Source: Lepiota brunneoincarnata (taxonomy: Eukaryota; Basidiomycota; Agaricomycetes; Agaricales; Agaricaceae). From it: a stretch of 64,000 bases of DNA. Numbering within the stretch: the stretch's first letter is position 1; every line of letters starts with the position of its first letter. The stretch spans positions 248,001 to 312,000 of the forward strand of contig JAEBUN010000031.1 of assembly GCA_023014365.1 (NCBI GenBank), in the 5' to 3' direction. Both the position numbers and the translations under genes were made by a program. Shown in pieces: positions 1-64,000 of the stretch. A model generated the notes under the pieces. It was given only the letters and a program-made list of their open reading frames with translations, was not told where the DNA came from and searched no databases.

Positions 1-1779
1 TCATGTTGGAACCCTGTTGAGAGTCCCAGATTTCAAAGAACATGGTGGCTGTGTCAGTGGCCCTCGAGTTCTTGACAATGCGTGGCCTGGTGGCCAGCAT
101 GAAATACTCAGACCATACAGAACGCTGCATGGCCTCAACAACCCTGTCGGGTGTGAGCCAGGGCTGCCCGCCCCAGAACATAGGCACATTGAGGAGCTTG
201 AGGTAGCTCTTCGAGCAAGGGAGGTTTGTGTTGACAATGGCCTGAGGCCAGTTACTGTGGACCATGTTCCTGATAGTGCCAATGTCCAGCTCACTGGGCA
301 CGGCGGTGGTGTAGCAAGCTACATGGGCATCCATCTGCTGGACCTGCTCAATACAAACGAGGGAGCCTGCAGAGGCCAGGGCAGCTGCTGCCACCTGATG
401 AATCTCCGCGCAGATGACAGGACCCAGATTAACTGGGAGACTGCCTCCTGCAAGGGTGAGCATGACCTGCTTGCACGAAGGTCCAGATGTAGTCATCCAA
501 GGCTTGGGGGCCTTGGGTGGCTGCTGGGCGGCTGCTGCCTACCAATGAAATGAGACCATCTTGTGAGAAGGCAGCCTCAGGAGAGCATGCACCAGGTTGA
601 CAAAACCGACAGAGAAGACACTGCCGCAGCCACATAGGAGTGGGGTGGGGAATGAGGCTTAGTAGCTAAGTTGATGCATGGAGGGGGGGGACCAGGGGGT
701 GGCCTAGCAGCCAACTGAGCCCTGTCTGCTGCTGACAGTGGAGGAATGAGGGTGGTACGCACCGCCCTGATGCGAGATGGCCGCTGCCCCGCACCAGGGT
801 TACGAGCCACTGAAACAGGATTGCCTAACCCTGTATGGGCCAGGTTCCTGAAGAATTGCTGGGTAGGTGCTGGACATGCATACCCTGCAGGAAAATACCC
901 CAAATCCTCTGCCAGGGGGGGAGGCAGGGGGAGGTTACCCTCCACAAGGGGGCAGCAAGAGCTACTAGCCCATGAAGCACCATCCACCTCCATAGGAGCC
1001 ACCGAGGCCCTAGGAGAGGGGGCGTGCATGCTGCCTACCACCCCAATAGGGGCAGTAGCTGCAGCAGAGTCCAGCTGTTTGCCCCTCCCTTGCGCAGGAG
1101 TGGGGGTGCCTGGCCTGGATGGACCATACACCTCAGAGGCCCACTCATGGAGCCTATGGGTGTGCTCGCCCTCTGTAAAGGAGATGTCATCCCAGTCATA
1201 CTCCTCCACCTCATGGAAGAGCCTGACCAGGGAGTGGGCAACCTCCATACTGCCACCCTCAGAAAGATGGGCCTTCTTGGCTCTCTCCAGCCAAAGGGCA
1301 ACTGTGTCAAGTGTGTCTGCCACAATCCCAGTCTCGCCCTCTACATCCGCAAGACCATGGGAAAGGGTGAGAAAGGTGGGGATGAAGTCAGGATCCTCCT
1401 CCTCATCCGCAGCAAAGGCGGGGCCGGGGGATGGCTTGGGGCCAGGCATATTGACTGCCATCCTGGCAGAACCGGAGACTGATTCAAGGTTGAGCTCCTG
1501 TCTGAGAAAGGTGGAGGGCTTGGGCGTGCAGGTGCACTTGGGACGGGGGGTCACTGGAGTGTCATCCAGGTAGACAACAGACTTGTGAGACCTCTTGGGG
1601 GCCTTAGTAGCTGGAGCAGGGGCAGCAGCCTGTGACGTAAAGCTCTAGCCAGGTCAAGAGGAGCTGGGGGGGGTGTCCTGGGTGTGAGAAATAGCCATAG
1701 CGAGGGGGTCCGGCGACGAAGGATCCACTGGCAGGGGAACTCCCGCTCCCTGAGTAAAGCAAGTAGACCTAGGAGGCAT
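1..1779 (-). pseudogene. LINE ORF1 (gag-like), broken, runs off left edge
   Basis: Gag-like first ORF of a non-LTR (Tad-like) retrotransposon; such proteins bind element RNA. The likely start is the ATG at 1779-1777. The frame stops after about 40 codons, another frame is open from 1554 to 577 (325 codons, rich in Pro, Ala and acidic residues), and from about 500 down to 1 the frame changes again. In that last frame I read WMTTSGPSCKQ, IRNMVHSNWPQAIVNTN and then SRATDTATMFFEIWDSQQGS, a Ser/Thr-Ala-Thr-x-x-Phe-x-x-Trp-Asp-Ser-Gln-x-Gly block that I associate with ORF1 of fungal LINEs. The C-terminal zinc knuckles expected of this family would lie left of the window. At least two frame breaks make it non-functional. 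Family assignment is by recalled motif similarity, not by a search. Confidence 0.55.
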
Positions 1780-1867
1780 GTGTGTAGGAAGTTAAGATCG
1801 TAGATCAGACCACTAGAGCTTGTTGTATAGAACAATGGAGGGGTAGGCTTGTGGCTGTGCAAGTGAG

Positions 1868-2547
1868 TTGGTGGTGGTTGACTTCCAAGAAGGGATGAGC
1901 TCTGCGGGCTCTGCCCGCAGAGCTGTTGATCCCTCCATGCACGCCAGCCAGGTTCACTCCCTGGAGGTGTGCCAGCCTCTGGATTGCTGGCTGTCTGCCA
2001 AGGCCCAGTGGACCATCACTTTCTGGCAGGTGCCCTCAGGCTCTGTTGCAGAGCTTCACTCTGACACTGTTGCAATGGTGAAGGAGCTTTGTGTCTCATT
2101 GGGCATTCACCCAGTGACTACCATCAACTCCCTCTGGGCTAAGGTCACGAGGGGGTGCATCGATGAGTGGGTGAACATGTTTTGCTTGCCCTTGTATCGG
2201 GGTCGGAATTTCCTCCCCCTATTGGACTCCCTCGGGAAGCCTCTCCAACCCTGTACACTTGGCTCCGAGAAATCAGTCCCCAGATGTCTGCCACTGGCAC
2301 AGCACAGGCAGCCCGCACTATACTTGGTCATGCCCCTATAGGGGAGTACCACACTAGATTCCACCCCCAGGAGGATCACTCCTGTCCCTATGGGTTGCAG
2401 CTTGAAACCCGCACTCACATCCTCACTTCTTGTCTGAAGTATATGCAATGTGGCAGCTTACCCTGTGACCTTGACACCCTCCTAGGCTTTCTGGAGCACA
2501 ATCCATCAGCATTTGCATTCCTATCCCAGCCCCAAGGGGTGGGATAA
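1868..2547 (+). pseudogene. LINE ORF2 C-terminal end (RNase H side), frameshifted
   Basis: C-terminal tail of a LINE reverse transcriptase polyprotein. The first frame (1868 to about 2250) gives a region ending VNMFCLPLYRGRNFLPLLD. A frameshift around 2230-2250 moves the reading to the frame of 2167-2547, with TWLREISPQMSATGTAQAAR, LGHAPIGEYHTRF and then C-P-Y-G-L-Q-L-E-T-R-T-H-I-L-x-x-C, the Cys/His motif that closes fungal LINE ORF2 proteins, and finally a FLEHNPSAFAF tail. No endonuclease or reverse transcriptase core is present, so the copy is 5' truncated. It is followed by a roughly 430-bp 3' UTR and a poly(A). Confidence 0.6.
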
Positions 2548-2631
2548 CTGGGGAGGGCCTTTGGGTTATTCCCCCCTCATGGGCTTTGGCCTTGAAGAGC
2601 CAGTGGTTATTTGCCCCCCACCCTTGGGCGG

Positions 2632-2749
2632 GGTGTAGCAATTTATGGAGAATTGACTCCTAATGCCCTTAGGGTGGAGATCTGAAGCTCTTAGAGCCTT
2701 AGCCTACAGGGTGTAGGGATTTATGGAGAATCAACTCCTAACCCCCTTT
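2632..2749 (+). repeat. Pair of direct repeats in the LINE 3' UTR
   Basis: Two copies of an about 40-bp unit built around ATTTATGGAGAAT and ACTCCTAA begin near 2632 and 2709. Both are preceded by GGTGTAG and followed by a G/C-rich run. They lie between the ORF2 stop and the poly(A); short 3' UTR repeats are common in LINEs. Confidence 0.6.
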
Positions 2750-2977
2750 GGGGGGGGGGACCTGTCAGCCCTATCCACCCCTCATCTGTTGGGCCCTGGT
2801 TTTCATTGGGATAGTGAGCTCTTCACCCACGTGCACTTCTCTATGGAGTGTAGCCTTTTGAGTCAGTGAGACTCTCTTCCCTACCTTTAGTGGTAGTTAT
2901 ACCCTGTATTAGTTGCCTTGTATGTAGCTAGTGCATGTGGACTGTGTTTGAGCACTGCGTTATAAATTGTTGATTTC

Positions 2978-2995
2978 AAAAAAAAAAAGAAAAAA
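2978..2995 (+). other. LINE poly(A) tail
   Basis: Eighteen nearly pure A residues (one G) end the LINE 3' UTR and fix its right boundary and its plus orientation. Confidence 0.7.
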
Positions 2996-4008
2996 GACTT
3001 ACATGAGGTAGCACAAAAATGCAGAACACCCCAAACCCGTTGCCCTCCCAACTAGGTAATCCCCGGGGTAGTGGGTTGGCGCAAAGCCTTCCTAAAGGGT
3101 GTACAAGGTGGGCTGAACTCCGCCACTCACCCCACAGACTCACACTAGAACTACTGATATGGTAACAACTTAAACCGATAAACCCAGATCTTACCTGGGA
3201 TCAATCAACGGCAGATCTTGACCTCTCAAGCTGGTTCACCATTCTCTGAACGAACTGCTACGGCCCAGTGGCTACCCCTGGCGCGACCCCCAGACCACCT
3301 TCCCATTACCCAGCAGCCAGTTCATGATTGAGATCTGGTTGCCCAGATCTACAATAAGCACGGATCCCCATGTAACTGTTCAGGCTTACCATCTTGCAGG
3401 GGCTGCTACTGGGATGGAAGTCGCAGCATGAGAGCTGCCCTGGAGTTTGGGTGATCCCTACTAACGTCCTGCACCCAGCTGAGCTTTACTCACTTGGAAT
3501 GCAGGAGGGGGGTGGCCTGTCCTCTCGGTCGGCTTGTTCTCACCTTGATGCCCCCTCTTACCATCCCCTATCCTCTTGGACCCTTGCGGGCATGCCCTCG
3601 TTTTCAAGCGGGAGACTCCCTACTCACAAGGGGGTATTTGGGGGAAGCACACTCACTGCAGGTTTCACGAGAGCTTGGCGAGGAGTGCAGTTGTCCCACT
3701 GCAAACCCACCCAGGACGTGCCCAGGGGGGCTCCTAACCTGTTTTGACCAGCCAGGGATCCACTGACCCCAGCAGAGACTGTCCAGAATCGCCAGCTCAT
3801 CAGGTGGCCAGCATACCCAGCCATTAAGCACCTTTGCCAAGGGCACACCCAACTCCCCAATGACACCAAACAGCCCCAGGATGCTTCAGAAGGGTGAAGA
3901 GAGTAGGAATAGTGTAGACAGCCCACTAAGAAAGGGACGGCCACCTGTAGATTAAGAGTAGAAAATAATGTAAAGTGGAGATGATGGTGGTAAGAGGGAA
4001 AGAAGTGT
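2996..4008. other. Unassigned stretch, no convincing gene
   Basis: GC-rich sequence with overlapping short ORFs on both strands (for example 3394-3747 plus and 3624-3944 minus). None shows a motif I recognise, and none has clear splice signals. It separates the LINE from the truncated 5' edge of gypsy A1 and is probably older repeat debris. Confidence 0.5.
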
Positions 4009-7000
4009 CTTCATTTGCCCCTCCACTTCTCCTCATGGAGCCCTGGTCCTCTTCATAAAGAAAAAGGATGGCTCCCTCCATTTATGTGTTAATTTTAGAG
4101 GTCTCAACCATATTACCAAGAAGGATCGCTACCCCCTTCCACTCATCTCTAACCTCTTAGACTCCCCTCACAAAGCCCGCATATATACCAAAATTGACCT
4201 CCATCACACTTACCATCTGGTCTGCATTTGTTAGAGCCGGTGCGGGTCGGAACCGAAGCGGAGGGTCAGGGTGGTATCCTTGGTATAAGGTAACTGGGGG
4301 ACGGGACGACGTCAGTACGTAGACGGCGGGACCGAGGCGGAGTACTTCGGGCGGAGAGTGGACTTGCGGCCTCAGCTTATGTGCTGTGCCCTCCTACTGT
4401 CCGAGTCCGTATTTCAGGAAGTCGGGGCCGAAGCGGAGTGAGGCAGAGAGAGAGGAGGATAGGGAACAGGGGACTGGTCCGCTGCTCGATTCGATTATCA
4501 GACTGAGGAGTACAAGCCAAGTGCCTACGGTATATATACTACTAGCTCGACGAATTATGACTTGTACTGACTACGTGCGGAGCGAAGCGGAGACCCATAT
4601 GGTTACAAGCGGATTACGAATAATTTCGAATGGAATGGAGACCGGTACGGGTATGGAGACTGGTACGTATTCTGATTACGGACGGAGAATGGAGAACTGG
4701 ACAATGGGAGCACCGAGGGTCAGGTGATCGTGGCACGTGTAGAGGTAGGTCGCGTGATCGGGGCGAAGGGTTGCGGTCGGAGCCAGTCGGGGCCAAGTCA
4801 GAGGGCATAGGGTTGTCGTGTGGAGCACACGTGGAGTCGAGAAGCCGAAGCCTAATGGTTAAGCTCTAGGTTTGGTGTGGATATGACAGCATTACTAACA
4901 GTGACAAATGGAAGACCGCCTTTCAGACCCGCTATGGCTCCTTCAAATAGATGGTCATGCCTTTTGGCCTCACCAACACCCCTGCCACCTTCCAGCAGTT
5001 CATGAACAATATATTCAAGGACATGCTTGACGTCTGTGTTACTATCTACCTTGACGACATTCTGATATACTCCAACAATCATAGTATCCATTGTGACCAA
5101 GTCAAGGAGGTCCTCAAGTGGCTCCGACAACATGGTCTATACACCCACTCCAACAAATGCCAGTTCCACTCTGACACAGTGGAACACCTTGGCTACATTC
5201 TTTCCCCCAACGGTCTCTGAATGGACCAATCTAAGGTCAAGACCATCCAGGAGTGGCCTGAACCTAAGAAAGTCAAGGGCATCCAGCCCTTCTTAGGTTT
5301 CATGAATTTCTATCATTGCTTCATTCACAGTTATTCTGACATTGTTGTTCCGCTCACCCACCTCACTTGCAAAGATGTGAAATGGAATTTCACCAACAAA
5401 TGCCATGAAGCCTTCAGTTCCCTAAAGGAAGCATTCATATCCATCCCTGTCCTCACTCCTTGAGCCCCCGATGCTCAGATCATTGTTGAGACCAATACCT
5501 CTGACTATGCCCTTGCGGCTATCCTCTCTATCATCACTGATGATGGTGAGGTCCACCCCATTGCATTCCATTCCCACACCTTTAACATGGCCAAACTTAA
5601 TTATGACACCCACGACAAGGAACTCCTGGCGATATTCAAGGCTTTTTGTATCTGGCGGCACTATCTTGAGGGTGCCCCTCTTACTATTGATGTAGTCACT
5701 GGCCACAAAAACCTCAATTTGAATACTTCTGCACCACCAAGATCCTTACTCACTGCCAAGCTCATTGGTCCGAGTTCCTGTCCCAATTCCACCTTGTCAT
5801 CTGGTTCCAACCCAGCCACCTCAGTACCAAGCCTGATGCCTTAACTCGATGATGGGACTGTCTACCCTAAAGGGGGGAATAGTGGTTATGCATCAGTCAA
5901 CCTGCACAACTTCTGGCCTGTGTTCACTCATGAACAGCTCATGGCCTCCATCTGTGCCACCACTCTTTATGCCCCTTCCCTTTGTGCAGCTATAGTCATG
6001 GACCTCGATCAGCTACACTGCAATATCCTCACCGCCCTACCAGCAGATCTGATTGCTTCCACCCCTCTTGCCAGCCCAGAAGGCCATTGGTCAGTTAATG
6101 ATAAAGGTTTCCTCCTCTTAGATGACAGAATCTACATCCCTGATGCCGACAATCTCTGACTTTGGGTCCTCCAGTACAAGCATGATCATGTCCTAGCTAG
6201 CCACTTCAGTCAGAATAAATGCTGGAACTCATCCAGTGTGAATACACCTGGCCTAGTGTCCACACCTTTGTCAAAGATTTCTGTAAGTCTTGTGTCACCT
6301 GTATGAGGTCTAAACCTCAGCGCCACTACCCCTACAGTCTCCTCAAGCAACTCCCCATCTCTGAACGCCCTTGGAATTCAATCTCCATGGACTTCATCAA
6401 GAAACTCCCTGCCTCTTCCAGCTATGATGCCATCCTAGTAATAGTTGACAGACTCACCAAACAATCCTTATTCATCCCCACCTACGATACCATCACTTCC
6501 TCCAACCTTGCCTACCTATTCATCCTCCACGTCTTCTCCAAGCACAGCATACCCAAATATGTTACCTCCAACTGCAGCTCCAAATTCGTCTCTCACTTCT
6601 TCTGTTGATTGGGACAAGCCCTCGACATGAAACTACACTTCACTTTGGGCTACCACCCAGAAGGCGATGGATAGACAGAATGCACCAACCAGACCCTGGA
6701 ACAATATCTCCAGGTCTATTGTAACTACCAACAGGACAATTGGTCCAAATTACTACCACTAGCTGAGTTTGCTTACAACAACGCTCCTAGTGCCACCACC
6801 AGTATCTCCCCATTCTTCACTAATAAAGGATACCATCCAAACATCACAGTTCATCCTGAATGTGATCCCACCTCCACTTGGGCCTGCCATTTTGCAGTTG
6901 ATCTCGATGACCTACATACCACCTTGAAGTTGGAAATAATGTTAGCCCAGCAATGATACCAGACCTCTGCCAACACCCGCTGTCTCGTAGCTCTGGACTT

Positions 7001-7466
7001 CAAGGTTAGGCAAAAAGTGTTTGTTAAAGCCCAGTTCTTCCATACCACCTGTCCCTCCAAAAAACTCTCCGAAAAGCTCCTTGGACCCTATGAGATCATT
7101 GCCCAAGCAGGTACCCACTCCTTCACCCTCTGACTCCCTGACTCCATGCATGGAGTACACCCAGTTTTCCATGTTTCTATGCTTGAACCAGCCACACCTA
7201 ATACCATACCTGCCTGATCGGACCTGCCACCTGCACCCATTTCTATTGATGGTGAGCCTGAATACGAGATTGCTCGCATTGTCGACTCAAAGATTGATCG
7301 GTGCCATGCATGCAAACTCCTCTACAAAGTCATTTGGTTAGGTTATGAAGACACCGCAGAAGAGTCTTCATGGTTACCAGCTACCAAGCTTGAACATGCC
7401 ATAGATCTAGTAGAGGCTTTCCATTCCTCTTACCCCACTAAGCCTGGCCCCCTCCATTCACTCTGA
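4009..7466 (+). pseudogene. Pol of A1 (reverse transcriptase to chromodomain), multiple stops
   Basis: Broken pol polyprotein. In order: reverse transcriptase ([17 protein letters not shown]; after the LTR insertion [15 protein letters not shown] and the YLDD catalytic box), RNase H (NYDTHDKELLAIF), integrase zinc-binding region (SCVTCMRSKPQ), DDE core (SMDFIKKLPASSSYDA) and a C-terminal chromodomain (YKVIWLGYEDTAEESSW). Premature stops and frame breaks occur throughout; many are TGA where better copies have CGA. The stop at 7464-7466 matches the end of the intact A4 pol. The chromodomain places the family among chromoviruses. Confidence 0.9.
4229..4888 (-). repeat. Solo LTR of family A, TSD GCATT
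   Basis: A complete 660-bp LTR (TGTTAGAGCC...GATATGACA as written; element orientation minus) splits the A1 reverse transcriptase. The flanks are a perfect 5-bp duplication, GCATT at 4224-4228 and 4889-4893. Removing the LTR and one copy rejoins the pol frame at its expected Leu-Val-Cys-Ile. It is little decayed, so it is younger than its host element. Confidence 0.95.
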
Positions 7467-7542
7467 GTTTTCCACTGATCACCCATCACACCAAGAAACA
7501 ACAAGATTTATCAAAAAAAAAACAACAAAAACTACTACCAAA

Positions 7543-8569
7543 TTACTTATCGCCTCCAGAGGGGCCAGGCAACTGTGCAGCATCATCTTCCATCAAGCCC
7601 TGCACCTCCTCTTCTGAGGTGGCCCCGACACTCTCCTCTGAACCTTCCATCTCCATAACATTTCCACTTGACCAATTACAATCCACCTGCGCCTCCCAAT
7701 GCTGCAGTTGCTCATAACAGCCTGTCACCTGCTTTACCTTGTCCACCTTCTCCCCCAATTGAGCGATGGACTGCTTGAGTCATACCTCCAGGATGTTGAC
7801 CTTCTTGACAGTCTCCTGGTGTTTTTCCTCAATAAGCTGTTTCAACTCTACAACACCCACTGATTAGCATACATCACAATACAGGACTCCTTACTTACCC
7901 TCAAACTGTTGGCCTGACAACCTGCCGGCCCTGCTCAGTTCTGTCTCCTCTTGGCTTCCACATCATTTCTTCATTTTACTACACCAATGGCAACTCCTGG
8001 TGTTACTAAAACCCTATCAGTATGTATCCTGGAAACCTTCAAAAAATGACTCACCCGCTGGCGACCTCACACTGGACCCCATCTTGCTCACATCTCCAGC
8101 AGGGGTTCTCACCCCCGGATATGTTTGCATGGTCCCGTCATGGGGCTGCCCTCACCCTTGCTTTTCCCTTACCCCCTATATCCCCAGAGTCCTCCTCCTC
8201 CTCCTCCTCCTCATCTTCCATCTTGTCACTACCTGTGTAATTGGATTCTGACTCCTCTGTATCTACCTCCATCAGTTCTTCCAGCAGGCAGCTCAACAAA
8301 GCCCCCACAGTAGTTGCAACGAGCCTGGCCCAAATCACCCAACGCTCTGCCTCAGCAGCCTCATCTTGTTGCCACCTGATCTCTTCTGCCAGGCACTCCC
8401 TCACCTGCTCCTCTGCTTGTTGCTGATGCAGCACTATCAGCTGCTGCTGCTCCTCCTCTTCCAACCTCTCGATTTCCAGCCACTCCCGCTCCTCTCACTC
8501 AGCCTTCTCCCTCAGCAGTTATGCCTTGTGCTCCATGGCAGTCAGTTGTCAGGATAGTTGTCTGCTCAT
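7543..8569 (-). pseudogene. Antisense Zn2Cys6-like gene of A1, broken
   Basis: A1 copy of the family A accessory gene, convergent with pol. ATG at 8569-8567, stop at 7545-7543, TATA-like box near 8620-8627. Exon 1 has a stop near its start and is otherwise rich in Glu and Arg. The first cysteine trio reads CWRCEQDGVQC, followed by a GTGAGT donor; after the TTTTAG acceptor the second trio reads C-H-W-C-S-K-M-K-K-stop-C, the stop matching a CGA-to-TGA change. Exon 3 retains the C-terminal helical region (WEAQVDCNW, EEEVQGLMEDD). All six cysteine codons survive although the gene is dead. Confidence 0.75.
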
Positions 8570-8702
8570 GGGAGTATAGGGTTAAGTTGTACTCTCCCAA
8601 CCTGAACCAGTTCACTCCGTTTTTATACCCTAGTGGAGTTTTCTGATGAGCCCTGGTCTAGACCACCTAGGGCCTCAAGGCTCAGCCCTAAAGGGGGGGC
8701 AC

Positions 8703-9315
8703 TGTCATATCCATGCCAAACCCAGAGCTTAACTATTATACTTTGGCTTCTCAACTCCATGTGCACTCCACATAACAACCCTCTGTCTTCCGACTTGGCC
8801 CTGACTTGCTCTGACCATAACCCATTGCCCCAATCACATGACCATCTCTGCACATGCCATGGTCACCTGACCCTTGGTGCTACTTTCCAGTTCTCCATTC
8901 CCTGTCCGTAACCAAGAGACGTTATCAGTCTCCATACCTGTACCAGTCTCCATTCCATTCATAATCCATTTGTAATCCATTTGTAACCATATTGGTCTCC
9001 ACTTTGCTTTGTCCGTAGTCAGTACAAATCATAGTTCGTAAGACCAGTAGTATATATCATAGGTACTTGACTTGTACTCCTCAGTCTGATAATTGAATCA
9101 AGCAGCAGACCAGCTCTCTGTTCCATATCCTCTCCTCTCTTCTGCCTTGCTCCACTTTGGCTCCAACTTCCTGAAATATGGACTAGGACAGCAGGAGGGC
9201 ACAGCACATATGCTGAGGCTGCAAGTCCAACTCCCCGCCTGACATACTCTGCCTCAGTCCCAAAGTCTATGTACTGACTTCACCCCATCCCCCTGTTACC
9301 TTATATTAAGGATAC
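8703..9315 (+). repeat. 3' LTR of A1, first part (continues 17511-17560)
   Basis: The LTR begins TGTCATATCC directly after a G-rich polypurine tract (AAAGGGGGGGCAC). It is cut at 9315 by element B1 and resumes after the GATAC duplication, ending ...GGCTCTAACA at 17560. The two parts together make one full LTR. Confidence 0.9.
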
Positions 9316-9702
9316 TGTTATCAGAAGTCACATCAGAAGGACGGTTATCTTTAGCTCACATTCCCATGTCACTATGAAACTATCAGTAGTGTACATCAGA
9401 AGGACTATTCTTAGTATACGCCTCATGTTCTCTTATCTCTGACTCATAGTTACCTCGGTCCGGACTATTATAGTAGGAGTACAGCCACACTCAGAAGTAT
9501 ATAAGGATACAGTACAATACCTTGTATCCTTATCTTAGTGTTATACAGTTCTTGCCTCCTATACCTCTTTGCCCTTAAAACCGGCTGGACTATAGTGCTC
9601 CGTCGTCTCTAAGTCACGCCTAGTAGGACAAGACCAAGTCTGTATAGACATCTTGCCACGAACACCATGCTACTCAAGAGCGAACCCCTAACCCGGGTAA
9701 CA
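9316..9702 (+). repeat. 5' LTR of B1
   Basis: 387 bp, TGTTATC...GGGTAACA. It contains a TATA box at 9498-9506 and, just downstream, a perfect 9-bp inverted repeat (AAGGATACA at 9503-9511 and TGTATCCTT at 9523-9531). Confidence 0.95.
9498..9506 (+). promoter_or_regulatory. TATA box of the B1 LTR promoter
   Basis: TATATAAGG, 33 bp upstream of TATCTTAGTGTT (9531-9542). That stretch is the predicted start of the element transcript and is complementary to the primer-binding site, so the two assignments support each other. Confidence 0.65.
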
Positions 9703-9703
9703 A

Positions 9704-9715
9704 AACACTAAGATA
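9704..9715 (+). promoter_or_regulatory. Self-complementary primer-binding site of B1
   Basis: AACACTAAGATA, starting one base after the 5' LTR, is a perfect 12-nt complement of TATCTTAGTGTT at 9531-9542. I see no match to a tRNA 3' end. In Tf1-type elements the 5' end of the mRNA folds back onto such a site and primes reverse transcription; the same mechanism is inferred here. Confidence 0.65.
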
Positions 9716-10061
9716 CTCTGCTGCTTATCTCTTGCTCGCCCTCTACTCTGCTCTATTCTGCCGACGTACTGAACACGTCGAGGTACTCTGGTCGTTCAAA
9801 ACGACGTGCGAAAGAAAACCGCCTCTCTGTGTAGCCATCGCTACGTCCCTCAACCTCTCCCCGCCAGAAGATCTGGCCTACCTACTCATTTTCGTTTTCA
9901 CCTCTACCGCCACCCTTATCGCCTATCGAATCATCACTCTAGAACTCGAACGTATCACGTGCCCCTGTCACTGTTGCGTCGTCAGATTGTGGAACCTATA
10001 TTCAGGAATATCCATAATCGCCACCCAATTCTTCATACTTCTAGCGATAATCGATCGCTAG

Positions 10062-10688
10062 ACAAATATCACCACGCCTCCAAAGAAATTCTCGGCCCGA
10101 GAATCCCCATCGCCTCCCCCTCCTCCTAAATCGAGAAGCAGGATCTCAGGATCAGGAACCCAAAACCCGGATCCCAGAAGAAACCCTATCCCCACTCAGA
10201 CACCATCCCCATTCTACCCCCCATCTCCATTCGACTCACCCACTCCAAGTACATCAACACATACAAGAACAAGTTTTGCTGATGAACTAGCAGAACGACA
10301 AAGACTACAACACGAAAAAGAATTAAAAGAACACTACGAACAAGAAGAAAGAAGACGCAAACAAGCCGAAGAATACCGTGCTAAAGCAGACCCATTAAAC
10401 GACTACGAACTCCAAAGACTTAAGAACACCCTCAAACAACCAAGAGGACTTTCTGCATCAGAAGAGAACTTACTCACACGCCACGAATACACCATAAATC
10501 AAGGAAGATCTTCCCCAGTAGACAACGACTCCGACGTCTATATAACAGATGACAACCAATCAGACCCCAATCCACAACCACCCGCATTACCCGCACCAAC
10601 CGTACCCTTAGCCCTACCGGCTCCACCCTTACGACCAACACAGCCTCCATCACCACCATTGCCGCCGCCACCCGGACAATTACAAATA
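10062..10688 (+). other. Open frame upstream of B1 gag, no ATG
   Basis: The gag reading frame stays open for 209 codons before the first good ATG at 10689. It encodes a Ser/Pro-rich stretch, a charged helical segment (residues such as ELAERQRLQHEKELKEH) and a Pro-rich linker. It begins right after an in-frame TAG at 10059-10061, which is also a plausible splice acceptor (CGCTAG). Either the true gag start lies in an upstream exon or frame, or a start was lost. Confidence 0.45.
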
Positions 10689-11879
10689 ATGGCCGCCGCA
10701 GCTACCCCAAAGGAGCTAGGACTCCTCAAACCCATCGCCTTCGATGGAACTAGAAGACTATTCGAAGATTGGATCTTCCAGTGTGAAGTTTACATGCTCG
10801 CCAATGCGACCACTTACAACACCGACCTCGCTAGGACCTTATTCGTCCTTTCGACAATGCAATCAGGAGATGCCCGAGCATGGGCTAGACAATACCTCCA
10901 CGAAAGAAACGCTCAAACTCCACAAGGACAACCCATAGTCATGGAGTCATGGGACAACTTCACCACCCGACTTAGGGCCGATTTCACCCCAGCGGACGAA
11001 CATGCGTACGCGCATACCCGACTTCAAACCCTGCACCAAGCAGGCAAACCAATGACCAAGTTCAATGCTCAATTCAAGGAACTCGTCCGACAATCCGGAT
11101 TAAACGAAGATCGCACTCTGATCGATCTATACCACAAAGCAATCGATCGCCGCATTGCCATGAAAATCGATGAATCAGAAAACCCTCCGACAACGATCAC
11201 CGCTTGGTACACTCGAGCAAACAAACTCGATGACAATTTCCGCCGAATTAACGCCCTGTACGGCACCCCCAGAAACACATTTCCCCAAAGAAACCAGTAC
11301 CAACCCAACCGAGGACCAAATTGCCCAAACAATAATGTGCCCTACGCACAATTCTACCAAAGGAGCAACGCTCCACGGTTTACCCCACGTGACCCACATG
11401 CCATGGAAGTAGACCATGTCGCTATAGAAGAAGGATTCGAAGACCCTTATCCCGAAATCCCACAACCGGAAGACACCAAAGAAAACTCCGCACAAGAACC
11501 GTTGGAGTTAGATGCCGTTGTCACCGGACAACAAATGAAATCATACCAAAACCAGGAATGCTTCCGATGTGGAGCCAAAGATCATTGGGTCAGCAAATGC
11601 CCCCAACCACCACCAGCTAGACGCTTCCCAGGAATGCGCACTAACCCCCCTCGTCCTCTGAGAAACCCCAACTGTCCCTTCCCTGGACAACAAAACACTC
11701 GTCCTGGATTCCCAAACCGGAACACCCAACAATCACCGCAACGAAAATATTCCCTTGCCGTCGCAGAAGTTGCATCTCAGATGCGCCAAATGGTCGATGA
11801 CCTCGATCCAGAACTCCAACAAGAACTCCACTCCGCACTAGCCGAGGACCCGGAGATGTGTCCATTCCAGGATTTTTAA
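10689..11879 (+). CDS. gag: Gag of B1
   Basis: Capsid and nucleocapsid protein that packages element RNA into particles. The start is the ATG in AATAATGGCC; the frame is also open upstream (10062-10688). The capsid region carries the gag-type segment FDGTRRLFEDWIFQCEVYM, then ARAWARQYL and WDNFTTRLRADFTPADEHAY. One zinc knuckle, CFRCGAKDHWVSKC (C-x2-C-x4-H-x4-C), lies about 85 codons before the end. The C-terminus overlaps the pol frame by about 22 nt. The final sense codon is TTT directly before the TAA stop, in the run GATTTTTAAAAAGG, which would allow a -1 shift into pol. Confidence 0.85.
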   Translation: MAAAATPKELGLLKPIAFDGTRRLFEDWIFQCEVYMLANATTYNTDLARTLFVLSTMQSGDARAWARQYLHERNAQTPQGQPIVMESWDNFTTRLRADFTPADEHAYAHTRLQTLHQAGKPMTKFNAQFKELVRQSGLNEDRTLIDLYHKAIDRRIAMKIDESENPPTTITAWYTRANKLDDNFRRINALYGTPRNTFPQRNQYQPNRGPNCPNNNVPYAQFYQRSNAPRFTPRDPHAMEVDHVAIEEGFEDPYPEIPQPEDTKENSAQEPLELDAVVTGQQMKSYQNQECFRCGAKDHWVSKCPQPPPARRFPGMRTNPPRPLRNPNCPFPGQQNTRPGFPNRNTQQSPQRKYSLAVAEVASQMRQMVDDLDPELQQELHSALAEDPEMCPFQDF

Positions 11880-14800
11880 AAAGGAACGCTGTCGACAGAT
11901 GTGCCCCTGCACGTTCCAGAACTCAGAAGGACATTTCGTACTCTCACTCCCAGAAGGACATTTTCTCGATAAACTCTGTACAATTACGACTATCCCCGAA
12001 TAAACGATCCCTTTTCTTACCCATCGAGATTTGGAGTGAACGGACATCAAAACCTGTGGCCATCACCGCCCTGATAGACTCAGGAGCCCAAGGGAACTTT
12101 ATCTCCCACAAAGTCGTTGAACGACATGGTTATCAAACCAAACGGCTGGACCAACCAATTCCACTCAGTAACGTTGACGGAACTGATAATCAACATGGCA
12201 AGATCCATGAATACATCAAAATCAGAACCATCATTGATAAAAGAGATTGCACACTAGAAGCGTACGTCACAAACACTGGTGAAAAGGACCTCATCATCAG
12301 ATTTCCCTGGTTGGAACAATACAATCCCGACATCAACTGGAAGACCAAGACATTCTCTTGGAAACCTCAAATTGATCACCAGGACTTCCCGAAACTCCTC
12401 AGAACCCTACGACGACCAGTCGAACTCAACTCCATCGCCATGGACATAATGGCTGGAAAAACCTCTCAACCCGAGGAAAACCCCGAAGAATACGTCAACC
12501 TGTCAAATGTTGACCTCGACACCTTCTCTCTAGAAAGGGAAATGAACCCCATGCTTCTAACCCCATTAGAAGTAAACGTCAAAGCAACACACGCTACAAC
12601 GCTCCACAATGAGCAACATAACCCGACAAGATCGGCAAACCAAAAAGGAAAACAACCAGAATCAAACAAGGAACCACCTGAGATCCCTCGGAGATTTGCC
12701 CGATGGGCAAAAATATTCAACAAGAAAGCCTCCGAACGATTCCCACCATCAAGAACATTCGATCACGAAATCGAACTAAAGCTGACATTTGAAGCGAAAT
12801 CAATGAAACCCTATCAAGTGGCACCTGCCGAAGAAAAAGCACTAAAAGAATTCATAGACGAAAACCTCCGAAAAGGCTACATCCGCCCTTCAAAATCCCC
12901 TATGGCATCACCCTTCTTTTTTGTTGCCAAGAAAGGAGGAGACCTCTGACCCTGCCAAGACTATCGTTATCTAAACGATCACACCGTCAAAAATGCCTAC
13001 CCAATCCCCATGATCTCTTCTATCATGGACAAACTCAAAGGAGCTAAGTATTTCACCAAGCTCGATGTCTGCCTAGGATTCAACAACGTCAGAATCAAAG
13101 ATGGCGATCAATGGAAAGCAGTGTTCAAGACTCCCATGGGTCTTTTCGAACCGACTGTCATGTTCTTCGGACTTTGCAACAGTCCCGCGACGTTCCAACA
13201 TATGATGGACACGTTATTCTCCGAAATAATGGAGAAAGGAGGAATCATCATCTACATGGATGACATCCTAATCTATGGTAAAACCCAGGAAGAAACCGAT
13301 CGACTTACGGAAAAAGTACTACAAATCCTGCAGGAAAACGACCTCTACCTTAAAACGGAAAAATGCAAGTTCAACAAACAACGACTCAAATACCTCGGCA
13401 TGATCATCACGCCAGATGAGATCAAAATGGATCCCGGAAAACTCAAGGGAATAGAAGACTGGCCAATACCAAAAACAGTCCGACACATTTGGAAATTCAT
13501 CGGATTCTGCAACTTCTACTGGAAGTTCATCCGCAATTACTCCCACCATACCAAACCCCTGAACCAACTCCTTTCCAAGTCAAACAAATTCGAATGGAAA
13601 GAAGAACAACAGAAAGCGTTCGAAATGCTCAAAAACGAATTCCTAAAGGAACTGGTACTCCTCATGCCCGACTCCACAAAACCCTTCGAAATAGAAGCCA
13701 ATGCTTCTAAATTCGCATCAGGAGCTGTCCTATATCAAGCCGACATCAACGGAATACGGAAACCCGTATCATTCTATTCAAAAACGTTCGGACCAGCGGA
13801 ACGCAATTACGACATCTATGACAGGGAACTCCTCGCTATTATCCGAGCCCTCGAAGAATGGCGCCACTACCTCCTTGGCAGCCCCCATACTGTCCGTATC
13901 AGAACGGACCACCAAAACCTAACCTACTGGCGTAAACCCCAGAAAATCAACCACCGACAAGCACGATGGGTCCAGACCCTCGCGGACTACAACTTCAAAC
14001 TAGAACACGTTCCAGGATCAAAAATCCCAGCACCAGATGCCTTATCGAGACGTCCAGACCACATTCCCGATGTGGACAACGATAACGAAGACGTTACCAT
14101 GCTTCCAAACAATCTCTTCGTCGCCACAACTGACATGGAAAATCAAAACCTGATCACATTACTCCCAGAACACCTTTTTATCGCCACCGTCGACACGGAA
14201 CTCCAAGAAAGAATCACAGAATCACCAAAATATGACGCTAGAACCACCGAAGCGTTCAAACTCCTAAAAGAAGCCCATCCTAACGCCGCCGATAAAGACT
14301 TCGGAACAGTTCCAACCCCGAGCGGTTCACTCCTCACGTTCCAAGAACGTGTCATTATTCCAGAAGACCTCCAACTCAGACGCGATGTCATCGCAAGATA
14401 CCACGACCACCCTACACGTGGCCACCCTGGAGAACAAGAAACATATCGCCTCACCAAGAAAGAAGTGTACTGGCCAGGAATGTCAACGTTCATAAAGAAC
14501 TACGTCAAAGGCTGTCCAGAGTGTCAGCAACATAAAATCATACGCAGACTGGATCGCGCACCAACTCAACCGATTCCTCCACCAGCATCTAAACACCCAT
14601 TTGCCCAGATCTCATGGGATCTTATCACCGGTCTACCACCTAGCGCCGGCCATAATGCGATATTGTCCGTGGTGGACCACGGCCTTACGAAGGGGGTAAT
14701 TTTCATCCCAACCTCAGATCAATCAAACGCCGATGACATCGGACAACTATTAATAGAAAAAGTCTTCACCAGATTCGGACTACCTGACAAAATCATATCA

Positions 14801-15715
14801 GATCGAGACCCCAGATTCGCCGCCAACTCCCTCCGACAACTAGCCAAACGCCTTAACATCCAACAAGCATTCTCAACTGCATACCACCCCCAGACAGATG
14901 GTTCCACTGAACGATACAATCAAGAAATCGAGACCTATCTAGCCATATACTGCACCAGGAATCCCCTTGACTGGTCAGAAACCCTCCCTATCGCCGAGTT
15001 CGCACACAACTCCAAAATACATGCCTCGAGGCAGAAATCCCCATTTGAACTAATCATGGGATACAACCCTCCACTGATACCCACGGTAATGGAAACATCA
15101 AACTTTCCATCAGTAGACGAACGCATCAGACTCCTTGATGATGCCAGAAAAGAAGCACACGCAGCACATCAACTCTCCGCCAATATTATGAAACAAAGAA
15201 CCAGAAGAACTGTCAAACCCCTTGAAACACGTCAAAAGGTATGGCTAGAAGCCAAGAACCTCAAACTCCCCTTCATCTCCAACAAAATATCCCCAAAACA
15301 ACTAGGACCTTTCCTTATCACAGAAGTCTTATCACCACTCACCTACAAACTAAAACTTCCGATCAAATGGAAGATACACCCAATATTCCACAGAAACCTT
15401 CTAACCCCATACAATGAAACAGAAGCATACGGATCTCACCCGACTCCACCACCACCGGACATCATCAATGAAGAAGAAGAATACGAAATAGAAGCCATTC
15501 TAAATCACCGCCAACACCGCGGAAAACTCCAATACTACGTCAAATGGAAAGGATACTCCCATACGGAGAACGAATGGATCACCGATGAAACACTTCATAC
15601 AAACGCCGAAGAATACTTAACCGAGTATAAAGAAGCTCATGGAATCCTCCAGAAAGAACAGAAACCCACCAGAACCAACCAAAGACAACTTCACTCCCAC
15701 ACTAAACATACTTAA
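11858..15715 (+). pseudogene. pol: Pol of B1 with one internal stop
   Basis: Polyprotein in the -1 frame relative to gag, 1285 residues counting the broken codon. Protease DSG at about residue 74; reverse transcriptase with YMDD at about 466; RNase H; integrase with an HHCC region (CPECQQHK) and a DDE core (ISWDLITG, SDRDPRF, E in DGSTERYN); C-terminal chromodomain (YYVKWKGYSHTENEW). Two defects are visible. TGA at 12947-12949 interrupts GDL-stop-PCQDYRYLN where Arg (CGA) is expected. The first RNase H catalytic Asp is Asn (EANASKF). Apart from these the frame is open, so the element is one or two substitutions from intact. Chromodomains of this class are thought to guide integration to heterochromatin. 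Confidence 0.93.
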
Positions 15716-15717
15716 AG

Positions 15718-16842
15718 ATGCCCATGAACCTCGACCTCACTCGCCCCCAAACTACTCCCCCCTTTTCAACTACACCCTCACCAACCTCCTCATCATCCTC
15801 TGTCGTCATCATAAACAATGCAAGCGTCAAACATACTACACTTCAAACAACTCCCGTTCCGGCCCCGTCTCCCTACACCCCCTCTCACACCTTCGCCGCA
15901 ACATACGCCTCCCCCAGGGACGAGACCCCCGACCCCAACGACACCCCAGAACCAACAGCCGCCCCAGCCGCCTCCCTTAGATACCATACAGCTGGAGTAC
16001 GATCATATGGACCAGATCACCCTTCTGACGGAGATCTGCACGAGGCTGCCACCGACGGAGCCTTTACGACTAAATTGGAACACACTTCAATTTCAGAATA
16101 CGACCGACAACTCTGGTACGATTATACCCACCATGTACGACAGACTAAGGCTCTCGCTACTGCGTACAATACGCAACGAGCCTGGGCAGAATCACTCGAG
16201 CGACTTCTCCGCTCAAGATCGGGCCTCATGTCCAAGGTGTCGAAGAACCTACCCAAACGAGATGAGGTACATACCTCGCAGCCCCCCACCACAACCATCC
16301 CCACCACTACCACGACGACCACTGCCGCAATCATCACCACTGTCCCCAGCAAGGGAAGAAAGCCCACCAGTATCAGAAATCCCTTCAGACTTCTCACCCC
16401 CACCAAGGACGCCACCCACACCGTCACCAGTAACAACGTCCCGATTCGGAACTCCCCCAACCCCATTCACTCACGAGCCAACCCCCGAACCACCGACAGA
16501 TCAGTCTGCATCCAATGCAGACACACAGGACATTGGGCCATGGATTGCCCCCAATTCGCTTGCCTCGGATGCAAGCAATATGCCCCAGGGCATTACTCAT
16601 ACAACTGCATCAAGTACAGATGCCCCCATTGCACTGTCTTCCAACCACGCCATAAACAAACCGAATGCCCAAGTCGAAAGACCCGACACGCCCCCTATTC
16701 CAGAAATTCGACAACCCGTCCCTCGACCATTCCCACAACTCACCATCGATACATCGATCTCACCCACGACGATTACTACGAGGAATGCTACGACGACGTG
16801 GCCGAATCAAATATCACAGGAGAACCATGCGGTTCCTTCTGA
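15718..16842 (+). CDS. Extra ORF X of B1, double zinc knuckle protein
   Basis: 374-codon frame whose ATG begins two bases after the pol stop. The N-terminal third is Ser/Thr/Pro-rich. A middle segment (YDRQLWYDYTHHVRQTKAL) looks helical, and a Thr-run linker follows. Then come two consecutive zinc knuckles: CIQCRHTGHWAMDC (C-x2-C-x4-H-x4-C) and CLGCKQYAPGHYSYNC (C-x2-C-x6-H-x4-C), plus a third Cys/His cluster (RCPHCTVF...TEC). It ends SNITGEPCGSF. The knuckles suggest nucleic-acid binding, perhaps a second nucleocapsid-like function. Most of it overlaps ORF Y in another frame. The close pol spacing suggests translation by reinitiation or from a subgenomic message; that is inference. A decayed homologue sits at 19896-21014. 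Confidence 0.65.
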   Translation: MPMNLDLTRPQTTPPFSTTPSPTSSSSSVVIINNASVKHTTLQTTPVPAPSPYTPSHTFAATYASPRDETPDPNDTPEPTAAPAASLRYHTAGVRSYGPDHPSDGDLHEAATDGAFTTKLEHTSISEYDRQLWYDYTHHVRQTKALATAYNTQRAWAESLERLLRSRSGLMSKVSKNLPKRDEVHTSQPPTTTIPTTTTTTTAAIITTVPSKGRKPTSIRNPFRLLTPTKDATHTVTSNNVPIRNSPNPIHSRANPRTTDRSVCIQCRHTGHWAMDCPQFACLGCKQYAPGHYSYNCIKYRCPHCTVFQPRHKQTECPSRKTRHAPYSRNSTTRPSTIPTTHHRYIDLTHDDYYEECYDDVAESNITGEPCGSF

Positions 16843-17086
16843 ACCAAACCAAATCACCCCACCAGAAGAAAGAATTGAAAGCCCCCATTTCAGACGCCTT
16901 CTATACGACATCTTCTACCCAGGACAACCCCCATCCCCAGAAACCGCCATCATACTCGATCTTCACAGAACTCCCACTCCTACCTTCTCCCCCGTCATTC
17001 CCCCCAGACCAGACTCCACTGACCCACCACAGATCGACTACTATGAACCAAACTACCTAGCCGAATACCCGGAAGAAGGAAACTAA
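15818..17086 (+). CDS. Extra ORF Y of B1, proline-rich, overlaps ORF X
   Basis: 422-codon frame, +1 relative to ORF X and overlapping it for 1025 bp, then extending 244 bp alone. The product is strongly Pro/Ser/Thr-rich with a short non-repetitive segment (LNWNTLQFQNTTDNSG, MYDRLRLSLLRTIRN) and an acidic C-terminus (DYYEPNYLAEYPEEGN). I recognise no domain. The plus strand is poor in T and G here, which lowers stop frequency, so openness alone is weak evidence. In favour are the length, far beyond other shadow frames in this element, and an open frame in the same relative phase in element C. Confidence 0.4.
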   Translation: MQASNILHFKQLPFRPRLPTPPLTPSPQHTPPPGTRPPTPTTPQNQQPPQPPPLDTIQLEYDHMDQITLLTEICTRLPPTEPLRLNWNTLQFQNTTDNSGTIIPTMYDRLRLSLLRTIRNEPGQNHSSDFSAQDRASCPRCRRTYPNEMRYIPRSPPPQPSPPLPRRPLPQSSPLSPAREESPPVSEIPSDFSPPPRTPPTPSPVTTSRFGTPPTPFTHEPTPEPPTDQSASNADTQDIGPWIAPNSLASDASNMPQGITHTTASSTDAPIALSSNHAINKPNAQVERPDTPPIPEIRQPVPRPFPQLTIDTSISPTTITTRNATTTWPNQISQENHAVPSEPNQITPPEERIESPHFRRLLYDIFYPGQPPSPETAIILDLHRTPTPTFSPVIPPRPDSTDPPQIDYYEPNYLAEYPEEGN

Positions 17087-17123
17087 CGAGTTGTATGGAA
17101 AACAACTCTAGAAACGGACCTAA

Positions 17124-17510
17124 TGTTATCAGAAGTCACATCAGAAGGACGGTTATCTTTAGCTCACATTCCCATGTCACTATGAAACTATCAGTAGTGT
17201 ACATCAGAAGGACTATTCTTAGTATACACCTCATGTTCTCTTATCTCTGACTCATAGTTACCTCGGTCCGGACTATTATAGTAGGAGTACAGCCACACTC
17301 AGAAGTATATAAGGATACAGTACAATACCTTGTATCCTTATCTTAGTGTTATACAGTTCTTGCCTCCTATACCTCTTTGCCCTTAAAACCGGCTGGACTA
17401 TAGTGCTCCGTCATCTCTAAGTCACGCCTAGTAGGACAAGACCAAGTCTGTATAGACATCTTGCCACAAACACCGTGCTACTCAAGAGCGAACCCCTAAC
17501 CCGGGTAACA
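17124..17510 (+). repeat. 3' LTR of B1
   Basis: 387 bp, same ends as the 5' LTR, with four transitions between them by my reading. Followed by the GATAC duplication at 17511-17515. Confidence 0.95.
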
Positions 17511-17560
17511 GATACCATCCCAACCCTCTGCTTCAGTCCCAACCTGCACTGGCTCTAACA

Positions 17561-18906
17561 GTTCTCAGCTCTTATTCAACAACATAGGGAAGTAGCACAG
17601 GCATATGACAACCATTCAATGACTCCTTCTGGCTCATATACCACCCAAATCTTCTCTCGAGCCCCTCTTGCATGAGTATAAATCAAGGATCTTTTTGATC
17701 TTAAAAATCCTGCATGGAATGATTTGTTTGGACAGTCTCAAGCGGAGCTTCAACAAGGAGCTGGAGCTGCATAATTTGTCAGATTTAGATGCTGAGGGTG
17801 ACACAAAAGATATTGGTGGTGATAATGAGGGTGATATTCTGATGGATGAAGCCACTGAACAAATTCTGTTGTGTTGATGATATGTTTTATTATATGAGAA
17901 CCAAATCTGATCTATTTGTATTTGTTTACTTGCAGGCTCGGCTAAATGTACAGCAACACATCAAAGGTTTATGGTAACATGAATGTCTGATGAGTGGCTG
18001 ATGAACCAATCAGTCAGGTTCATGAAGGTTCATGAACTGGCACAACACTGAGTATGCTGGATATTGGTGGTAAAGAGTTTTGAAGGATGTCCTCCAAGTG
18101 ATTTAGTAAGGTTGGAACAATTTTTAGAGGCTAGCCTGGATATGGCACTGTGCCTAACACCAGTAATTGCCTCAATTTTAGTATAGGACTGATGAGAATT
18201 TGGCATAGAGAGGATGGTTTGCTTTAGAGTGGAAGATAATGGTATTGAAATCAACTCAAGAAGGTGGACAATGATGAAGGCATGTATTCATGAGAGACAA
18301 TGATGGGGTGATGAGAGGAAGGGAAGGGAGGGTAAATAGACAAGGACTACTGGTAAACTACAGGTGTATATAATCTACCTACAACATGGCCTCCATGAGG
18401 CAGTCAGGGGCATTCCACCAGTTTGCCAGAATTGCTAATTCCAACAAATGGCTTTATGGTAAGTGGGGGGGTTGAGAATGATGGGACATAGCTGTCAGCA
18501 CATCTATTTATATGTCAAAGACATGTGGTCACATGATATTGTTGATTCACAATCAACAGAGTCATGTACGGTGCACAAGAAGTCCATGGTTGATTTTTCA
18601 CATGCGACCACTTGACATGTCATGTCACCCATCACAACCAATGTCATGTATATCTGACCACAAACTGAAGGACTATTTGATAGGATCTAGACTACTCCAG
18701 AGTACAGAGTGATCATACTACAAGAGAATGAGGGTATAGAGGAGCAATATAGCTCAATCAGTTGTGTCCAACTTATCATCACCAGCACCATCACCATCAG
18801 AATCCTTATCATCATCACCACCATTCTTCTTATTTTCCAAGTCACCTACATCCTGAGCAGAGTCCTTTGAGCCAATGCAACGGTGAGAGGTAACTGTAAC
18901 AAGGGG
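17561..18906. other. Unassigned region between A1 and the next LTR
   Basis: AT-richer than its neighbours. A 70-codon plus-strand frame at 17668-17877 (acidic C-terminal half) and an Asp-rich minus-strand frame at 18754-18987 have no recognisable motif. The one recognisable piece is the helix-turn-helix scrap at 18030-18254. Confidence 0.5.
18030..18254 (-). pseudogene. N-terminal helix-turn-helix scrap of a Tc1/mariner-like transposase
   Basis: 74-codon frame reading ...KQTILSMPNSHQSYTKIEA then ITGVRHSAISRLASKN and SLGGHPSKL. This has the order of Tc1-type N-termini: a helix-turn-helix (I-x-x-x-T-G-V-x-x-S-A-I-S-R) followed by a G-G-x-P-x-K-L linker before the second DNA-binding domain. No DDE catalytic region follows and no inverted repeats are apparent. 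Assignment rests on this short motif. Confidence 0.5.
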
Positions 18907-19575
18907 TGTTAGAGCCAGTGCGGATCGGGACTGAAGCGGAGGGTCAGGGTGGTATCCTTGATATAAGGTAACTGGGGGACAGGGCAAAGTCAGTATGTAG
19001 ACTTTGGAACCGAGGCGGAGTACATTGGGCGGGGGGTTGGACTTGTGGCCTCAGCATATGTGCTGTGCCCTCCTGCTGTCCTAGTCCATATTTCAGGAAG
19101 TTGGAGCCAAAGTGGAGCAAGGCAGAAGAGAGGAGAGGATATGGAACAGGGAGCTGGTCTGCTGCTCAATTTGATTATCAGACTGAGGAGTACAAGTCAA
19201 GTACCTATGATATATACTACTGGTCTTATGAACTATGACTCATACTGACTATGTGCAGAGCAAAGCGGAGACTGATATAGTTACAAACGGATTACAAATG
19301 GATTACAAATGGATTACGAAGGAAATGGAGACCAGTATGGATATGGAGACTGATAACATCTCTTGGTTACGGATGGAGAATGGAGAACTGGAAAGTAGCA
19401 CTGAGGGTCAGGTGACCATGGCATGTGTGGAGATGGTCGCATGATCGGGGCAATGGGTTACAGTCGGAGCAAGTCGGAGCCAAGTCAGAGGGCAGAGGGT
19501 TGTTATGTGGAGCGCACATGGCGTCGAGAAGCCAAAGTATAATGGTTAAGCTTTGGGTTTGGCATGGATATGACA
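18907..19575 (-). repeat. LTR of family A without matching flanks
   Basis: A 669-bp LTR with both proper ends. The adjacent pentamers are AGGGG on the left and GGAAT on the right, so there is no target duplication. The right flank is the middle of a gypsy chromodomain. It probably marks recombination between LTRs of two elements, or a deletion. Confidence 0.85.
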
Positions 19576-19576
19576 G

Positions 19577-19918
19577 GAATACAACACAGCCCCGCCTCCT
19601 GACCTTGTCAATGGAGAAGAAGAATACGAGGTTGAGTCAATACTGCGCCACAGAAAATTCCAGAACAAGTATCAATTCCTAGTCAGATGGAAAGGATACC
19701 TTCCCACCAAGGACTCCTGGGAGCCAGAAGCAAACCTGGAGAACGCCAAGGAAATCATTGAAGAATATAAAAGGGCCCACAAACTAGACAGCCCCACCAA
19801 TGACCCAACCACCCAATACTTGAGCAACCACTCCAGACCTCCCAGAGCCAGACAACAATGGATGCCTTCTCATCCGGGAAAGAATCATATCCCTGGTGAA
19901 CCACATCACAGGAAATAG
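19577..19918 (+). pseudogene. Chromodomain end of pol, element C
   Basis: Starts abruptly at the LTR junction. Reads PPPDLVNGEEEYEVESIL, then a chromodomain core (YQFLVRWKGYLPTKDSWEPE, ENAKEIIEEYKRAH) and a short basic tail, stop at 19916-19918. Everything upstream of the integrase C-terminus is missing. Confidence 0.85.
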
Positions 19919-21014
19919 CCAACCTGGCCCTGCCACCAATACCATTGACAACCAACCAGACAGGACCAACAGTCCTTATATCATCCAGCATACCTTCCTT
20001 CCCTCCAATCAACCCGAAATACGATCCATCCTTCTACATGAAGTTCCCTTTCATATTACTGGAACCTGTCTTAAATGCAGTCCAGTGATGGTACCCCTGG
20101 TTGACACCTGCTGGAAGACATTTACTGCTCTTCTGTATCACAAGCGCCTTGTCTATGACCGAACAACAGAATTCCAAGAACTATGTGCCACTATTCTTTC
20201 TAGTGCAACAGAGGAACAGGACCACACTACCATTTCTGCCATGTTATCAACCGCTCTCACCAAATTCCCATTCAAGAGTCTGATCCCAAGCCTGAGCAAT
20301 GGAAGCAGAAGTCAGGACCACCCTGTCCTACCTGTTGGGACTGCCACCCAATCTTCCAACCCTCCCATGGTGGATATGAATAACCAACCACCAAGTACTA
20401 TACAAGTTATATCTGCTTCTAATGACACCCCCACCAGGACTACCACCAACCACCTATCCAACACCAGAACTTGCTGCAATTGCTGCCATCAATATGGCCA
20501 TATCAAGGCAGGATGCCTGCACTACCAATGTCAATATTGTTGAAAGATTGCCCCCAGCCATTATGAGAAGCACTGCAAAAGAAACCCTTACCAACATCAA
20601 CCCGCAAGTATGGTACCTGGCCTGTATTGCCACCCACAAAGAATACCAAGCAGAGCTCAATCCCTCACATGCAAAACCACAAACAACAATATTTGACATA
20701 TTATTGCAAACACTGAGCAGCGCCCTGCCTCAGCCAGACCCCTCTGCACCCAAATTCAAGGTGCCCCCATCATCATTCTGGCCACCAATGCCACCACCAC
20801 ACCTACTGGTAGAAGCCACTGACTTTCTGAATTGGTCCTTTGACACACCCATCACCACTCGCTCCAGAGAACCCCTTGTCATCAACCTCACCCAAGACCT
20901 GCCATCCCCAGGCCACCAAGTTACCGAAGCGACTCTCCAGAACCTGACCCCTACTACAACTGGGACCCCGTTGCCAAATCAAACATCACAGGAGAGCCTG
21001 TTGGATTATACTGA
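19896..21014 (+). pseudogene. ORF X homologue in element C, double zinc knuckle, broken
   Basis: Frame beginning at the 19896 ATG, overlapping the pol end. It contains CNCCHQYGHIKAGC (C-x2-C-x4-H-x4-C) and then C-Q-Y-C-stop-K-I-A-P-S-H-Y-E-K-H-C, the same C-x2-C-x6-H-x4-C spacing as ORF X of B1 apart from a TGA at 20541-20543. Several further TGA codons follow, but the same frame closes with SNITGEPVGLY at 21012-21014, matching the SNITGEPCGSF end of the B1 protein. Decayed, clearly homologous in its zinc region and tail. Confidence 0.65.
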
Positions 21015-21432
21015 GGATATGTCTGATGAGGACATCAGACCTTACAAAGGGGATAATGTTATGAATAGTCCAGACCGAGAGGAACAAGAGCAACTATTCA
21101 ACTTTACAAGATGGGTACAGGAGACCACAGATCAGTTGCGAGCCCAGGAATATGAAGACAAAGAAGGAGAGTATTACAATGCTATGCAGGACTTGGCAAG
21201 AGAAGCAGGAATGGAGATAACTCTAGAGGATATTCTGGAATACCCCAATGATGAAGAAGACAGCTATAGATCAACCGATCCAACCTCCAATGTGGATGGA
21301 AGCACTGAGAGAATGGAGAGCAAGAATAGAGGAGAGTCCATGGAGATAGAATTGGGAGAAGGAAATTATGAGTCAGAGGAAAGCAATGGAACATCACACA
21401 GCAGTGAGAACAAGGACACTGACTCATTGTAA
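20422..21432 (+). CDS. ORF Y counterpart in element C
   Basis: 336-codon open frame, +1 relative to ORF X as in B1. The N-terminal half is Pro/Ser-rich. The C-terminal 150 residues are strongly acidic (FNFTRWVQETTDQLRAQEYE, EDILEYPNDEEDSY) and lie beyond the X overlap. No recognised domain. The open state, while X is interrupted by stops, suggests either that Y was the more constrained frame or that its composition avoids stops. The stop overlaps the likely start of the LTR. Confidence 0.4.
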   Translation: MTPPPGLPPTTYPTPELAAIAAINMAISRQDACTTNVNIVERLPPAIMRSTAKETLTNINPQVWYLACIATHKEYQAELNPSHAKPQTTIFDILLQTLSSALPQPDPSAPKFKVPPSSFWPPMPPPHLLVEATDFLNWSFDTPITTRSREPLVINLTQDLPSPGHQVTEATLQNLTPTTTGTPLPNQTSQESLLDYTEDMSDEDIRPYKGDNVMNSPDREEQEQLFNFTRWVQETTDQLRAQEYEDKEGEYYNAMQDLAREAGMEITLEDILEYPNDEEDSYRSTDPTSNVDGSTERMESKNRGESMEIELGEGNYESEESNGTSHSSENKDTDSL

Positions 21433-21757
21433 TATAAATAACAGTAGGATGCCATCAGCTAGGATGTGCATCATGGTCAAGACTGCGGATGACCAGTAGA
21501 ACAGCCCAACTACCTATAACAAGTATATGGTGTCTCATAGGTATATAAGGCCTGTACAAGTAGAGATTAAAGCCTTAAGCTTTAATCTTGTTAACAGCGG
21601 TTGTTAACCTCTCTGCCTTAACTTGGCGTGTTCCCTCGTTATCTCATTGAGCACAATCCACTAAGCTCTGCAAGGCCAACCGCCTCGGACACCTTGTAGA
21701 GTGATTGAAGGCCATCTCCAGTTATCTTCGGATACAGAAGGAGCATGGATCATAACA
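21428..21757 (+). repeat. Candidate 3' LTR of element C
   Basis: About 330 bp from TGTAATATAAATAAC to ATCATAACA, with a TATA-like GTATATAAGG near 21540 and AT-rich leader sequence after it. There is no partner LTR in the window to confirm the ends; the right end is fixed by the start of A3 LTR sequence. Confidence 0.45.
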
Positions 21758-22308
21758 GACTGAGGTGGAGTACTTCAGGTGAGGAGTTGGACTTGTGGCC
21801 TCAGTGTATGTGCTGTACCTTCCTGCTGTCCTAGTCCATATTTCAGGAAGTTGGAGCCAAAGCAGAGCAAGGCAGAAGAGAGGAAAGGATATGGAACAGG
21901 GAGCTAGTCTACTGCTCAATTTGATTATTAGACTGAGGAGTACAAGCCAAGTACCTATGGTATATATACTACTGGTCTTATGAACTATGACTTGTACTGA
22001 CTATGGATGGAGTGAAGTGGAGACCGATATGGTAACAAACGGATTACAAATGGATTATGAATGGAATGGAGACCAGTACAGGTATGGAGACTGATAATGT
22101 CTCTTGGTTACGGACGGAGAATGGAGAACTGGAAAGTAGCACTGAGGGTCAGGTGACCACAGCATGTGCGGAGATGGTTGCATGATTGGGGCAATGGGTT
22201 ATGGTCAGAGCGACAAGTCGGAGGGCAGAGAGTTGTTATGTGGAGTGTACATGGAGTTGAGAAGCTGAAGTATAATAGTTAAGCTCTGGGTTTGGCATGG
22301 ATATGACA
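21758..22308 (-). repeat. 3' LTR of A3, truncated
   Basis: Lacks roughly the first 110 bp of the LTR as written and starts at GACTGAGGTGGAGTAC against the end of element C. It ends ...GGATATGACA, followed by GTGCCC of the polypurine tract, where A2 is inserted. Confidence 0.85.
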
Positions 22309-22314
22309 GTGCCC

Positions 22315-23642
22315 TGTTAGAGCCAGTGTGGATCGGGACCGAAGCGGAGGGTCAGGGTGGTATCCTTGATATAAGGTAACCAGGGGATGGGGCAAAGTCA
22401 GTACATAGACTTCAGAACCGAGGCGGAGTACTTCGGGCAGGGGGTTGGACTTGCAGCCTCAGCTTATGTGCTGTGCCCTCCTACTATCCTAGTCCGTATT
22501 TCAGGAAGTTGGAGCCAAAGCGGAGCGAGGCAGAAGAGAGGAGAGGATAGGGAACAGGGAGCTGGTCTGCTGCTTGATTCGATTATCAGACTGAGGAGTA
22601 CAAGCCAAGTACCTATGGTATATATACTACTGGCCTTACGAACTATGACTTGTACTAACTATGTGTGGAGCAAAGCGGAGACCGATCTAGTTACAAACGG
22701 ATTATGAATGGATGTCATATCCATGCCAACTCAGAGTCTAATCATTTAAACTTCGGCTTCTCGACTCCACATGTGTTCCACACAACAACCCTCTGCCCTC
22801 CGACTCGGCCCTGACCTGCTCCGACCGCAACCCACTGCCCCAATCATGCGACCACCTCCACACGTGCCATGGTCACCTGACCCTTGGTGTCTCATACCCC
22901 CGTCTCCATTTCCCATCCGTAGTCAAGATACGTTATTAGTCTCCATACCTGTACCTGTTTCCATTCCATTCGTAATCCATTCGTAATCCGTTTGTAACTA
23001 GATCAGTCTCCGCTTCACTCCACACGTAGTCAGTATGAGTCATAGTTCGTAAGGCCGTTAGTATATATACCGTAGGTACTTGGCTTGTACTCTGCAGTCT
23101 GATAATCGAATCGAGCAGTGGACCAGCTCCCTGTTCTCTATCCTCTCCTCTCTTTCTGCCTCACTCCACTTTGGCCCCAGCTTCCTGAAATACGGACTAG
23201 GACAGTAGGAGGGCACAGCACATACGCTGAGGCCGCAAGTCCAACCCCCCGCCCGACGTACTCCGCCTCGGTTCCAAAGTCTACGTACTGACTTCACCCT
23301 GTCCCCCAGTTACCTTATATCAAGGATACCACCCTGACCCTCCGCTTTGGTCCCGACCCGCACTGGCTCTAACAATGGATTACGAATGGAATGGAAATGG
23401 GTACAGGTATGGAGACTAATAACATATTATGACTATGGATGGGAAATGGAGATGGGGGTATGAGACACTGAGGGTCAGGTGACCATGGCACATGTGGAGG
23501 TGGTTGCGTGATTGGGGCAGTGGGTTGCAGTCGGAGCAGGTCGGGGCCGAGTCGGAGGGCAGAGGGTTGTTGTGTGGAACACACGTGGAGTTGAGAAGCC
23601 GAAGTTTAAATAATTAGACTCTGAGTTGGCATGGATATGACA
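22315..23642 (-). repeat. 3' LTR of A2, split by a solo LTR
   Basis: 22315-22712 plus 23380-23642, with an inverted family A LTR and its duplicated target between them. The inner end GATATGACA is followed by the polypurine tract complement GTGCCCCCCC. Confidence 0.9.
22713..23374 (+). repeat. Solo LTR of family A inside an A LTR, TSD ATGGA
   Basis: 662-bp LTR in inverse orientation (TGTCATATCC...GGCTCTAACA), flanked by ATGGA at 22708-22712 and 23375-23379. A clean solo LTR nested in a related LTR. Confidence 0.95.
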
Positions 23643-23673
23643 GTGCCCCCCCTTTAGGGCTGAGCCTCGAGGC

Positions 23674-24628
23674 TGGAGGAGGAGGAGCAATGAGAGGAGG
23701 AGGAGCAGCAGCGGATGATAGCGCTGTGCCAGCGACAAGCGGAGGAGCAGGCAAGAGAGCATATGGCAGAAGGTATCAGGTGGCAACAAGATGAGACTGC
23801 CAAGGCAGAGCATCGGGTGATTTGGGCCCAACTCGTCGCAACAACTACAGGGGCCTTGTCAAGCCGTCTGTTGGAAGAACCGATGCAGGTAGATATGGAG
23901 GAGTTGGATTCTGAATACACGGATAGGGACGAGGCGAGAGATGAGGAGGAGGAGGAGGCCTCCAGGGATTCAGGGGATAAGGGCAAGGGGAAGGCAAAGG
24001 CGAGGGTGGCCCCGCAATGGGGCCATGCGAACATATTCGGGGGCGAGAACCCCTGCTGGAGGTGTCAGCGAGACGAGGTCCTGTGTGAGGTCGCCAGTGG
24101 GTAAGTCATTTTGAGGGTTTCCAGGCTACATACTGATAGTTTTTTTAGTAACACCAGGAGTTGCCGTCAGTGCAGCAAAATGAAGAAACGGTGCAGGGGT
24201 CAAGAGGAGATGGAGCCGAGTGGGGCTGGGGGGATGTCGGGCCAACAATTTGAAGGTGAGTGAGGAGTCCTGTATCATGATGTATGCTAATCAGTGGGTT
24301 TGTAGAATTGAAAAGGTTCATCACTGAAAAGCACCAGGAGACCATCAAGAGGGTCAACATTCTGGAGGTGTGGCTTGCACAGGCCATCACTCGATTGGGG
24401 GAGAGGGTGGACAAGGTCAAGCTGACGGCTGGCCACTATGAACAGTTGCAGCGTTGGGAGGCGCAGGTGGATGGTAACTGGTCAAGTAGGGGTATTACGG
24501 AGACAGAGGAGACGGAGGAGTTGGAGGAGTCGGAGAGCATCGGAGGCATTTTGGAAGAGGAGGTGCGAGGTATGATGGAGGATGTGGCAGTGCTGCCCTG
24601 CACCTCTGGGAACGATATGGATAGGTAG
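23674..24628 (+). pseudogene. Antisense Zn2Cys6-like gene of A2, 5' deleted
   Basis: The promoter and the first part of exon 1 are deleted just after the polypurine tract, and a TGA follows. From 23715 the frame is open: helical Glu/Arg region, acidic stretch, basic GKGKAKARVAP, CWRCQRDEVLC, donor GTAAGT at 24101. Exon 2 (24149-24255) carries the second trio C-R-Q-C-x6-C; intron 2 is 24256-24305; exon 3 runs to the stop at 24628. All six cysteines and both introns are kept. Confidence 0.75.
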
Positions 24629-24686
24629 TTGTACTTATCCAATAAATTTTTTTGTTTCTTGGTGTGGTGGGTGGTCAGCGGAAAAT

Positions 24687-27600
24687 TCAGAGTGAATGGA
24701 GGGGACCAGGCTTAGAGGGGTAAGAGGAATGGAAAGCCTCTACTAGATTGGTAGCATGTTCAAGTTTGGTAGCTGGTAACCACGAGGATTCTTCTTCAGT
24801 ATCTTCATAACCTAACCAGATGACTTTATAGAGGAGCTTGCATGCGCAGCACCGATCAATCTTTGAGTCGACGATACGGGCAATCTCATATTCTGGTTCA
24901 CCGTCAATAGAAACTGGCGCGGGTGGCGGGTCCGATTGGGTGGGTATGGTGTTAGGCGTAGCCAGTTCAAGCATGGAAACATGGAAGATGGGGTGTACTC
25001 CACACATGGAGTCAGGAAGTTGGAGTGTAAAGGAATGGGTACCTGCTTGTGCAATGATCTCATAAGGCCCAAGGAACTTTTCAGAGAGTTTTTTGGAAGG
25101 ACAGGTGGCACTGGGGTTTAGACCTCATACAGGTGACACAAGACTTACAGAAATCCTTGATGAAGGTGCGGACACTAGGCCAGGTGTATTTGCACTGGAT
25201 GAGTTCCAGCGTTTTGTTCTGACCGAAGTGTCCGGCTAGGACATGATCATGCTTGTACTGGAGGACCCAAAGTCGGAGATTGTCAGTGTCAGGGACGTAG
25301 ATTCTGTCGTCTAGTAGAAGGAAACCTTTATCATTAACTGACCAATGGCCTTCTGGGCTCGCAAGGTGGGTGGAAGCGGTCGGATCCGCTGGTAGGGCGG
25401 CGAGGATATTGCGGTGTAGCTGGTCGAGATCCATGACTACAGCTGTGCGAAGGGAAGGGGCGTAAAGAGTGGTGGCACGGACGGAGGCCGTGAGCCGTTC
25501 ATGAGTGAACACAGGCTGGAAGTTGTGTGGGTTGACTGATGCATAGTTGCTATTCCCCCCTTTAGGGTAGATGTCCCATCGTCTAGTTAGGGCGTCAGGC
25601 TTGGTGCCGAGGCAGCTGGGTTGGAACTGGATGACGAGGTGGAATTGGGACAGGAACTCGGACCAACAAGCTTGGCGGCGAGTAAGGATTTTGGTGGTGC
25701 AGAAGTATTCAAGGTTTTTGTGGTTGGTGACCACATCAATAGTAAGAGGGGCACCCTCAAGATAGTGCCGCCAGATACGAAAAGCCTTGAATATTGCCAG
25801 GAGTTCCTTGCCATGGGTGTCATAATTAAGTTTGGCCATGTTAAAGGTGCGGGAATGGAATGCAATGGAGTGGACCTCCCCATCATCAGTGATGATAGAG
25901 AGGATAGCCGCAAGGGCGTAGTCAGAGGTGTTGGTCTTGACAATGATCTGAGCATCAGGGGCCCAAGGAGTGAGGATGGGGGCGGAGATGAATGCTTCCT
26001 TCAGGGAGTTAAAGGCTTCGCGACATTTGTCAGTGAAATTCCATTTCACGTCTTTGTGGGTGAGGCGAGTGAGTGGAACGACGATGTTGGAGTAACCATG
26101 AATGAAATGATGATAGAAATTGGCAAAACCTAAGAAGGATTGGATATCCTTGACTTTCTTAGGTTCCGGCCACTCCTGGATGGTCTTGACCTTAGATTGG
26201 TCCATTCGGAGACCATCGGGGGAAAGAATGTAGCCGAGATATTCCACTGTGTCAGAGTGGAACTGGCATTTGTTGGGGTGGGCATATAGGCCGTGTTGTC
26301 AGAGCCGCTTGAGGACCTCCTTGACTTGGTCATGATGGATACTGTGATTGTTGGAGTATATCAGAATGTCATCAAGGTAGATAGTAATGCAGACATCGAG
26401 CATGTCCTTGAATATATTGTTCATGAACCGCTGGAAGGTGGTGGGGGCGTTGGTGAGGCCGAAAGGCATAACCATCCATTCGAAGGAGCTGTACCGGGTC
26501 CAAAAGGTGGTCTTCCATTTGTCACTGTCAGCAACGTGGACTAGATGGTAAGCGTGATGGAGGTCAATTTTGGTATATACATGAGCTTTGTGAGGGGAGT
26601 CTAAGAGGTCAGAGATGAGCAGAAGGGGGTAGTGATCCTTCTTGGTAATACGGTTGAGACCTCTAAAATCAACACATAAATGGAGGGAGCCGTCCTTTTT
26701 CTTGACAAAGAGGACCGGGGCTCCATGAGGAGAAGTGGAGGGGTGAATGAAGCCAATAGATAAATGTTTGTCAATGAAATCACATAGAGCTCCAAGCTCT
26801 GATTGTGAAAGGGAGTAAATGGTACTGACCGGAGGCTGACCGCTGTCCTCTAGGTTAATCTGGAGGTCATAAGGGCAGTGTGGAGCAAGTGTGTCAGCAC
26901 GCGATTTACTGAAAACATTGGTGAACTTATGGTATTCCTCGGGGATGGATGAGAGGTCAGCCGGGTTGTCAGAGACAGAAGAGGACGCGGCTGATGCAGA
27001 AGCAGCGGAGAGGTTGATTCGGAATTGTTGGGAGCCAGGGAGCTTGGCAGCGTGGATAAAGGCAGGAGCGTTTATCAGGGAAATATGCAGTTTTGCAATG
27101 GGGACAGGTTGGGATGAGGTCCCGGACAGGGGTGGTGAACCTAGGTCAGGAGTGTCAGGGGCGGCCATAAGTGGGGCCAATGCAGGTGCAATGCAGGTAG
27201 AGATGGAAGCAGGATTCTTGAGTAGGGATGGCCAGAAAGTGATACTGCCCAAAGCCCAGTCAATCAACAGATTGTAGCAGGTGAGCCAGTTGTGTCCTAA
27301 GACCACAGAACAGGAAGAGTTGAGCTGGGTGACATAAGTGTCCAAAATGATAGATTCACCAGAGGGGAAAGATATAGGCAGTTGCGCAAGCTCCGTAATG
27401 TAGGCATTTGAGGTTCCGTCAAATAACCGAAGTTCAATAGCCAGGATGGACAAGGTTGGAATACTATGAGAACGAACAAAAGATGAGTCCACAAAACAGT
27501 GAGTAGAACCACTATCAACAAGAGCTTTGAAAGGAGAAAGAGAAGAGAAATCAGAACTAACTACATTGTCTGTTGTAGAAAGCGGAGAGTATGGAAGCAG

Positions 27601-27760
27601 AAACAGAAGATAAAGAAGTAACTAAAGGAGAAGTTAATGTAATATGAAAAGAGTTCAGGTCAGAAAGAGCGGACGCATTGAGACGGAAACTTTCTGGAGC
27701 ACAGCAGAGTTCAATGCGATCCTCAGTCTGTGCAGAGGCCTGAGGACCGCCAACTATTTT
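24687..27760 (-). pseudogene. Pol of A2, integrase core deleted
   Basis: The N-terminal protease (DSG) to RNase H part is recognisable with a few stops. The reverse transcriptase YLDD box and the RNase H NYDTHGKELLAIF are present. Near 25118 the sequence jumps from the integrase zinc region (CMRSKPQ) to the post-integrase segment, removing roughly 230 codons including the D,D,E catalytic residues found in A4. The chromodomain end follows. Confidence 0.9.
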
Positions 27761-29150
27761 TCTGAGCTTGGGAGAGTCAGCACATCTGTCTCGGGGAGCT
27801 GAGCCTGTCGGCCTTTAGCCTTGGCATCAGGGAATTTCTTCTTGTTGCAGTTGGCAGCCCTGTGATTGGGATCTGCGCAGACAAGGCAGAGGTTATTGTT
27901 GAAACATTGTTGACATTCCTCAGGGGTTAATTTACTGTCCTTACCAAGTTTACTAGTAAGGTCGGATTTGGGTGGGGCCAATTTCTGACTGGTGGATGGG
28001 TTGGGCGGATTGCCCTTGAAGTTGTTGTTGGGGGTGCTGCCTTTGTTATTAATGGCAGGCTTGGTGGCAGGTTGCAGGTTGGTCGGGGTGGAAGGGGATG
28101 GGTTACCTCCAGGTTTCCTAGAGGTGGTCAGGTCAGAAGTGGCTTTGGCATGGGCCTTCTCGCATTGGCGTTCCCAGTAGCAAGCATCGATCTTCATTGC
28201 TGCTGCTCGTGTTTCAATGAAGGTGTTGGGCTTGCCGTCGGGCTGATTGGACAGAATGTCCTGGATGCAGTCAGGGAGGCCTTTGTAGTAGCGGTGACAA
28301 AATACTTTGTCACCCCAGCAGAGCTGGCCAGCTAAATGGAGGAAATCGACGTTGTAGACAGCGATCTTCTTGTTGTAGCGCATTCAGAGGGAGTCGAGCT
28401 GCTCAGCAGCTTCTCCAGTCGGATCCACAGGACTGAAATTGGTCTGCAGTTCCAGGGTGAACTGGTCCCAGTCCTCAATCCAGTTGTGCATTATTCCATG
28501 GTTGTCGGCCTTGTTGAGGCTGATTTTGAAGTGTTGCTGTGCCACGCCTGTGAGGTATGTCAATGCAAAGTTGACCTTGGTGGCAGGGATAGCGAACTGG
28601 GCCAGGTTAGTATGGAAATAGAGCCGATATTGGAAGAGGAAGGGTTTGAGTTTGGCAGGGTCGGAACCTGTAAAGATGTCAGGTTTGCGAGCTTTGGTAC
28701 AGGGAGATCGAGGAGGCTGTGGGGCTTGAGAGTTCCCACAGCTGTCCATTTGATTGGCTATGCATTGGAAAACTCGGAGTATGAGTCTATCATGGTCGTC
28801 TCAAGTGTTGCCAGGTGAAATGTTGTTGTTGTTGCCATTGTCTGATGGTTTGTCGTCGCCCAGGGGCCTGTCCCCATTGTCAGGATAGTTGTCGGGATCA
28901 CCAGGGTCACTGGGATCCAGATTTGGGTCAGGGCCATCGTCGGGGCCATCAGGGGTCTGGAATAGTGAGGGTTGTATCTCTTTGGAAAACTGGTCTGGAG
29001 TTGAGGGCGCAACCGGTTGTCGGTGAGAGTGAGAAGCCCTTGGGGGGTCAGGTTGCAGTTCCTCGGAAGGAGATTGTTGAATGATGTGTTTGCTACGGCA
29101 AGCAGCTGAGTTACCAGAGTGTGAGTACGGGTAACTGTTCGAGAGACCAT
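27754..29150 (-). pseudogene. Gag of A2, broken
   Basis: Same architecture as the A4 gag: Ser/Pro/Asp-rich N-terminus, retrotransposon gag domain (FALTYLTGVAQQHF), zinc knuckle CLVCADPNHRAANC. Interrupted by at least one CGA-to-TGA stop near 28384 and a frame break near 28750. It ends at a TAG preceded by five A residues, as in A4. Confidence 0.85.
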
Positions 29151-29203
29151 GGTTAGAAAAATTCAGAGTGTGGTGGACAGGAGGAGTTTGAGTCTGATAA
29201 TAC

Positions 29204-29864
29204 TGTTAGAGCCGGTGCAGATCAGGACCAAAGTGGAGGGTCAGGGTGGTATCCTTGATATAAGGTAACTGGGGGATGGGGCAAAGTCAGTATGTAGACT
29301 TCGGAACTGAGGTGGAGTACTTCGGGCGGGGGGTTGGACTTGCGGCCTCAGCTTATGTGCTGTGCCCTCCTACTGTCCTAGTCCGTATTTCAGGAAGTTG
29401 AAGCTGAAGCGGAGCGAGGCAGAAGAGAGGAGAGGATAGGGAACAGGGAGCTGGTCCGCTGCTTGATTTGATTATCAGACTGAGGAGTACAAGCCAAGTA
29501 CCTACAGTATATATACTACTGGCCTTACAAACTATGACTCATACTGACTACATGCGGAGCGAAGCAGAGACCGGTCTAGTTACAAACGGATTACAAATGG
29601 ATTATGAATGGAATGGAAACAGGTACAGGTATGGAGACTAATAACATATCTTGACTATGGATGGGAAATGGAGACGGGGGTATGAGACACCAAGGGTCAG
29701 GTGACCACAGCACGTGTGGAGGTGGTCGCATGATTGGGGCAGTGGGTTGTGGTCAGAGCAGGTCAGGGCCAAGTTGGAGGGCAGAGGATTGTTGTGTGGA
29801 ACACACGTGGAGTCGAGAAGCCGAAGTTTAAATGATTAGACTCTGAGTTGGCATGGATATGACA
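29204..29864 (-). repeat. 5' LTR of A2
   Basis: 661 bp with intact ends; followed by the TGCCC duplication and the continuation of A3. Confidence 0.93.
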
Positions 29865-29995
29865 TGCCCCCCCTTTAGGGCTGAGCCTTGAGGCCCTAGG
29901 TGGTCTAGCCTGGGGCCCATCAGAAAACTCTGTTGGGGTATAAAAACAGGTGAACTGGTTCAAGTTGGGAGAGCACAATTTAACCCCATACTCCC

Positions 29996-30875
29996 ATGAG
30001 CAGACAACCATCCCAACAACTGACCACCACAGAATGCAAGGTGCAACTGCTGAGGGAGAAGGCTGAGCAAGAGGAGCGGGAGTGGCTGGAAATTGAGAGG
30101 TTGGAGGAGGAGGAGTGGCAGCAGCTGATAGCACTGCATCAGCAACAAGTGGAGGAGCGGGCAAGGGAGCACCTGGCAGAAGAGATCAGGTGGCAACAAG
30201 ACAAGGAGGAAGAGGAGGAGGAAGAGGACTCTGGGGACACAGGGGGTAAGGGAAAAGCAAGGGCAAGGGCAGCCCCACGACAGGGCCATGCAAACATATT
30301 CAGGGGTGAGAACCCCTGCTGGAGGTGTGAGTGAGATGGGGTCCAGTGTGAGGTTGCTGGTGGGTGAGTTGTTTTTGAAAGTTTTCTGGGATACATACTG
30401 ATAGGGTTTTAGTAACACCAGGAGTTGCCATCAGTGTAGTAAAACAAAGAAACAATGCAGAAGCCAAGAGGAGATGGAGCCAAGCAGGACTGGTGGGTTG
30501 TTGGGCCAACAGTTTGAGGGTAAGTAAGGAGTCCTGTATTGTGATGTATGCTAATCAGTGGGTGTTGTAGAGTTGAAATGGCTCATCGAGGAAAAGCACC
30601 AGGAGACTGTCAAGAAGGTCAACATCCTGGAGGTACGACTCGAGTGGTCCATCGCTTGATTGGGGGAGAAGATGGACAAGGTGGAGCAGGTGGTGGGCCA
30701 TTATGAGCAACTGCGGCGTTGGGAGGTGCAGGTGGATTGTAATTGGTTGAGTGGAAATATTAGGGAGATGGAGGGTTTGGAGGAGAGCATCAGGGCTGCC
30801 TCAGAGGAGGAGGTGCAGGGCTTAATGGAAGATGATGCTGCACAGTTGCCTGGCCCCTCTGGAGACAATAAGTAA
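29996..30875 (+). pseudogene. Antisense Zn2Cys6-like gene of A3, broken
   Basis: TATA box at 29939-29946, ATG at 29996 in CCCATGAGC. Exon 1 has an internal deletion of about 160 bp between the helical region and the acidic stretch, and a stop inside the first cysteine trio (CWRC-E-stop-DGVQC). The second trio reads CHQCSKTKKQC in exon 2, and exon 3 continues to 30875. Intron 1 has a GTGAGT donor. Confidence 0.72.
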
Positions 30876-30951
30876 TTTGGTAGTAATTTGTGTAGTTTTT
30901 TTTTTTATAAATCTTGTTGTTTCTTGGTGTGATGGGTGATCAGTGGAAAAC

Positions 30952-33900
30952 TCAGAGTGAATGGAGGGGGCCAGGCTTAGCAGGGTAAGAGGAATGGAAA
31001 GCCTCTACTAGATCTATGGCATGTTCAAGTTTGGTAGCCGGTAACCATGAAGACTCTTCTTCAGTGTCTTCATAACCTAACCAAATGACTTTGTAGAGGA
31101 GTTTGCATGTGCAATGCTGATCAATCTTTGAGTCAACGATGTGAGCAATCTTGTATTCAGGTTTGCCATCAATAGAAACTGGTGCAGGTGGTGGGTCTGA
31201 TTGGGTGGGTATGGTATTAGGTGTGGCTGGTTCAAGCATAGAAACATGGAAAACTGGGTGTACTCCATGCATGGAGTTGGGGAGTTGGAGGGTGAAGGAG
31301 CAGGTACCTGCTTGGGCACCAAGGAACTTTTTGGAGAGTTTTTTGGAGGGATGGGTGGTGCAGAAGAACTGAGCTTTAATGAACACTTTTTGCCCAACCT
31401 TGAAGTCCAGAGCCAGGACACAGTGGGTGTTGGCGGAGGTCTGGTATCGTTGCTGGGCTATTTCCGACTTCAAGGTGGTATGTAGGTCATCAAGATCAAC
31501 TGCAAAATGGTGGGCCCAAGCGGAGGTGAGGTTGCATTCAGGATGAACTGTGATGTTTGGATGGTATCCTTTATTAGCAAAGAATGGGGAGATACTGGTG
31601 GTGGCACTAGGAGCATTGTTGTAAGCAAACTCAGCTAGTGGTAGTAATTTGGACCAATTGTCCTGTTGGTAGTTACAATAGACCTGAAGATATTGTTCCA
31701 GGGTCTGGTTGGTGCGTTCCATCTGTCTGTCACCTTCTGGGTGGTAGCCTGAAGTGAAGTGTAGTTTCATGTCAAGGGCTTGTCCCAATGAGCAGAAGAA
31801 GTGAGAGACAAATTTGGAGCCGCAGTTGGAGGTAACATGTTCAGGTATGCCATGCTTGGAGAAGACATAGAGGACAAATAGGCAGGCAAGGTCGGAGGAG
31901 GTGACAGTATCATAAGTCGGGATGAATAAGGATTGTTTGGTGAGTCTGTCGACTATTACTAGGATGGCATCATAGCTGGAGGAGGCAGGGAGTTTTTCAA
32001 TGAAGTCCATGGAGATTGAATTCCAAGGTCATTTGGGGATGGGGAGTTGCTTGAGGAGACCATAGGGGCGGTGGCGCTGGGGTTTAGACCTCATACAGGT
32101 GACACAAGACTTACAGAAATCCTTGACAAAGGTGTGGACACTAGGCCAGGTGTATTCATGCTGGATGAGTTCCAGTGTTTTATTCTGACTGAAGTGGCCA
32201 GTTAGGACATGATCGTGCTTGTACTGGAGGACCCAAAGTCAGAGATTGTTGGCATCAGGGACATACATAGATTCTGTCATCTAGGAGGAGGAAACCTTTG
32301 TCATTAACTGACCAACAGCCCTCTGGGCTCGCAAGATGGGTGGAGGTGGTCGGATCCACTGGTAGAGTGGCAAGGATATTGCAGTGTAGTTGGTTGAGAT
32401 CCATGACTACAGCTGCATGAAGGGAAGGGGTGTAAAGAGTGGTGGTGCGGATGAAGGCCACAAGCTGTTCATGAGTGAACACAGGCCAGAAGTTGTGCGG
32501 GTTGACTGATGCATAGTCGCTGTTCCCCCCTTTAGGGTAGATATCCCATTGTCTAGTTAGGGTGTCAGGCTTGGTGCCAAGGTGGCCAGGTCAGAACCAG
32601 ATGACGAGGTGGAATTGGGACAGGAACTTGGACCAACAAGCTTGGCAGTAAGTAAGGATTTTGGTGGTGCAGAAGTATTCAAGGTTTTTGTGGTCGGTGA
32701 CTACATCAATAGTAAGAGGGGCACCCTCAAGATAGTGCCACCAGATATGAAAAGCCTCAAATATTGCCAGGAGTTCCTTGTCGTGGGTGTCATAATTAAG
32801 TTTGGCTGTGTTAAAGGTGTGGGAATGGAATGCAATGGGGTGAACCTCCCCATCATCAGTGATGATAGAGAGAATAGCCGCAAGGGCATAGTCGGAAGTG
32901 TTGGTCTTGACAATGATCTGAGCATTGGGGGCCCAAGGAGTGAGGACGGGGGCAGATATGAATGCTTCCTTCAGGCAACTGAAGGCTTTGCAGCATTCGT
33001 CAGTGAAATTCCATTTCACATCTTTGCAGGTGAGGTGGGTGAGCGGAACAACAATGTCAGAATAACTGTGAATGAAGCGATGATAGAAATTAGTGAAACC
33101 TAAGAAGGACTGGATGTCCTTGACTTTCTTAGGCTCAGGCCACTCCTGGATGGTCTTGACCTTAGATTGGTCCATTCAGAGACCATCAGGGGAAAGAATG
33201 TAGCCAAGATATTCCACTGTATCAGAGTGGAATTGGCATTTGTCAGGATGGGCATATAGACCATGTTGTCAGAGCCACTTGAGGACCTCCTTGACTTGGT
33301 CATGATGGATACTATGATTGTCAGAGTATATCAGAATGTCGTCAAGATAGATAGTAACGCAGACATCGAGCATGTCTTTGAATATATTGTTCATGAACTG
33401 CTGGAAGGTGGCAGGGGTGTTGGTGAGGCTGAAAGGCATAACCATCCATTCGAAGGAGCCATAGCAGGTCCAAAAGGCAGTCTTCCATTCATCACTGTCA
33501 GCAATGCAGACTAGATGGTATGCATGATGGAGGTCAATTTTGGTATATATGCAGGCTTTGCGAGGGGAGTCTAAGAGGTTGGAGATAAGCAGAAGGGGGT
33601 AACAGTCCTTCTTGGTAATATGGTTGAGACCTCTAAAATCAACACATAAACAGAGGGAGCCATCCTTTTTCTTTATGAAGAGGACTGGGGCTCCATGAGG
33701 AGAAGTGGAGGGGCAAATGAAGCCAATAGATAAATGTTCATCAATGAAATCACGTAGAGCTCCAAGCTCTGATTGTGAAAGGGAGTAAATGGTACCAACC
33801 GGAGGTTGACCACCATCCTCAAGGTTAATCTGGAGGTTGTAAGGGTGGTGTGGAGCGAGTGTGTCAACACACAATTTACTGAAAACATCAGCAAACTTGT

Positions 33901-34215
33901 GGTATTCCTCGGGGATGGACAAGAGGTCAGCCAGGTCTTCAGAGACAGAAGAGGATGTGGCTGATGTGGAGGTGGTGGAGAGATTGATTCGGAATTGTTG
34001 GGAACCAGGGAGCTTGGCAGCATGGATAAAGGCAGGGGCATTTATCAGGGAGATGTGCAGTTTCATGATGGGGACAGATTGGGACAAGGTCCTGGACAGG
34101 GGTGGTGAACCTAGGTCAGGAGTGTCAGGGGTGGCCATAGGTGGGGCTGATGTGGGTGCAACACAGGTAGAGACAGAAGCAGGATTCTCAAGTAGGGATG
34201 GCCAGAAAGTGATAC
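30952..34215 (-). pseudogene. Pol of A3, main part (continues 43142-43668)
   Basis: Integrase, RNase H and reverse transcriptase parts in several frames with multiple stops; a small deletion near 31319 removes residues just before the chromodomain. Motifs visible: YLDD, NYDTHDKELLAIF, SMDFIEKLPASSSYDA, chromodomain YKVIWLGYEDTEEESSW. The protease end lies beyond the inserted B LTR. Confidence 0.9.
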
Positions 34216-34547
34216 TGTTATCAGAAACCACATCAGAAGGACAGTTATTTTTAGCTCACATTCCCATGTCACTATGAAACTACCAGTAGTGTACATCAGA
34301 AGGACTATTCTTAGTATACGCCTCATGTTTTCTTATCTCTGACTCATAGTTACCCCGGTCTGGACTATTATAGTAGGAGTACAGCCACACTTAGAGATAT
34401 ATAAGGATACAGTACAATACCTTGTATCCTTATCTTAGTGTTATACAGTTCTTGCCTCCTATATCTCTTTGCCCTTAAAACCGGCTGGACTATAGTGCTC
34501 CGTCGTCTCTAAGTCACGCCTAGTAGGACAAGACCAAGTCTGTATAG

Positions 34548-35864
34548 TGTTAGAGCCGGTGCGGGTCGGGACCGAAGCGGAGGGTCGGGGTGGTATCCTT
34601 GGTATAAGGTAACCGGGGGACAGGGCGAAGTCAGTACGTAGACTTCGGGACCGAGGCGGAGTACGTCGGGCGGGGGGTTGGACTTGCGGCCTCAGCTTAT
34701 GTGCTGTGCCCTTGTTAGAGCCGGTGCGGGTCGGGACCGAAGCGGAGGGTCGGGGTGGTATCCTTGGTATAAGGTAACCGGGGGACGGGACGACATCAGT
34801 ACGTAGACGGCGGGACCGAGGCGGAGTACTTCGGGCGGAGAGTGGACTTGCGGCCTCAGCTTATGTGCTGTGCCCTCCTACTGTCCGAGTCCGTATTTCA
34901 GGAAGTCGGGGCCGAAGCGGAGCGAGGCAGAGAGAGAGGGGGATAGGGAACAGGGGACTGGTCCGCTGCTCGATTCGATTATCAGACTGAGGAGTACAAG
35001 CCAAGTACCTACGGTATATATACTACTGGCCTTACGAACTATGACTCGTACTGACTACGTGCGGAGTGAAGCGGAGACCCATATGGTTACAAACGGATTA
35101 CAAACGAAATGGAGACCGGTACGGGTATGGAGACTGGTAACGTATCTTGACTACGGACGGGAAATGGAGACGGGGAAATAGAGACAGCAAGGTTCAGGTG
35201 ACCACGGCACGTGTGGAGGTGGTCGCGTGATCAGGGCAGTGGGTTGCGGTCGGAGTGAGTCGGGGCCGAGTCGGAGGGCAGAGGGTTGTTGTGTGGAACA
35301 CACGTGGAGTCGAGAAGCCGAAGTTTAAGTGATTAGACTTATAGTTGGCATGGATATGACAGCCCTCCTACTGTCCTAGTCCGTATTTCAGGAAGTCGGA
35401 GCCGAAGCGGAGCGAGGCAGAAGAGAGGAGAGGATATGGAACAGGGAGCTGGTCCGCTGCTCGATTCGATTATCAGACTGAGGAGTACAAGCCAAGTGCC
35501 TACGGTATATATACTACTAGCTCGACGAATGATGACTCGTACTGACTACGTGCGGAGTGAAGCGGAGACCCATATGGTTACAAGCGGATTACGAATAATT
35601 TCGAATGGAATGGAGACCGGTACGGGTATGGAGACTGGTAACGTATTCTGATTACGGACAGAGAATGGAGAACTGGACAATGGGAGCACCGAGGGTCAGG
35701 TGGTCGTGGCACGTGTAGAGGTAGGTCGCGTGATCGGGGCGAAGGGTTGCGGTCGGAGCCAGTCGGGGCCGAGTCGGAGGGCATAGGGTTGTCGTGTGGA
35801 GCACACGTGGAGTCGAGGAGCCGAAGCCTAATGGTTAAGCTCTAGGTTTGGTGTGGATATGACA
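34548..35864 (-). repeat. 3' LTR of A4, split by a solo LTR
   Basis: 34548-34712 and 35367-35864, together 663 bp, matching the 5' LTR. Confidence 0.93.
34713..35361 (-). repeat. Solo LTR of family A in the A4 3' LTR, TSD GCCCT
   Basis: 649 bp, same orientation as its host LTR, flanked by GCCCT at 34708-34712 and 35362-35366. It belongs to the LTR subtype seen at 59796-60446 rather than that of A4. Confidence 0.95.
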
Positions 35865-35881
35865 GTGCCCCCCCTTTAGGG
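35865..35881 (-). promoter_or_regulatory. Polypurine tract of A4
   Basis: Read on the minus strand, CCCTAAAGGGGGGGCAC lies directly against the 3' LTR. This is the expected primer for plus-strand DNA synthesis and confirms that gag-pol orientation is minus. Conserved beside every 3' LTR of the family. Confidence 0.85.
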
Positions 35882-35939
35882 CCGAGCCTCGAGGCCCAAG
35901 GCGGTCTAGACCGGGGCCCACCGGAAAATTCCACGAGGG

Positions 35940-35947
35940 TATAAAAA
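35940..35947 (+). promoter_or_regulatory. TATA box of the antisense gene in A4
   Basis: TATAAAAA on the plus strand, 59 bp before the ATG at 35999 and outside the LTR. The same box with GTGAACTG or CGAACTG just after it occurs in A1 (inverse), A3 (29939) and A5 (60532), so the gene carries its own promoter. Confidence 0.65.
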
Positions 35948-35998
35948 AAAGGTGAACTGATTCGAATTTGAGAGGACACAACTTGACCTCCTACCCCC

Positions 35999-37084
35999 AT
36001 GAGCAGACAACCATCCTGTCAACCGACCGCTACGGAGCGCAAGGCGCGATTACTGAGAGAGAAGGCGGAGCAAGAGGAACGAGAGCGGCTCGAAATCGAG
36101 AGGCTAGAAGAAGAGGAACGGCGAGAGGAGGAGGAGCGGCGGCTGGCAATAGAACGCCAAGAGGAGGAGCGACGGCGGCTCATAGAGCTGCGCCAGCGAC
36201 AAGCGGAAGAGCGCACGAAGGAGCGATATGCGGAGGAGATCAGGAGGCAGCAAGAGGAAACCGCCGAGGCAGAGCGTTGGGCGATTCGGGCCCGACTCGT
36301 TGCGACGACCACAGGGGCCTCGTCGAGCCGTCTGTCGGAAGACCCGATGCAAGTAGATACGGAGGAGTCGGATTCCGAATATACGGATAGGGATGAGGCG
36401 AGGGACAAGGAGGAAGAGGGGGAGGAGGACTCCGGGGATTCAGGGGGTAAGGGTAAGGGGAAGGCAAAGGCGAGGGCGGCCCCGCGACGGGGCCATGCGC
36501 ACGTATTCGGGGGCGAGAATCCCTGCTGGAGGTGCCAGCGAGACGGGGCCCCATGTGAGGTGGCCGGCGGGTAAGTCATTTTGGAGGATTTCCGGACTAC
36601 ATACTGATAGTTTCTTAGTAACACCAGGAGTTGCCGTCGGTGCAGCAAAATGAAAAAACGGTGCGGGGGTCAAGAGGAGACGGAGCCGAGCGGGGCCGGT
36701 GGTTTGTCGGGCCAGCAATTCGAAGGTGAGTAAGGAATCCTGTATTATGATGGATGCCAATTGATGGACCTTGTAGAGTTGAAACGGCTCATTGAAGAAA
36801 GGCACCAGGAGACCGTCAAGAAAATCTACACCCTGGAGGTGCGAATTGAGCGGTCCATCGCTCGGTTGGGGGAAAAGGTCGACAAGATGGGGTCGCTTGC
36901 TGGCCGCTACAAGCAACTACGGCGTTGGGAGGCTCAGGTGGACGGAAATTGGTCGAGTGGAAATTTTTCGGAGACGGAGGGTTCGGAGGGGAGTGTCGGG
37001 CCCGCTTCGGAGGAGGAGGTGCAGGATTTGATGGAAGAAGTGAATGGGTCGCCCGGGCTCTCTGGAGACGACACCGATAGGTAG
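35999..37084 (+). CDS. Antisense Zn2Cys6-like gene of A4, three exons, intact
   Basis: Accessory gene lying between pol and the 3' LTR on the strand opposite gag-pol. Exons 35999-36570, 36619-36725 and 36777-37084; introns of 48 bp (GTAAGT...TTCTTAG) and 51 bp (GTGAGT...TTGTAG). Spliced length is 987 nt, 328 residues. Domains in order: Arg/Glu-rich helical region (about residues 10-95, probably coiled coil), acidic stretch, basic GKGKGKAKARAAPRRG, then C-x2-C-x6-C (CWRCQRDGAPC) joined across intron 1 to C-x2-C-x6-C (CRRCSKMKKRC) with nine residues between. That is the spacing of fungal Zn2Cys6 DNA-binding clusters. A second helical region (LKRLIEERHQETVKK) and an acidic tail follow. It is convergent with pol, stops 69 bp apart. 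A nuclear DNA-binding regulator is my inference; no search was possible. Confidence 0.8.
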
Positions 37085-37153
37085 TTGTACGGGGTTGTTT
37101 TTTTGGTTTGTTTAATACATGGTTGTTTCTTGGTGCGATGTGTGGTCAGTAAC

Positions 37154-40100
37154 TCAAAGTGAGTGAAGAGGACCAGGCTTTGCAGGGTAAGAGGAATGAA
37201 AAGCCTCTACGAGATCTATAGCATGTTCAAGCTCGGTGGCTGGCAACCACGAGGACTCTTCTTCAGTGTCTTCATAACCTAACCAGATGACTTTATAGAG
37301 GAGCTTGCACGCGCGGCGCCGATCGATCTTAGAGTCGACGATGCGGGCAATCTCATATTCTGGTTCACCGTCAATGGAAACCGGCGCGGGCGGCGGATCC
37401 GATCGGGCGGGTATGGTGTTAGGTGTGGCTGGTTCAAGCATGGAAACATGGAAGACTGGGTGTACTCCATGCATGGAGTCGGGAAGTCGGAGTGTAAGGG
37501 AGTGAGTACCTGCTTGTGCAATGATCTCATAAGGCCCAAGGTACTTTTCGGAGAGTTTTTTGGAGGGACGGGTGGTGCGGAAGAATTGGGCTTTCACGAA
37601 TACCTTTTGTCCAACCTTGAAGTCCGGGGCGGGGAGTCGGCGGGCGTCGGCGGAGGTCTGATAACGTTGCTGGGCTAGCGCTATTTCGGACTTCAGGGTG
37701 GTATGTAGGTCGTCGAGATCAACAGCAAAATGGCGGGCCCAGGCGGAGGCAAGATCGCGTTCAGGATGAACTGTGATGTTCGGATGGTATCCTTTATTAG
37801 CGAAGAATGGGGAGATACCGGTGGTGGCACTAGGAGCGTTGTTGTAAGCAAACTCAGCTAGGGGTAGTAATTCGGACCAATTGTCCTGTTGGTAGTTACA
37901 ATAGACCCGAAGGTATTGTTCGAGGGTCTGGTTGGTGCGTTCTGTTTGTCCGTCGCCTTCTGGATGGTAGCCCGAGGTGAAATGTAGCTTCATGTCAAGG
38001 GCTTGTCCCAATGAGCGGAAGAAGTGGGAGACGAATTCGGAGCCGCGGTCGGAGGTAACATGTTCGGGTACGCTGTGCTTGGAGAAGACGTGGAGGACGA
38101 ATAGGCGGGCGAGGTCGGAGGAGGTGATGGTATCATAAGTTGGGATGAAGAGGGATTGCTTGGTGAGTCTGTCAACGATTACCAGGATGGCGTCATAGCC
38201 GGAGGAGGCGGGAAGTTTTTCGATGAAGTCCATGGAGATTGAATTCCAAGGGCGTTCGGGGATGGGGAGTTGCTTAAGGAGACCGTAGGGGCGATGGCGC
38301 TGGGGTTTAGACCTCATACAGGTGACACAAGACTTACAGAAATCCTTCACGAAGGTGCGGACGCTAGGCCAGGTGTATTCGCGCCGGATGAGTTCCAGCG
38401 TTTTATTCTGACCAAAGTGGCCGGCTAGGACGTGATCATGCTTGTACTGGAGGACCCGAAGTCGGAGATTGTCGGTGTCAGGGACGTAGATTCTGTCGTC
38501 TAAGAGGAGGAAACCTTTATCATTAACTGACCAACGGCCTTCTGGGCTGGCAAGATGGGCGGAAGCGGTCGGATCCGCTGGTAGGGCGGCGAGAATATCG
38601 CGGTGTAGCTGATCGAGGTCCATGACTACAGCTGCGCGAAGGGAAGGGGCGTAAAGAGTGGTGGCACGGACGGAGGCCGCGAGCTGTTCGTGAGTGAACA
38701 CAGGCCGGAAGTTGTGCGGGTTGACTGATGCATAGTCGCTATTCCCCCCTTTAGGGTAGACGTCCCATCGTCTAGTTAGGGCGTCAGGCTTGGTGCCGAG
38801 GCGGCCGGGTCGGAAACGGATGACGAGGTGGAATTGGGATAGGAACTCGGACCAACAAGCTTGGCGGCGAGTCAGGATCTTGGTGGTGCAGAAGTATTCG
38901 AGGTTCTTGTGGTCAGTGACCACATCAATAGCAAGGGGGGCACCTTCGAGGTAGTGCCGCCAGATGCGAAAGGCTTCGAATATCGCCAGGAGTTCCTTGT
39001 CGTGAGTGTCATAGTTGAGTTCGGCCGTGTTAAAGGTGCGGGAATGGAATGCAACGGGATGGACCTCCCCATCGTCGGTGACGATAGAGAGGATTGCCAC
39101 AAGGGCGTAGTCGGAGGCGTCGGTCTCGACAATGATCTGAGCGTCGGGGACCCAAGGAGTGAGGACGGGGGCGGAGATAAATGCTTCCTTCAGGGAGTTA
39201 AAGGCCTCGCGACAATCATCAGTAAAATTCCACTTCACGTCTTTGCGGGTGAGGCGAGTGAGCGGAACGACGATGTCGGAGTATCCGTGAATGAAGCGAC
39301 GGTAGAAATTGGCGAAGCCTAGGAAGGACTGGATGTCCTTGACTTTCTTAGGCTCAGGCCACTCCTGGATGGTCTTGACCTTAGATTGGTCCATTCGGAG
39401 GCCGTCGGGGGAGAGAATGTAGCCGAGATATTCCACTGTGTCAGAGTGGAACTGGCATTTGTCAGGGCGGGCGTATAGACCGTGTTGGCGGAGCCGCTTG
39501 AGGACCTCCTTGACTTGGTCACGATGGATACTATGGTTGTCGGAGTATATCAGAATGTCGTCAAGGTAGATAGTAACGCAGACATCGAGCATGTCCTTGA
39601 ATATATCGTTCATGAACCGCTGGAAGGTGGCGGGGGCATTGGTGAGGCCGAAAGGCATAACCATCCACTCGAAGGAGCCGTAGCGGGTCCGAAAGGCGGT
39701 CTTCCATTCGTCGCCGTCAGCAACGCGGACAAGATGGTAGGCGTGGCGGAGGTCGATCTTGGTATATACGCGAGCTTTGCGAGGGGAGTCTAAGAGGTCG
39801 GAGATGAGCGGAAGGGGATAGCGGTCCTTCTTGGTGATACGGTTGAGACCTCTAAAATCAACGCATAAGCGGAGGGAGCCGTCCTTTTTCTTGACGAAGA
39901 GGACCGGGGCTCCATGAGGGGAAGTGGAGGGGCGGATGAAACCAATAGATAAATGTTCGTCAATAAAATCACGTAGAGCTCCAAGCTCCGATTGTGAAAG
40001 GGAGTAAATGGTACCGACCGGAGGCTGACCGCCATCCTCTAGGTTAATCTGGAGGTCGTAAGGGCGGTGTGGAGCAAGTGTGTCAGCACGCGATTTACTG

Positions 40101-40762
40101 AAAACGTCAGCGAACTCGTGGTATTCCTCGGGGATAGACGAGAGGTCAGGCGGTTCCTCGGAGACAGAAGAGGACGCGGCCGATGCGGAGGCGGCGGAAA
40201 GATTTATTCGGAATTGTTGGGAGCCAGGGAGCTTGGCAGCGCGGATAAAGGCAGGAGCGTTTATCAAGGAGATGTGCGGTTTCGCAAGGGGGACAGATTG
40301 GGACGAGGTCCCGGACAGGGGTGGTGAACCTAGGTCAGGAGAGTCAGGGGCGGCCATAGGCGGAGCCGATGCGGGTGCGACGCAGGTAGAGACGGAAGCA
40401 GGATTCTCGAGTAGGGATGGCTGGAAAGTAATACTGCCCAAAGCCCAGTCAATCAACGGATTGTAGCGGGTGAGCCAGTTGTGTCCTAAGACCACAGAAC
40501 AGGAAGAGTCGAGCCGGGTGACATAAGTGTCCAAAATGATAGATTCACCGGAGGGGAAAGATACAGGCAGTTGCGCAAGCTCCGTAATGTAGGCATTTGA
40601 GGTCCCATCAAATAACTGAAGTTCAATAGCCGGAATGGACGAGGTTGGAATACTATGAGAACGAACAAAAGATGAGTCCACAAAACAGTGAGTAGAACCA
40701 CTATCAACAAGGGCTTTGAAAGGAGAAAGAGAAGAGAAATCAGAACTAACTACATTGTCCAT
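37154..40762 (-). CDS. pol: Pol of A4, intact
   Basis: 1202 residues from the first ATG. The frame is open about 66 codons further upstream to the gag stop (40954), in the -1 frame, so the native product is probably a Gag-Pol fusion. Protease DSGS at 20-23; reverse transcriptase with YLDD at 399-402; RNase H with D548, E590 and D617; integrase zinc region ending C812-x2-C815; DDE core D845, D905, E941; chromodomain at about 1130-1190 (YKVIWLGYEDTEEESSW). No stop or missing catalytic residue seen. Ends in GPLHSL, 69 bp from the stop of the convergent antisense gene. Confidence 0.95.
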   Translation of the reverse strand: MDNVVSSDFSSLSPFKALVDSGSTHCFVDSSFVRSHSIPTSSIPAIELQLFDGTSNAYITELAQLPVSFPSGESIILDTYVTRLDSSCSVVLGHNWLTRYNPLIDWALGSITFQPSLLENPASVSTCVAPASAPPMAAPDSPDLGSPPLSGTSSQSVPLAKPHISLINAPAFIRAAKLPGSQQFRINLSAASASAASSSVSEEPPDLSSIPEEYHEFADVFSKSRADTLAPHRPYDLQINLEDGGQPPVGTIYSLSQSELGALRDFIDEHLSIGFIRPSTSPHGAPVLFVKKKDGSLRLCVDFRGLNRITKKDRYPLPLISDLLDSPRKARVYTKIDLRHAYHLVRVADGDEWKTAFRTRYGSFEWMVMPFGLTNAPATFQRFMNDIFKDMLDVCVTIYLDDILIYSDNHSIHRDQVKEVLKRLRQHGLYARPDKCQFHSDTVEYLGYILSPDGLRMDQSKVKTIQEWPEPKKVKDIQSFLGFANFYRRFIHGYSDIVVPLTRLTRKDVKWNFTDDCREAFNSLKEAFISAPVLTPWVPDAQIIVETDASDYALVAILSIVTDDGEVHPVAFHSRTFNTAELNYDTHDKELLAIFEAFRIWRHYLEGAPLAIDVVTDHKNLEYFCTTKILTRRQACWSEFLSQFHLVIRFRPGRLGTKPDALTRRWDVYPKGGNSDYASVNPHNFRPVFTHEQLAASVRATTLYAPSLRAAVVMDLDQLHRDILAALPADPTASAHLASPEGRWSVNDKGFLLLDDRIYVPDTDNLRLRVLQYKHDHVLAGHFGQNKTLELIRREYTWPSVRTFVKDFCKSCVTCMRSKPQRHRPYGLLKQLPIPERPWNSISMDFIEKLPASSGYDAILVIVDRLTKQSLFIPTYDTITSSDLARLFVLHVFSKHSVPEHVTSDRGSEFVSHFFRSLGQALDMKLHFTSGYHPEGDGQTERTNQTLEQYLRVYCNYQQDNWSELLPLAEFAYNNAPSATTGISPFFANKGYHPNITVHPERDLASAWARHFAVDLDDLHTTLKSEIALAQQRYQTSADARRLPAPDFKVGQKVFVKAQFFRTTRPSKKLSEKYLGPYEIIAQAGTHSLTLRLPDSMHGVHPVFHVSMLEPATPNTIPARSDPPPAPVSIDGEPEYEIARIVDSKIDRRRACKLLYKVIWLGYEDTEEESSWLPATELEHAIDLVEAFHSSYPAKPGPLHSL

Positions 40763-40953
40763 TGTAGAAATCGGGTCCGAAGCGGAGAGTACGGAAGCGG
40801 AGACAGAAGATACAGAAGTAATTAAAGGAGAAGTTAATGTGATATGAAAGGAGTTCGGGTCGGAAAGAGCGGACGCATTGAGACGGAAACTCTCTGGAGC
40901 ACAGCAGAGTTCAATGCGATCCTCAGTCTGTGCAGAGGCCTGAGGACCGCCGA

Positions 40954-42360
40954 CTATTTTTCCGAGCTTGGGAGAGCCGGCGCGTCTGTCTCGGGGAGCT
41001 GAGCCTGTTGGCCTTTAGCCTTGGCATCAGGGAATTTTTTCTTGTCGCAGTTAGCAGCCCTGTGATTGGGATCTGCGCAGACAAGGCAGAGGTTATTGTC
41101 GAAACGTCGTTGACGTTCCTCGGGGGTTAATTTACCGTCCTTACCAAGTTTACTAGTAAGGTCGGATTTGGGCGGGGCCGATTTCTGACCGGCGGACGGG
41201 TTGGGCGGATTGCCCTTGAAGATGTTATTACTGGGGGTGCTGCCTTTGTTGTTACTGTTGGCAGGCTTGGCGGCAGGTTGATGGTTTGTCGCGGTGGAAG
41301 GGGATGGGTTGCCTCCAGGTTTCCTAGAGGTGGTCGGGTCCGAAGCGGCTTTGGCGCGGGCCTTCTCGCGTTGGCGTTCCCAGTAGCGAGCATCGATCTT
41401 CATCGCTGCTGCTCGTATTTTGATGAAGGTGTCGGGCTTGCCATCGGGCCAATTGGACAGAATGTCCTGGATGCGGTCGGGGAGGCCTTTGTAGTAGCGG
41501 TGACAAAATACCTCATCACCCCAGCGGAGTTGGCCGGCCAGACGGAGAAAGTCGACGTTGTAGACGGCGATCTTTTCGTCATAGCGCATTCGGAGGGAGT
41601 CAAGCTGCTCAGCAGCTTCTCCAGTCGGATCCGCGGGACCGAAATTGGTCTGCAGTTCCAGGGTGAACTGATCCCAGTCCTCGATCCAATCGTGCATTAT
41701 TCCGTGGTTGTCGGCCTCGTCGAGGCCGATTTCGAAGTGTTGCTGGGCCACGCCGGTAAGGTACGTCAACGCGAAGTTGACCTTGGTGGCGGGGATAGCG
41801 AACTGGGCCGGGTTAGTACGGAAGTAGAGTCGACATTGGAAGAGGAAAGGTTTGAGTTTGGTGGGGTCGGAACCTGTAAAGATGTCAGGTTCGCGAGCCT
41901 TGGTACGGGGGGTTCGGGGAGGCTGTGGGGGTTGAGAGTTCCCACGGCCGTCCATTTGATCGGCTATTCGTTGGAAAACTCGGAGCAGGAGTTGGTCATG
42001 GTCATTTTGGGTGTTGCCAGGCGGAATGTTGTTATTTTTGTCGTTGTTGTCTGACGGTTCGTCGTCGTCCGGGGGTCCGTCCCCATTGTCAGGGTGGTCG
42101 TCGGGATCACCAGGGTCGCTGGGATCGGGATTTGGGTCGGGGCCACCGTCGGGGCCGTCGGGAGTCTGGAATAGTGAAGGTTGAATATCTTCACTGAACC
42201 GGTCTGGAGTTGAGGGCACGATGGATTGTTGGCGAGGGGGAGAAACCCTCGGGGGGTCGGGTTGCAGTTCCTTGGAAGGAGGTTGTCGAGTGATGCGTTT
42301 GCTATGGCGAGCGGCTGGAGTTACCAGAGTGCGAGTACGGGTAACTGTTCGAGAGACCAT
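40954..42360 (-). CDS. gag: Gag of A4, intact
   Basis: 468 residues; start ATG at 42360-42358, 53 nt inside the 5' LTR. The N-terminus is rich in Pro, Asp and Asn (DPNPDPSDPGDPDDHPDNGD). A retrotransposon gag domain lies in the middle (FALTYLTGVAQQHFEIGLD, WDQFTLELQTNFGPADP, LAGQLRWGDEVFCHRYYKG), and one C-x2-C-x4-H-x4-C knuckle (CLVCADPNHRAANC) lies near the C-terminus. The last codons are GAA AAA TAG, giving a run of five A against the stop; pol is open in the -1 frame from this point, which suggests ribosomal frameshifting. Confidence 0.93.
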   Translation of the reverse strand: MVSRTVTRTRTLVTPAARHSKRITRQPPSKELQPDPPRVSPPRQQSIVPSTPDRFSEDIQPSLFQTPDGPDGGPDPNPDPSDPGDPDDHPDNGDGPPDDDEPSDNNDKNNNIPPGNTQNDHDQLLLRVFQRIADQMDGRGNSQPPQPPRTPRTKAREPDIFTGSDPTKLKPFLFQCRLYFRTNPAQFAIPATKVNFALTYLTGVAQQHFEIGLDEADNHGIMHDWIEDWDQFTLELQTNFGPADPTGEAAEQLDSLRMRYDEKIAVYNVDFLRLAGQLRWGDEVFCHRYYKGLPDRIQDILSNWPDGKPDTFIKIRAAAMKIDARYWERQREKARAKAASDPTTSRKPGGNPSPSTATNHQPAAKPANSNNKGSTPSNNIFKGNPPNPSAGQKSAPPKSDLTSKLGKDGKLTPEERQRRFDNNLCLVCADPNHRAANCDKKKFPDAKAKGQQAQLPETDAPALPSSEK

Positions 42361-42398
42361 GGTTAGAAAAATTCAGAGTGTGGTGGACAGGAGGAGTT

Positions 42399-42411
42399 TC
42401 AGTCTGATAAT
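42399..42411 (-). promoter_or_regulatory. Self-complementary primer-binding site of A4
   Basis: On the minus strand ATTATCAGACTGA begins two bases after the 5' LTR. It is a perfect 13-nt complement of TCAGTCTGATAAT in the LTR (42681-42693), which starts 32 bp downstream of a TATATATA box (42718-42725), where transcription should begin. No tRNA match was noticed. A2 and A3 have a one-base variant pairing over 11 nt. Confidence 0.65.
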
Positions 42412-42413
42412 AC

Positions 42414-43076
42414 TGTTAGAGCCGGTGCGGGTCGGGACCAAAGCGGAGGGTCGGGGTGGTATCCTTGGTATAAGGTAACCGGGGGACAGGGCGAAGTCAG
42501 TACGTAGACTTCGGGACCGAGGCGGAGTACGTCGGGCGGGGGGTTGGACTTGCGGCCTCAGCTTATGTGCTGTGCCCTCCTACTGTCCTAGTCCGTATTT
42601 CAGGAAGTCGGAGCCGAAGCGGAGCGAGGCAGAAGAGAGGAGAGGATATGGAACAGGGAGCTGGTCCGCTGCTCGATTCGATTATCAGACTGAGGAGTAC
42701 AAGCCAAGTGCCTACGGTATATATACTACTAGCTCGACGAATGATGACTCGTACTGACTACGTGCGGAGTGAAGCGGAGACCCATATGGTTACAAGCAGA
42801 TTACGAATAATTTCGAATGGAATGGAGACCGGTACGGGTATGGAGACTGGTAACGTATTCTGATTACGGACGGAGAATGGAGAACTGGACAATGGGAGCA
42901 CTGAGGGTCAGGTGGTCGTGGCACATGTAGAGGTAGGTCGCGTGATCGGGGCGAAGGGTTGCGGTCGGAGCCAGTCGGGGCCGAGTCGGAGGGCATAGGG
43001 TTGTCGTGTGGAGCACACGTGGAGTCGAGGAGCCGAAGCCTAATGGTTAAGCTCTAGGTTTGGTGTGGATATGACA
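42414..43076 (-). repeat. 5' LTR of A4
   Basis: 663 bp with intact ends, carrying the TATA box and predicted transcription start on the minus strand. Followed by the TATAG duplication. Confidence 0.95.
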
Positions 43077-43141
43077 TATAGACATCTTGCCACGAACGCC
43101 ATGCTACTCAAGAGCGAACCCCTAACCCGGGTAACAGATAC

Positions 43142-43668
43142 TGCCCAAAGCCCAGTCAATCAATGGATTGTAGCAGGTGAGCCAGTTGTGTCCTAAGACC
43201 ACAGAACAGGAAGAGTCGAGCCGGGTGACATAAGTGTCCAAAATGATAGATTCACTGGAGGGGAAAGATACAGGCAGTTGCGCAAGCTCCGTAATGTAGG
43301 CATTTGAGGTCCCATCAAATAACTGAAGTTCAATAGCTGGGATGGACAAGGTTGGAATACTATGAGAATGAACAAAAGATGAGTCCACAAAACAGTGAGT
43401 AGAACCACTATCAACAAGAGCTTTGAAAGGAGAAAGAGAAGAGAAATCAGAACTAACTACATTGTCCATTGTAGAAAGTGGGTCTGAAGTGGAGAGTATG
43501 GAAGCAGAAACAGAAGATACAGAAGTTACTAAAGGAGAAGTTAATGTAATATGAAAAGAATTTGGGTCAGAAAGAGCAGACGCATTGAGATGGAAACTCT
43601 CTGGAGCACAGCAGAGTTCAATGCGATCCTCAGTCTGTGCAGAGGCCTGAGGACCACTGACTATTTTT
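43142..43668 (-). pseudogene. Pol of A3, protease end
   Basis: Continuation of the A3 pol beyond the B LTR. The open frame starts with the [12 protein letters not shown], has protease [13 protein letters not shown] and runs into the B LTR boundary. Upstream of the ATG the frame reaches the AAAAATAG gag stop as in A4. Confidence 0.88.
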
Positions 43669-44337
43669 CTGAGCTTGGGAGAGCCAGCATGTCTGTCTCA
43701 GGGAGCTAAGCCTGTCAGCCTTTAGCCTTGGCATCAGGGAATTTCTTCTTGTCACAGTTGGCAGCCCTGTGATTGGGATCTGCGCAGACAAGGCAGAGGT
43801 TATTGTCAAAACATCATTGATGTTCCCGGGGGTTAATTTACCATCCTTACCAAGTTTACTAGTAAGGTTGGATTTGGGCAGGGCCAATTTCTGACCAGCG
43901 GATGGGTTGGGCGGATTACCCTTGAAGCTGTTGTTGGGGGTGCTGCCTTTGTTGTTACTATTGGCAGGCTTGGCAGCAGGTTGGGGGTTGGTCAAGGTGG
44001 AAGGGGATGGATTGCCTCCAGGTTTCCTAGAGGTGGTTGGGTCCGAAGCAGCTTTGGCATGGGCCTTCTCGCATTGGCGCTCCCAGTAGTGAGTGTTGAT
44101 CTTCATCACTGCTGCTCACATTTTGATGAAGGTGTCGGGCTTTCCATCAGGCTGATTGGACAAGATGTCCTGGATGCAGTTGGGGAGGCCTTTATAGTAG
44201 TGGTGACAAAATACTTCATCACCCCAGCAGAGTTGGCCAGCTGGGCAGAGAAAGTCGACATTGTAGATGGCAATCTTTTTGTCATAGCACATTTGGAGGG
44301 AGTCAAGCTGCTCAGCAGCTTCTCCAGTCAGATCCGC
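43661..44337 (-). pseudogene. Gag of A3, C-terminal part
   Basis: Gag domain end and nucleocapsid region with stops and a frame break near the knuckle; the sequence still matches the A4 gag closely (SRKPGGNPSPST). Cut at 44337 by a 1.3-kb insertion. Confidence 0.85.
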
Positions 44338-45636
44338 TGATGTGCCAATTTCATGCCTATACATAAATTCTGTACTCCGGAATGATTCTCTACATAGAAT
44401 CATTGGCTATATCATTAAAGAACCCTATAGAGGATTGGTACTATGTCCCATAGTAGCCAGTTTGACCGAACTGAGGATATTTGAGCCTTGGAAGTGTTCA
44501 AACCAGCTTATTATCACTAAGCTTAGTGAACCAAGCTATCAGAACACTCTCTGGAGGGATTCCGGACTCTACATAGCCTATCAAGTATACTCTGGTCACA
44601 TCCAGGGACCTTACAAGCAGTTTTCTGATGAACTCGGATTTGTTGGAACCTAAAGAATGTACATAGCAGCTGTTGCAGGTGTATTACACCCATAGCGAGC
44701 CCAATAATGATGACTGGACCACAGAACAGAATGTCCAATGTTTGGGAGGTGACACCCAATGCCCAAAACCCTAGACATATCAAAGACTCATAATTAACAA
44801 GTGCTTTGTGGGCCCTGGCACTTCAGCATATTGCCTGACTGAGATTAATTACAACGGATCAAGGGATTGTCCATACGCCATACATTCCAATCACAATTGA
44901 TCCAGAGGCTTAACGTGCTCACATGGATGCAGAATAACACAGATGAGCACGGAACACGTCTGGCTAGATTGCCATTTGTTAATCAGAGAAAAACCCATAA
45001 CCCAGGATGAGGTAGAAATGCTGCCGAATCTTCCAAAATGTTCTACAGTGCCTGTAACAATTAAGCTTATTGTTTTCTATTTCATATTTACTATCTCTTG
45101 TATGTATCTAAACAATATAAATATGGTCACGCTTGTTCGTGGAGAAGAAGAGGTCTCACCCCCGCTTCCACACACAAGTCTGTGAGCGGTGATTAAGAAC
45201 GGTTTCAGAGGACTACTTAGTGTGCATTGTTAAGTGTGATTTCTTCAATCGTCAACCAACCCAGAGACAGAGACAGAGAACAGAGTCCAGAGTTTAGAGT
45301 TCCAGAGTGCTAGAGACAGAGACAGAGACAGAGAACAGAGTTCAGAGACCAGAGACCAGAGACTAGAGACCCTGCGCTTTGAATTGACAGGGATTGTCCT
45401 TTCACTGTTGCACCGTATGGCTAAGTTAACTTCAATGGCTGTTTGTTAACCTCTAAAAACACTATTCTCTTGAATTTTGCTGTCAGAATGCACCCCCAGA
45501 ACACCCTAAAAGACAAAACTGTTCATTATTTATCTCATACTACTTGTATTAACTTAAGCTTATCGAATTTTGACTAAGCTTAGTGAGAACAAGCCATTTA
45601 TCTATATTAAAACCCACAAACATTTCCACCTTTTCA
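44338..45636. mobile_element. Unclassified 1.3-kb insertion in A3 gag, possibly a solo LTR
   Basis: 1299 bp that interrupts gag between GATCCGC and CCACGGGAC; the intact A4 reads GATCCGCGGGAC there. The boundaries therefore imply a 4-bp duplication CCGC/CCAC with one CpG transition. The insert begins TG and ends CA, has no long ORF, contains a TATA-like AATATAAATATGG near 45115 and an imperfect CAGAGA-rich tract. The palindrome CTAAGCTTAG occurs near both ends (about 44517 and 45574). A solo LTR fits best; family unknown. Confidence 0.6.
45260..45370. repeat. CAGAGA-rich degenerate tandem tract
   Basis: Repeats of CAGAGA and variants (ACAGAGAACAGAG, CCAGAGACCAGAGA) over about 110 bp within the unclassified insertion. 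Confidence 0.7.
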
Positions 45637-46362
45637 CCACGGGACTGAAATTGGTCTGCAGTTCCAGGGTGAACTGGTCCCAGTCCTCAATCCAGTTGTG
45701 CATTATTCTGTGGTTGTTGGCCTTGTTGAGGCCGATTTCAAAGTGTTGCTGGGCCACACCCATAAGGTATGTCAATGCAAAGTTGACCTTGGTGGCAGGG
45801 ATAGCGAACTGGGCTGGGTTAGTATGGAAGTAGAGCCGACATTGGAAGAGGAAGGGTTTGAGTTTGGCGGGGTTGGAACCTGTAAAGATGTCAGGTTTGT
45901 GAGCTTTGGTACAGGAAGTTCGAGGAGACTGTGGGGCTTGAGAGTTCCCACAGCCATCCATTTGATTGGCTATGCATTGGAAAACTTGAAGCAGGAGTCT
46001 ATCATGGTTGTCTTGGTTGTTGCCAGGTGGGATGTTGTTGTTGTCGCCATTGTCTGATGGTTTGTCATCACCTGGGGGCCTGTCCCGTTGTCAGGATAGA
46101 CATCAGGATCACCAGGGTTGCTGGGATCAGGATTGGGGTTGGGGCCTTCATTGGGGCCATCGGGGGTCTGGAACAGTGAGGGTTGTATATCTTTGGAAAA
46201 CCAGTCTGAAGTTGAGGGCATAACCGATTGTTGGTGAGAGTGAGAAGCCCTCAGGGAGTCTGGTTGCAGTTCCTCCAAAGGAGGTTGTTGAGTTATGCAT
46301 TTGCTATGGCAAGTGGCTGGATTTACCAGGGTGCAGGGATGGGTGACTGTTTGAGAGACCAT
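45637..46362 (-). pseudogene. Gag of A3, N-terminal part
   Basis: Starts MVSQTV at 46362, as in the other copies, and has the gag domain (FALTYLMGVAQQHFEIGL). A frame break lies near 45970-46090, and it ends where the 1.3-kb insertion begins. Confidence 0.85.
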
Positions 46363-46415
46363 GGTTAGAAAAATTCAGAGTGTGGTGGACAGGAGGAGTT
46401 TGAGTCTGATAATAC

Positions 46416-47075
46416 TGTTAGAGCTGGTGCAGGTTGGGACCAAAGCAGAGGGTCAGGGTGGTATCCTTGATATAAGGTAACCGGGGGACAGGGCAAAGTC
46501 AGTATGTAGACTTTGGGACCAAGGTGGAGTACTTTGGGCGAGGAGTTGGACTTGCAGCCTCAGTGTATGTGCTGTGCCCTCCTGCTGTCCTAGTCTGTAT
46601 TTCAGGAAGTCAGAGCCAAAGCAGAGTGAGGCAGAAGAGAGGAGAGGATATGGAACAGGGAGCTGGTCTGCTGCTCGATTTGATTATCAGACTGAGGAGT
46701 ACAAGCCAAGTACCTATGGTATATATACTACTGGTCTTATGAACTATGACTCATACTGACTACAGACAGAGCAAAGTGGAGACCGATATGGTTACAAATG
46801 GATTACAAATGGATTACAAATGGAATGGAGACTGGTACAGGTATGGAGACTGATAACGTCTCTTGGTTACAGACGGAGAATGGAGAACTGGAAAGTAGCA
46901 CTGAGGGTCAGGTGACCACGGCATGTGCGGAGATGGTTGTGTGATTGGGGCAATGGGTTATGGTCAGAGTGAGTTGGGGCTGAGTCAGAGGGCAGAGGGT
47001 TGTTATGTGGAGCACATGTGGAGTTGAGAAGCTGAAGTATAATGGTTAAGCTCTGGGTTTGGCATGGATATGACA
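46416..47075 (-). repeat. 5' LTR of A3
   Basis: 660 bp, intact ends, strongly CpG-depleted. The leader on its left carries the 11-nt version of the self-complementary primer site. Confidence 0.92.
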
Positions 47076-47079
47076 TGGT

Positions 47080-48061
47080 CGTCCAGTGTAAAGGATACCA
47101 GAACTGGTACATTCCAGGCAATCAGGTAAGTGAATGATCTTATAGGTTGGCAATTTGGGAATGAATAAATATCCACTCCAGTTTCCAGATTTGAAACTGC
47201 TAGTTGGTTTCCGTTGGAGGAAATTGCAGAGTGGCCACTGGATATTGAAACTTCAGGGAATGGGATAAATTGTGCTATCTTTCCCTGCTTACATTTGAGT
47301 AAGCAGTGTGATTGGTGCTGTCCCTTCCCAAGGATTCACATGGAAAAATTGGCTGTCTCACATGTAAGTACTTGGCAAGTTGTTTCCATGTTTGAGGCTT
47401 ACACTTCATGTGATTCTAGATAAGAGATAGCAAGTTCTGATCCTGAATTAATAAATGCAAGTCCTCTTGGTATGTTGCCATTTGCCAGTTTGGACATGAT
47501 TTCAACTAGTTGACCTGGTTGAAGTAAGAATAACACTCTGAACCTGTGGTGTTGCAACCTGCCTTGATTGTTGATATTGTAAACCTTCATGCCATCAGGG
47601 GAAGCAGATGCAAGCCAATGATGAACCATATCAAAGGCCAGTTCTTCTACTCTCTTATCGTGCACCTGTATATGAAAACTGATTTGATATGTCTGCAAAA
47701 AATTAACTTCTCATATCATATCCCAGAGGTGTTTGAGTGTACTGATGAATCAGAGGGGGCATTTCAGCAGAGGAAAACCTTTCTATCTGTACAACCAAAA
47801 GCAAAACATGCAGGCCTATCCTCCCCATCTGAACATAACCACGTCACAGCAGAGACAGGGCCATTGAAGAGAACTTTGAATGTCTGACATGCATACCCTT
47901 GCTTGACATTCCAAACTGTAAGTATTCCATCATCTGCTATAGATCACAGTTAATCATAAATCAGCAGTTGGCTTGCATTATCCACCTCCACTTAACAATC
48001 TGGATCTGTCAGGGCTAAACTTCAGCATGTTGATGGGAAGGCGGTGGGCCTTCAGATTGTG
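47080..48061 (-). pseudogene. WD40-repeat protein remnant
   Basis: Minus-strand fragments in several frames. One segment reads DDGILTVWNVKQGYACQTF, then CFAFGCTDRKVFLC; a later one reads HDKRVEELAFDMVHHWLASA and SPDGMKVYNINNQG. These are WD40 blades (G-H/D-D-G-x-x-x-V-W-N and A-S-A-S-x-D-G). The last part ends near YQFWYPLHWTT. Internal stops and frame breaks are partly explained by introns, partly by decay. It is paralogous in order and motifs to the plus-strand remnant at 56415-57560. Confidence 0.6.
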
Positions 48062-48968
48062 TTTAAGCTGAATCTATAATCATATGAGACATAGACATGA
48101 GTTTGAGCCAACACAATATACCTTGACACCTGCTGAAGGTATTGTTGGTTGTCTGGAGTAAAATTGGGGTGTTTGGAAGTTTGTTGCACTTGCTCTGCTG
48201 CCTTCACTTTCAACTTTTATATTGGTTTGATCTTTTGTATCTTTTTGTGCATATCCTGTTGCTATAGCCATTGTGACATTATTTTTTGTATCTTTTGTTT
48301 ATGCCAGCGCCTCCTGTCAACTTAGGCATGACCTATCAGGAATGATGCTCAACCAAATTGGATTGTATATGAAAAATATTCGTATCCTTGCAAATGTTTT
48401 TGTTTTCCATTATGTTTTGTTGCACCTGTAATAGTTGTCCTCCCTTTATAAGTCATGTACTGCAGAAACCTGCCTTCATATTACCATGAATCCCTCTCGA
48501 ACACACTGATGTCAACATGAAACCTGCTTGCCACCCCATCATCAATGCACCCTCCATTCCCATTGCTCACTGCAAGTTGAAGAGCATGATGTTGGTTTGA
48601 GGGGTAGACATTGAAGCTTATCTTCAAAGAGGTAAGTACACTTGGAACTTTTGGAATGTCATGTCTCATGGTTCATTGATGCAGCCACAAAGAATTAGGT
48701 AGATGTGGGGATTGGAGCCTTTCTCTGAGAAGGTGAATATGTGTCTCATATTGCAGAATTTGACACCTAATTACTTCACCAGGTGGCAACACGAAAGTAA
48801 TCCTACTGCTGCTTCTGTCGCTCATAGTGTGGGTTGCAGAATTTCTGCAATCATCACCATAACTCACAATATACAGAGCTTAGTACATTTTGGGCGCATG
48901 CTCAATTCATATCTCTGGCCAGGTGCCACAGGACATGATGTCGAAGTATGTCCCACCCCTCCCACAAA
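48062..48968. other. No clear gene
   Basis: AT-rich sequence with short frames only (48080-48271 minus could be an upstream exon of the WD40 remnant). No repeat boundary or RNA gene seen. Confidence 0.5.
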
Positions 48969-49629
48969 TGTTAGAGCCGGTGCGGGTCGGAACCGAAGCG
49001 GAGGGTCGGGGTGGTATCCTTGGTATAAGGTAACCGGGGGACAGGGCGAAGTCAGTACGTAGACTTCGGGACCGAGGCGGAGTACGTCGGGCGAGGGGTT
49101 GGACTTGCGGCCTCAGCTTATGTGCTGTGCCCTCCTACTGTCCTAGTCCGTATTTCAGGAAGTCGGAGCCGAAGCGGAGCGAGGCAGAAGAGAGGAGAGG
49201 ATATGGAACAGGGAGCTGGTCCGCTGCTCGATTCGATTATCAGACTGAGGAGTACAAGCCAAGTGCCTACGGTATATATACTACTAGCTCGACGAATGAT
49301 GACTCGTACTGACTACGTGCGGAGCGAAGCGGAGACCCATATGGTTACAAGCGGATTACGAATAATTTCGAATGGAATGGAGACCGGTACGGGTATGGAG
49401 ACTGGTAACGTATTCTGATTACGGACGGAGAATGGAGAACTGGACAATGGGAGCACCGAGGGTCAGGTGATCGTGGCACGTGTAGGTAGGTCGCGTGATC
49501 GGGGCGAAGGGTTGCGGTCGGAGCCAGTCGGGGCCGAGTCGGAGGGCATAGGGTTGTCGTGTGGAGCACACGTGGAGTCGAGAAGCCGAAGCCTAATGGT
49601 TAAGCTCTAGGTTTGGTGTGGATATGACA
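48969..49629 (-). repeat. Solo LTR of family A, TSD ACAAA
   Basis: 661 bp, same subtype as the A4 LTRs and little decayed; flanked by ACAAA at 48964-48968 and 49630-49634. Confidence 0.95.
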
Positions 49630-49682
49630 ACAAATAACTCTTCTCTCATTTTCCTTAGATGGGTGTACTTTCCCACTAGAAC

Positions 49683-50330
49683 GTGGATAAGCCTTCCTGC
49701 CCTAATGTAATTGCCCCAGAAGAACCCTCCTGCCTGGATATAACTCCTTCAGTTGGACAACTGACTCTGGCTTCCGCTGAACACCCCGCCCCAAATGAAG
49801 CTCCTTTAGCCAGATCCCCTATCCCAAGAGCCAGTCTCCTCCAAAATGTAACTCCCCCTGCCAAACCTACCACCCCAAACACAGCCAGATCCATGATCCC
49901 AAATGCCTCTCTTCCCACTGAACATCCTCTCTTGGATGTCATTCCCACCATTGAATCCCCCACCCCAAATGTTGCTCCCACCATTATATCCCCCACCCCA
50001 AATGCTGGCCCTTTGGCCAGATCCCCTATCCGGAATGCTGCTCCCTCCATCCAATCCCCTATCCAAACCATAGCTCCTCCAGCTGAATTCTCAATTACAG
50101 ATGTAACTCCTTTGACTGGATGCGCTACTCTGAGTGCAACTCCCCTACTAGATCCCCCCATCCCATCCACAAACACCTCTGTTAGACTTGCTGAGGCTAG
50201 CACAAACCATATCAATGACAGCCAGCTGTCCTGTGAGTTGAATACTGCTGAAGGAAGAAGGGCTGGTTCTGTACCAAGTGATGTAGGTTCTTGTGCATTC
50301 CAAGTTAAAAACATATTAAATGGTCATTAG
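49683..50330 (+). CDS. Proline-rich repetitive protein segment, unknown
   Basis: 215-codon frame made of degenerate units of about 15 residues (SPTPNVAPTI, RSPIRNAAPS, QSPIQTIAPP). The opposite strand is also open over most of it (49676-50314), which is a by-product of the repetitive composition. Orientation is chosen because the next gene pieces downstream are on the plus strand. It could be the N-terminal exon of the protein at 50675-51886. Confidence 0.35.
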   Translation: MDKPSCPNVIAPEEPSCLDITPSVGQLTLASAEHPAPNEAPLARSPIPRASLLQNVTPPAKPTTPNTARSMIPNASLPTEHPLLDVIPTIESPTPNVAPTIISPTPNAGPLARSPIRNAAPSIQSPIQTIAPPAEFSITDVTPLTGCATLSATPLLDPPIPSTNTSVRLAEASTNHINDSQLSCELNTAEGRRAGSVPSDVGSCAFQVKNILNGH

Positions 50331-50674
50331 ATGGACCTGAACAAAGATATTGATGATCCTATGGCTGGCCAGGTGCAACCATCCATTGAAACCCGGGTGA
50401 GTGGTATCCTATTACCTGGGGTTGGACCTTTGCTCACCTTGGCTTCAGCACCCTGTAGTATCAGAACTTTCTTTGCACCAACAGGATCTTGAGAGAGTGG
50501 TTTGTATATCTCTTTTCCCTAATACCCACTCATTCAAACCCTTTATTCTTTTAGTTTCAGCAAGGACTAGACAAGCTGAAGTTACAAGCAACACTGAATG
50601 CAGTGCAGAACCCCTCCTCCTCCCCTTGCCATGATGCTAACTGATCTGTCTAGGCACAACTCCAGGCAGCACTA

Positions 50675-51886
50675 ATGGAGGCTATTGACAAACATCTCAA
50701 TAGGCTGCCCATGCAGGCAGCTGGAACCCTAGCTTTGAGCCCCAGCACCACCCTCTCATGCAACCACCAGCAAGCAGCCCAACCTCTAGATAATGCCATT
50801 GACAGTTATGATTCTGATGAGTCTATGGAAGAAGTTCAAGCTGAATACCAGAAAGATGAGAAGAAATGCACACCTAGGAAACAAACCCCTAGTATAGCAC
50901 TTGTGGTATGCTTGTTTAGTTCTTGTAAGTCAGGATGTATGCTCACATAACCAGCAACATCTGCAGGAATATTTCAAAAACAAGAACCTTTGGCACTCAG
51001 TGCCAGCTAATATACCTACCCCTCCAGATGAGCAGAAAATCAGTCGCTATTATGAAACCAATGAAAATGGGCCTGAAGTTAATTCCCCTTGCTTCAACCG
51101 GAATCTACCGTTGACTTGATCAAGGTGGAATAATGATATGTTGACCTTACTTGTGGATGAATACTGCACTCACCTCATTAATGACATTGAGCAGCTCAAG
51201 AAATTGACTGCTACTGAAGGAGCTAGGTGTCTATCAAGTCTCGAGGGTTCATGGTCCCAAATCTTAGGTTTACTTGAGCTACCACCCAGGGTGACTACAC
51301 CTCAATGCATAAGGATTGGTATGGTTCATATTCTCAAATGTACAAAGGATGCCCAGCCACCTCCCCCCCAAGCAATGGAATCTTGTACTGAAAAGGAGGC
51401 TTGTGTGGCTGCTGGGAGGATAATGAAAATGTGGCAGGGCCATATGAACTCAAGAAGAAGTGGAGTGCGTATCCTGGATGCTCCTTCCAGCTCAAATGTT
51501 GTAGATTAACCCATATTCATCAGCTCTATAAGCATTGTCTTGGGATAATTGAAGATCGTTTTCATGATGATCCGACTTTTTGGACCAGCATTTGTAATTT
51601 AGTCCAGAATCTCACAGATAAGGGCATGAGTGGGGATGAGACCGGAACAGAGCCCTATGGAGTACAGTTGAAGCAGGTGCAACATGTTGAACTGAATTGG
51701 TGTAATGCTCAGATTGTGGCTGTCCTGGCTTCTGTCAATAACACTGGCTGTGCTAGTATCTCCAGGTGGGGCAACAGACACCTGGAATGCATCTTAGCCT
51801 CAACAACTATCAACAATCCTCCCAATCATATGACCACAGGTATTCCAAAACATCTTCCTGCCAGCTACTATGATGCGACTTGGTGA
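50675..51886 (+). pseudogene. Hypothetical protein of a repeat-associated agaricomycete family
   Basis: Plus-strand pieces: 50675-50950 (acidic, DSYDSDESMEEVQAEY), a segment with WHSVPANIPTPPDEQKISRY, then 51401-51886 with DKGMSGDETGTEPYGVQLKQ, a His/Asn-rich middle and the ending IPKHLPASYYDATW. I recall widespread agaricomycete hypothetical proteins near transposons that share G-M-S-x-D-E and a closing L-P-x-x-x-Y-D-x-x-W; function unknown. Stops and frame changes indicate introns or decay. Confidence 0.45.
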
Positions 51887-51889
51887 AAA

Positions 51890-52849
51890 GCATTGTCACG
51901 GGCACAGTGGATTGGCATGGAATCCCAACCTGATTCTTCACTCCCTCAAGTTTCACAAACCAATGTAGTGCCCTGACTTTGCCCCTGGTGAAACACCACA
52001 TGATGGAATTGTATTAGTATCATTGATGATTAAGGTATGTATCTGTTTGGGCCCTTAAGGCCTCTATCTGTTCTGTCTGCAATTATGTAGTATACTATGT
52101 ATGAACTTCTTTGTTGCCCAGTTGTTCTCGTAGTGGTTTAGGACCAGGAACTTTTTAGTGATCTTCATGTGCATTATTGACATATATGTACAGATATTGG
52201 TTGTGTCCATACCATTTGACAGACCTCTTCCACCTTTTTGGGATCCTGCTCCATGAATGGCTTGCAGTTGTTTAGGTGATGCCCCACAATTTCTCTAACA
52301 AATTTCTATTTGCTTGTCAAGAACAGTGTAAAATCATCATGTGTGGAACACACCTGTACTTCTTTGTATGTACTCTGCTCCCATCCAAGTACTGTAAATA
52401 ATGTGTAACCACCTTGAGCAAGTTGCCTCAGCTCTCCACGTGGTTCCGGGATAACTTGTCAATCACTTGTGCAGTCTGCGCTATGGCCTCAGGGCCCATC
52501 TTCCAGCAGGTTTGAAGAGTTGAATGAAGATTAGGAGAGTTGCTATTTAGGGTGTACATGGTCCTTAAGGCATGTGCCAACATACTCATGGAGATGCAAT
52601 GCCTGCTGCTAATACTGGTTTATAAGCCGAAAATACAAGCACTTTGGTTGTGATGTACCATATTGTTCTCAATAAGGGGGTTTATTGTGAAATACAAGGT
52701 CTTTATTGAATGTGCCCCAAGTATTTTTTACTTCTACTTATGGAATAAAGACCCAACATTCATATATTCCAGCATGCTTGGTTGTATCCCAGAATCCACA
52801 TCCAAATTAACCAATACCCCACTCAGAAACTAGCATAGGATGAAAATGA
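51890..52849. other. No gene seen
   Basis: AT-rich spacer without long frames between the hypothetical protein and the Tnp2 transposase. Confidence 0.5.
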
Positions 52850-55800
52850 GTGTCTCCCAATACCCCTCCCCCATCAGATAGTATTCACGATGGCTTATCC
52901 CACCCGACTCTCAGTGCTCTGTCCCCTCCAGAATCAAGTCATGATGACCTTCTCAATGAACTTCTGGCCATTCTCAAATTGACCAGTGCAAAAGCACAGG
53001 ATGTTTGTCAGGAGCTCAACATCTGGAATAAAATCAACACACCAGTGCCATTGCACCAGATGTCAACCAGATTTTCCACAAGAAACGAAGCTTTGGCATA
53101 TTTTCAAGAAGAGCTCCAAACTTTCAACTGCCTATGTCTTTGCCTCAATGGGTTATCTGATTATGGGAGCGCAGGCATTATCCATCTGAAACATGGATCC
53201 TTACAAGTCATTCAAGTGATTGTACCAATGCTTGAACATAGGATAGAAGACTGGAAGGCAACTCTGAATCAAGAGCTTAATGCACACAACACAGGTGAGT
53301 TTTTTTCCCTATTCAATTGCCACATAGAGCACTCATCAAAATCACTACTTCAGACCATTATTTCAATCACCCCCTTTGACAGGCCAATCCCAGCATTATT
53401 ATCATCCTATATCTAGCTGTTGCCCTTCACCTCCTTGCCTCATGCTCTCGCTCAGTGAGCAACTTTTCTCTTTGGATGACAAAATTGGCTTTGCAATCTG
53501 CTTTTCATGACCACACACACAAACAGTTGTTTGATACAATCCCCAATGATGTTTGTGTCACTTGGGCCAAATTTCTTATCAAGCCAATGGTCACCACTTA
53601 TGCTACATGCCCTATGTGCCACTCCCTCTACCCCCCCCTCACTCAGGGTGATCACCTGATCTACCCATCTCAATGTACCTTTGTTTGATTTCCTGGCCAT
53701 CAGCCTTGCAGAGTGAGGCTTTGCAAGCTTGGAGTTCACAATGGTTTCAGTATCCAAGTTCCAATCCATCCCTACACGATGCAGAGCTTCACTACTTTTC
53801 TTGCCTCATTCTACACTTGCCCCAGCATCAAGGCTGCTATCCGGGCCACAAACCGCCCTCCAATGCAAGGCATGACCATTCACAACATCATGCAGAGCCA
53901 AGGAGTTTGAGAGTTCCATGATCACCAGGGCCACATCTTTGTTGACTGTGAAGGCAAGATTTGAACTATCTGTAGTCTATGATGCCTTTAATCCATTTCA
54001 TAATAAAGCTGCAGGGAAATCAGTCTCTTGCAGGATCTTTGCCATGGTCTGCCTCAGTTTGCCCCCTGAACTCCGCTACAAGCCCAAGAACATATATCTT
54101 GTTGGCATTGTTCCTGGACCCAGGCAACCCTCCAATGATGGGCTCAATTCATACCTGGGAGAATTAGTCAACACCTTAATTACCTGCTACATTGAAGGCA
54201 TATGGTTCAGTCGAACATATGAGCACCCAGAGGGATACCGCTCACAGGAAGCTGTCATACCAAATGTCAATGATCTACTGGGGTCATGCAAAATTTCAGG
54301 ATGTGCCAGTCATTCTGCCACTTGTTTTTGCAGCCTTTGCCATCTCCTCAAGAAGGACATAAATAACACTGACTGGACAACAAAAGCTTGGCAACCTGTG
54401 AACTTAACTAAGTTCCAGGATGCTGCAATCACATGGCATGATGCACCCAGCAAATCTCATTATGCCAAACTGTACAAACAGAATGGTGTATGATGGACAG
54501 AACTCCTCTGGTTACCCTATTGGGATCCTACAAGGTATGTAGTCATCAACAGCATGCATAACCTTTTCCTTGGGCTTGTTAAACATCACTTCTGTGTCAT
54601 CATTGGAATCAATTGGGAGGAACCTCTTCCAACAGATGACAATGACAATCTTCTACATAGAAAACCTCAAGAAAAGGAACTCGTGCGTGGCCATCAGGTT
54701 CTTCAATGCAATCCAACTTCAGCAGTGCTCCACCATCTCTCAATCCCTGTACTTTGTACACTGTGCCAGGAGCATGGAGTTCAGATTCATCAAAACTCTA
54801 GGCAAATCAAGAAGCTTCACTTCATTTCTGCACTCCTTGTAAGTGTCCCCTCACAGTGCACCTGCACCCCTTATTGATATCCAGTAGGGTATAACTCAAC
54901 CCATCTCACCCCCCACTGGTCTAGAAGATCACATGAACAATGATGACCATGACCTGCCTACTTTCAGTCTTGATGAGGATGAAGAGTTGGAAGAATTAAC
55001 CACCTCTGGTCCTTTCATCTCATCATCTGATCTCCTGCAAATCCAACAGAGTATTACGTCCATCTTATGCCCTACCTGGAAAACATGTCCCCCCTCCAAC
55101 TTTGGTACTACCAAACATGGTAAACTCAAGGCCAACAAGTGGCAAGCCTGCATAGAATTTGATCTGCCTGTTGCTCTGATGAGAATGTGGGCATACCCTG
55201 CTAGACTGGAGGATTTCTCCAAAATCAAGCAGCTTATTGTAAGAAGTATGCTCCTTCTTTCCATAGCCATACAGTATGCGACCTCACACATGATCACTGA
55301 AACTTGCGCTGATTGCTACCTGGCAACTATGAGTGCCTATATCCAGACAATATGCCAAATCCAACCAGGCATTGACCTTCACCCCATTCATCATAATGCC
55401 CTACACATTGACAAGTACCTTTGCTGATTTGGACCCATGCATGGATGGTGGATGTTCCCATTCAAAAGGCTCATTGGGCACCTACAGGGCCTGAACAGTA
55501 ACTTTAAGATTGGTATGGTACCTCTCCTTGTGTGCGAATCATACTAATCTAGCTACAGGAGAACTAGAAAGCACATTGCTCAAATCTTTCTGTGCAAAGT
55601 CAGAGTTACAAGCTAGCTTAAGCCACTTTGGTCCCAAATGCCTCAAACTTTCTGATGAAATGACAGACATTCTTGGCCATTGTTTTTCCTTGCAGAAAAT
55701 TGGCACACTCTTGGATGACACCACCACCTTCAGCCAGTGTATGTCCCCAAAGGGAGTGGGGAAGAAATTTGTACTTGACATAGATATTTGGAGGCAACTA

Positions 55801-56010
55801 TGGGCTAATGACATCTTGAGCATAGAAGCCAACCACTTTCCAAGATGTGTCATCAACAGTAAAGAATTCTCAACTACCTTCAGAATGAAGAGAAATAGTT
55901 ATATATTTTTCTACTGTTCATGCAACAAACAATTGGTTCCAGCCATAATAAGGGCCATATTTGCCCCTGATATCAGCACAGACTTCTTCCTTGCAGTTCA
56001 TCAATATTAA
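52850..56010 (+). pseudogene. Tnp2-type (CACTA, En/Spm) transposase, multi-exon, decayed
   Basis: Cut-and-paste transposase of the Tnp2 family common in agaricomycetes. N-terminal exon 52850-53293 with a GTGAGT donor. Then a zinc-like region, YATCPMCHSLYPP followed by YPSQC. The catalytic half has SVVYDAFNPFHNKAAGKSVS, then LSLPPELRYKPKNIYLVGIV, PGPRQPSNDGLN and SRTYEHPEG, and VVINSMHNLFLGLVKHHF. The C-terminal part has KHGKLKANKWQACIEFDLPV and FGPMHGWWMFPFKR, then an intron ending in CTACAG before GELESTLLKSFCA. Several in-frame TGA codons and frame breaks show it is inactive. I could not find CACTA termini. Confidence 0.75.
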
Positions 56011-56414
56011 CAACAGGTACCACTCAATTTCCTCAACAACTTTGAAGAGTTTGGTGCTGGTGCCTGGTTGAGCATAACAAATGCCAAGGTGGAAATTCTA
56101 CCAAGCTCAACCACCATTTATGTGGCCATATCCTTCCTGTGGGAGAAGGACTGCCTGATCATGAAGCCAATTATTCAGGTATGCATCCCCTTATCTGATC
56201 ATGTGACAACCACTGACCATCTTCCAGGAGATGTGCTCAACTCAAGCCATTGACAATTGAGCAGGTGTCACATGCATGACAGGTCTAGGGCTGTGCAATG
56301 AGTGGGTCTCCTTGATCTGTGTAACAATAATGATACTTGAATCAATGTTTATGTCTAATTGTTATACTATGCTATCACTACAATAACCAGATATGTATAT
56401 AATATGGACATCTG

Positions 56415-57560
56415 TTGCCACCCCATGCAGTTATTCCTACCATGATGTCCAACATCTCCTATGTGAGTCTTGTAAATAATGTTCTTTCTACATACCTGAA
56501 AGATGTCCAGTTCCAACACCAAAGGACACTATTACATCACACTAAACCAGTCAATGTTTTGAAGTTCAACCTCAATGGTTCAAAGCTTTTAAGTGCAGGT
56601 GTGTTAGAAACCCCAGGCACTCTCCATACTCATTCTGATCATCCCAGGCAATGATGCAATGCTGGCCATCTGGAATGTAGGATCAGGTGCATTAGAATGG
56701 TCAACTTGTGTACCTGATAGTGGTGCTATCTGCTGTGCAGCATGGTTCTAGTTAATGGGTAATGGAACAGCTCAGTACATCATCTTTGGATGTGCAGATG
56801 GTTCCATTCATGTATACTAACAGGTCAAAGGACAAGATGATTTTGGGTTCATCTTCAAGACTACCACTCATGAACAAGCTATTGAGGCACTCACAGTCAA
56901 TGCTATAAAGCAGTGTTTGGCAAGTGCTGGTGCTGGACAAGTTAAGATATGGGATATGTTGTTGGATGGTAGATTGAGCCAACTCTTCCATTTCACACTT
57001 CTAATTATTTTGTTGTAGGCAGTCTATCACTTTTTGCAACATCAGCCACCTGGTCATCAACCCCCCAATCCATTGAATTCTTTGACAGTGGGAGGAAAGT
57101 TATCACCAGCTACCTGGAGATGCAAGAAATGTAACCATTGCATTTGTCTTGGGTTGATTGAGCTCTCACCTTATTCTCTTCCAGTGTTGTTTACCAACTA
57201 CACCCATGGAAGATGGTTTCATGCTGGATGCTACCAACAAGAATGTAGGGCTCCTGTGGTACCACATATGCCCCAAGGATCTTATCAACTATTTAGTGGG
57301 CATGCTGTTGTTGTTGCAAGTGAATGTATTCTCCTAGTTTCAAATCTCCTGAATGGGATCAATGCATATACACTCCCCCCTACAAGAGCTATCAAGGTTT
57401 TCTGGCAGCATATTTGGTATAATGTACCCCTTCTCATGATGTCTGCAAAAGATGGCAAGCTAGTAGTGGTTGGTAGCAATGATGGCTTGGTTTGGATATA
57501 TGATTACTGAAGTGGTACAGTATTACAAGAGCTCCACCATGGTCCAAGTAAGGCCCTGAT
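56415..57560 (+). pseudogene. WD40-repeat protein remnant
   Basis: Blades visible: HTKPVNVLKFNLNGSKLLSA, an intron (56599-56647) and then DAMLAIWNVGSGALEWS, FGCADGSIHVY, EALTVNAIKQCLASAGAGQV followed by KIWDM, and SAKDGKLVVVGSNDGLVWIY. Internal stops (for example in TGCADGSIHVY-stop) make it a pseudogene. A further WD-like piece (VNIKIWSDKVS) lies near 57730. It points away from the similar remnant at 47080-48061, with the Tnp2 gene between them. Confidence 0.65.
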
Positions 57561-57839
57561 TGACTAGCATGATACTTTTGCTGATGTACCTATGCATAAA
57601 GTTGCTACCCTGGTGCAGATTGTGGACATGCATATACATCTTTTCTAGACATTCTATGATTGAACCTCCAGTCATTTACTTTGGGTGACAAAATCAGGAT
57701 TGCTTCTGCAAGCAGCGATCCAATGCAATCACAGGTGAATATCAAAATTTGGAGTGACAAAGTAAGCCATACAGTGCGTCTTTCTTGGCTTGTTATCAAG
57801 TATAGTATAGGTAGAAGCAGAGGTCCCTGAAACAAATAC

Positions 57840-58350
57840 TCGGAAATCACTGGTGGCAATAATTTTTTATCTTACTGGAATCATTCTTGTTGGTGGTTTC
57901 TACCTGTGCAAAAAGTATCCCAGTCTGTTTGGTACAATCTCTTGGCTGTTATGATGAAATTGTAAGATATGGGATAGCTCCTCCTCCCCCAGGATTTCTC
58001 TGGGTATTGGCAAGAGGTATTCATCAAAAATGTCCAATTCATAATGATGCTTGACTGTGATGAATGCCAACAGTGTGCTTCACTTCCCGTTTTGAGTTTT
58101 TGGGAGGTCCGATGTAGATGAGCTTTCCAGGGGGCAAAGGGATACTGACTGGTAGCTCTAGCATAGACTGGAAGTCACCAGCAAATCTAGGCTTGCGTAT
58201 GGGAGTGAAATTGTCACAACAAATGAGAATACAGAGAGGGCTCAGCAGGCCAATGGCATTGTCATATGTGAGAACAACACTGGTAGAGGGAACTACATAT
58301 CTCTCTCATTCCACCAGATTGGTAGCATCTAACCAATCATAGAGGAACTT
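57840..58350 (-). other. Possible downstream exon of the 58765-59461 gene
   Basis: Minus-strand frame from about 58350 to 58050 reads coherently (VLTYDNAIGLLSPLCILIC, IPLPPGKLIYIGPPKNSK) with one TGA. It could be a later exon of the gene to its right. The rest of the interval shows nothing. Confidence 0.3.
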
Positions 58351-58764
58351 TTCATTCTCATGCTGCAAACACTGACTTAACTGCCTGCTCCTCATTTCAA
58401 AATGTCATGATAGCATAAGTATATATGTACAAAAAAATCTTAGAAAAACAATGATGAACAGACTGTGGACAGATATTCCTTGGACCATATCTCCAACTGT
58501 TTCTTCACCTGCCAAACCTCACCATATCCTCACAGGTTATCTCTCCACTTGTTCACTGGGAGAAGCATTGGTTGGGGACTTCCTTGACAGATGTGGTTGA
58601 CCCTGTTGGTGTAATACCTCTCATCTAGGGCTGTCCACCGATGCTGGTGCATCCCACTTGATTCATAGGTAACCCACAAAGGGAACCATGATACCTTCAA
58701 AATCTGGTTACCATGTCCTAAATTTGTTGAGTATTACATTTCCATTTTCAGCGCCTAAACTTAC

Positions 58765-59461
58765 CAGTGAGTACAACATACAAGCCACAAAGCATCTCCT
58801 CCTTGTCAGTACTCAGGTTGTCATCGAATAATTCCTTTCTGTCACTGTCAAACACAGAAAAACAATGCTGAACATCTGGCTGCATTGTAGGGCCCTCTAA
58901 AGCTTCACTCAATCTGATGGTTTCTTTTGCTATGCATCCCAAAAAGCCTCCACAAAGCAGGGCAGCCTGAGCATGACGTTGCCTGAGGAGCACATCACAC
59001 TGGAATTGGTAGTACTTGAAATCAATAAGAGTGAATTTTTCTTCAGCAACACGAAGAAGGGGAGGAGTTGGTAGAGTCCTTTTGCCTGGAAGACCTTCAA
59101 AATCAGCCTTCCATTGCAGTGTATGAAATGCTGTGCCATCCTCCAAAAGCATCATAACTATGTCCTTTTCTTGGAGCTTCTCATCCATGCGACAGATTGA
59201 TAGTGCCACAGAAGCACTTGGAATGGCAAGTTTCCAAGGAACTGTTGACATGTGACCAAAATCAAACATGTACTGCTGCATTCCATCAGAATTGGCTACA
59301 GTATGAATCAAATGAAGTTGGGGGGAGGAGAGTGGTACACAGTTTGCCCAAGAAAGGTCCCAGCTGTCCAAAGGGGGTTTGGATAATGGCAAGTGCCAAA
59401 AATGTTGAAGGAAGAGGATGCTTGATTTCAGGATGGGGCCACAATGAACCAAATCTGCCAC
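58765..59461 (-). CDS. Unknown protein, first exon
   Basis: Open frame of about 232 codons from the ATG at 59461 to a consensus donor, ACTG followed by GTAAGT at 58764-58759; without splicing it stops at 58748. Contents: Trp- and Leu-rich N-terminal part (SSILFLQHFWHLPLSKPPLD), a middle with MMLLEDGTAFHTLQWKADFE, and an acidic stretch near the end (FSVFDSDRKELFDDN). No recognised domain. It is less damaged than its neighbours, so it may be a captured or host-derived gene. Confidence 0.45.
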
Positions 59462-59795
59462 TTGTTAGGGCAACCTGTGGGGCTCAGGCAACTCAGGGAG
59501 CCGAAGCAACACTGCAGGGAAATCCTAAGTGATATTAGACTATGAGTTATGTACAGGACACATACCTGCAGGGAAATCCTAAGAGAATAGGATGAGGAAA
59601 CCCCTGCAGGTGAAAACTAGGTATATACCTAACTTATATAATCAATATAAATTGGACCAGGCTTAGCCATGATGTCTGGGTGTCACACAAGACCCAGTGT
59701 GGTTGAAACAAATGTGGGGAGTGAACATGACAGTCTAGAGTCTGTAGAAATGAGAGGGAATGAGGGAGGGTTTTATCTGGATAGTGAGGAGTGTA
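59462..59795. other. Spacer with a short direct repeat
   Basis: The 18-bp string CTGCAGGGAAATCCTAAG occurs twice (near 59511 and 59567). No gene seen. Confidence 0.6.
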
Positions 59796-60446
59796 TGTTA
59801 GAGCCGGTGCGGGTTGGGACCGAAGCGGAGGGTCGGGGTGGTATCCTTGGTATAAGGTAACCGGGGGACAGGGCGAAGTCAGTACGTAGACTTCGGGACC
59901 GAGGCGGAGTACGTCGGGCGGGGGGTTGGACTTGCGGCCTCAGCTTATGTGCTGTGCCCTCCTACTGTCCTAGTCCGTATTTCAGGAAGTCGGAGCCGAA
60001 GCGGAGCGAGGCAGAAGAGAGGAGAGGATATGGAACAGGGAGCTGGTCCGCTACTCGATTTGATTATCAGACTCAGGAGTACAAGCCAAGTACTTACGGT
60101 ATATATACTACTGGCCTTATGAACTATGACTCGTACTGACTATGTGCGGAGTGAAGCGGAGACCCATATGGTTACAAACGGATTACAAACGAAATGGAGA
60201 CCGGTACGGGTATGGAGACTGGTAACGTATCTTGACTACGGACGGGAAATGGAGACGGGGAAATAGAGACAGCGAGGTTCAGGTGACCACGGCACGTGTG
60301 GAGGTGGTCGCGTGATCGGGGCAGTGGGTTGCGGTCGGAGTGAGTCGGGGCCGAGTCGGAGGGCAGAGGGTTGTTGTGTGGAACACACGTGGAGTCGAGA
60401 AGCCGAAGTTTAAGTGATTAGACTTATAGTTGGCATGGATATGACA
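59796..60446 (-). repeat. 3' LTR of A5
   Basis: 651 bp, of the same subtype as the solo LTR at 34713-35361. Followed by the polypurine tract complement at 60447-60463. Confidence 0.93.
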
Positions 60447-60578
60447 GTGCCCCCCCTTTAGGGCCAAGCCTCGAGGCCCTAGGCGGTCCAGACCGGGTCC
60501 ATCGGAAGACATCCGCCCGAGTATAAAAACCGGCGAACTGGTTCGGTCCGGAAATACACAACTTGACCTCCTACCACC

Positions 60579-61664
60579 ATGAGCAGCCAATCGTCTCGAC
60601 AACCAACCGCGGCGGAGCGCAAGGCGCAGTTACTGAGGGAAAAGGCGGAGCAGGAGGAGCGGATGCGGCTGGAGATCGAGAGGTTGGAAGAGGAGGAACG
60701 GCGAGAGGAGGAACGGCGATTGGCGGTAGAGCGCCAAGAGGAAGAACGGCGACGGATGATTGAACTGCGTCAACGGCAAGCGGAGGAGCGGGCAAGGGAG
60801 CGACGGGCGGAAGAGATCAGGCGATAGCAAGAGGAAGCTGCTGAGGACGAACGTCGGGCAATCCGGGCCCGACTCGTCGCAATGACTACGACGGCTTCAT
60901 CCAGCTGCCTGCCGGAGCAGCCTATGGAAGTCGACCATGAAGAGTCCGACCCGAATTACACGGGCGATGACGCGGCGAGGGACGAAGAGGAGGAGGAGGA
61001 GGAGGACTCCGAAGGTTTGGAGGTAAAGGGAAAGGGAAAAGGAAAGGCGAGGGCGGCCCCGCGGCGGGGCAACAAACACGTATTCGGAGGCGATAACCCG
61101 TGCTGGAGATGTCAGCGGGATGAGGTCTGGTGCGAGATTGCCGGTGGGTAAGTAAATACAAGAGTTTCTACGATGATAATTGCTGACAAAGGCCCCAGCA
61201 ACACTAGGAGTTGCCGACGGTGTAGCAAAATGAAGAAACGATGCGGGGGTCAAGAAGAGATGGAGCCGAGCGGAGCCGGAGGTTTGTCGGGCCAGCAATT
61301 CGAAGGTGAGTAAGGAATCCTGTATTATGATGGATGCCAATTGATGGACCTTGTAGAGTTGAAACGGCTCATCGAAGAAAGGCACCAGGAGACCGTCAAG
61401 AAAATCTACATCCTGGAGGTGCGAATTGAGCGGTCCATTGCTCGGTTGGGGAAAAAGGTCGACAAGATGGGGTCGCTTGCTGGCCGCTACGAGCAACTAC
61501 GGCATTGGGAGGCTCAGGTGGACGGAAATTGGTTGAGTGGAAATTTTTTGGAGACGGAGGGTTCGGAGGGGAGTGTCGGGCCCGCTTCGGAGGAGGAGGT
61601 GCAGGATTTGATGGAAGAAGTGAATGGGTCGCCCGGGCTCTCTGGAGATGACACCGATAGGTAG
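60579..61664 (+). pseudogene. Antisense Zn2Cys6-like gene of A5, one stop
   Basis: TATA box at 60532, ATG at 60579. Exon 1 60579-61147, intron 1 61148-61198 (GTAAGT...CCCCAG), exon 2 61199-61305, intron 2 61306-61356, exon 3 to 61664. The only lesion is TAG at 60825-60827, where A4 has CAG. Cysteine trios CWRCQRDEVWC and CRRCSKMKKRC are intact with the same nine-residue linker. By hand alignment exon 1 is about three quarters identical to A4 in protein while intron 1 cannot be aligned; exons 2 and 3 are almost identical to A4. Confidence 0.78.
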
Positions 61665-61733
61665 TTGTACGGGGTTGTTTTTTGGGTTTGTTTAATACAT
61701 GGTTGTTTCTTGGTGTGATGTGTGGTCAGTAAC

Positions 61734-64000
61734 TCAAAGTGAGTGAAGAGGACCAGGCTTTGCAGGGTAAGAGGAATGAAAAGCCTCTACAAGATCTATA
61801 GCATGTTCAAGCTCGGTGGCTGGCAACCACGAGGACTCTTCTTCAGTGTCTTCGTAACCTAACCAGATGACTTTATAGAGGAGCTTGCACGCGCGGCGCC
61901 GATCGATCTTAGAGTCGACGATGCGGGCAATCTTGTATTCTGGTTCACCGTCAATGGAAACCGGCGCGGGCGGCGGATCCGATCGGGCGGGTATGGTGTT
62001 AGGTGTGGCTGGTTCAAGCATGGAAACATGGAAGACTGGGTGTACTCCATGCATGGAGTCGGGAAGTCGGAGTGTAAGGGAGTGAGTACCTGCTTGTGCA
62101 ATGATCTCATAAGGCCCAAGGTACTTTTCGGAGAGTTTTTTGGAGGGATGGGTGGTGCGGAAGAATTGGGCTTTCACGAATACCTTTTGTCCAACCTTGA
62201 AGTCCGGGGCGGGGAGTCGGCGGGCGTCGGCGGAGGTCTGATAACGTTGCTGGGCTAGCGCTATTTCGGACTTCAAGGTGGTGTGTAGGTCGTCGAGGTC
62301 AACAGCAAAATGGCGGGCCCGAGCGGAGGCGAGATCGCGTTCAGGATGAACTGTGATGTTCGGATGGTATCCTTTATTAGCGAAGAACGGGGAGATACCG
62401 GTGGTGGCACTAGGAGCGTTGTTGTAAGCGAACTCGGCTAGTGGTAGTAATTCGGACCAATTGTCCTGTTGGTAGTTACAGTAGACCCGAAGATATTGTT
62501 CGAGGGTCTGGTTGGTGCGTTCCGTCTGTCCGTCGCCTTCTGGATGGTAGCCCGAAGTGAAATGTAACTTCATATCGAGGGCTTGTCCCAATGAGTGGAA
62601 GAAGTGGGAGACGAATTCGGAGCCGCAGTCGGAGGTAACATGTTCAGGTACACCGTGCTTGGAGAAGACGTGGAGGACGAATAGGCGGGCGAGGTCGGAG
62701 GAGGTGACGGTATCATAAGTCGGGATGAAGAGGGATTGCTTGGTGAGTCTGTCAACGATTACTAGGATGGCGTCGTAGCCGGAGGAGGCAGGGAGTTTTT
62801 CGATGAAGTCCATGGAGATTGAAATCCAAGGGCGTTCGGGAATGGGGAGTTGTTTGAGGAGACCGTAGGGACGGTGGCGCTGGGGTTTAGACCTCATACA
62901 GGTGACACAAGACTTACAGAAATCCTTGACGAAGGTGCGGACACTAGGCCAGGTGTATTCGCGCCGGATGAGTTCTAGCGTTTTGTTCTGACCGAAGTGT
63001 CCGGCTAGGACATGATCATGCTTGTACTGGAGGACCCGAAGTCGGAGATTGTCGGCGTCAGGGACGTAGATTCTGTCGTCTAGTAGAAGGAAACCTTTAT
63101 CATTAACTGACCAACGGCCTTCTGGGCTAGCAAGGTGGGCGGAAGCGGTCGGATCCGCTGGTAGGGCGGCGAGGATATCGTGGTGTAGCTGGTCGAGATC
63201 CATGACCACAGCTGCGCGAAGGGAAGGGGCGTAAAGAGTGGTGGCACGGACGGAGGCCGCGAGTTGTTCATGAGTGAACACAGGCCGGAAGTTGTGCGGG
63301 TTGACCGATGCATAGTCGCTATTCCCCCCTTTAGGGTAGACGTCCCATCGTCTAGTTAGGGCGTCAGGCTTGGTACCGAGGCGGCCGGGTCGGAAACGGA
63401 TGACGAGGTGGAACTGGGATAGGAACTCGGACCAACGAGCTTGGCGGCGAGTGAGGATTTTGGTGGTGCAGAAGTATTCAAGGTTTTTGTGGTCGGTGAC
63501 TACATCAATAGTAAGAGGGGCACCCTCAAGATAGTGCCGCCAGATACGAAAAGCCTCGAATATCGCCAGGAGTTCCTTGTCGTGGGTGTCATAATTAAGT
63601 TCGGCCGTGTTAAAGGTGCGGGAATGGAATGCAACGGGATGGACCTCTCCATCGTCAGTGACGATAGAGAGGATTGCCGCAAGGGCGTAGTCGGAGGCGT
63701 CGGTCTCGACAATGATCTGAGCGTCGGGGACCCAAGGAGTGAGGACGGGGGCGGAGATAAATGCTTCCTTCAGGGAGTTAAAGGCCTCGCGACAATCATC
63801 AGTAAAATTCCACTTCACGTCTTTGCGGGTGAGGCGAGTGAGCGGAACGACGATGTCGGAGTATCCGTGAATGAAGCGACAGTAGAAATTGGTGAAGCCT
63901 AAGAAGGACTGGATGTCCTTGACTTTCTTAGGCTCAGGCCACTCCTGGATGGTCTTGACCTTAGATTGGTCCATTCGGAGGCCGTCGGGGGAGAGAATGT
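61734..64000 (-). CDS. pol: Pol of A5, partial at window edge, otherwise open
   Basis: Open from the window edge to the stop at 61734 (at least 746 residues from the DQSKVK Met, which is internal, not a true start). Covers the end of reverse transcriptase, RNase H (VETDASDYALAAIL), integrase with the DDE residues present (SMDFIEK, SDCGSEF, DGQTERTN) and chromodomain. Nearly identical to A4 over this range. Confidence 0.92.
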   Translation of the reverse strand, partial: ILSPDGLRMDQSKVKTIQEWPEPKKVKDIQSFLGFTNFYCRFIHGYSDIVVPLTRLTRKDVKWNFTDDCREAFNSLKEAFISAPVLTPWVPDAQIIVETDASDYALAAILSIVTDDGEVHPVAFHSRTFNTAELNYDTHDKELLAIFEAFRIWRHYLEGAPLTIDVVTDHKNLEYFCTTKILTRRQARWSEFLSQFHLVIRFRPGRLGTKPDALTRRWDVYPKGGNSDYASVNPHNFRPVFTHEQLAASVRATTLYAPSLRAAVVMDLDQLHHDILAALPADPTASAHLASPEGRWSVNDKGFLLLDDRIYVPDADNLRLRVLQYKHDHVLAGHFGQNKTLELIRREYTWPSVRTFVKDFCKSCVTCMRSKPQRHRPYGLLKQLPIPERPWISISMDFIEKLPASSGYDAILVIVDRLTKQSLFIPTYDTVTSSDLARLFVLHVFSKHGVPEHVTSDCGSEFVSHFFHSLGQALDMKLHFTSGYHPEGDGQTERTNQTLEQYLRVYCNYQQDNWSELLPLAEFAYNNAPSATTGISPFFANKGYHPNITVHPERDLASARARHFAVDLDDLHTTLKSEIALAQQRYQTSADARRLPAPDFKVGQKVFVKAQFFRTTHPSKKLSEKYLGPYEIIAQAGTHSLTLRLPDSMHGVHPVFHVSMLEPATPNTIPARSDPPPAPVSIDGEPEYKIARIVDSKIDRRRACKLLYKVIWLGYEDTEEESSWLPATELEHAIDLVEAFHSSYPAKPGPLHSL

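Follow-up and report, generated by a model that had tools for sequence, protein, structure and literature searches.

A Ty3/gypsy retrotransposon family that is common in the genome of Lepiota brunneoincarnata appears to carry an additional gene, which is located on the strand opposite to gag and pol, is interrupted by two short introns and encodes a protein with a Zn2Cys6-like cysteine motif. The comparisons of copies described here, which covered one genome of 55.6 Mb, support the original prediction of such an antisense, spliced gene that moves as part of a gypsy element. At the level of comparative sequence, these comparisons show the structure of the gene, the need for intron removal to obtain its frame, purifying selection between families, mobility and loss.

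The host element and its surroundings

The window, i.e. the whole stretch of 64,000 nucleotides that was analysed, contains a complete chromovirus of the Ty3/gypsy type on the minus strand (34548..43076), with LTR ends TG...CA and the target duplication CTATA on both sides. This element comprises, all on the minus strand, a 5′ LTR of 663 nt (42414..43076), gag (40954..42360; 468 aa; Retrotrans_gag PF03732, E 3e-9) with the CCHC-like knuckle CLVCADPNHRAANC, and pol (37154..40762; 1202 aa), in which Pfam matches identify protease (PR), reverse transcriptase (RT), RNase H, integrase (IN), SH3 and chromodomain. The 3′ LTR is split into a first part (35362..35864, −) and a remaining part (34548..34712, −) by a nested solo LTR of a related family (34713..35361, −; 87%), which has its own 5-bp target duplication AGGGC. 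Both parts match the 5′ LTR closely, at 99.2% and 99.4% identity, respectively, and the insertion of the element is therefore recent. A polypurine tract read from the sequence (35868..35880, −) adjoins the 3′ LTR and was present in 26 of 26 aligned flanks, although these flanks had been located by that same tract. The element thus displays gag, the order PR-RT-RNase H-IN, a chromodomain, TG...CA LTRs, a 5-bp target duplication and a polypurine tract, as is characteristic of chromoviruses. Named relatives of its pol end among the 120 matches listed include Leucocoprinus, Trametes and Pisolithus, i.e. agaricomycetes, and the Leucocoprinus match among them has 84% identity at 86% query coverage.

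A second chromovirus was observed in the window, with gag at 10659, pol extending to 15715 and repeats at 9313 and 17121. Two sense frames on the plus strand, 15718-16842 (374 aa) and 15818-17086 (422 aa), lie between its pol and its presumed 3′ LTR, and share about 1 kb, which they read in different phases. By eye, the 374-aa frame contains knuckle-like cysteine motifs and the 422-aa frame is proline-rich; both are without a Pfam match. At least 39 more full-length copies, at 94-97%, were found when 40 of 407 candidates were scored, and both frames were open in four of the six copies read. In five comparisons of the overlap, just 4-6 of the 33-50 differences fell at one codon position, and the two frames are a candidate for an overlapping gene pair. 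The window also holds a fragment of a tnp2-family DNA transposase (53918-54493, +; PF02992, E 3.6e-11).

A spliced gene between pol and the 3′ LTR

The stretch 35865-37153 begins at the inner border of the 3′ LTR and runs up to the base that precedes the pol stop. This interval of the minus-strand element, with pol on one side and the 3′ LTR on the other, holds a plus-strand gene of 328 residues, the stop of which ends at 37084. Its TATA box (35940..35947, +) is positioned 59 nt upstream of the ATG at 35999. Exon 1 (35999..36570, +) encodes an N-terminal E/R-rich coil, an acidic stretch, a basic stretch and the first cysteine triplet, and is followed by intron 1 (36571..36618, +; 48 nt), which reads GTAAGT...TTAG and includes the branch-like CTGAT. 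Exon 2 (36619..36725, +) contributes the second cysteine triplet and a linker. Intron 2 (36726..36776, +; 51 nt) reads GTGAGT...GTAG, and exon 3 (36777..37084, +) encodes a predicted 59-residue helix followed by an acidic tail, ending with the stop TAG. The exon borders 36570/36619 and 36725/36777 reproduce the gene as it had been predicted, with a TATA box, an ATG, two GT-AG introns and 328 residues. Equally, the spliced translation bears out that the signature C-x2-C-x6-C-x9-C-x2-C-x6-C is formed only once intron 1 is removed.

Altogether, five copies of the gene are present in the window. The claim that the six cysteines are kept in all of them is correct as regards codons but not readable genes: three of the five can be read through the motif without interruption, and a single one, at 35999-37084, from its ATG through to its stop. 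Exon 1 of the copy at 60440-61740 is interrupted by a stop, the copies at 29860-30960 and 7460-8760 have several stops each, and the copy at 23640-24700 lacks both the TATA box and the start.

Conservation of splice sites, frame and promoter

To judge conservation among close relatives, 40 family-A copies including that of the window, 97-99% identical over the stretch, were compared with the exon borders fixed from the window copy. GT-AG ends were found in 40/40 copies for intron 1 and in 39/40 for intron 2. Length changes relative to the window copy, scored in 39 copies, affected the 5′ flank in 26 copies, the 3′ flank in 11 and exon 3 in five, two of the latter by multiples of three; exon 1, exon 2 and both introns were free of such changes (0/39). 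The same stop was reached by 25 of the 40 copies and by two more via in-frame deletions, the cysteine motif was retained in 39, and TATAAAA was present upstream of ATGAGCAG (ATG) in 38.

A broader comparison made use of 40 further loci, fetched from 150 listed of 334 matches and modelled together with the five window copies. The splice sites in these 45 models were picked by a donor-favouring score, so that their GT-AG ends are partly given by construction, a limit from which the fixed-border comparison is free. Open cores with the motif were obtained in 30 of the 45 models; L053 and L080 were dropped for a doubtful intron 2 model, leaving 28 cores from several families for the dN/dS and intron tables. 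In these 28 cores intron 1 measured 47-51 nt and intron 2 48-52 nt. The lengths span all three residue classes, yet the spliced frame is open. The intron interiors differed between copies at 30-35% of positions, and GT at the start and AG at the end were found throughout; the value of 0.124 for the last two bases of intron 1 stems from gapped columns, the AG end being present in 28/28. A branch-like site CTGAY was detected in the first intron of all 30 open cores, and a looser form of it in the second intron of 29. Among the further loci, 34 of 39 had TATAAAA no more than 100 nt from the ATG, at 56-62 nt before it.

The reasoning that antisense introns survive retrotransposition is sound: being spliced from the opposite strand only, they would leave the genomic RNA unaffected. 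Intronless copies were sought in the genome with two junction patterns that cover part of the families, and no match was obtained with up to two mismatches.

Selection on the coding frame

Pooled over the 28 open cores, dN/dS amounted to 0.25 in the coding frame, in line with the selection expected of a gene, versus 1.07, 1.40, 1.10, 0.38 and 1.60 in the other five frames. Stops were absent from the 4577 codons of the coding frame, for which the cores had been chosen open, versus 32-192 stops in each of the others. Conceivably, the frame could be no gene, and owe its existence to the codon usage of another coding frame that lies opposite to it. GAG and CGG codons abound in the region, which also contains a minus-strand frame of 209 codons (36019-36648), and one minus-strand frame has a dN/dS below 1, namely the value of 0.38. 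By phase arithmetic, the latter is the minus frame that shares its third positions with the gene. This frame, however, contained 90 stops in 4445 codons as compared to none on the plus strand of the preselected open cores, and the splice sites and frame-keeping intron lengths all belong to the plus strand. Within the reach of sequence evidence, the frame and strand controls thereby refute both a chance open frame and an origin from codon bias, and the probability that we would still assign to the latter is negligible. From the conservation of the splice sites, the frame-keeping intron lengths and the dN/dS values we conclude that the plus-strand frame was selected as a gene, and we regard it as almost certain that it is a real spliced, protein-coding one.

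The same results bear on the idea that the antisense RNA itself is what matters, with convergent transcripts giving rise to double-stranded RNA and silencing, and the protein being secondary. Indeed, the genomic RNA must cross the whole antisense gene before it reaches the 3′ LTR, in the 30 open cores a distance of 58-90 nt separates the stops of pol and the antisense gene, and the idea has been raised in a plant review as well. Nevertheless, the low dN/dS, the lack of stops and the intact splice sites show selection on the protein, which makes a primary role of the RNA quite improbable.

When dN/dS was determined by part in 17 full copies, it was 0.10 in the cysteine region, 0.13 in the N-terminal coil, 0.23 in the second coil, 0.29 in the acidic/basic stretch and 0.45 in the tail. 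This indicates that the cysteine motif is the most constrained part of the product. The end of pol had a dN/dS of 0.08 (20 of 30 copies), compared to 0.25 for the antisense gene, and this weaker constraint is as would be expected of an accessory function.

The predicted bias across codon positions was strong between families, where pairwise differences numbered 8797, 6287 and 15105 at positions 1, 2 and 3, but weak within family A, where the 27 intact copies displayed 42, 46 and 55 variants. Among the family-A variants common to at least three copies no bias was left (8, 9 and 3). In this family, N/S was 0.72-0.76 of the neutral expectation and the variants shared by at least three intact copies were 17 nonsynonymous to 3 synonymous, both of which speak against strong current constraint.

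The product and its cysteine motif

The product consists of the E/R-rich coil, the acidic stretch, the basic stretch GKGKGKAKARAAPRRG, the two cysteine triplets, the linker, the 59-residue predicted helix and the acidic tail, the coils having been read by eye. In the position after the cluster that a coiled-coil occupies in Zn2Cys6 factors, structure prediction for exon 3 alone, with three sequences, returned a single helix over residues 2-60 with block pLDDT values of 92, 97, 96, 93, 89 and 74; pLDDT was 89-97 over the first 50 residues and pTM 0.38.

Zn2Cys6 clusters are defined by the spacing C-x2-C-x6-C-x5-12-C-x2-C-x6-8-C, with which the x9 loop of the window gene complies. This spacing upheld the designation as Zn2Cys6-like, and the PF00172 profile did not reach its cutoff as a single stretch in native order. 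PF00172 was the sole Pfam match of the whole product up to E 10, but its score of 14.5 bits fell short of the cutoff of 21. Native-order cysteine pieces scored 21.6 bits (window) and 13.1 and 17.9 bits (two other families); the match of each was split into two stretches, its first triplet aligning with the profile's second half. When the halves were swapped, all six pieces gave one continuous match (profile 1/2-31/32) at 18.1-26.3 bits; the cutoff was reached by two of them (26.3 and 21.4), the others scoring 18.1-20.8. For the window motif, swapping gained continuity and not score (20.8 versus 21.6 bits). Three of three host Zn2Cys6 domains were the mirror image of this, with one stretch natively and two when swapped. 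A half-classifier from eight host domains, a small training set, separated the element's halves poorly, and a tandem cysteine piece aligned gap-free to PUT3 (E 0.013) across a junction that had been artificially constructed. These matches suggest that the cluster may be a Zn2Cys6 domain with permuted halves; its Zn2Cys6 identity would amount to a resemblance, below the Pfam cutoff in native order.

An ordinary host Zn2Cys6 gene was considered and rejected: of the 25 PF00172 matches at E≤0.001, none was at a site of the element gene among the matches listed. In the protein database, residues 155-290 of the product had no relative at E≤0.001 among 364 candidates, and an alignment of eight product sequences had none at 0.01 among 7989 candidates. 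As a control, the pol end was searched in this database, where 2048 of the 7992 sequences scored were related to it, which shows that fungal elements are represented. The negative outcome for the product weighs little, since spliced genes in metagenome contigs were probably called as separate exons, most of them under the length filter. In viral contigs, relatives were found neither of the product nor of the pol end.

Linkage to pol, loss and mosaic history

To count the partners of pol, the best 120 of 150 pol matches were compared with 146 of 150 zinc-motif matches. A convergent antisense gene adjoins 105 of these 120 pol 3′ ends, at 112-176 nt from the matched piece, and 56 of the 61 among the 120 whose pol frame has 1270 codons or more. 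The five long-pol exceptions, which were the ones examined of the 15 pol ends without a partner, have lost the cysteine region and kept parts of both ends of the stretch. Three of them (L098, L099 and L100) have one deletion of the gene core in common, which joins the first 19 codons to the tail and leaves an open fusion frame in two of these copies. The three copies are 99% alike over 1.08 kb, their likeness stops at the expected outer LTR border and their flanks differ, from which it follows that the shortened form has multiplied. The core losses in L097 and L101 are separate from this deletion. The spread of core-less copies implies that the product is not needed in cis, and that it is either dispensable or works in trans.

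RNA is a frequent ligand of basic, zinc-binding motifs. A product that acts on the RNA or the particle of the element, as a chaperone or in export or packaging, rather than on DNA would fit such a motif and the position of the gene beside pol in the large majority of the pol ends counted. Gag, however, already has a CCHC-like knuckle of its own, the antisense protein is encoded outside the polyprotein, and copies without the gene have spread, so that we regard this role as highly improbable.

The window copies at 35865 and 60440 are 68-86% identical, in steps of 100 columns, from 35588 in the LTR to 36684, and 92-100% identical from 36685 onward. This step at 36684/36685 indicates a switch point in exon 2, directly after the cysteine motif. 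Furthermore, synonymous divergence from the window copy was higher in the gene than in pol in 18 of 19 pairs, L056 being the exception; it was 0.21 versus 0.023 in L049 and 0.86 versus 0.29 in L073. Together, these observations indicate that the front part of the gene can move with the adjoining part of the LTR and be exchanged between families. Linkage alone would suffice for such joint travel, and a specificity shared by the protein and the LTR is a possible reading of it.

Possible role of the product

The layout of the product, with acidic and basic stretches, a six-cysteine cluster, a linker and a long predicted helix, is regulator-like, and on the basis of its sequence we consider it reasonably probable that the protein is a DNA-binding regulator of its own element. 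The PF00172 score below the cutoff, the lower conservation of CGG/CCG, the weak selection in family A and the deletion copies, which manage without the gene in cis, count against such a function. As a potential target, the LTR was examined in an alignment of 22 non-redundant pieces and the reference over the first 507 nt. CGG and CCG triplets are the usual targets of Zn2Cys6 proteins. Their conservation in the alignment was lower than that of other G+C triplets (0.809 versus 0.846), which leaves CGG-type targets in the LTR of the element without support. The block 42818-42857 of the 5′ LTR had a conservation of 0.89-0.90 versus a mean of 0.85, and the region downstream from about 42717 had higher values of 0.90-0.98. 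This block, situated some 100 nt upstream of TATATATA in the LTR, carries a repeated CC(A/G)GTCTCCAT and is a candidate for a control site of the LTR.

In the mechanism that we propose, a chromodomain-containing Ty3/gypsy lineage has acquired and kept an antisense gene with two short introns, driven by a TATA promoter of its own that directly adjoins the 3′ LTR on the inner side. The product would be nuclear, oligomerise through its coils and bind DNA by its Zn2Cys6-like cluster, and it would act in trans on the LTRs of the element, most likely by raising or protecting LTR transcription rather than by repressing it. An activator or anti-silencer is preferred in view of the acidic stretches and of how selection would act between copies; this preference remains tentative, falling short of a probable assignment.

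Instead, the product might be an autorepressor that limits copy number, just as HBZ lowers transcription from the 5′ LTR in HTLV-1. The layout is as described for HBZ (PMC10186651), with an antisense, spliced gene for a protein of a DNA-binding type near the 3′ end of the provirus, and core-less copies have spread, as an escape from repression would permit. On the other hand, a shared repressor would be hard to maintain by selection between copies and the acidic stretches would be more activator-like, and we therefore consider autorepression unlikely. Returning to the activator or anti-silencer, the full scenario would be a regulator that arose in fungal chromoviruses independently of those in plants and HTLV, with a permuted Zn2Cys6 cluster, acting in trans on family-specific LTRs, reshuffled between families at a point just behind the cluster, and with deletion copies as parasites of the trans-acting product; taken as a whole, this combination is doubtful.

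If the proposed role is correct, mushroom genomes would offer a testable retrotransposon that encodes its own transcriptional control, and the copies without the gene in the same genome would provide a natural comparison. Such genes would probably be missed, or labelled as host zinc-cluster proteins, by annotation pipelines in which repeats are masked or antisense introns ignored.

Comparison with known systems

As had been stated in the original prediction, antisense frames are known in some plant Ty3/gypsy elements: the main texts of PMC7264820 and PMC11963269 describe them between pol and the 3′ LTR in Retand, Grande (gene23) and RIRE2, and report for gene23 a promoter of its own and a nuclear product. 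The fungal gene resembles these frames in its position, its orientation, its retention in most copies and the proposed nuclear or DNA-binding role; with 105 of the best 120 of 150 pol ends, it has what defines the plant-type aORF-3R, i.e. an antisense location between pol and the 3′ LTR and presence in most copies. It differs in that most Retand clusters are described as having a TRP28 domain (PF04195), whereas the fungal product has no match to PF04195 up to E 10. Moreover, the fungal gene requires two introns, while no word that starts with 'intron' occurs in the main texts of PMC7264820 and PMC11963269. The fungal element is a chromovirus, whereas Retand is a non-chromovirus according to its abstract, and the host kingdom differs too.

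In fungi, the view that no such Zn2Cys6-type gene had been known is in agreement with the open-licence literature, where titles and the beginnings of abstracts revealed no antisense or Zn2Cys6 gene in an LTR element. The legend to Figure 3 of Novikova et al. 2010 does mention additional ORFs in fungal Gypsy elements, including a dUTPase in basidiomycete elements, and the present element is like these in being a fungal gypsy with extra coding capacity. The terms 'antisense', 'zinc' and 'opposite orientation' are absent from the main text of that paper. Taken together, the main texts of PMC3248453, PMC2864245, PMC3411680 and PMC10799480 on fungi are free of the term 'antisense'. Compared with fungal Zn2Cys6 factors of the Gal4/Put3 type (PF00172), the product is alike in the number and spacing of its cysteines and in the linker and long helix that follow them, and unlike in that its basic triplet comes second.

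VANC proteins of Arabidopsis VANDAL transposons have been described as sequence-specific anti-silencing proteins. They are the analogue of the working model preferred here, a transposon-borne, sequence-specific antagonist of silencing, but VANDAL is another kind of transposon than Ty3/gypsy, and VANC differs from the fungal product in the type of protein.

HBZ of HTLV-1 is reported to be encoded by a spliced antisense gene at the 3′ end and to act as a nuclear regulator of 5′-LTR transcription (PMC10186651). The fungal gene is similarly spliced, antisense and at the 3′ end of the element, and no homology is claimed. HBZ is a bZIP protein expressed from the 3′ LTR, whereas the fungal product has no bZIP match but a Zn2Cys6-like motif, and the TATA box of its gene lies inside the element beside the polypurine tract. 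By analogy of position and logic, the fungal gene is thus of the same kind as the antisense genes of plant elements and HTLV; by domain, it is none of them. If this likeness is borne out, genes of this antisense type would have originated next to the 3′ LTR in plant elements, deltaretroviruses and fungal elements, with different domains of a DNA-binding type, and their repeated origin would argue for a common need that is served by a position beside the 3′ LTR.
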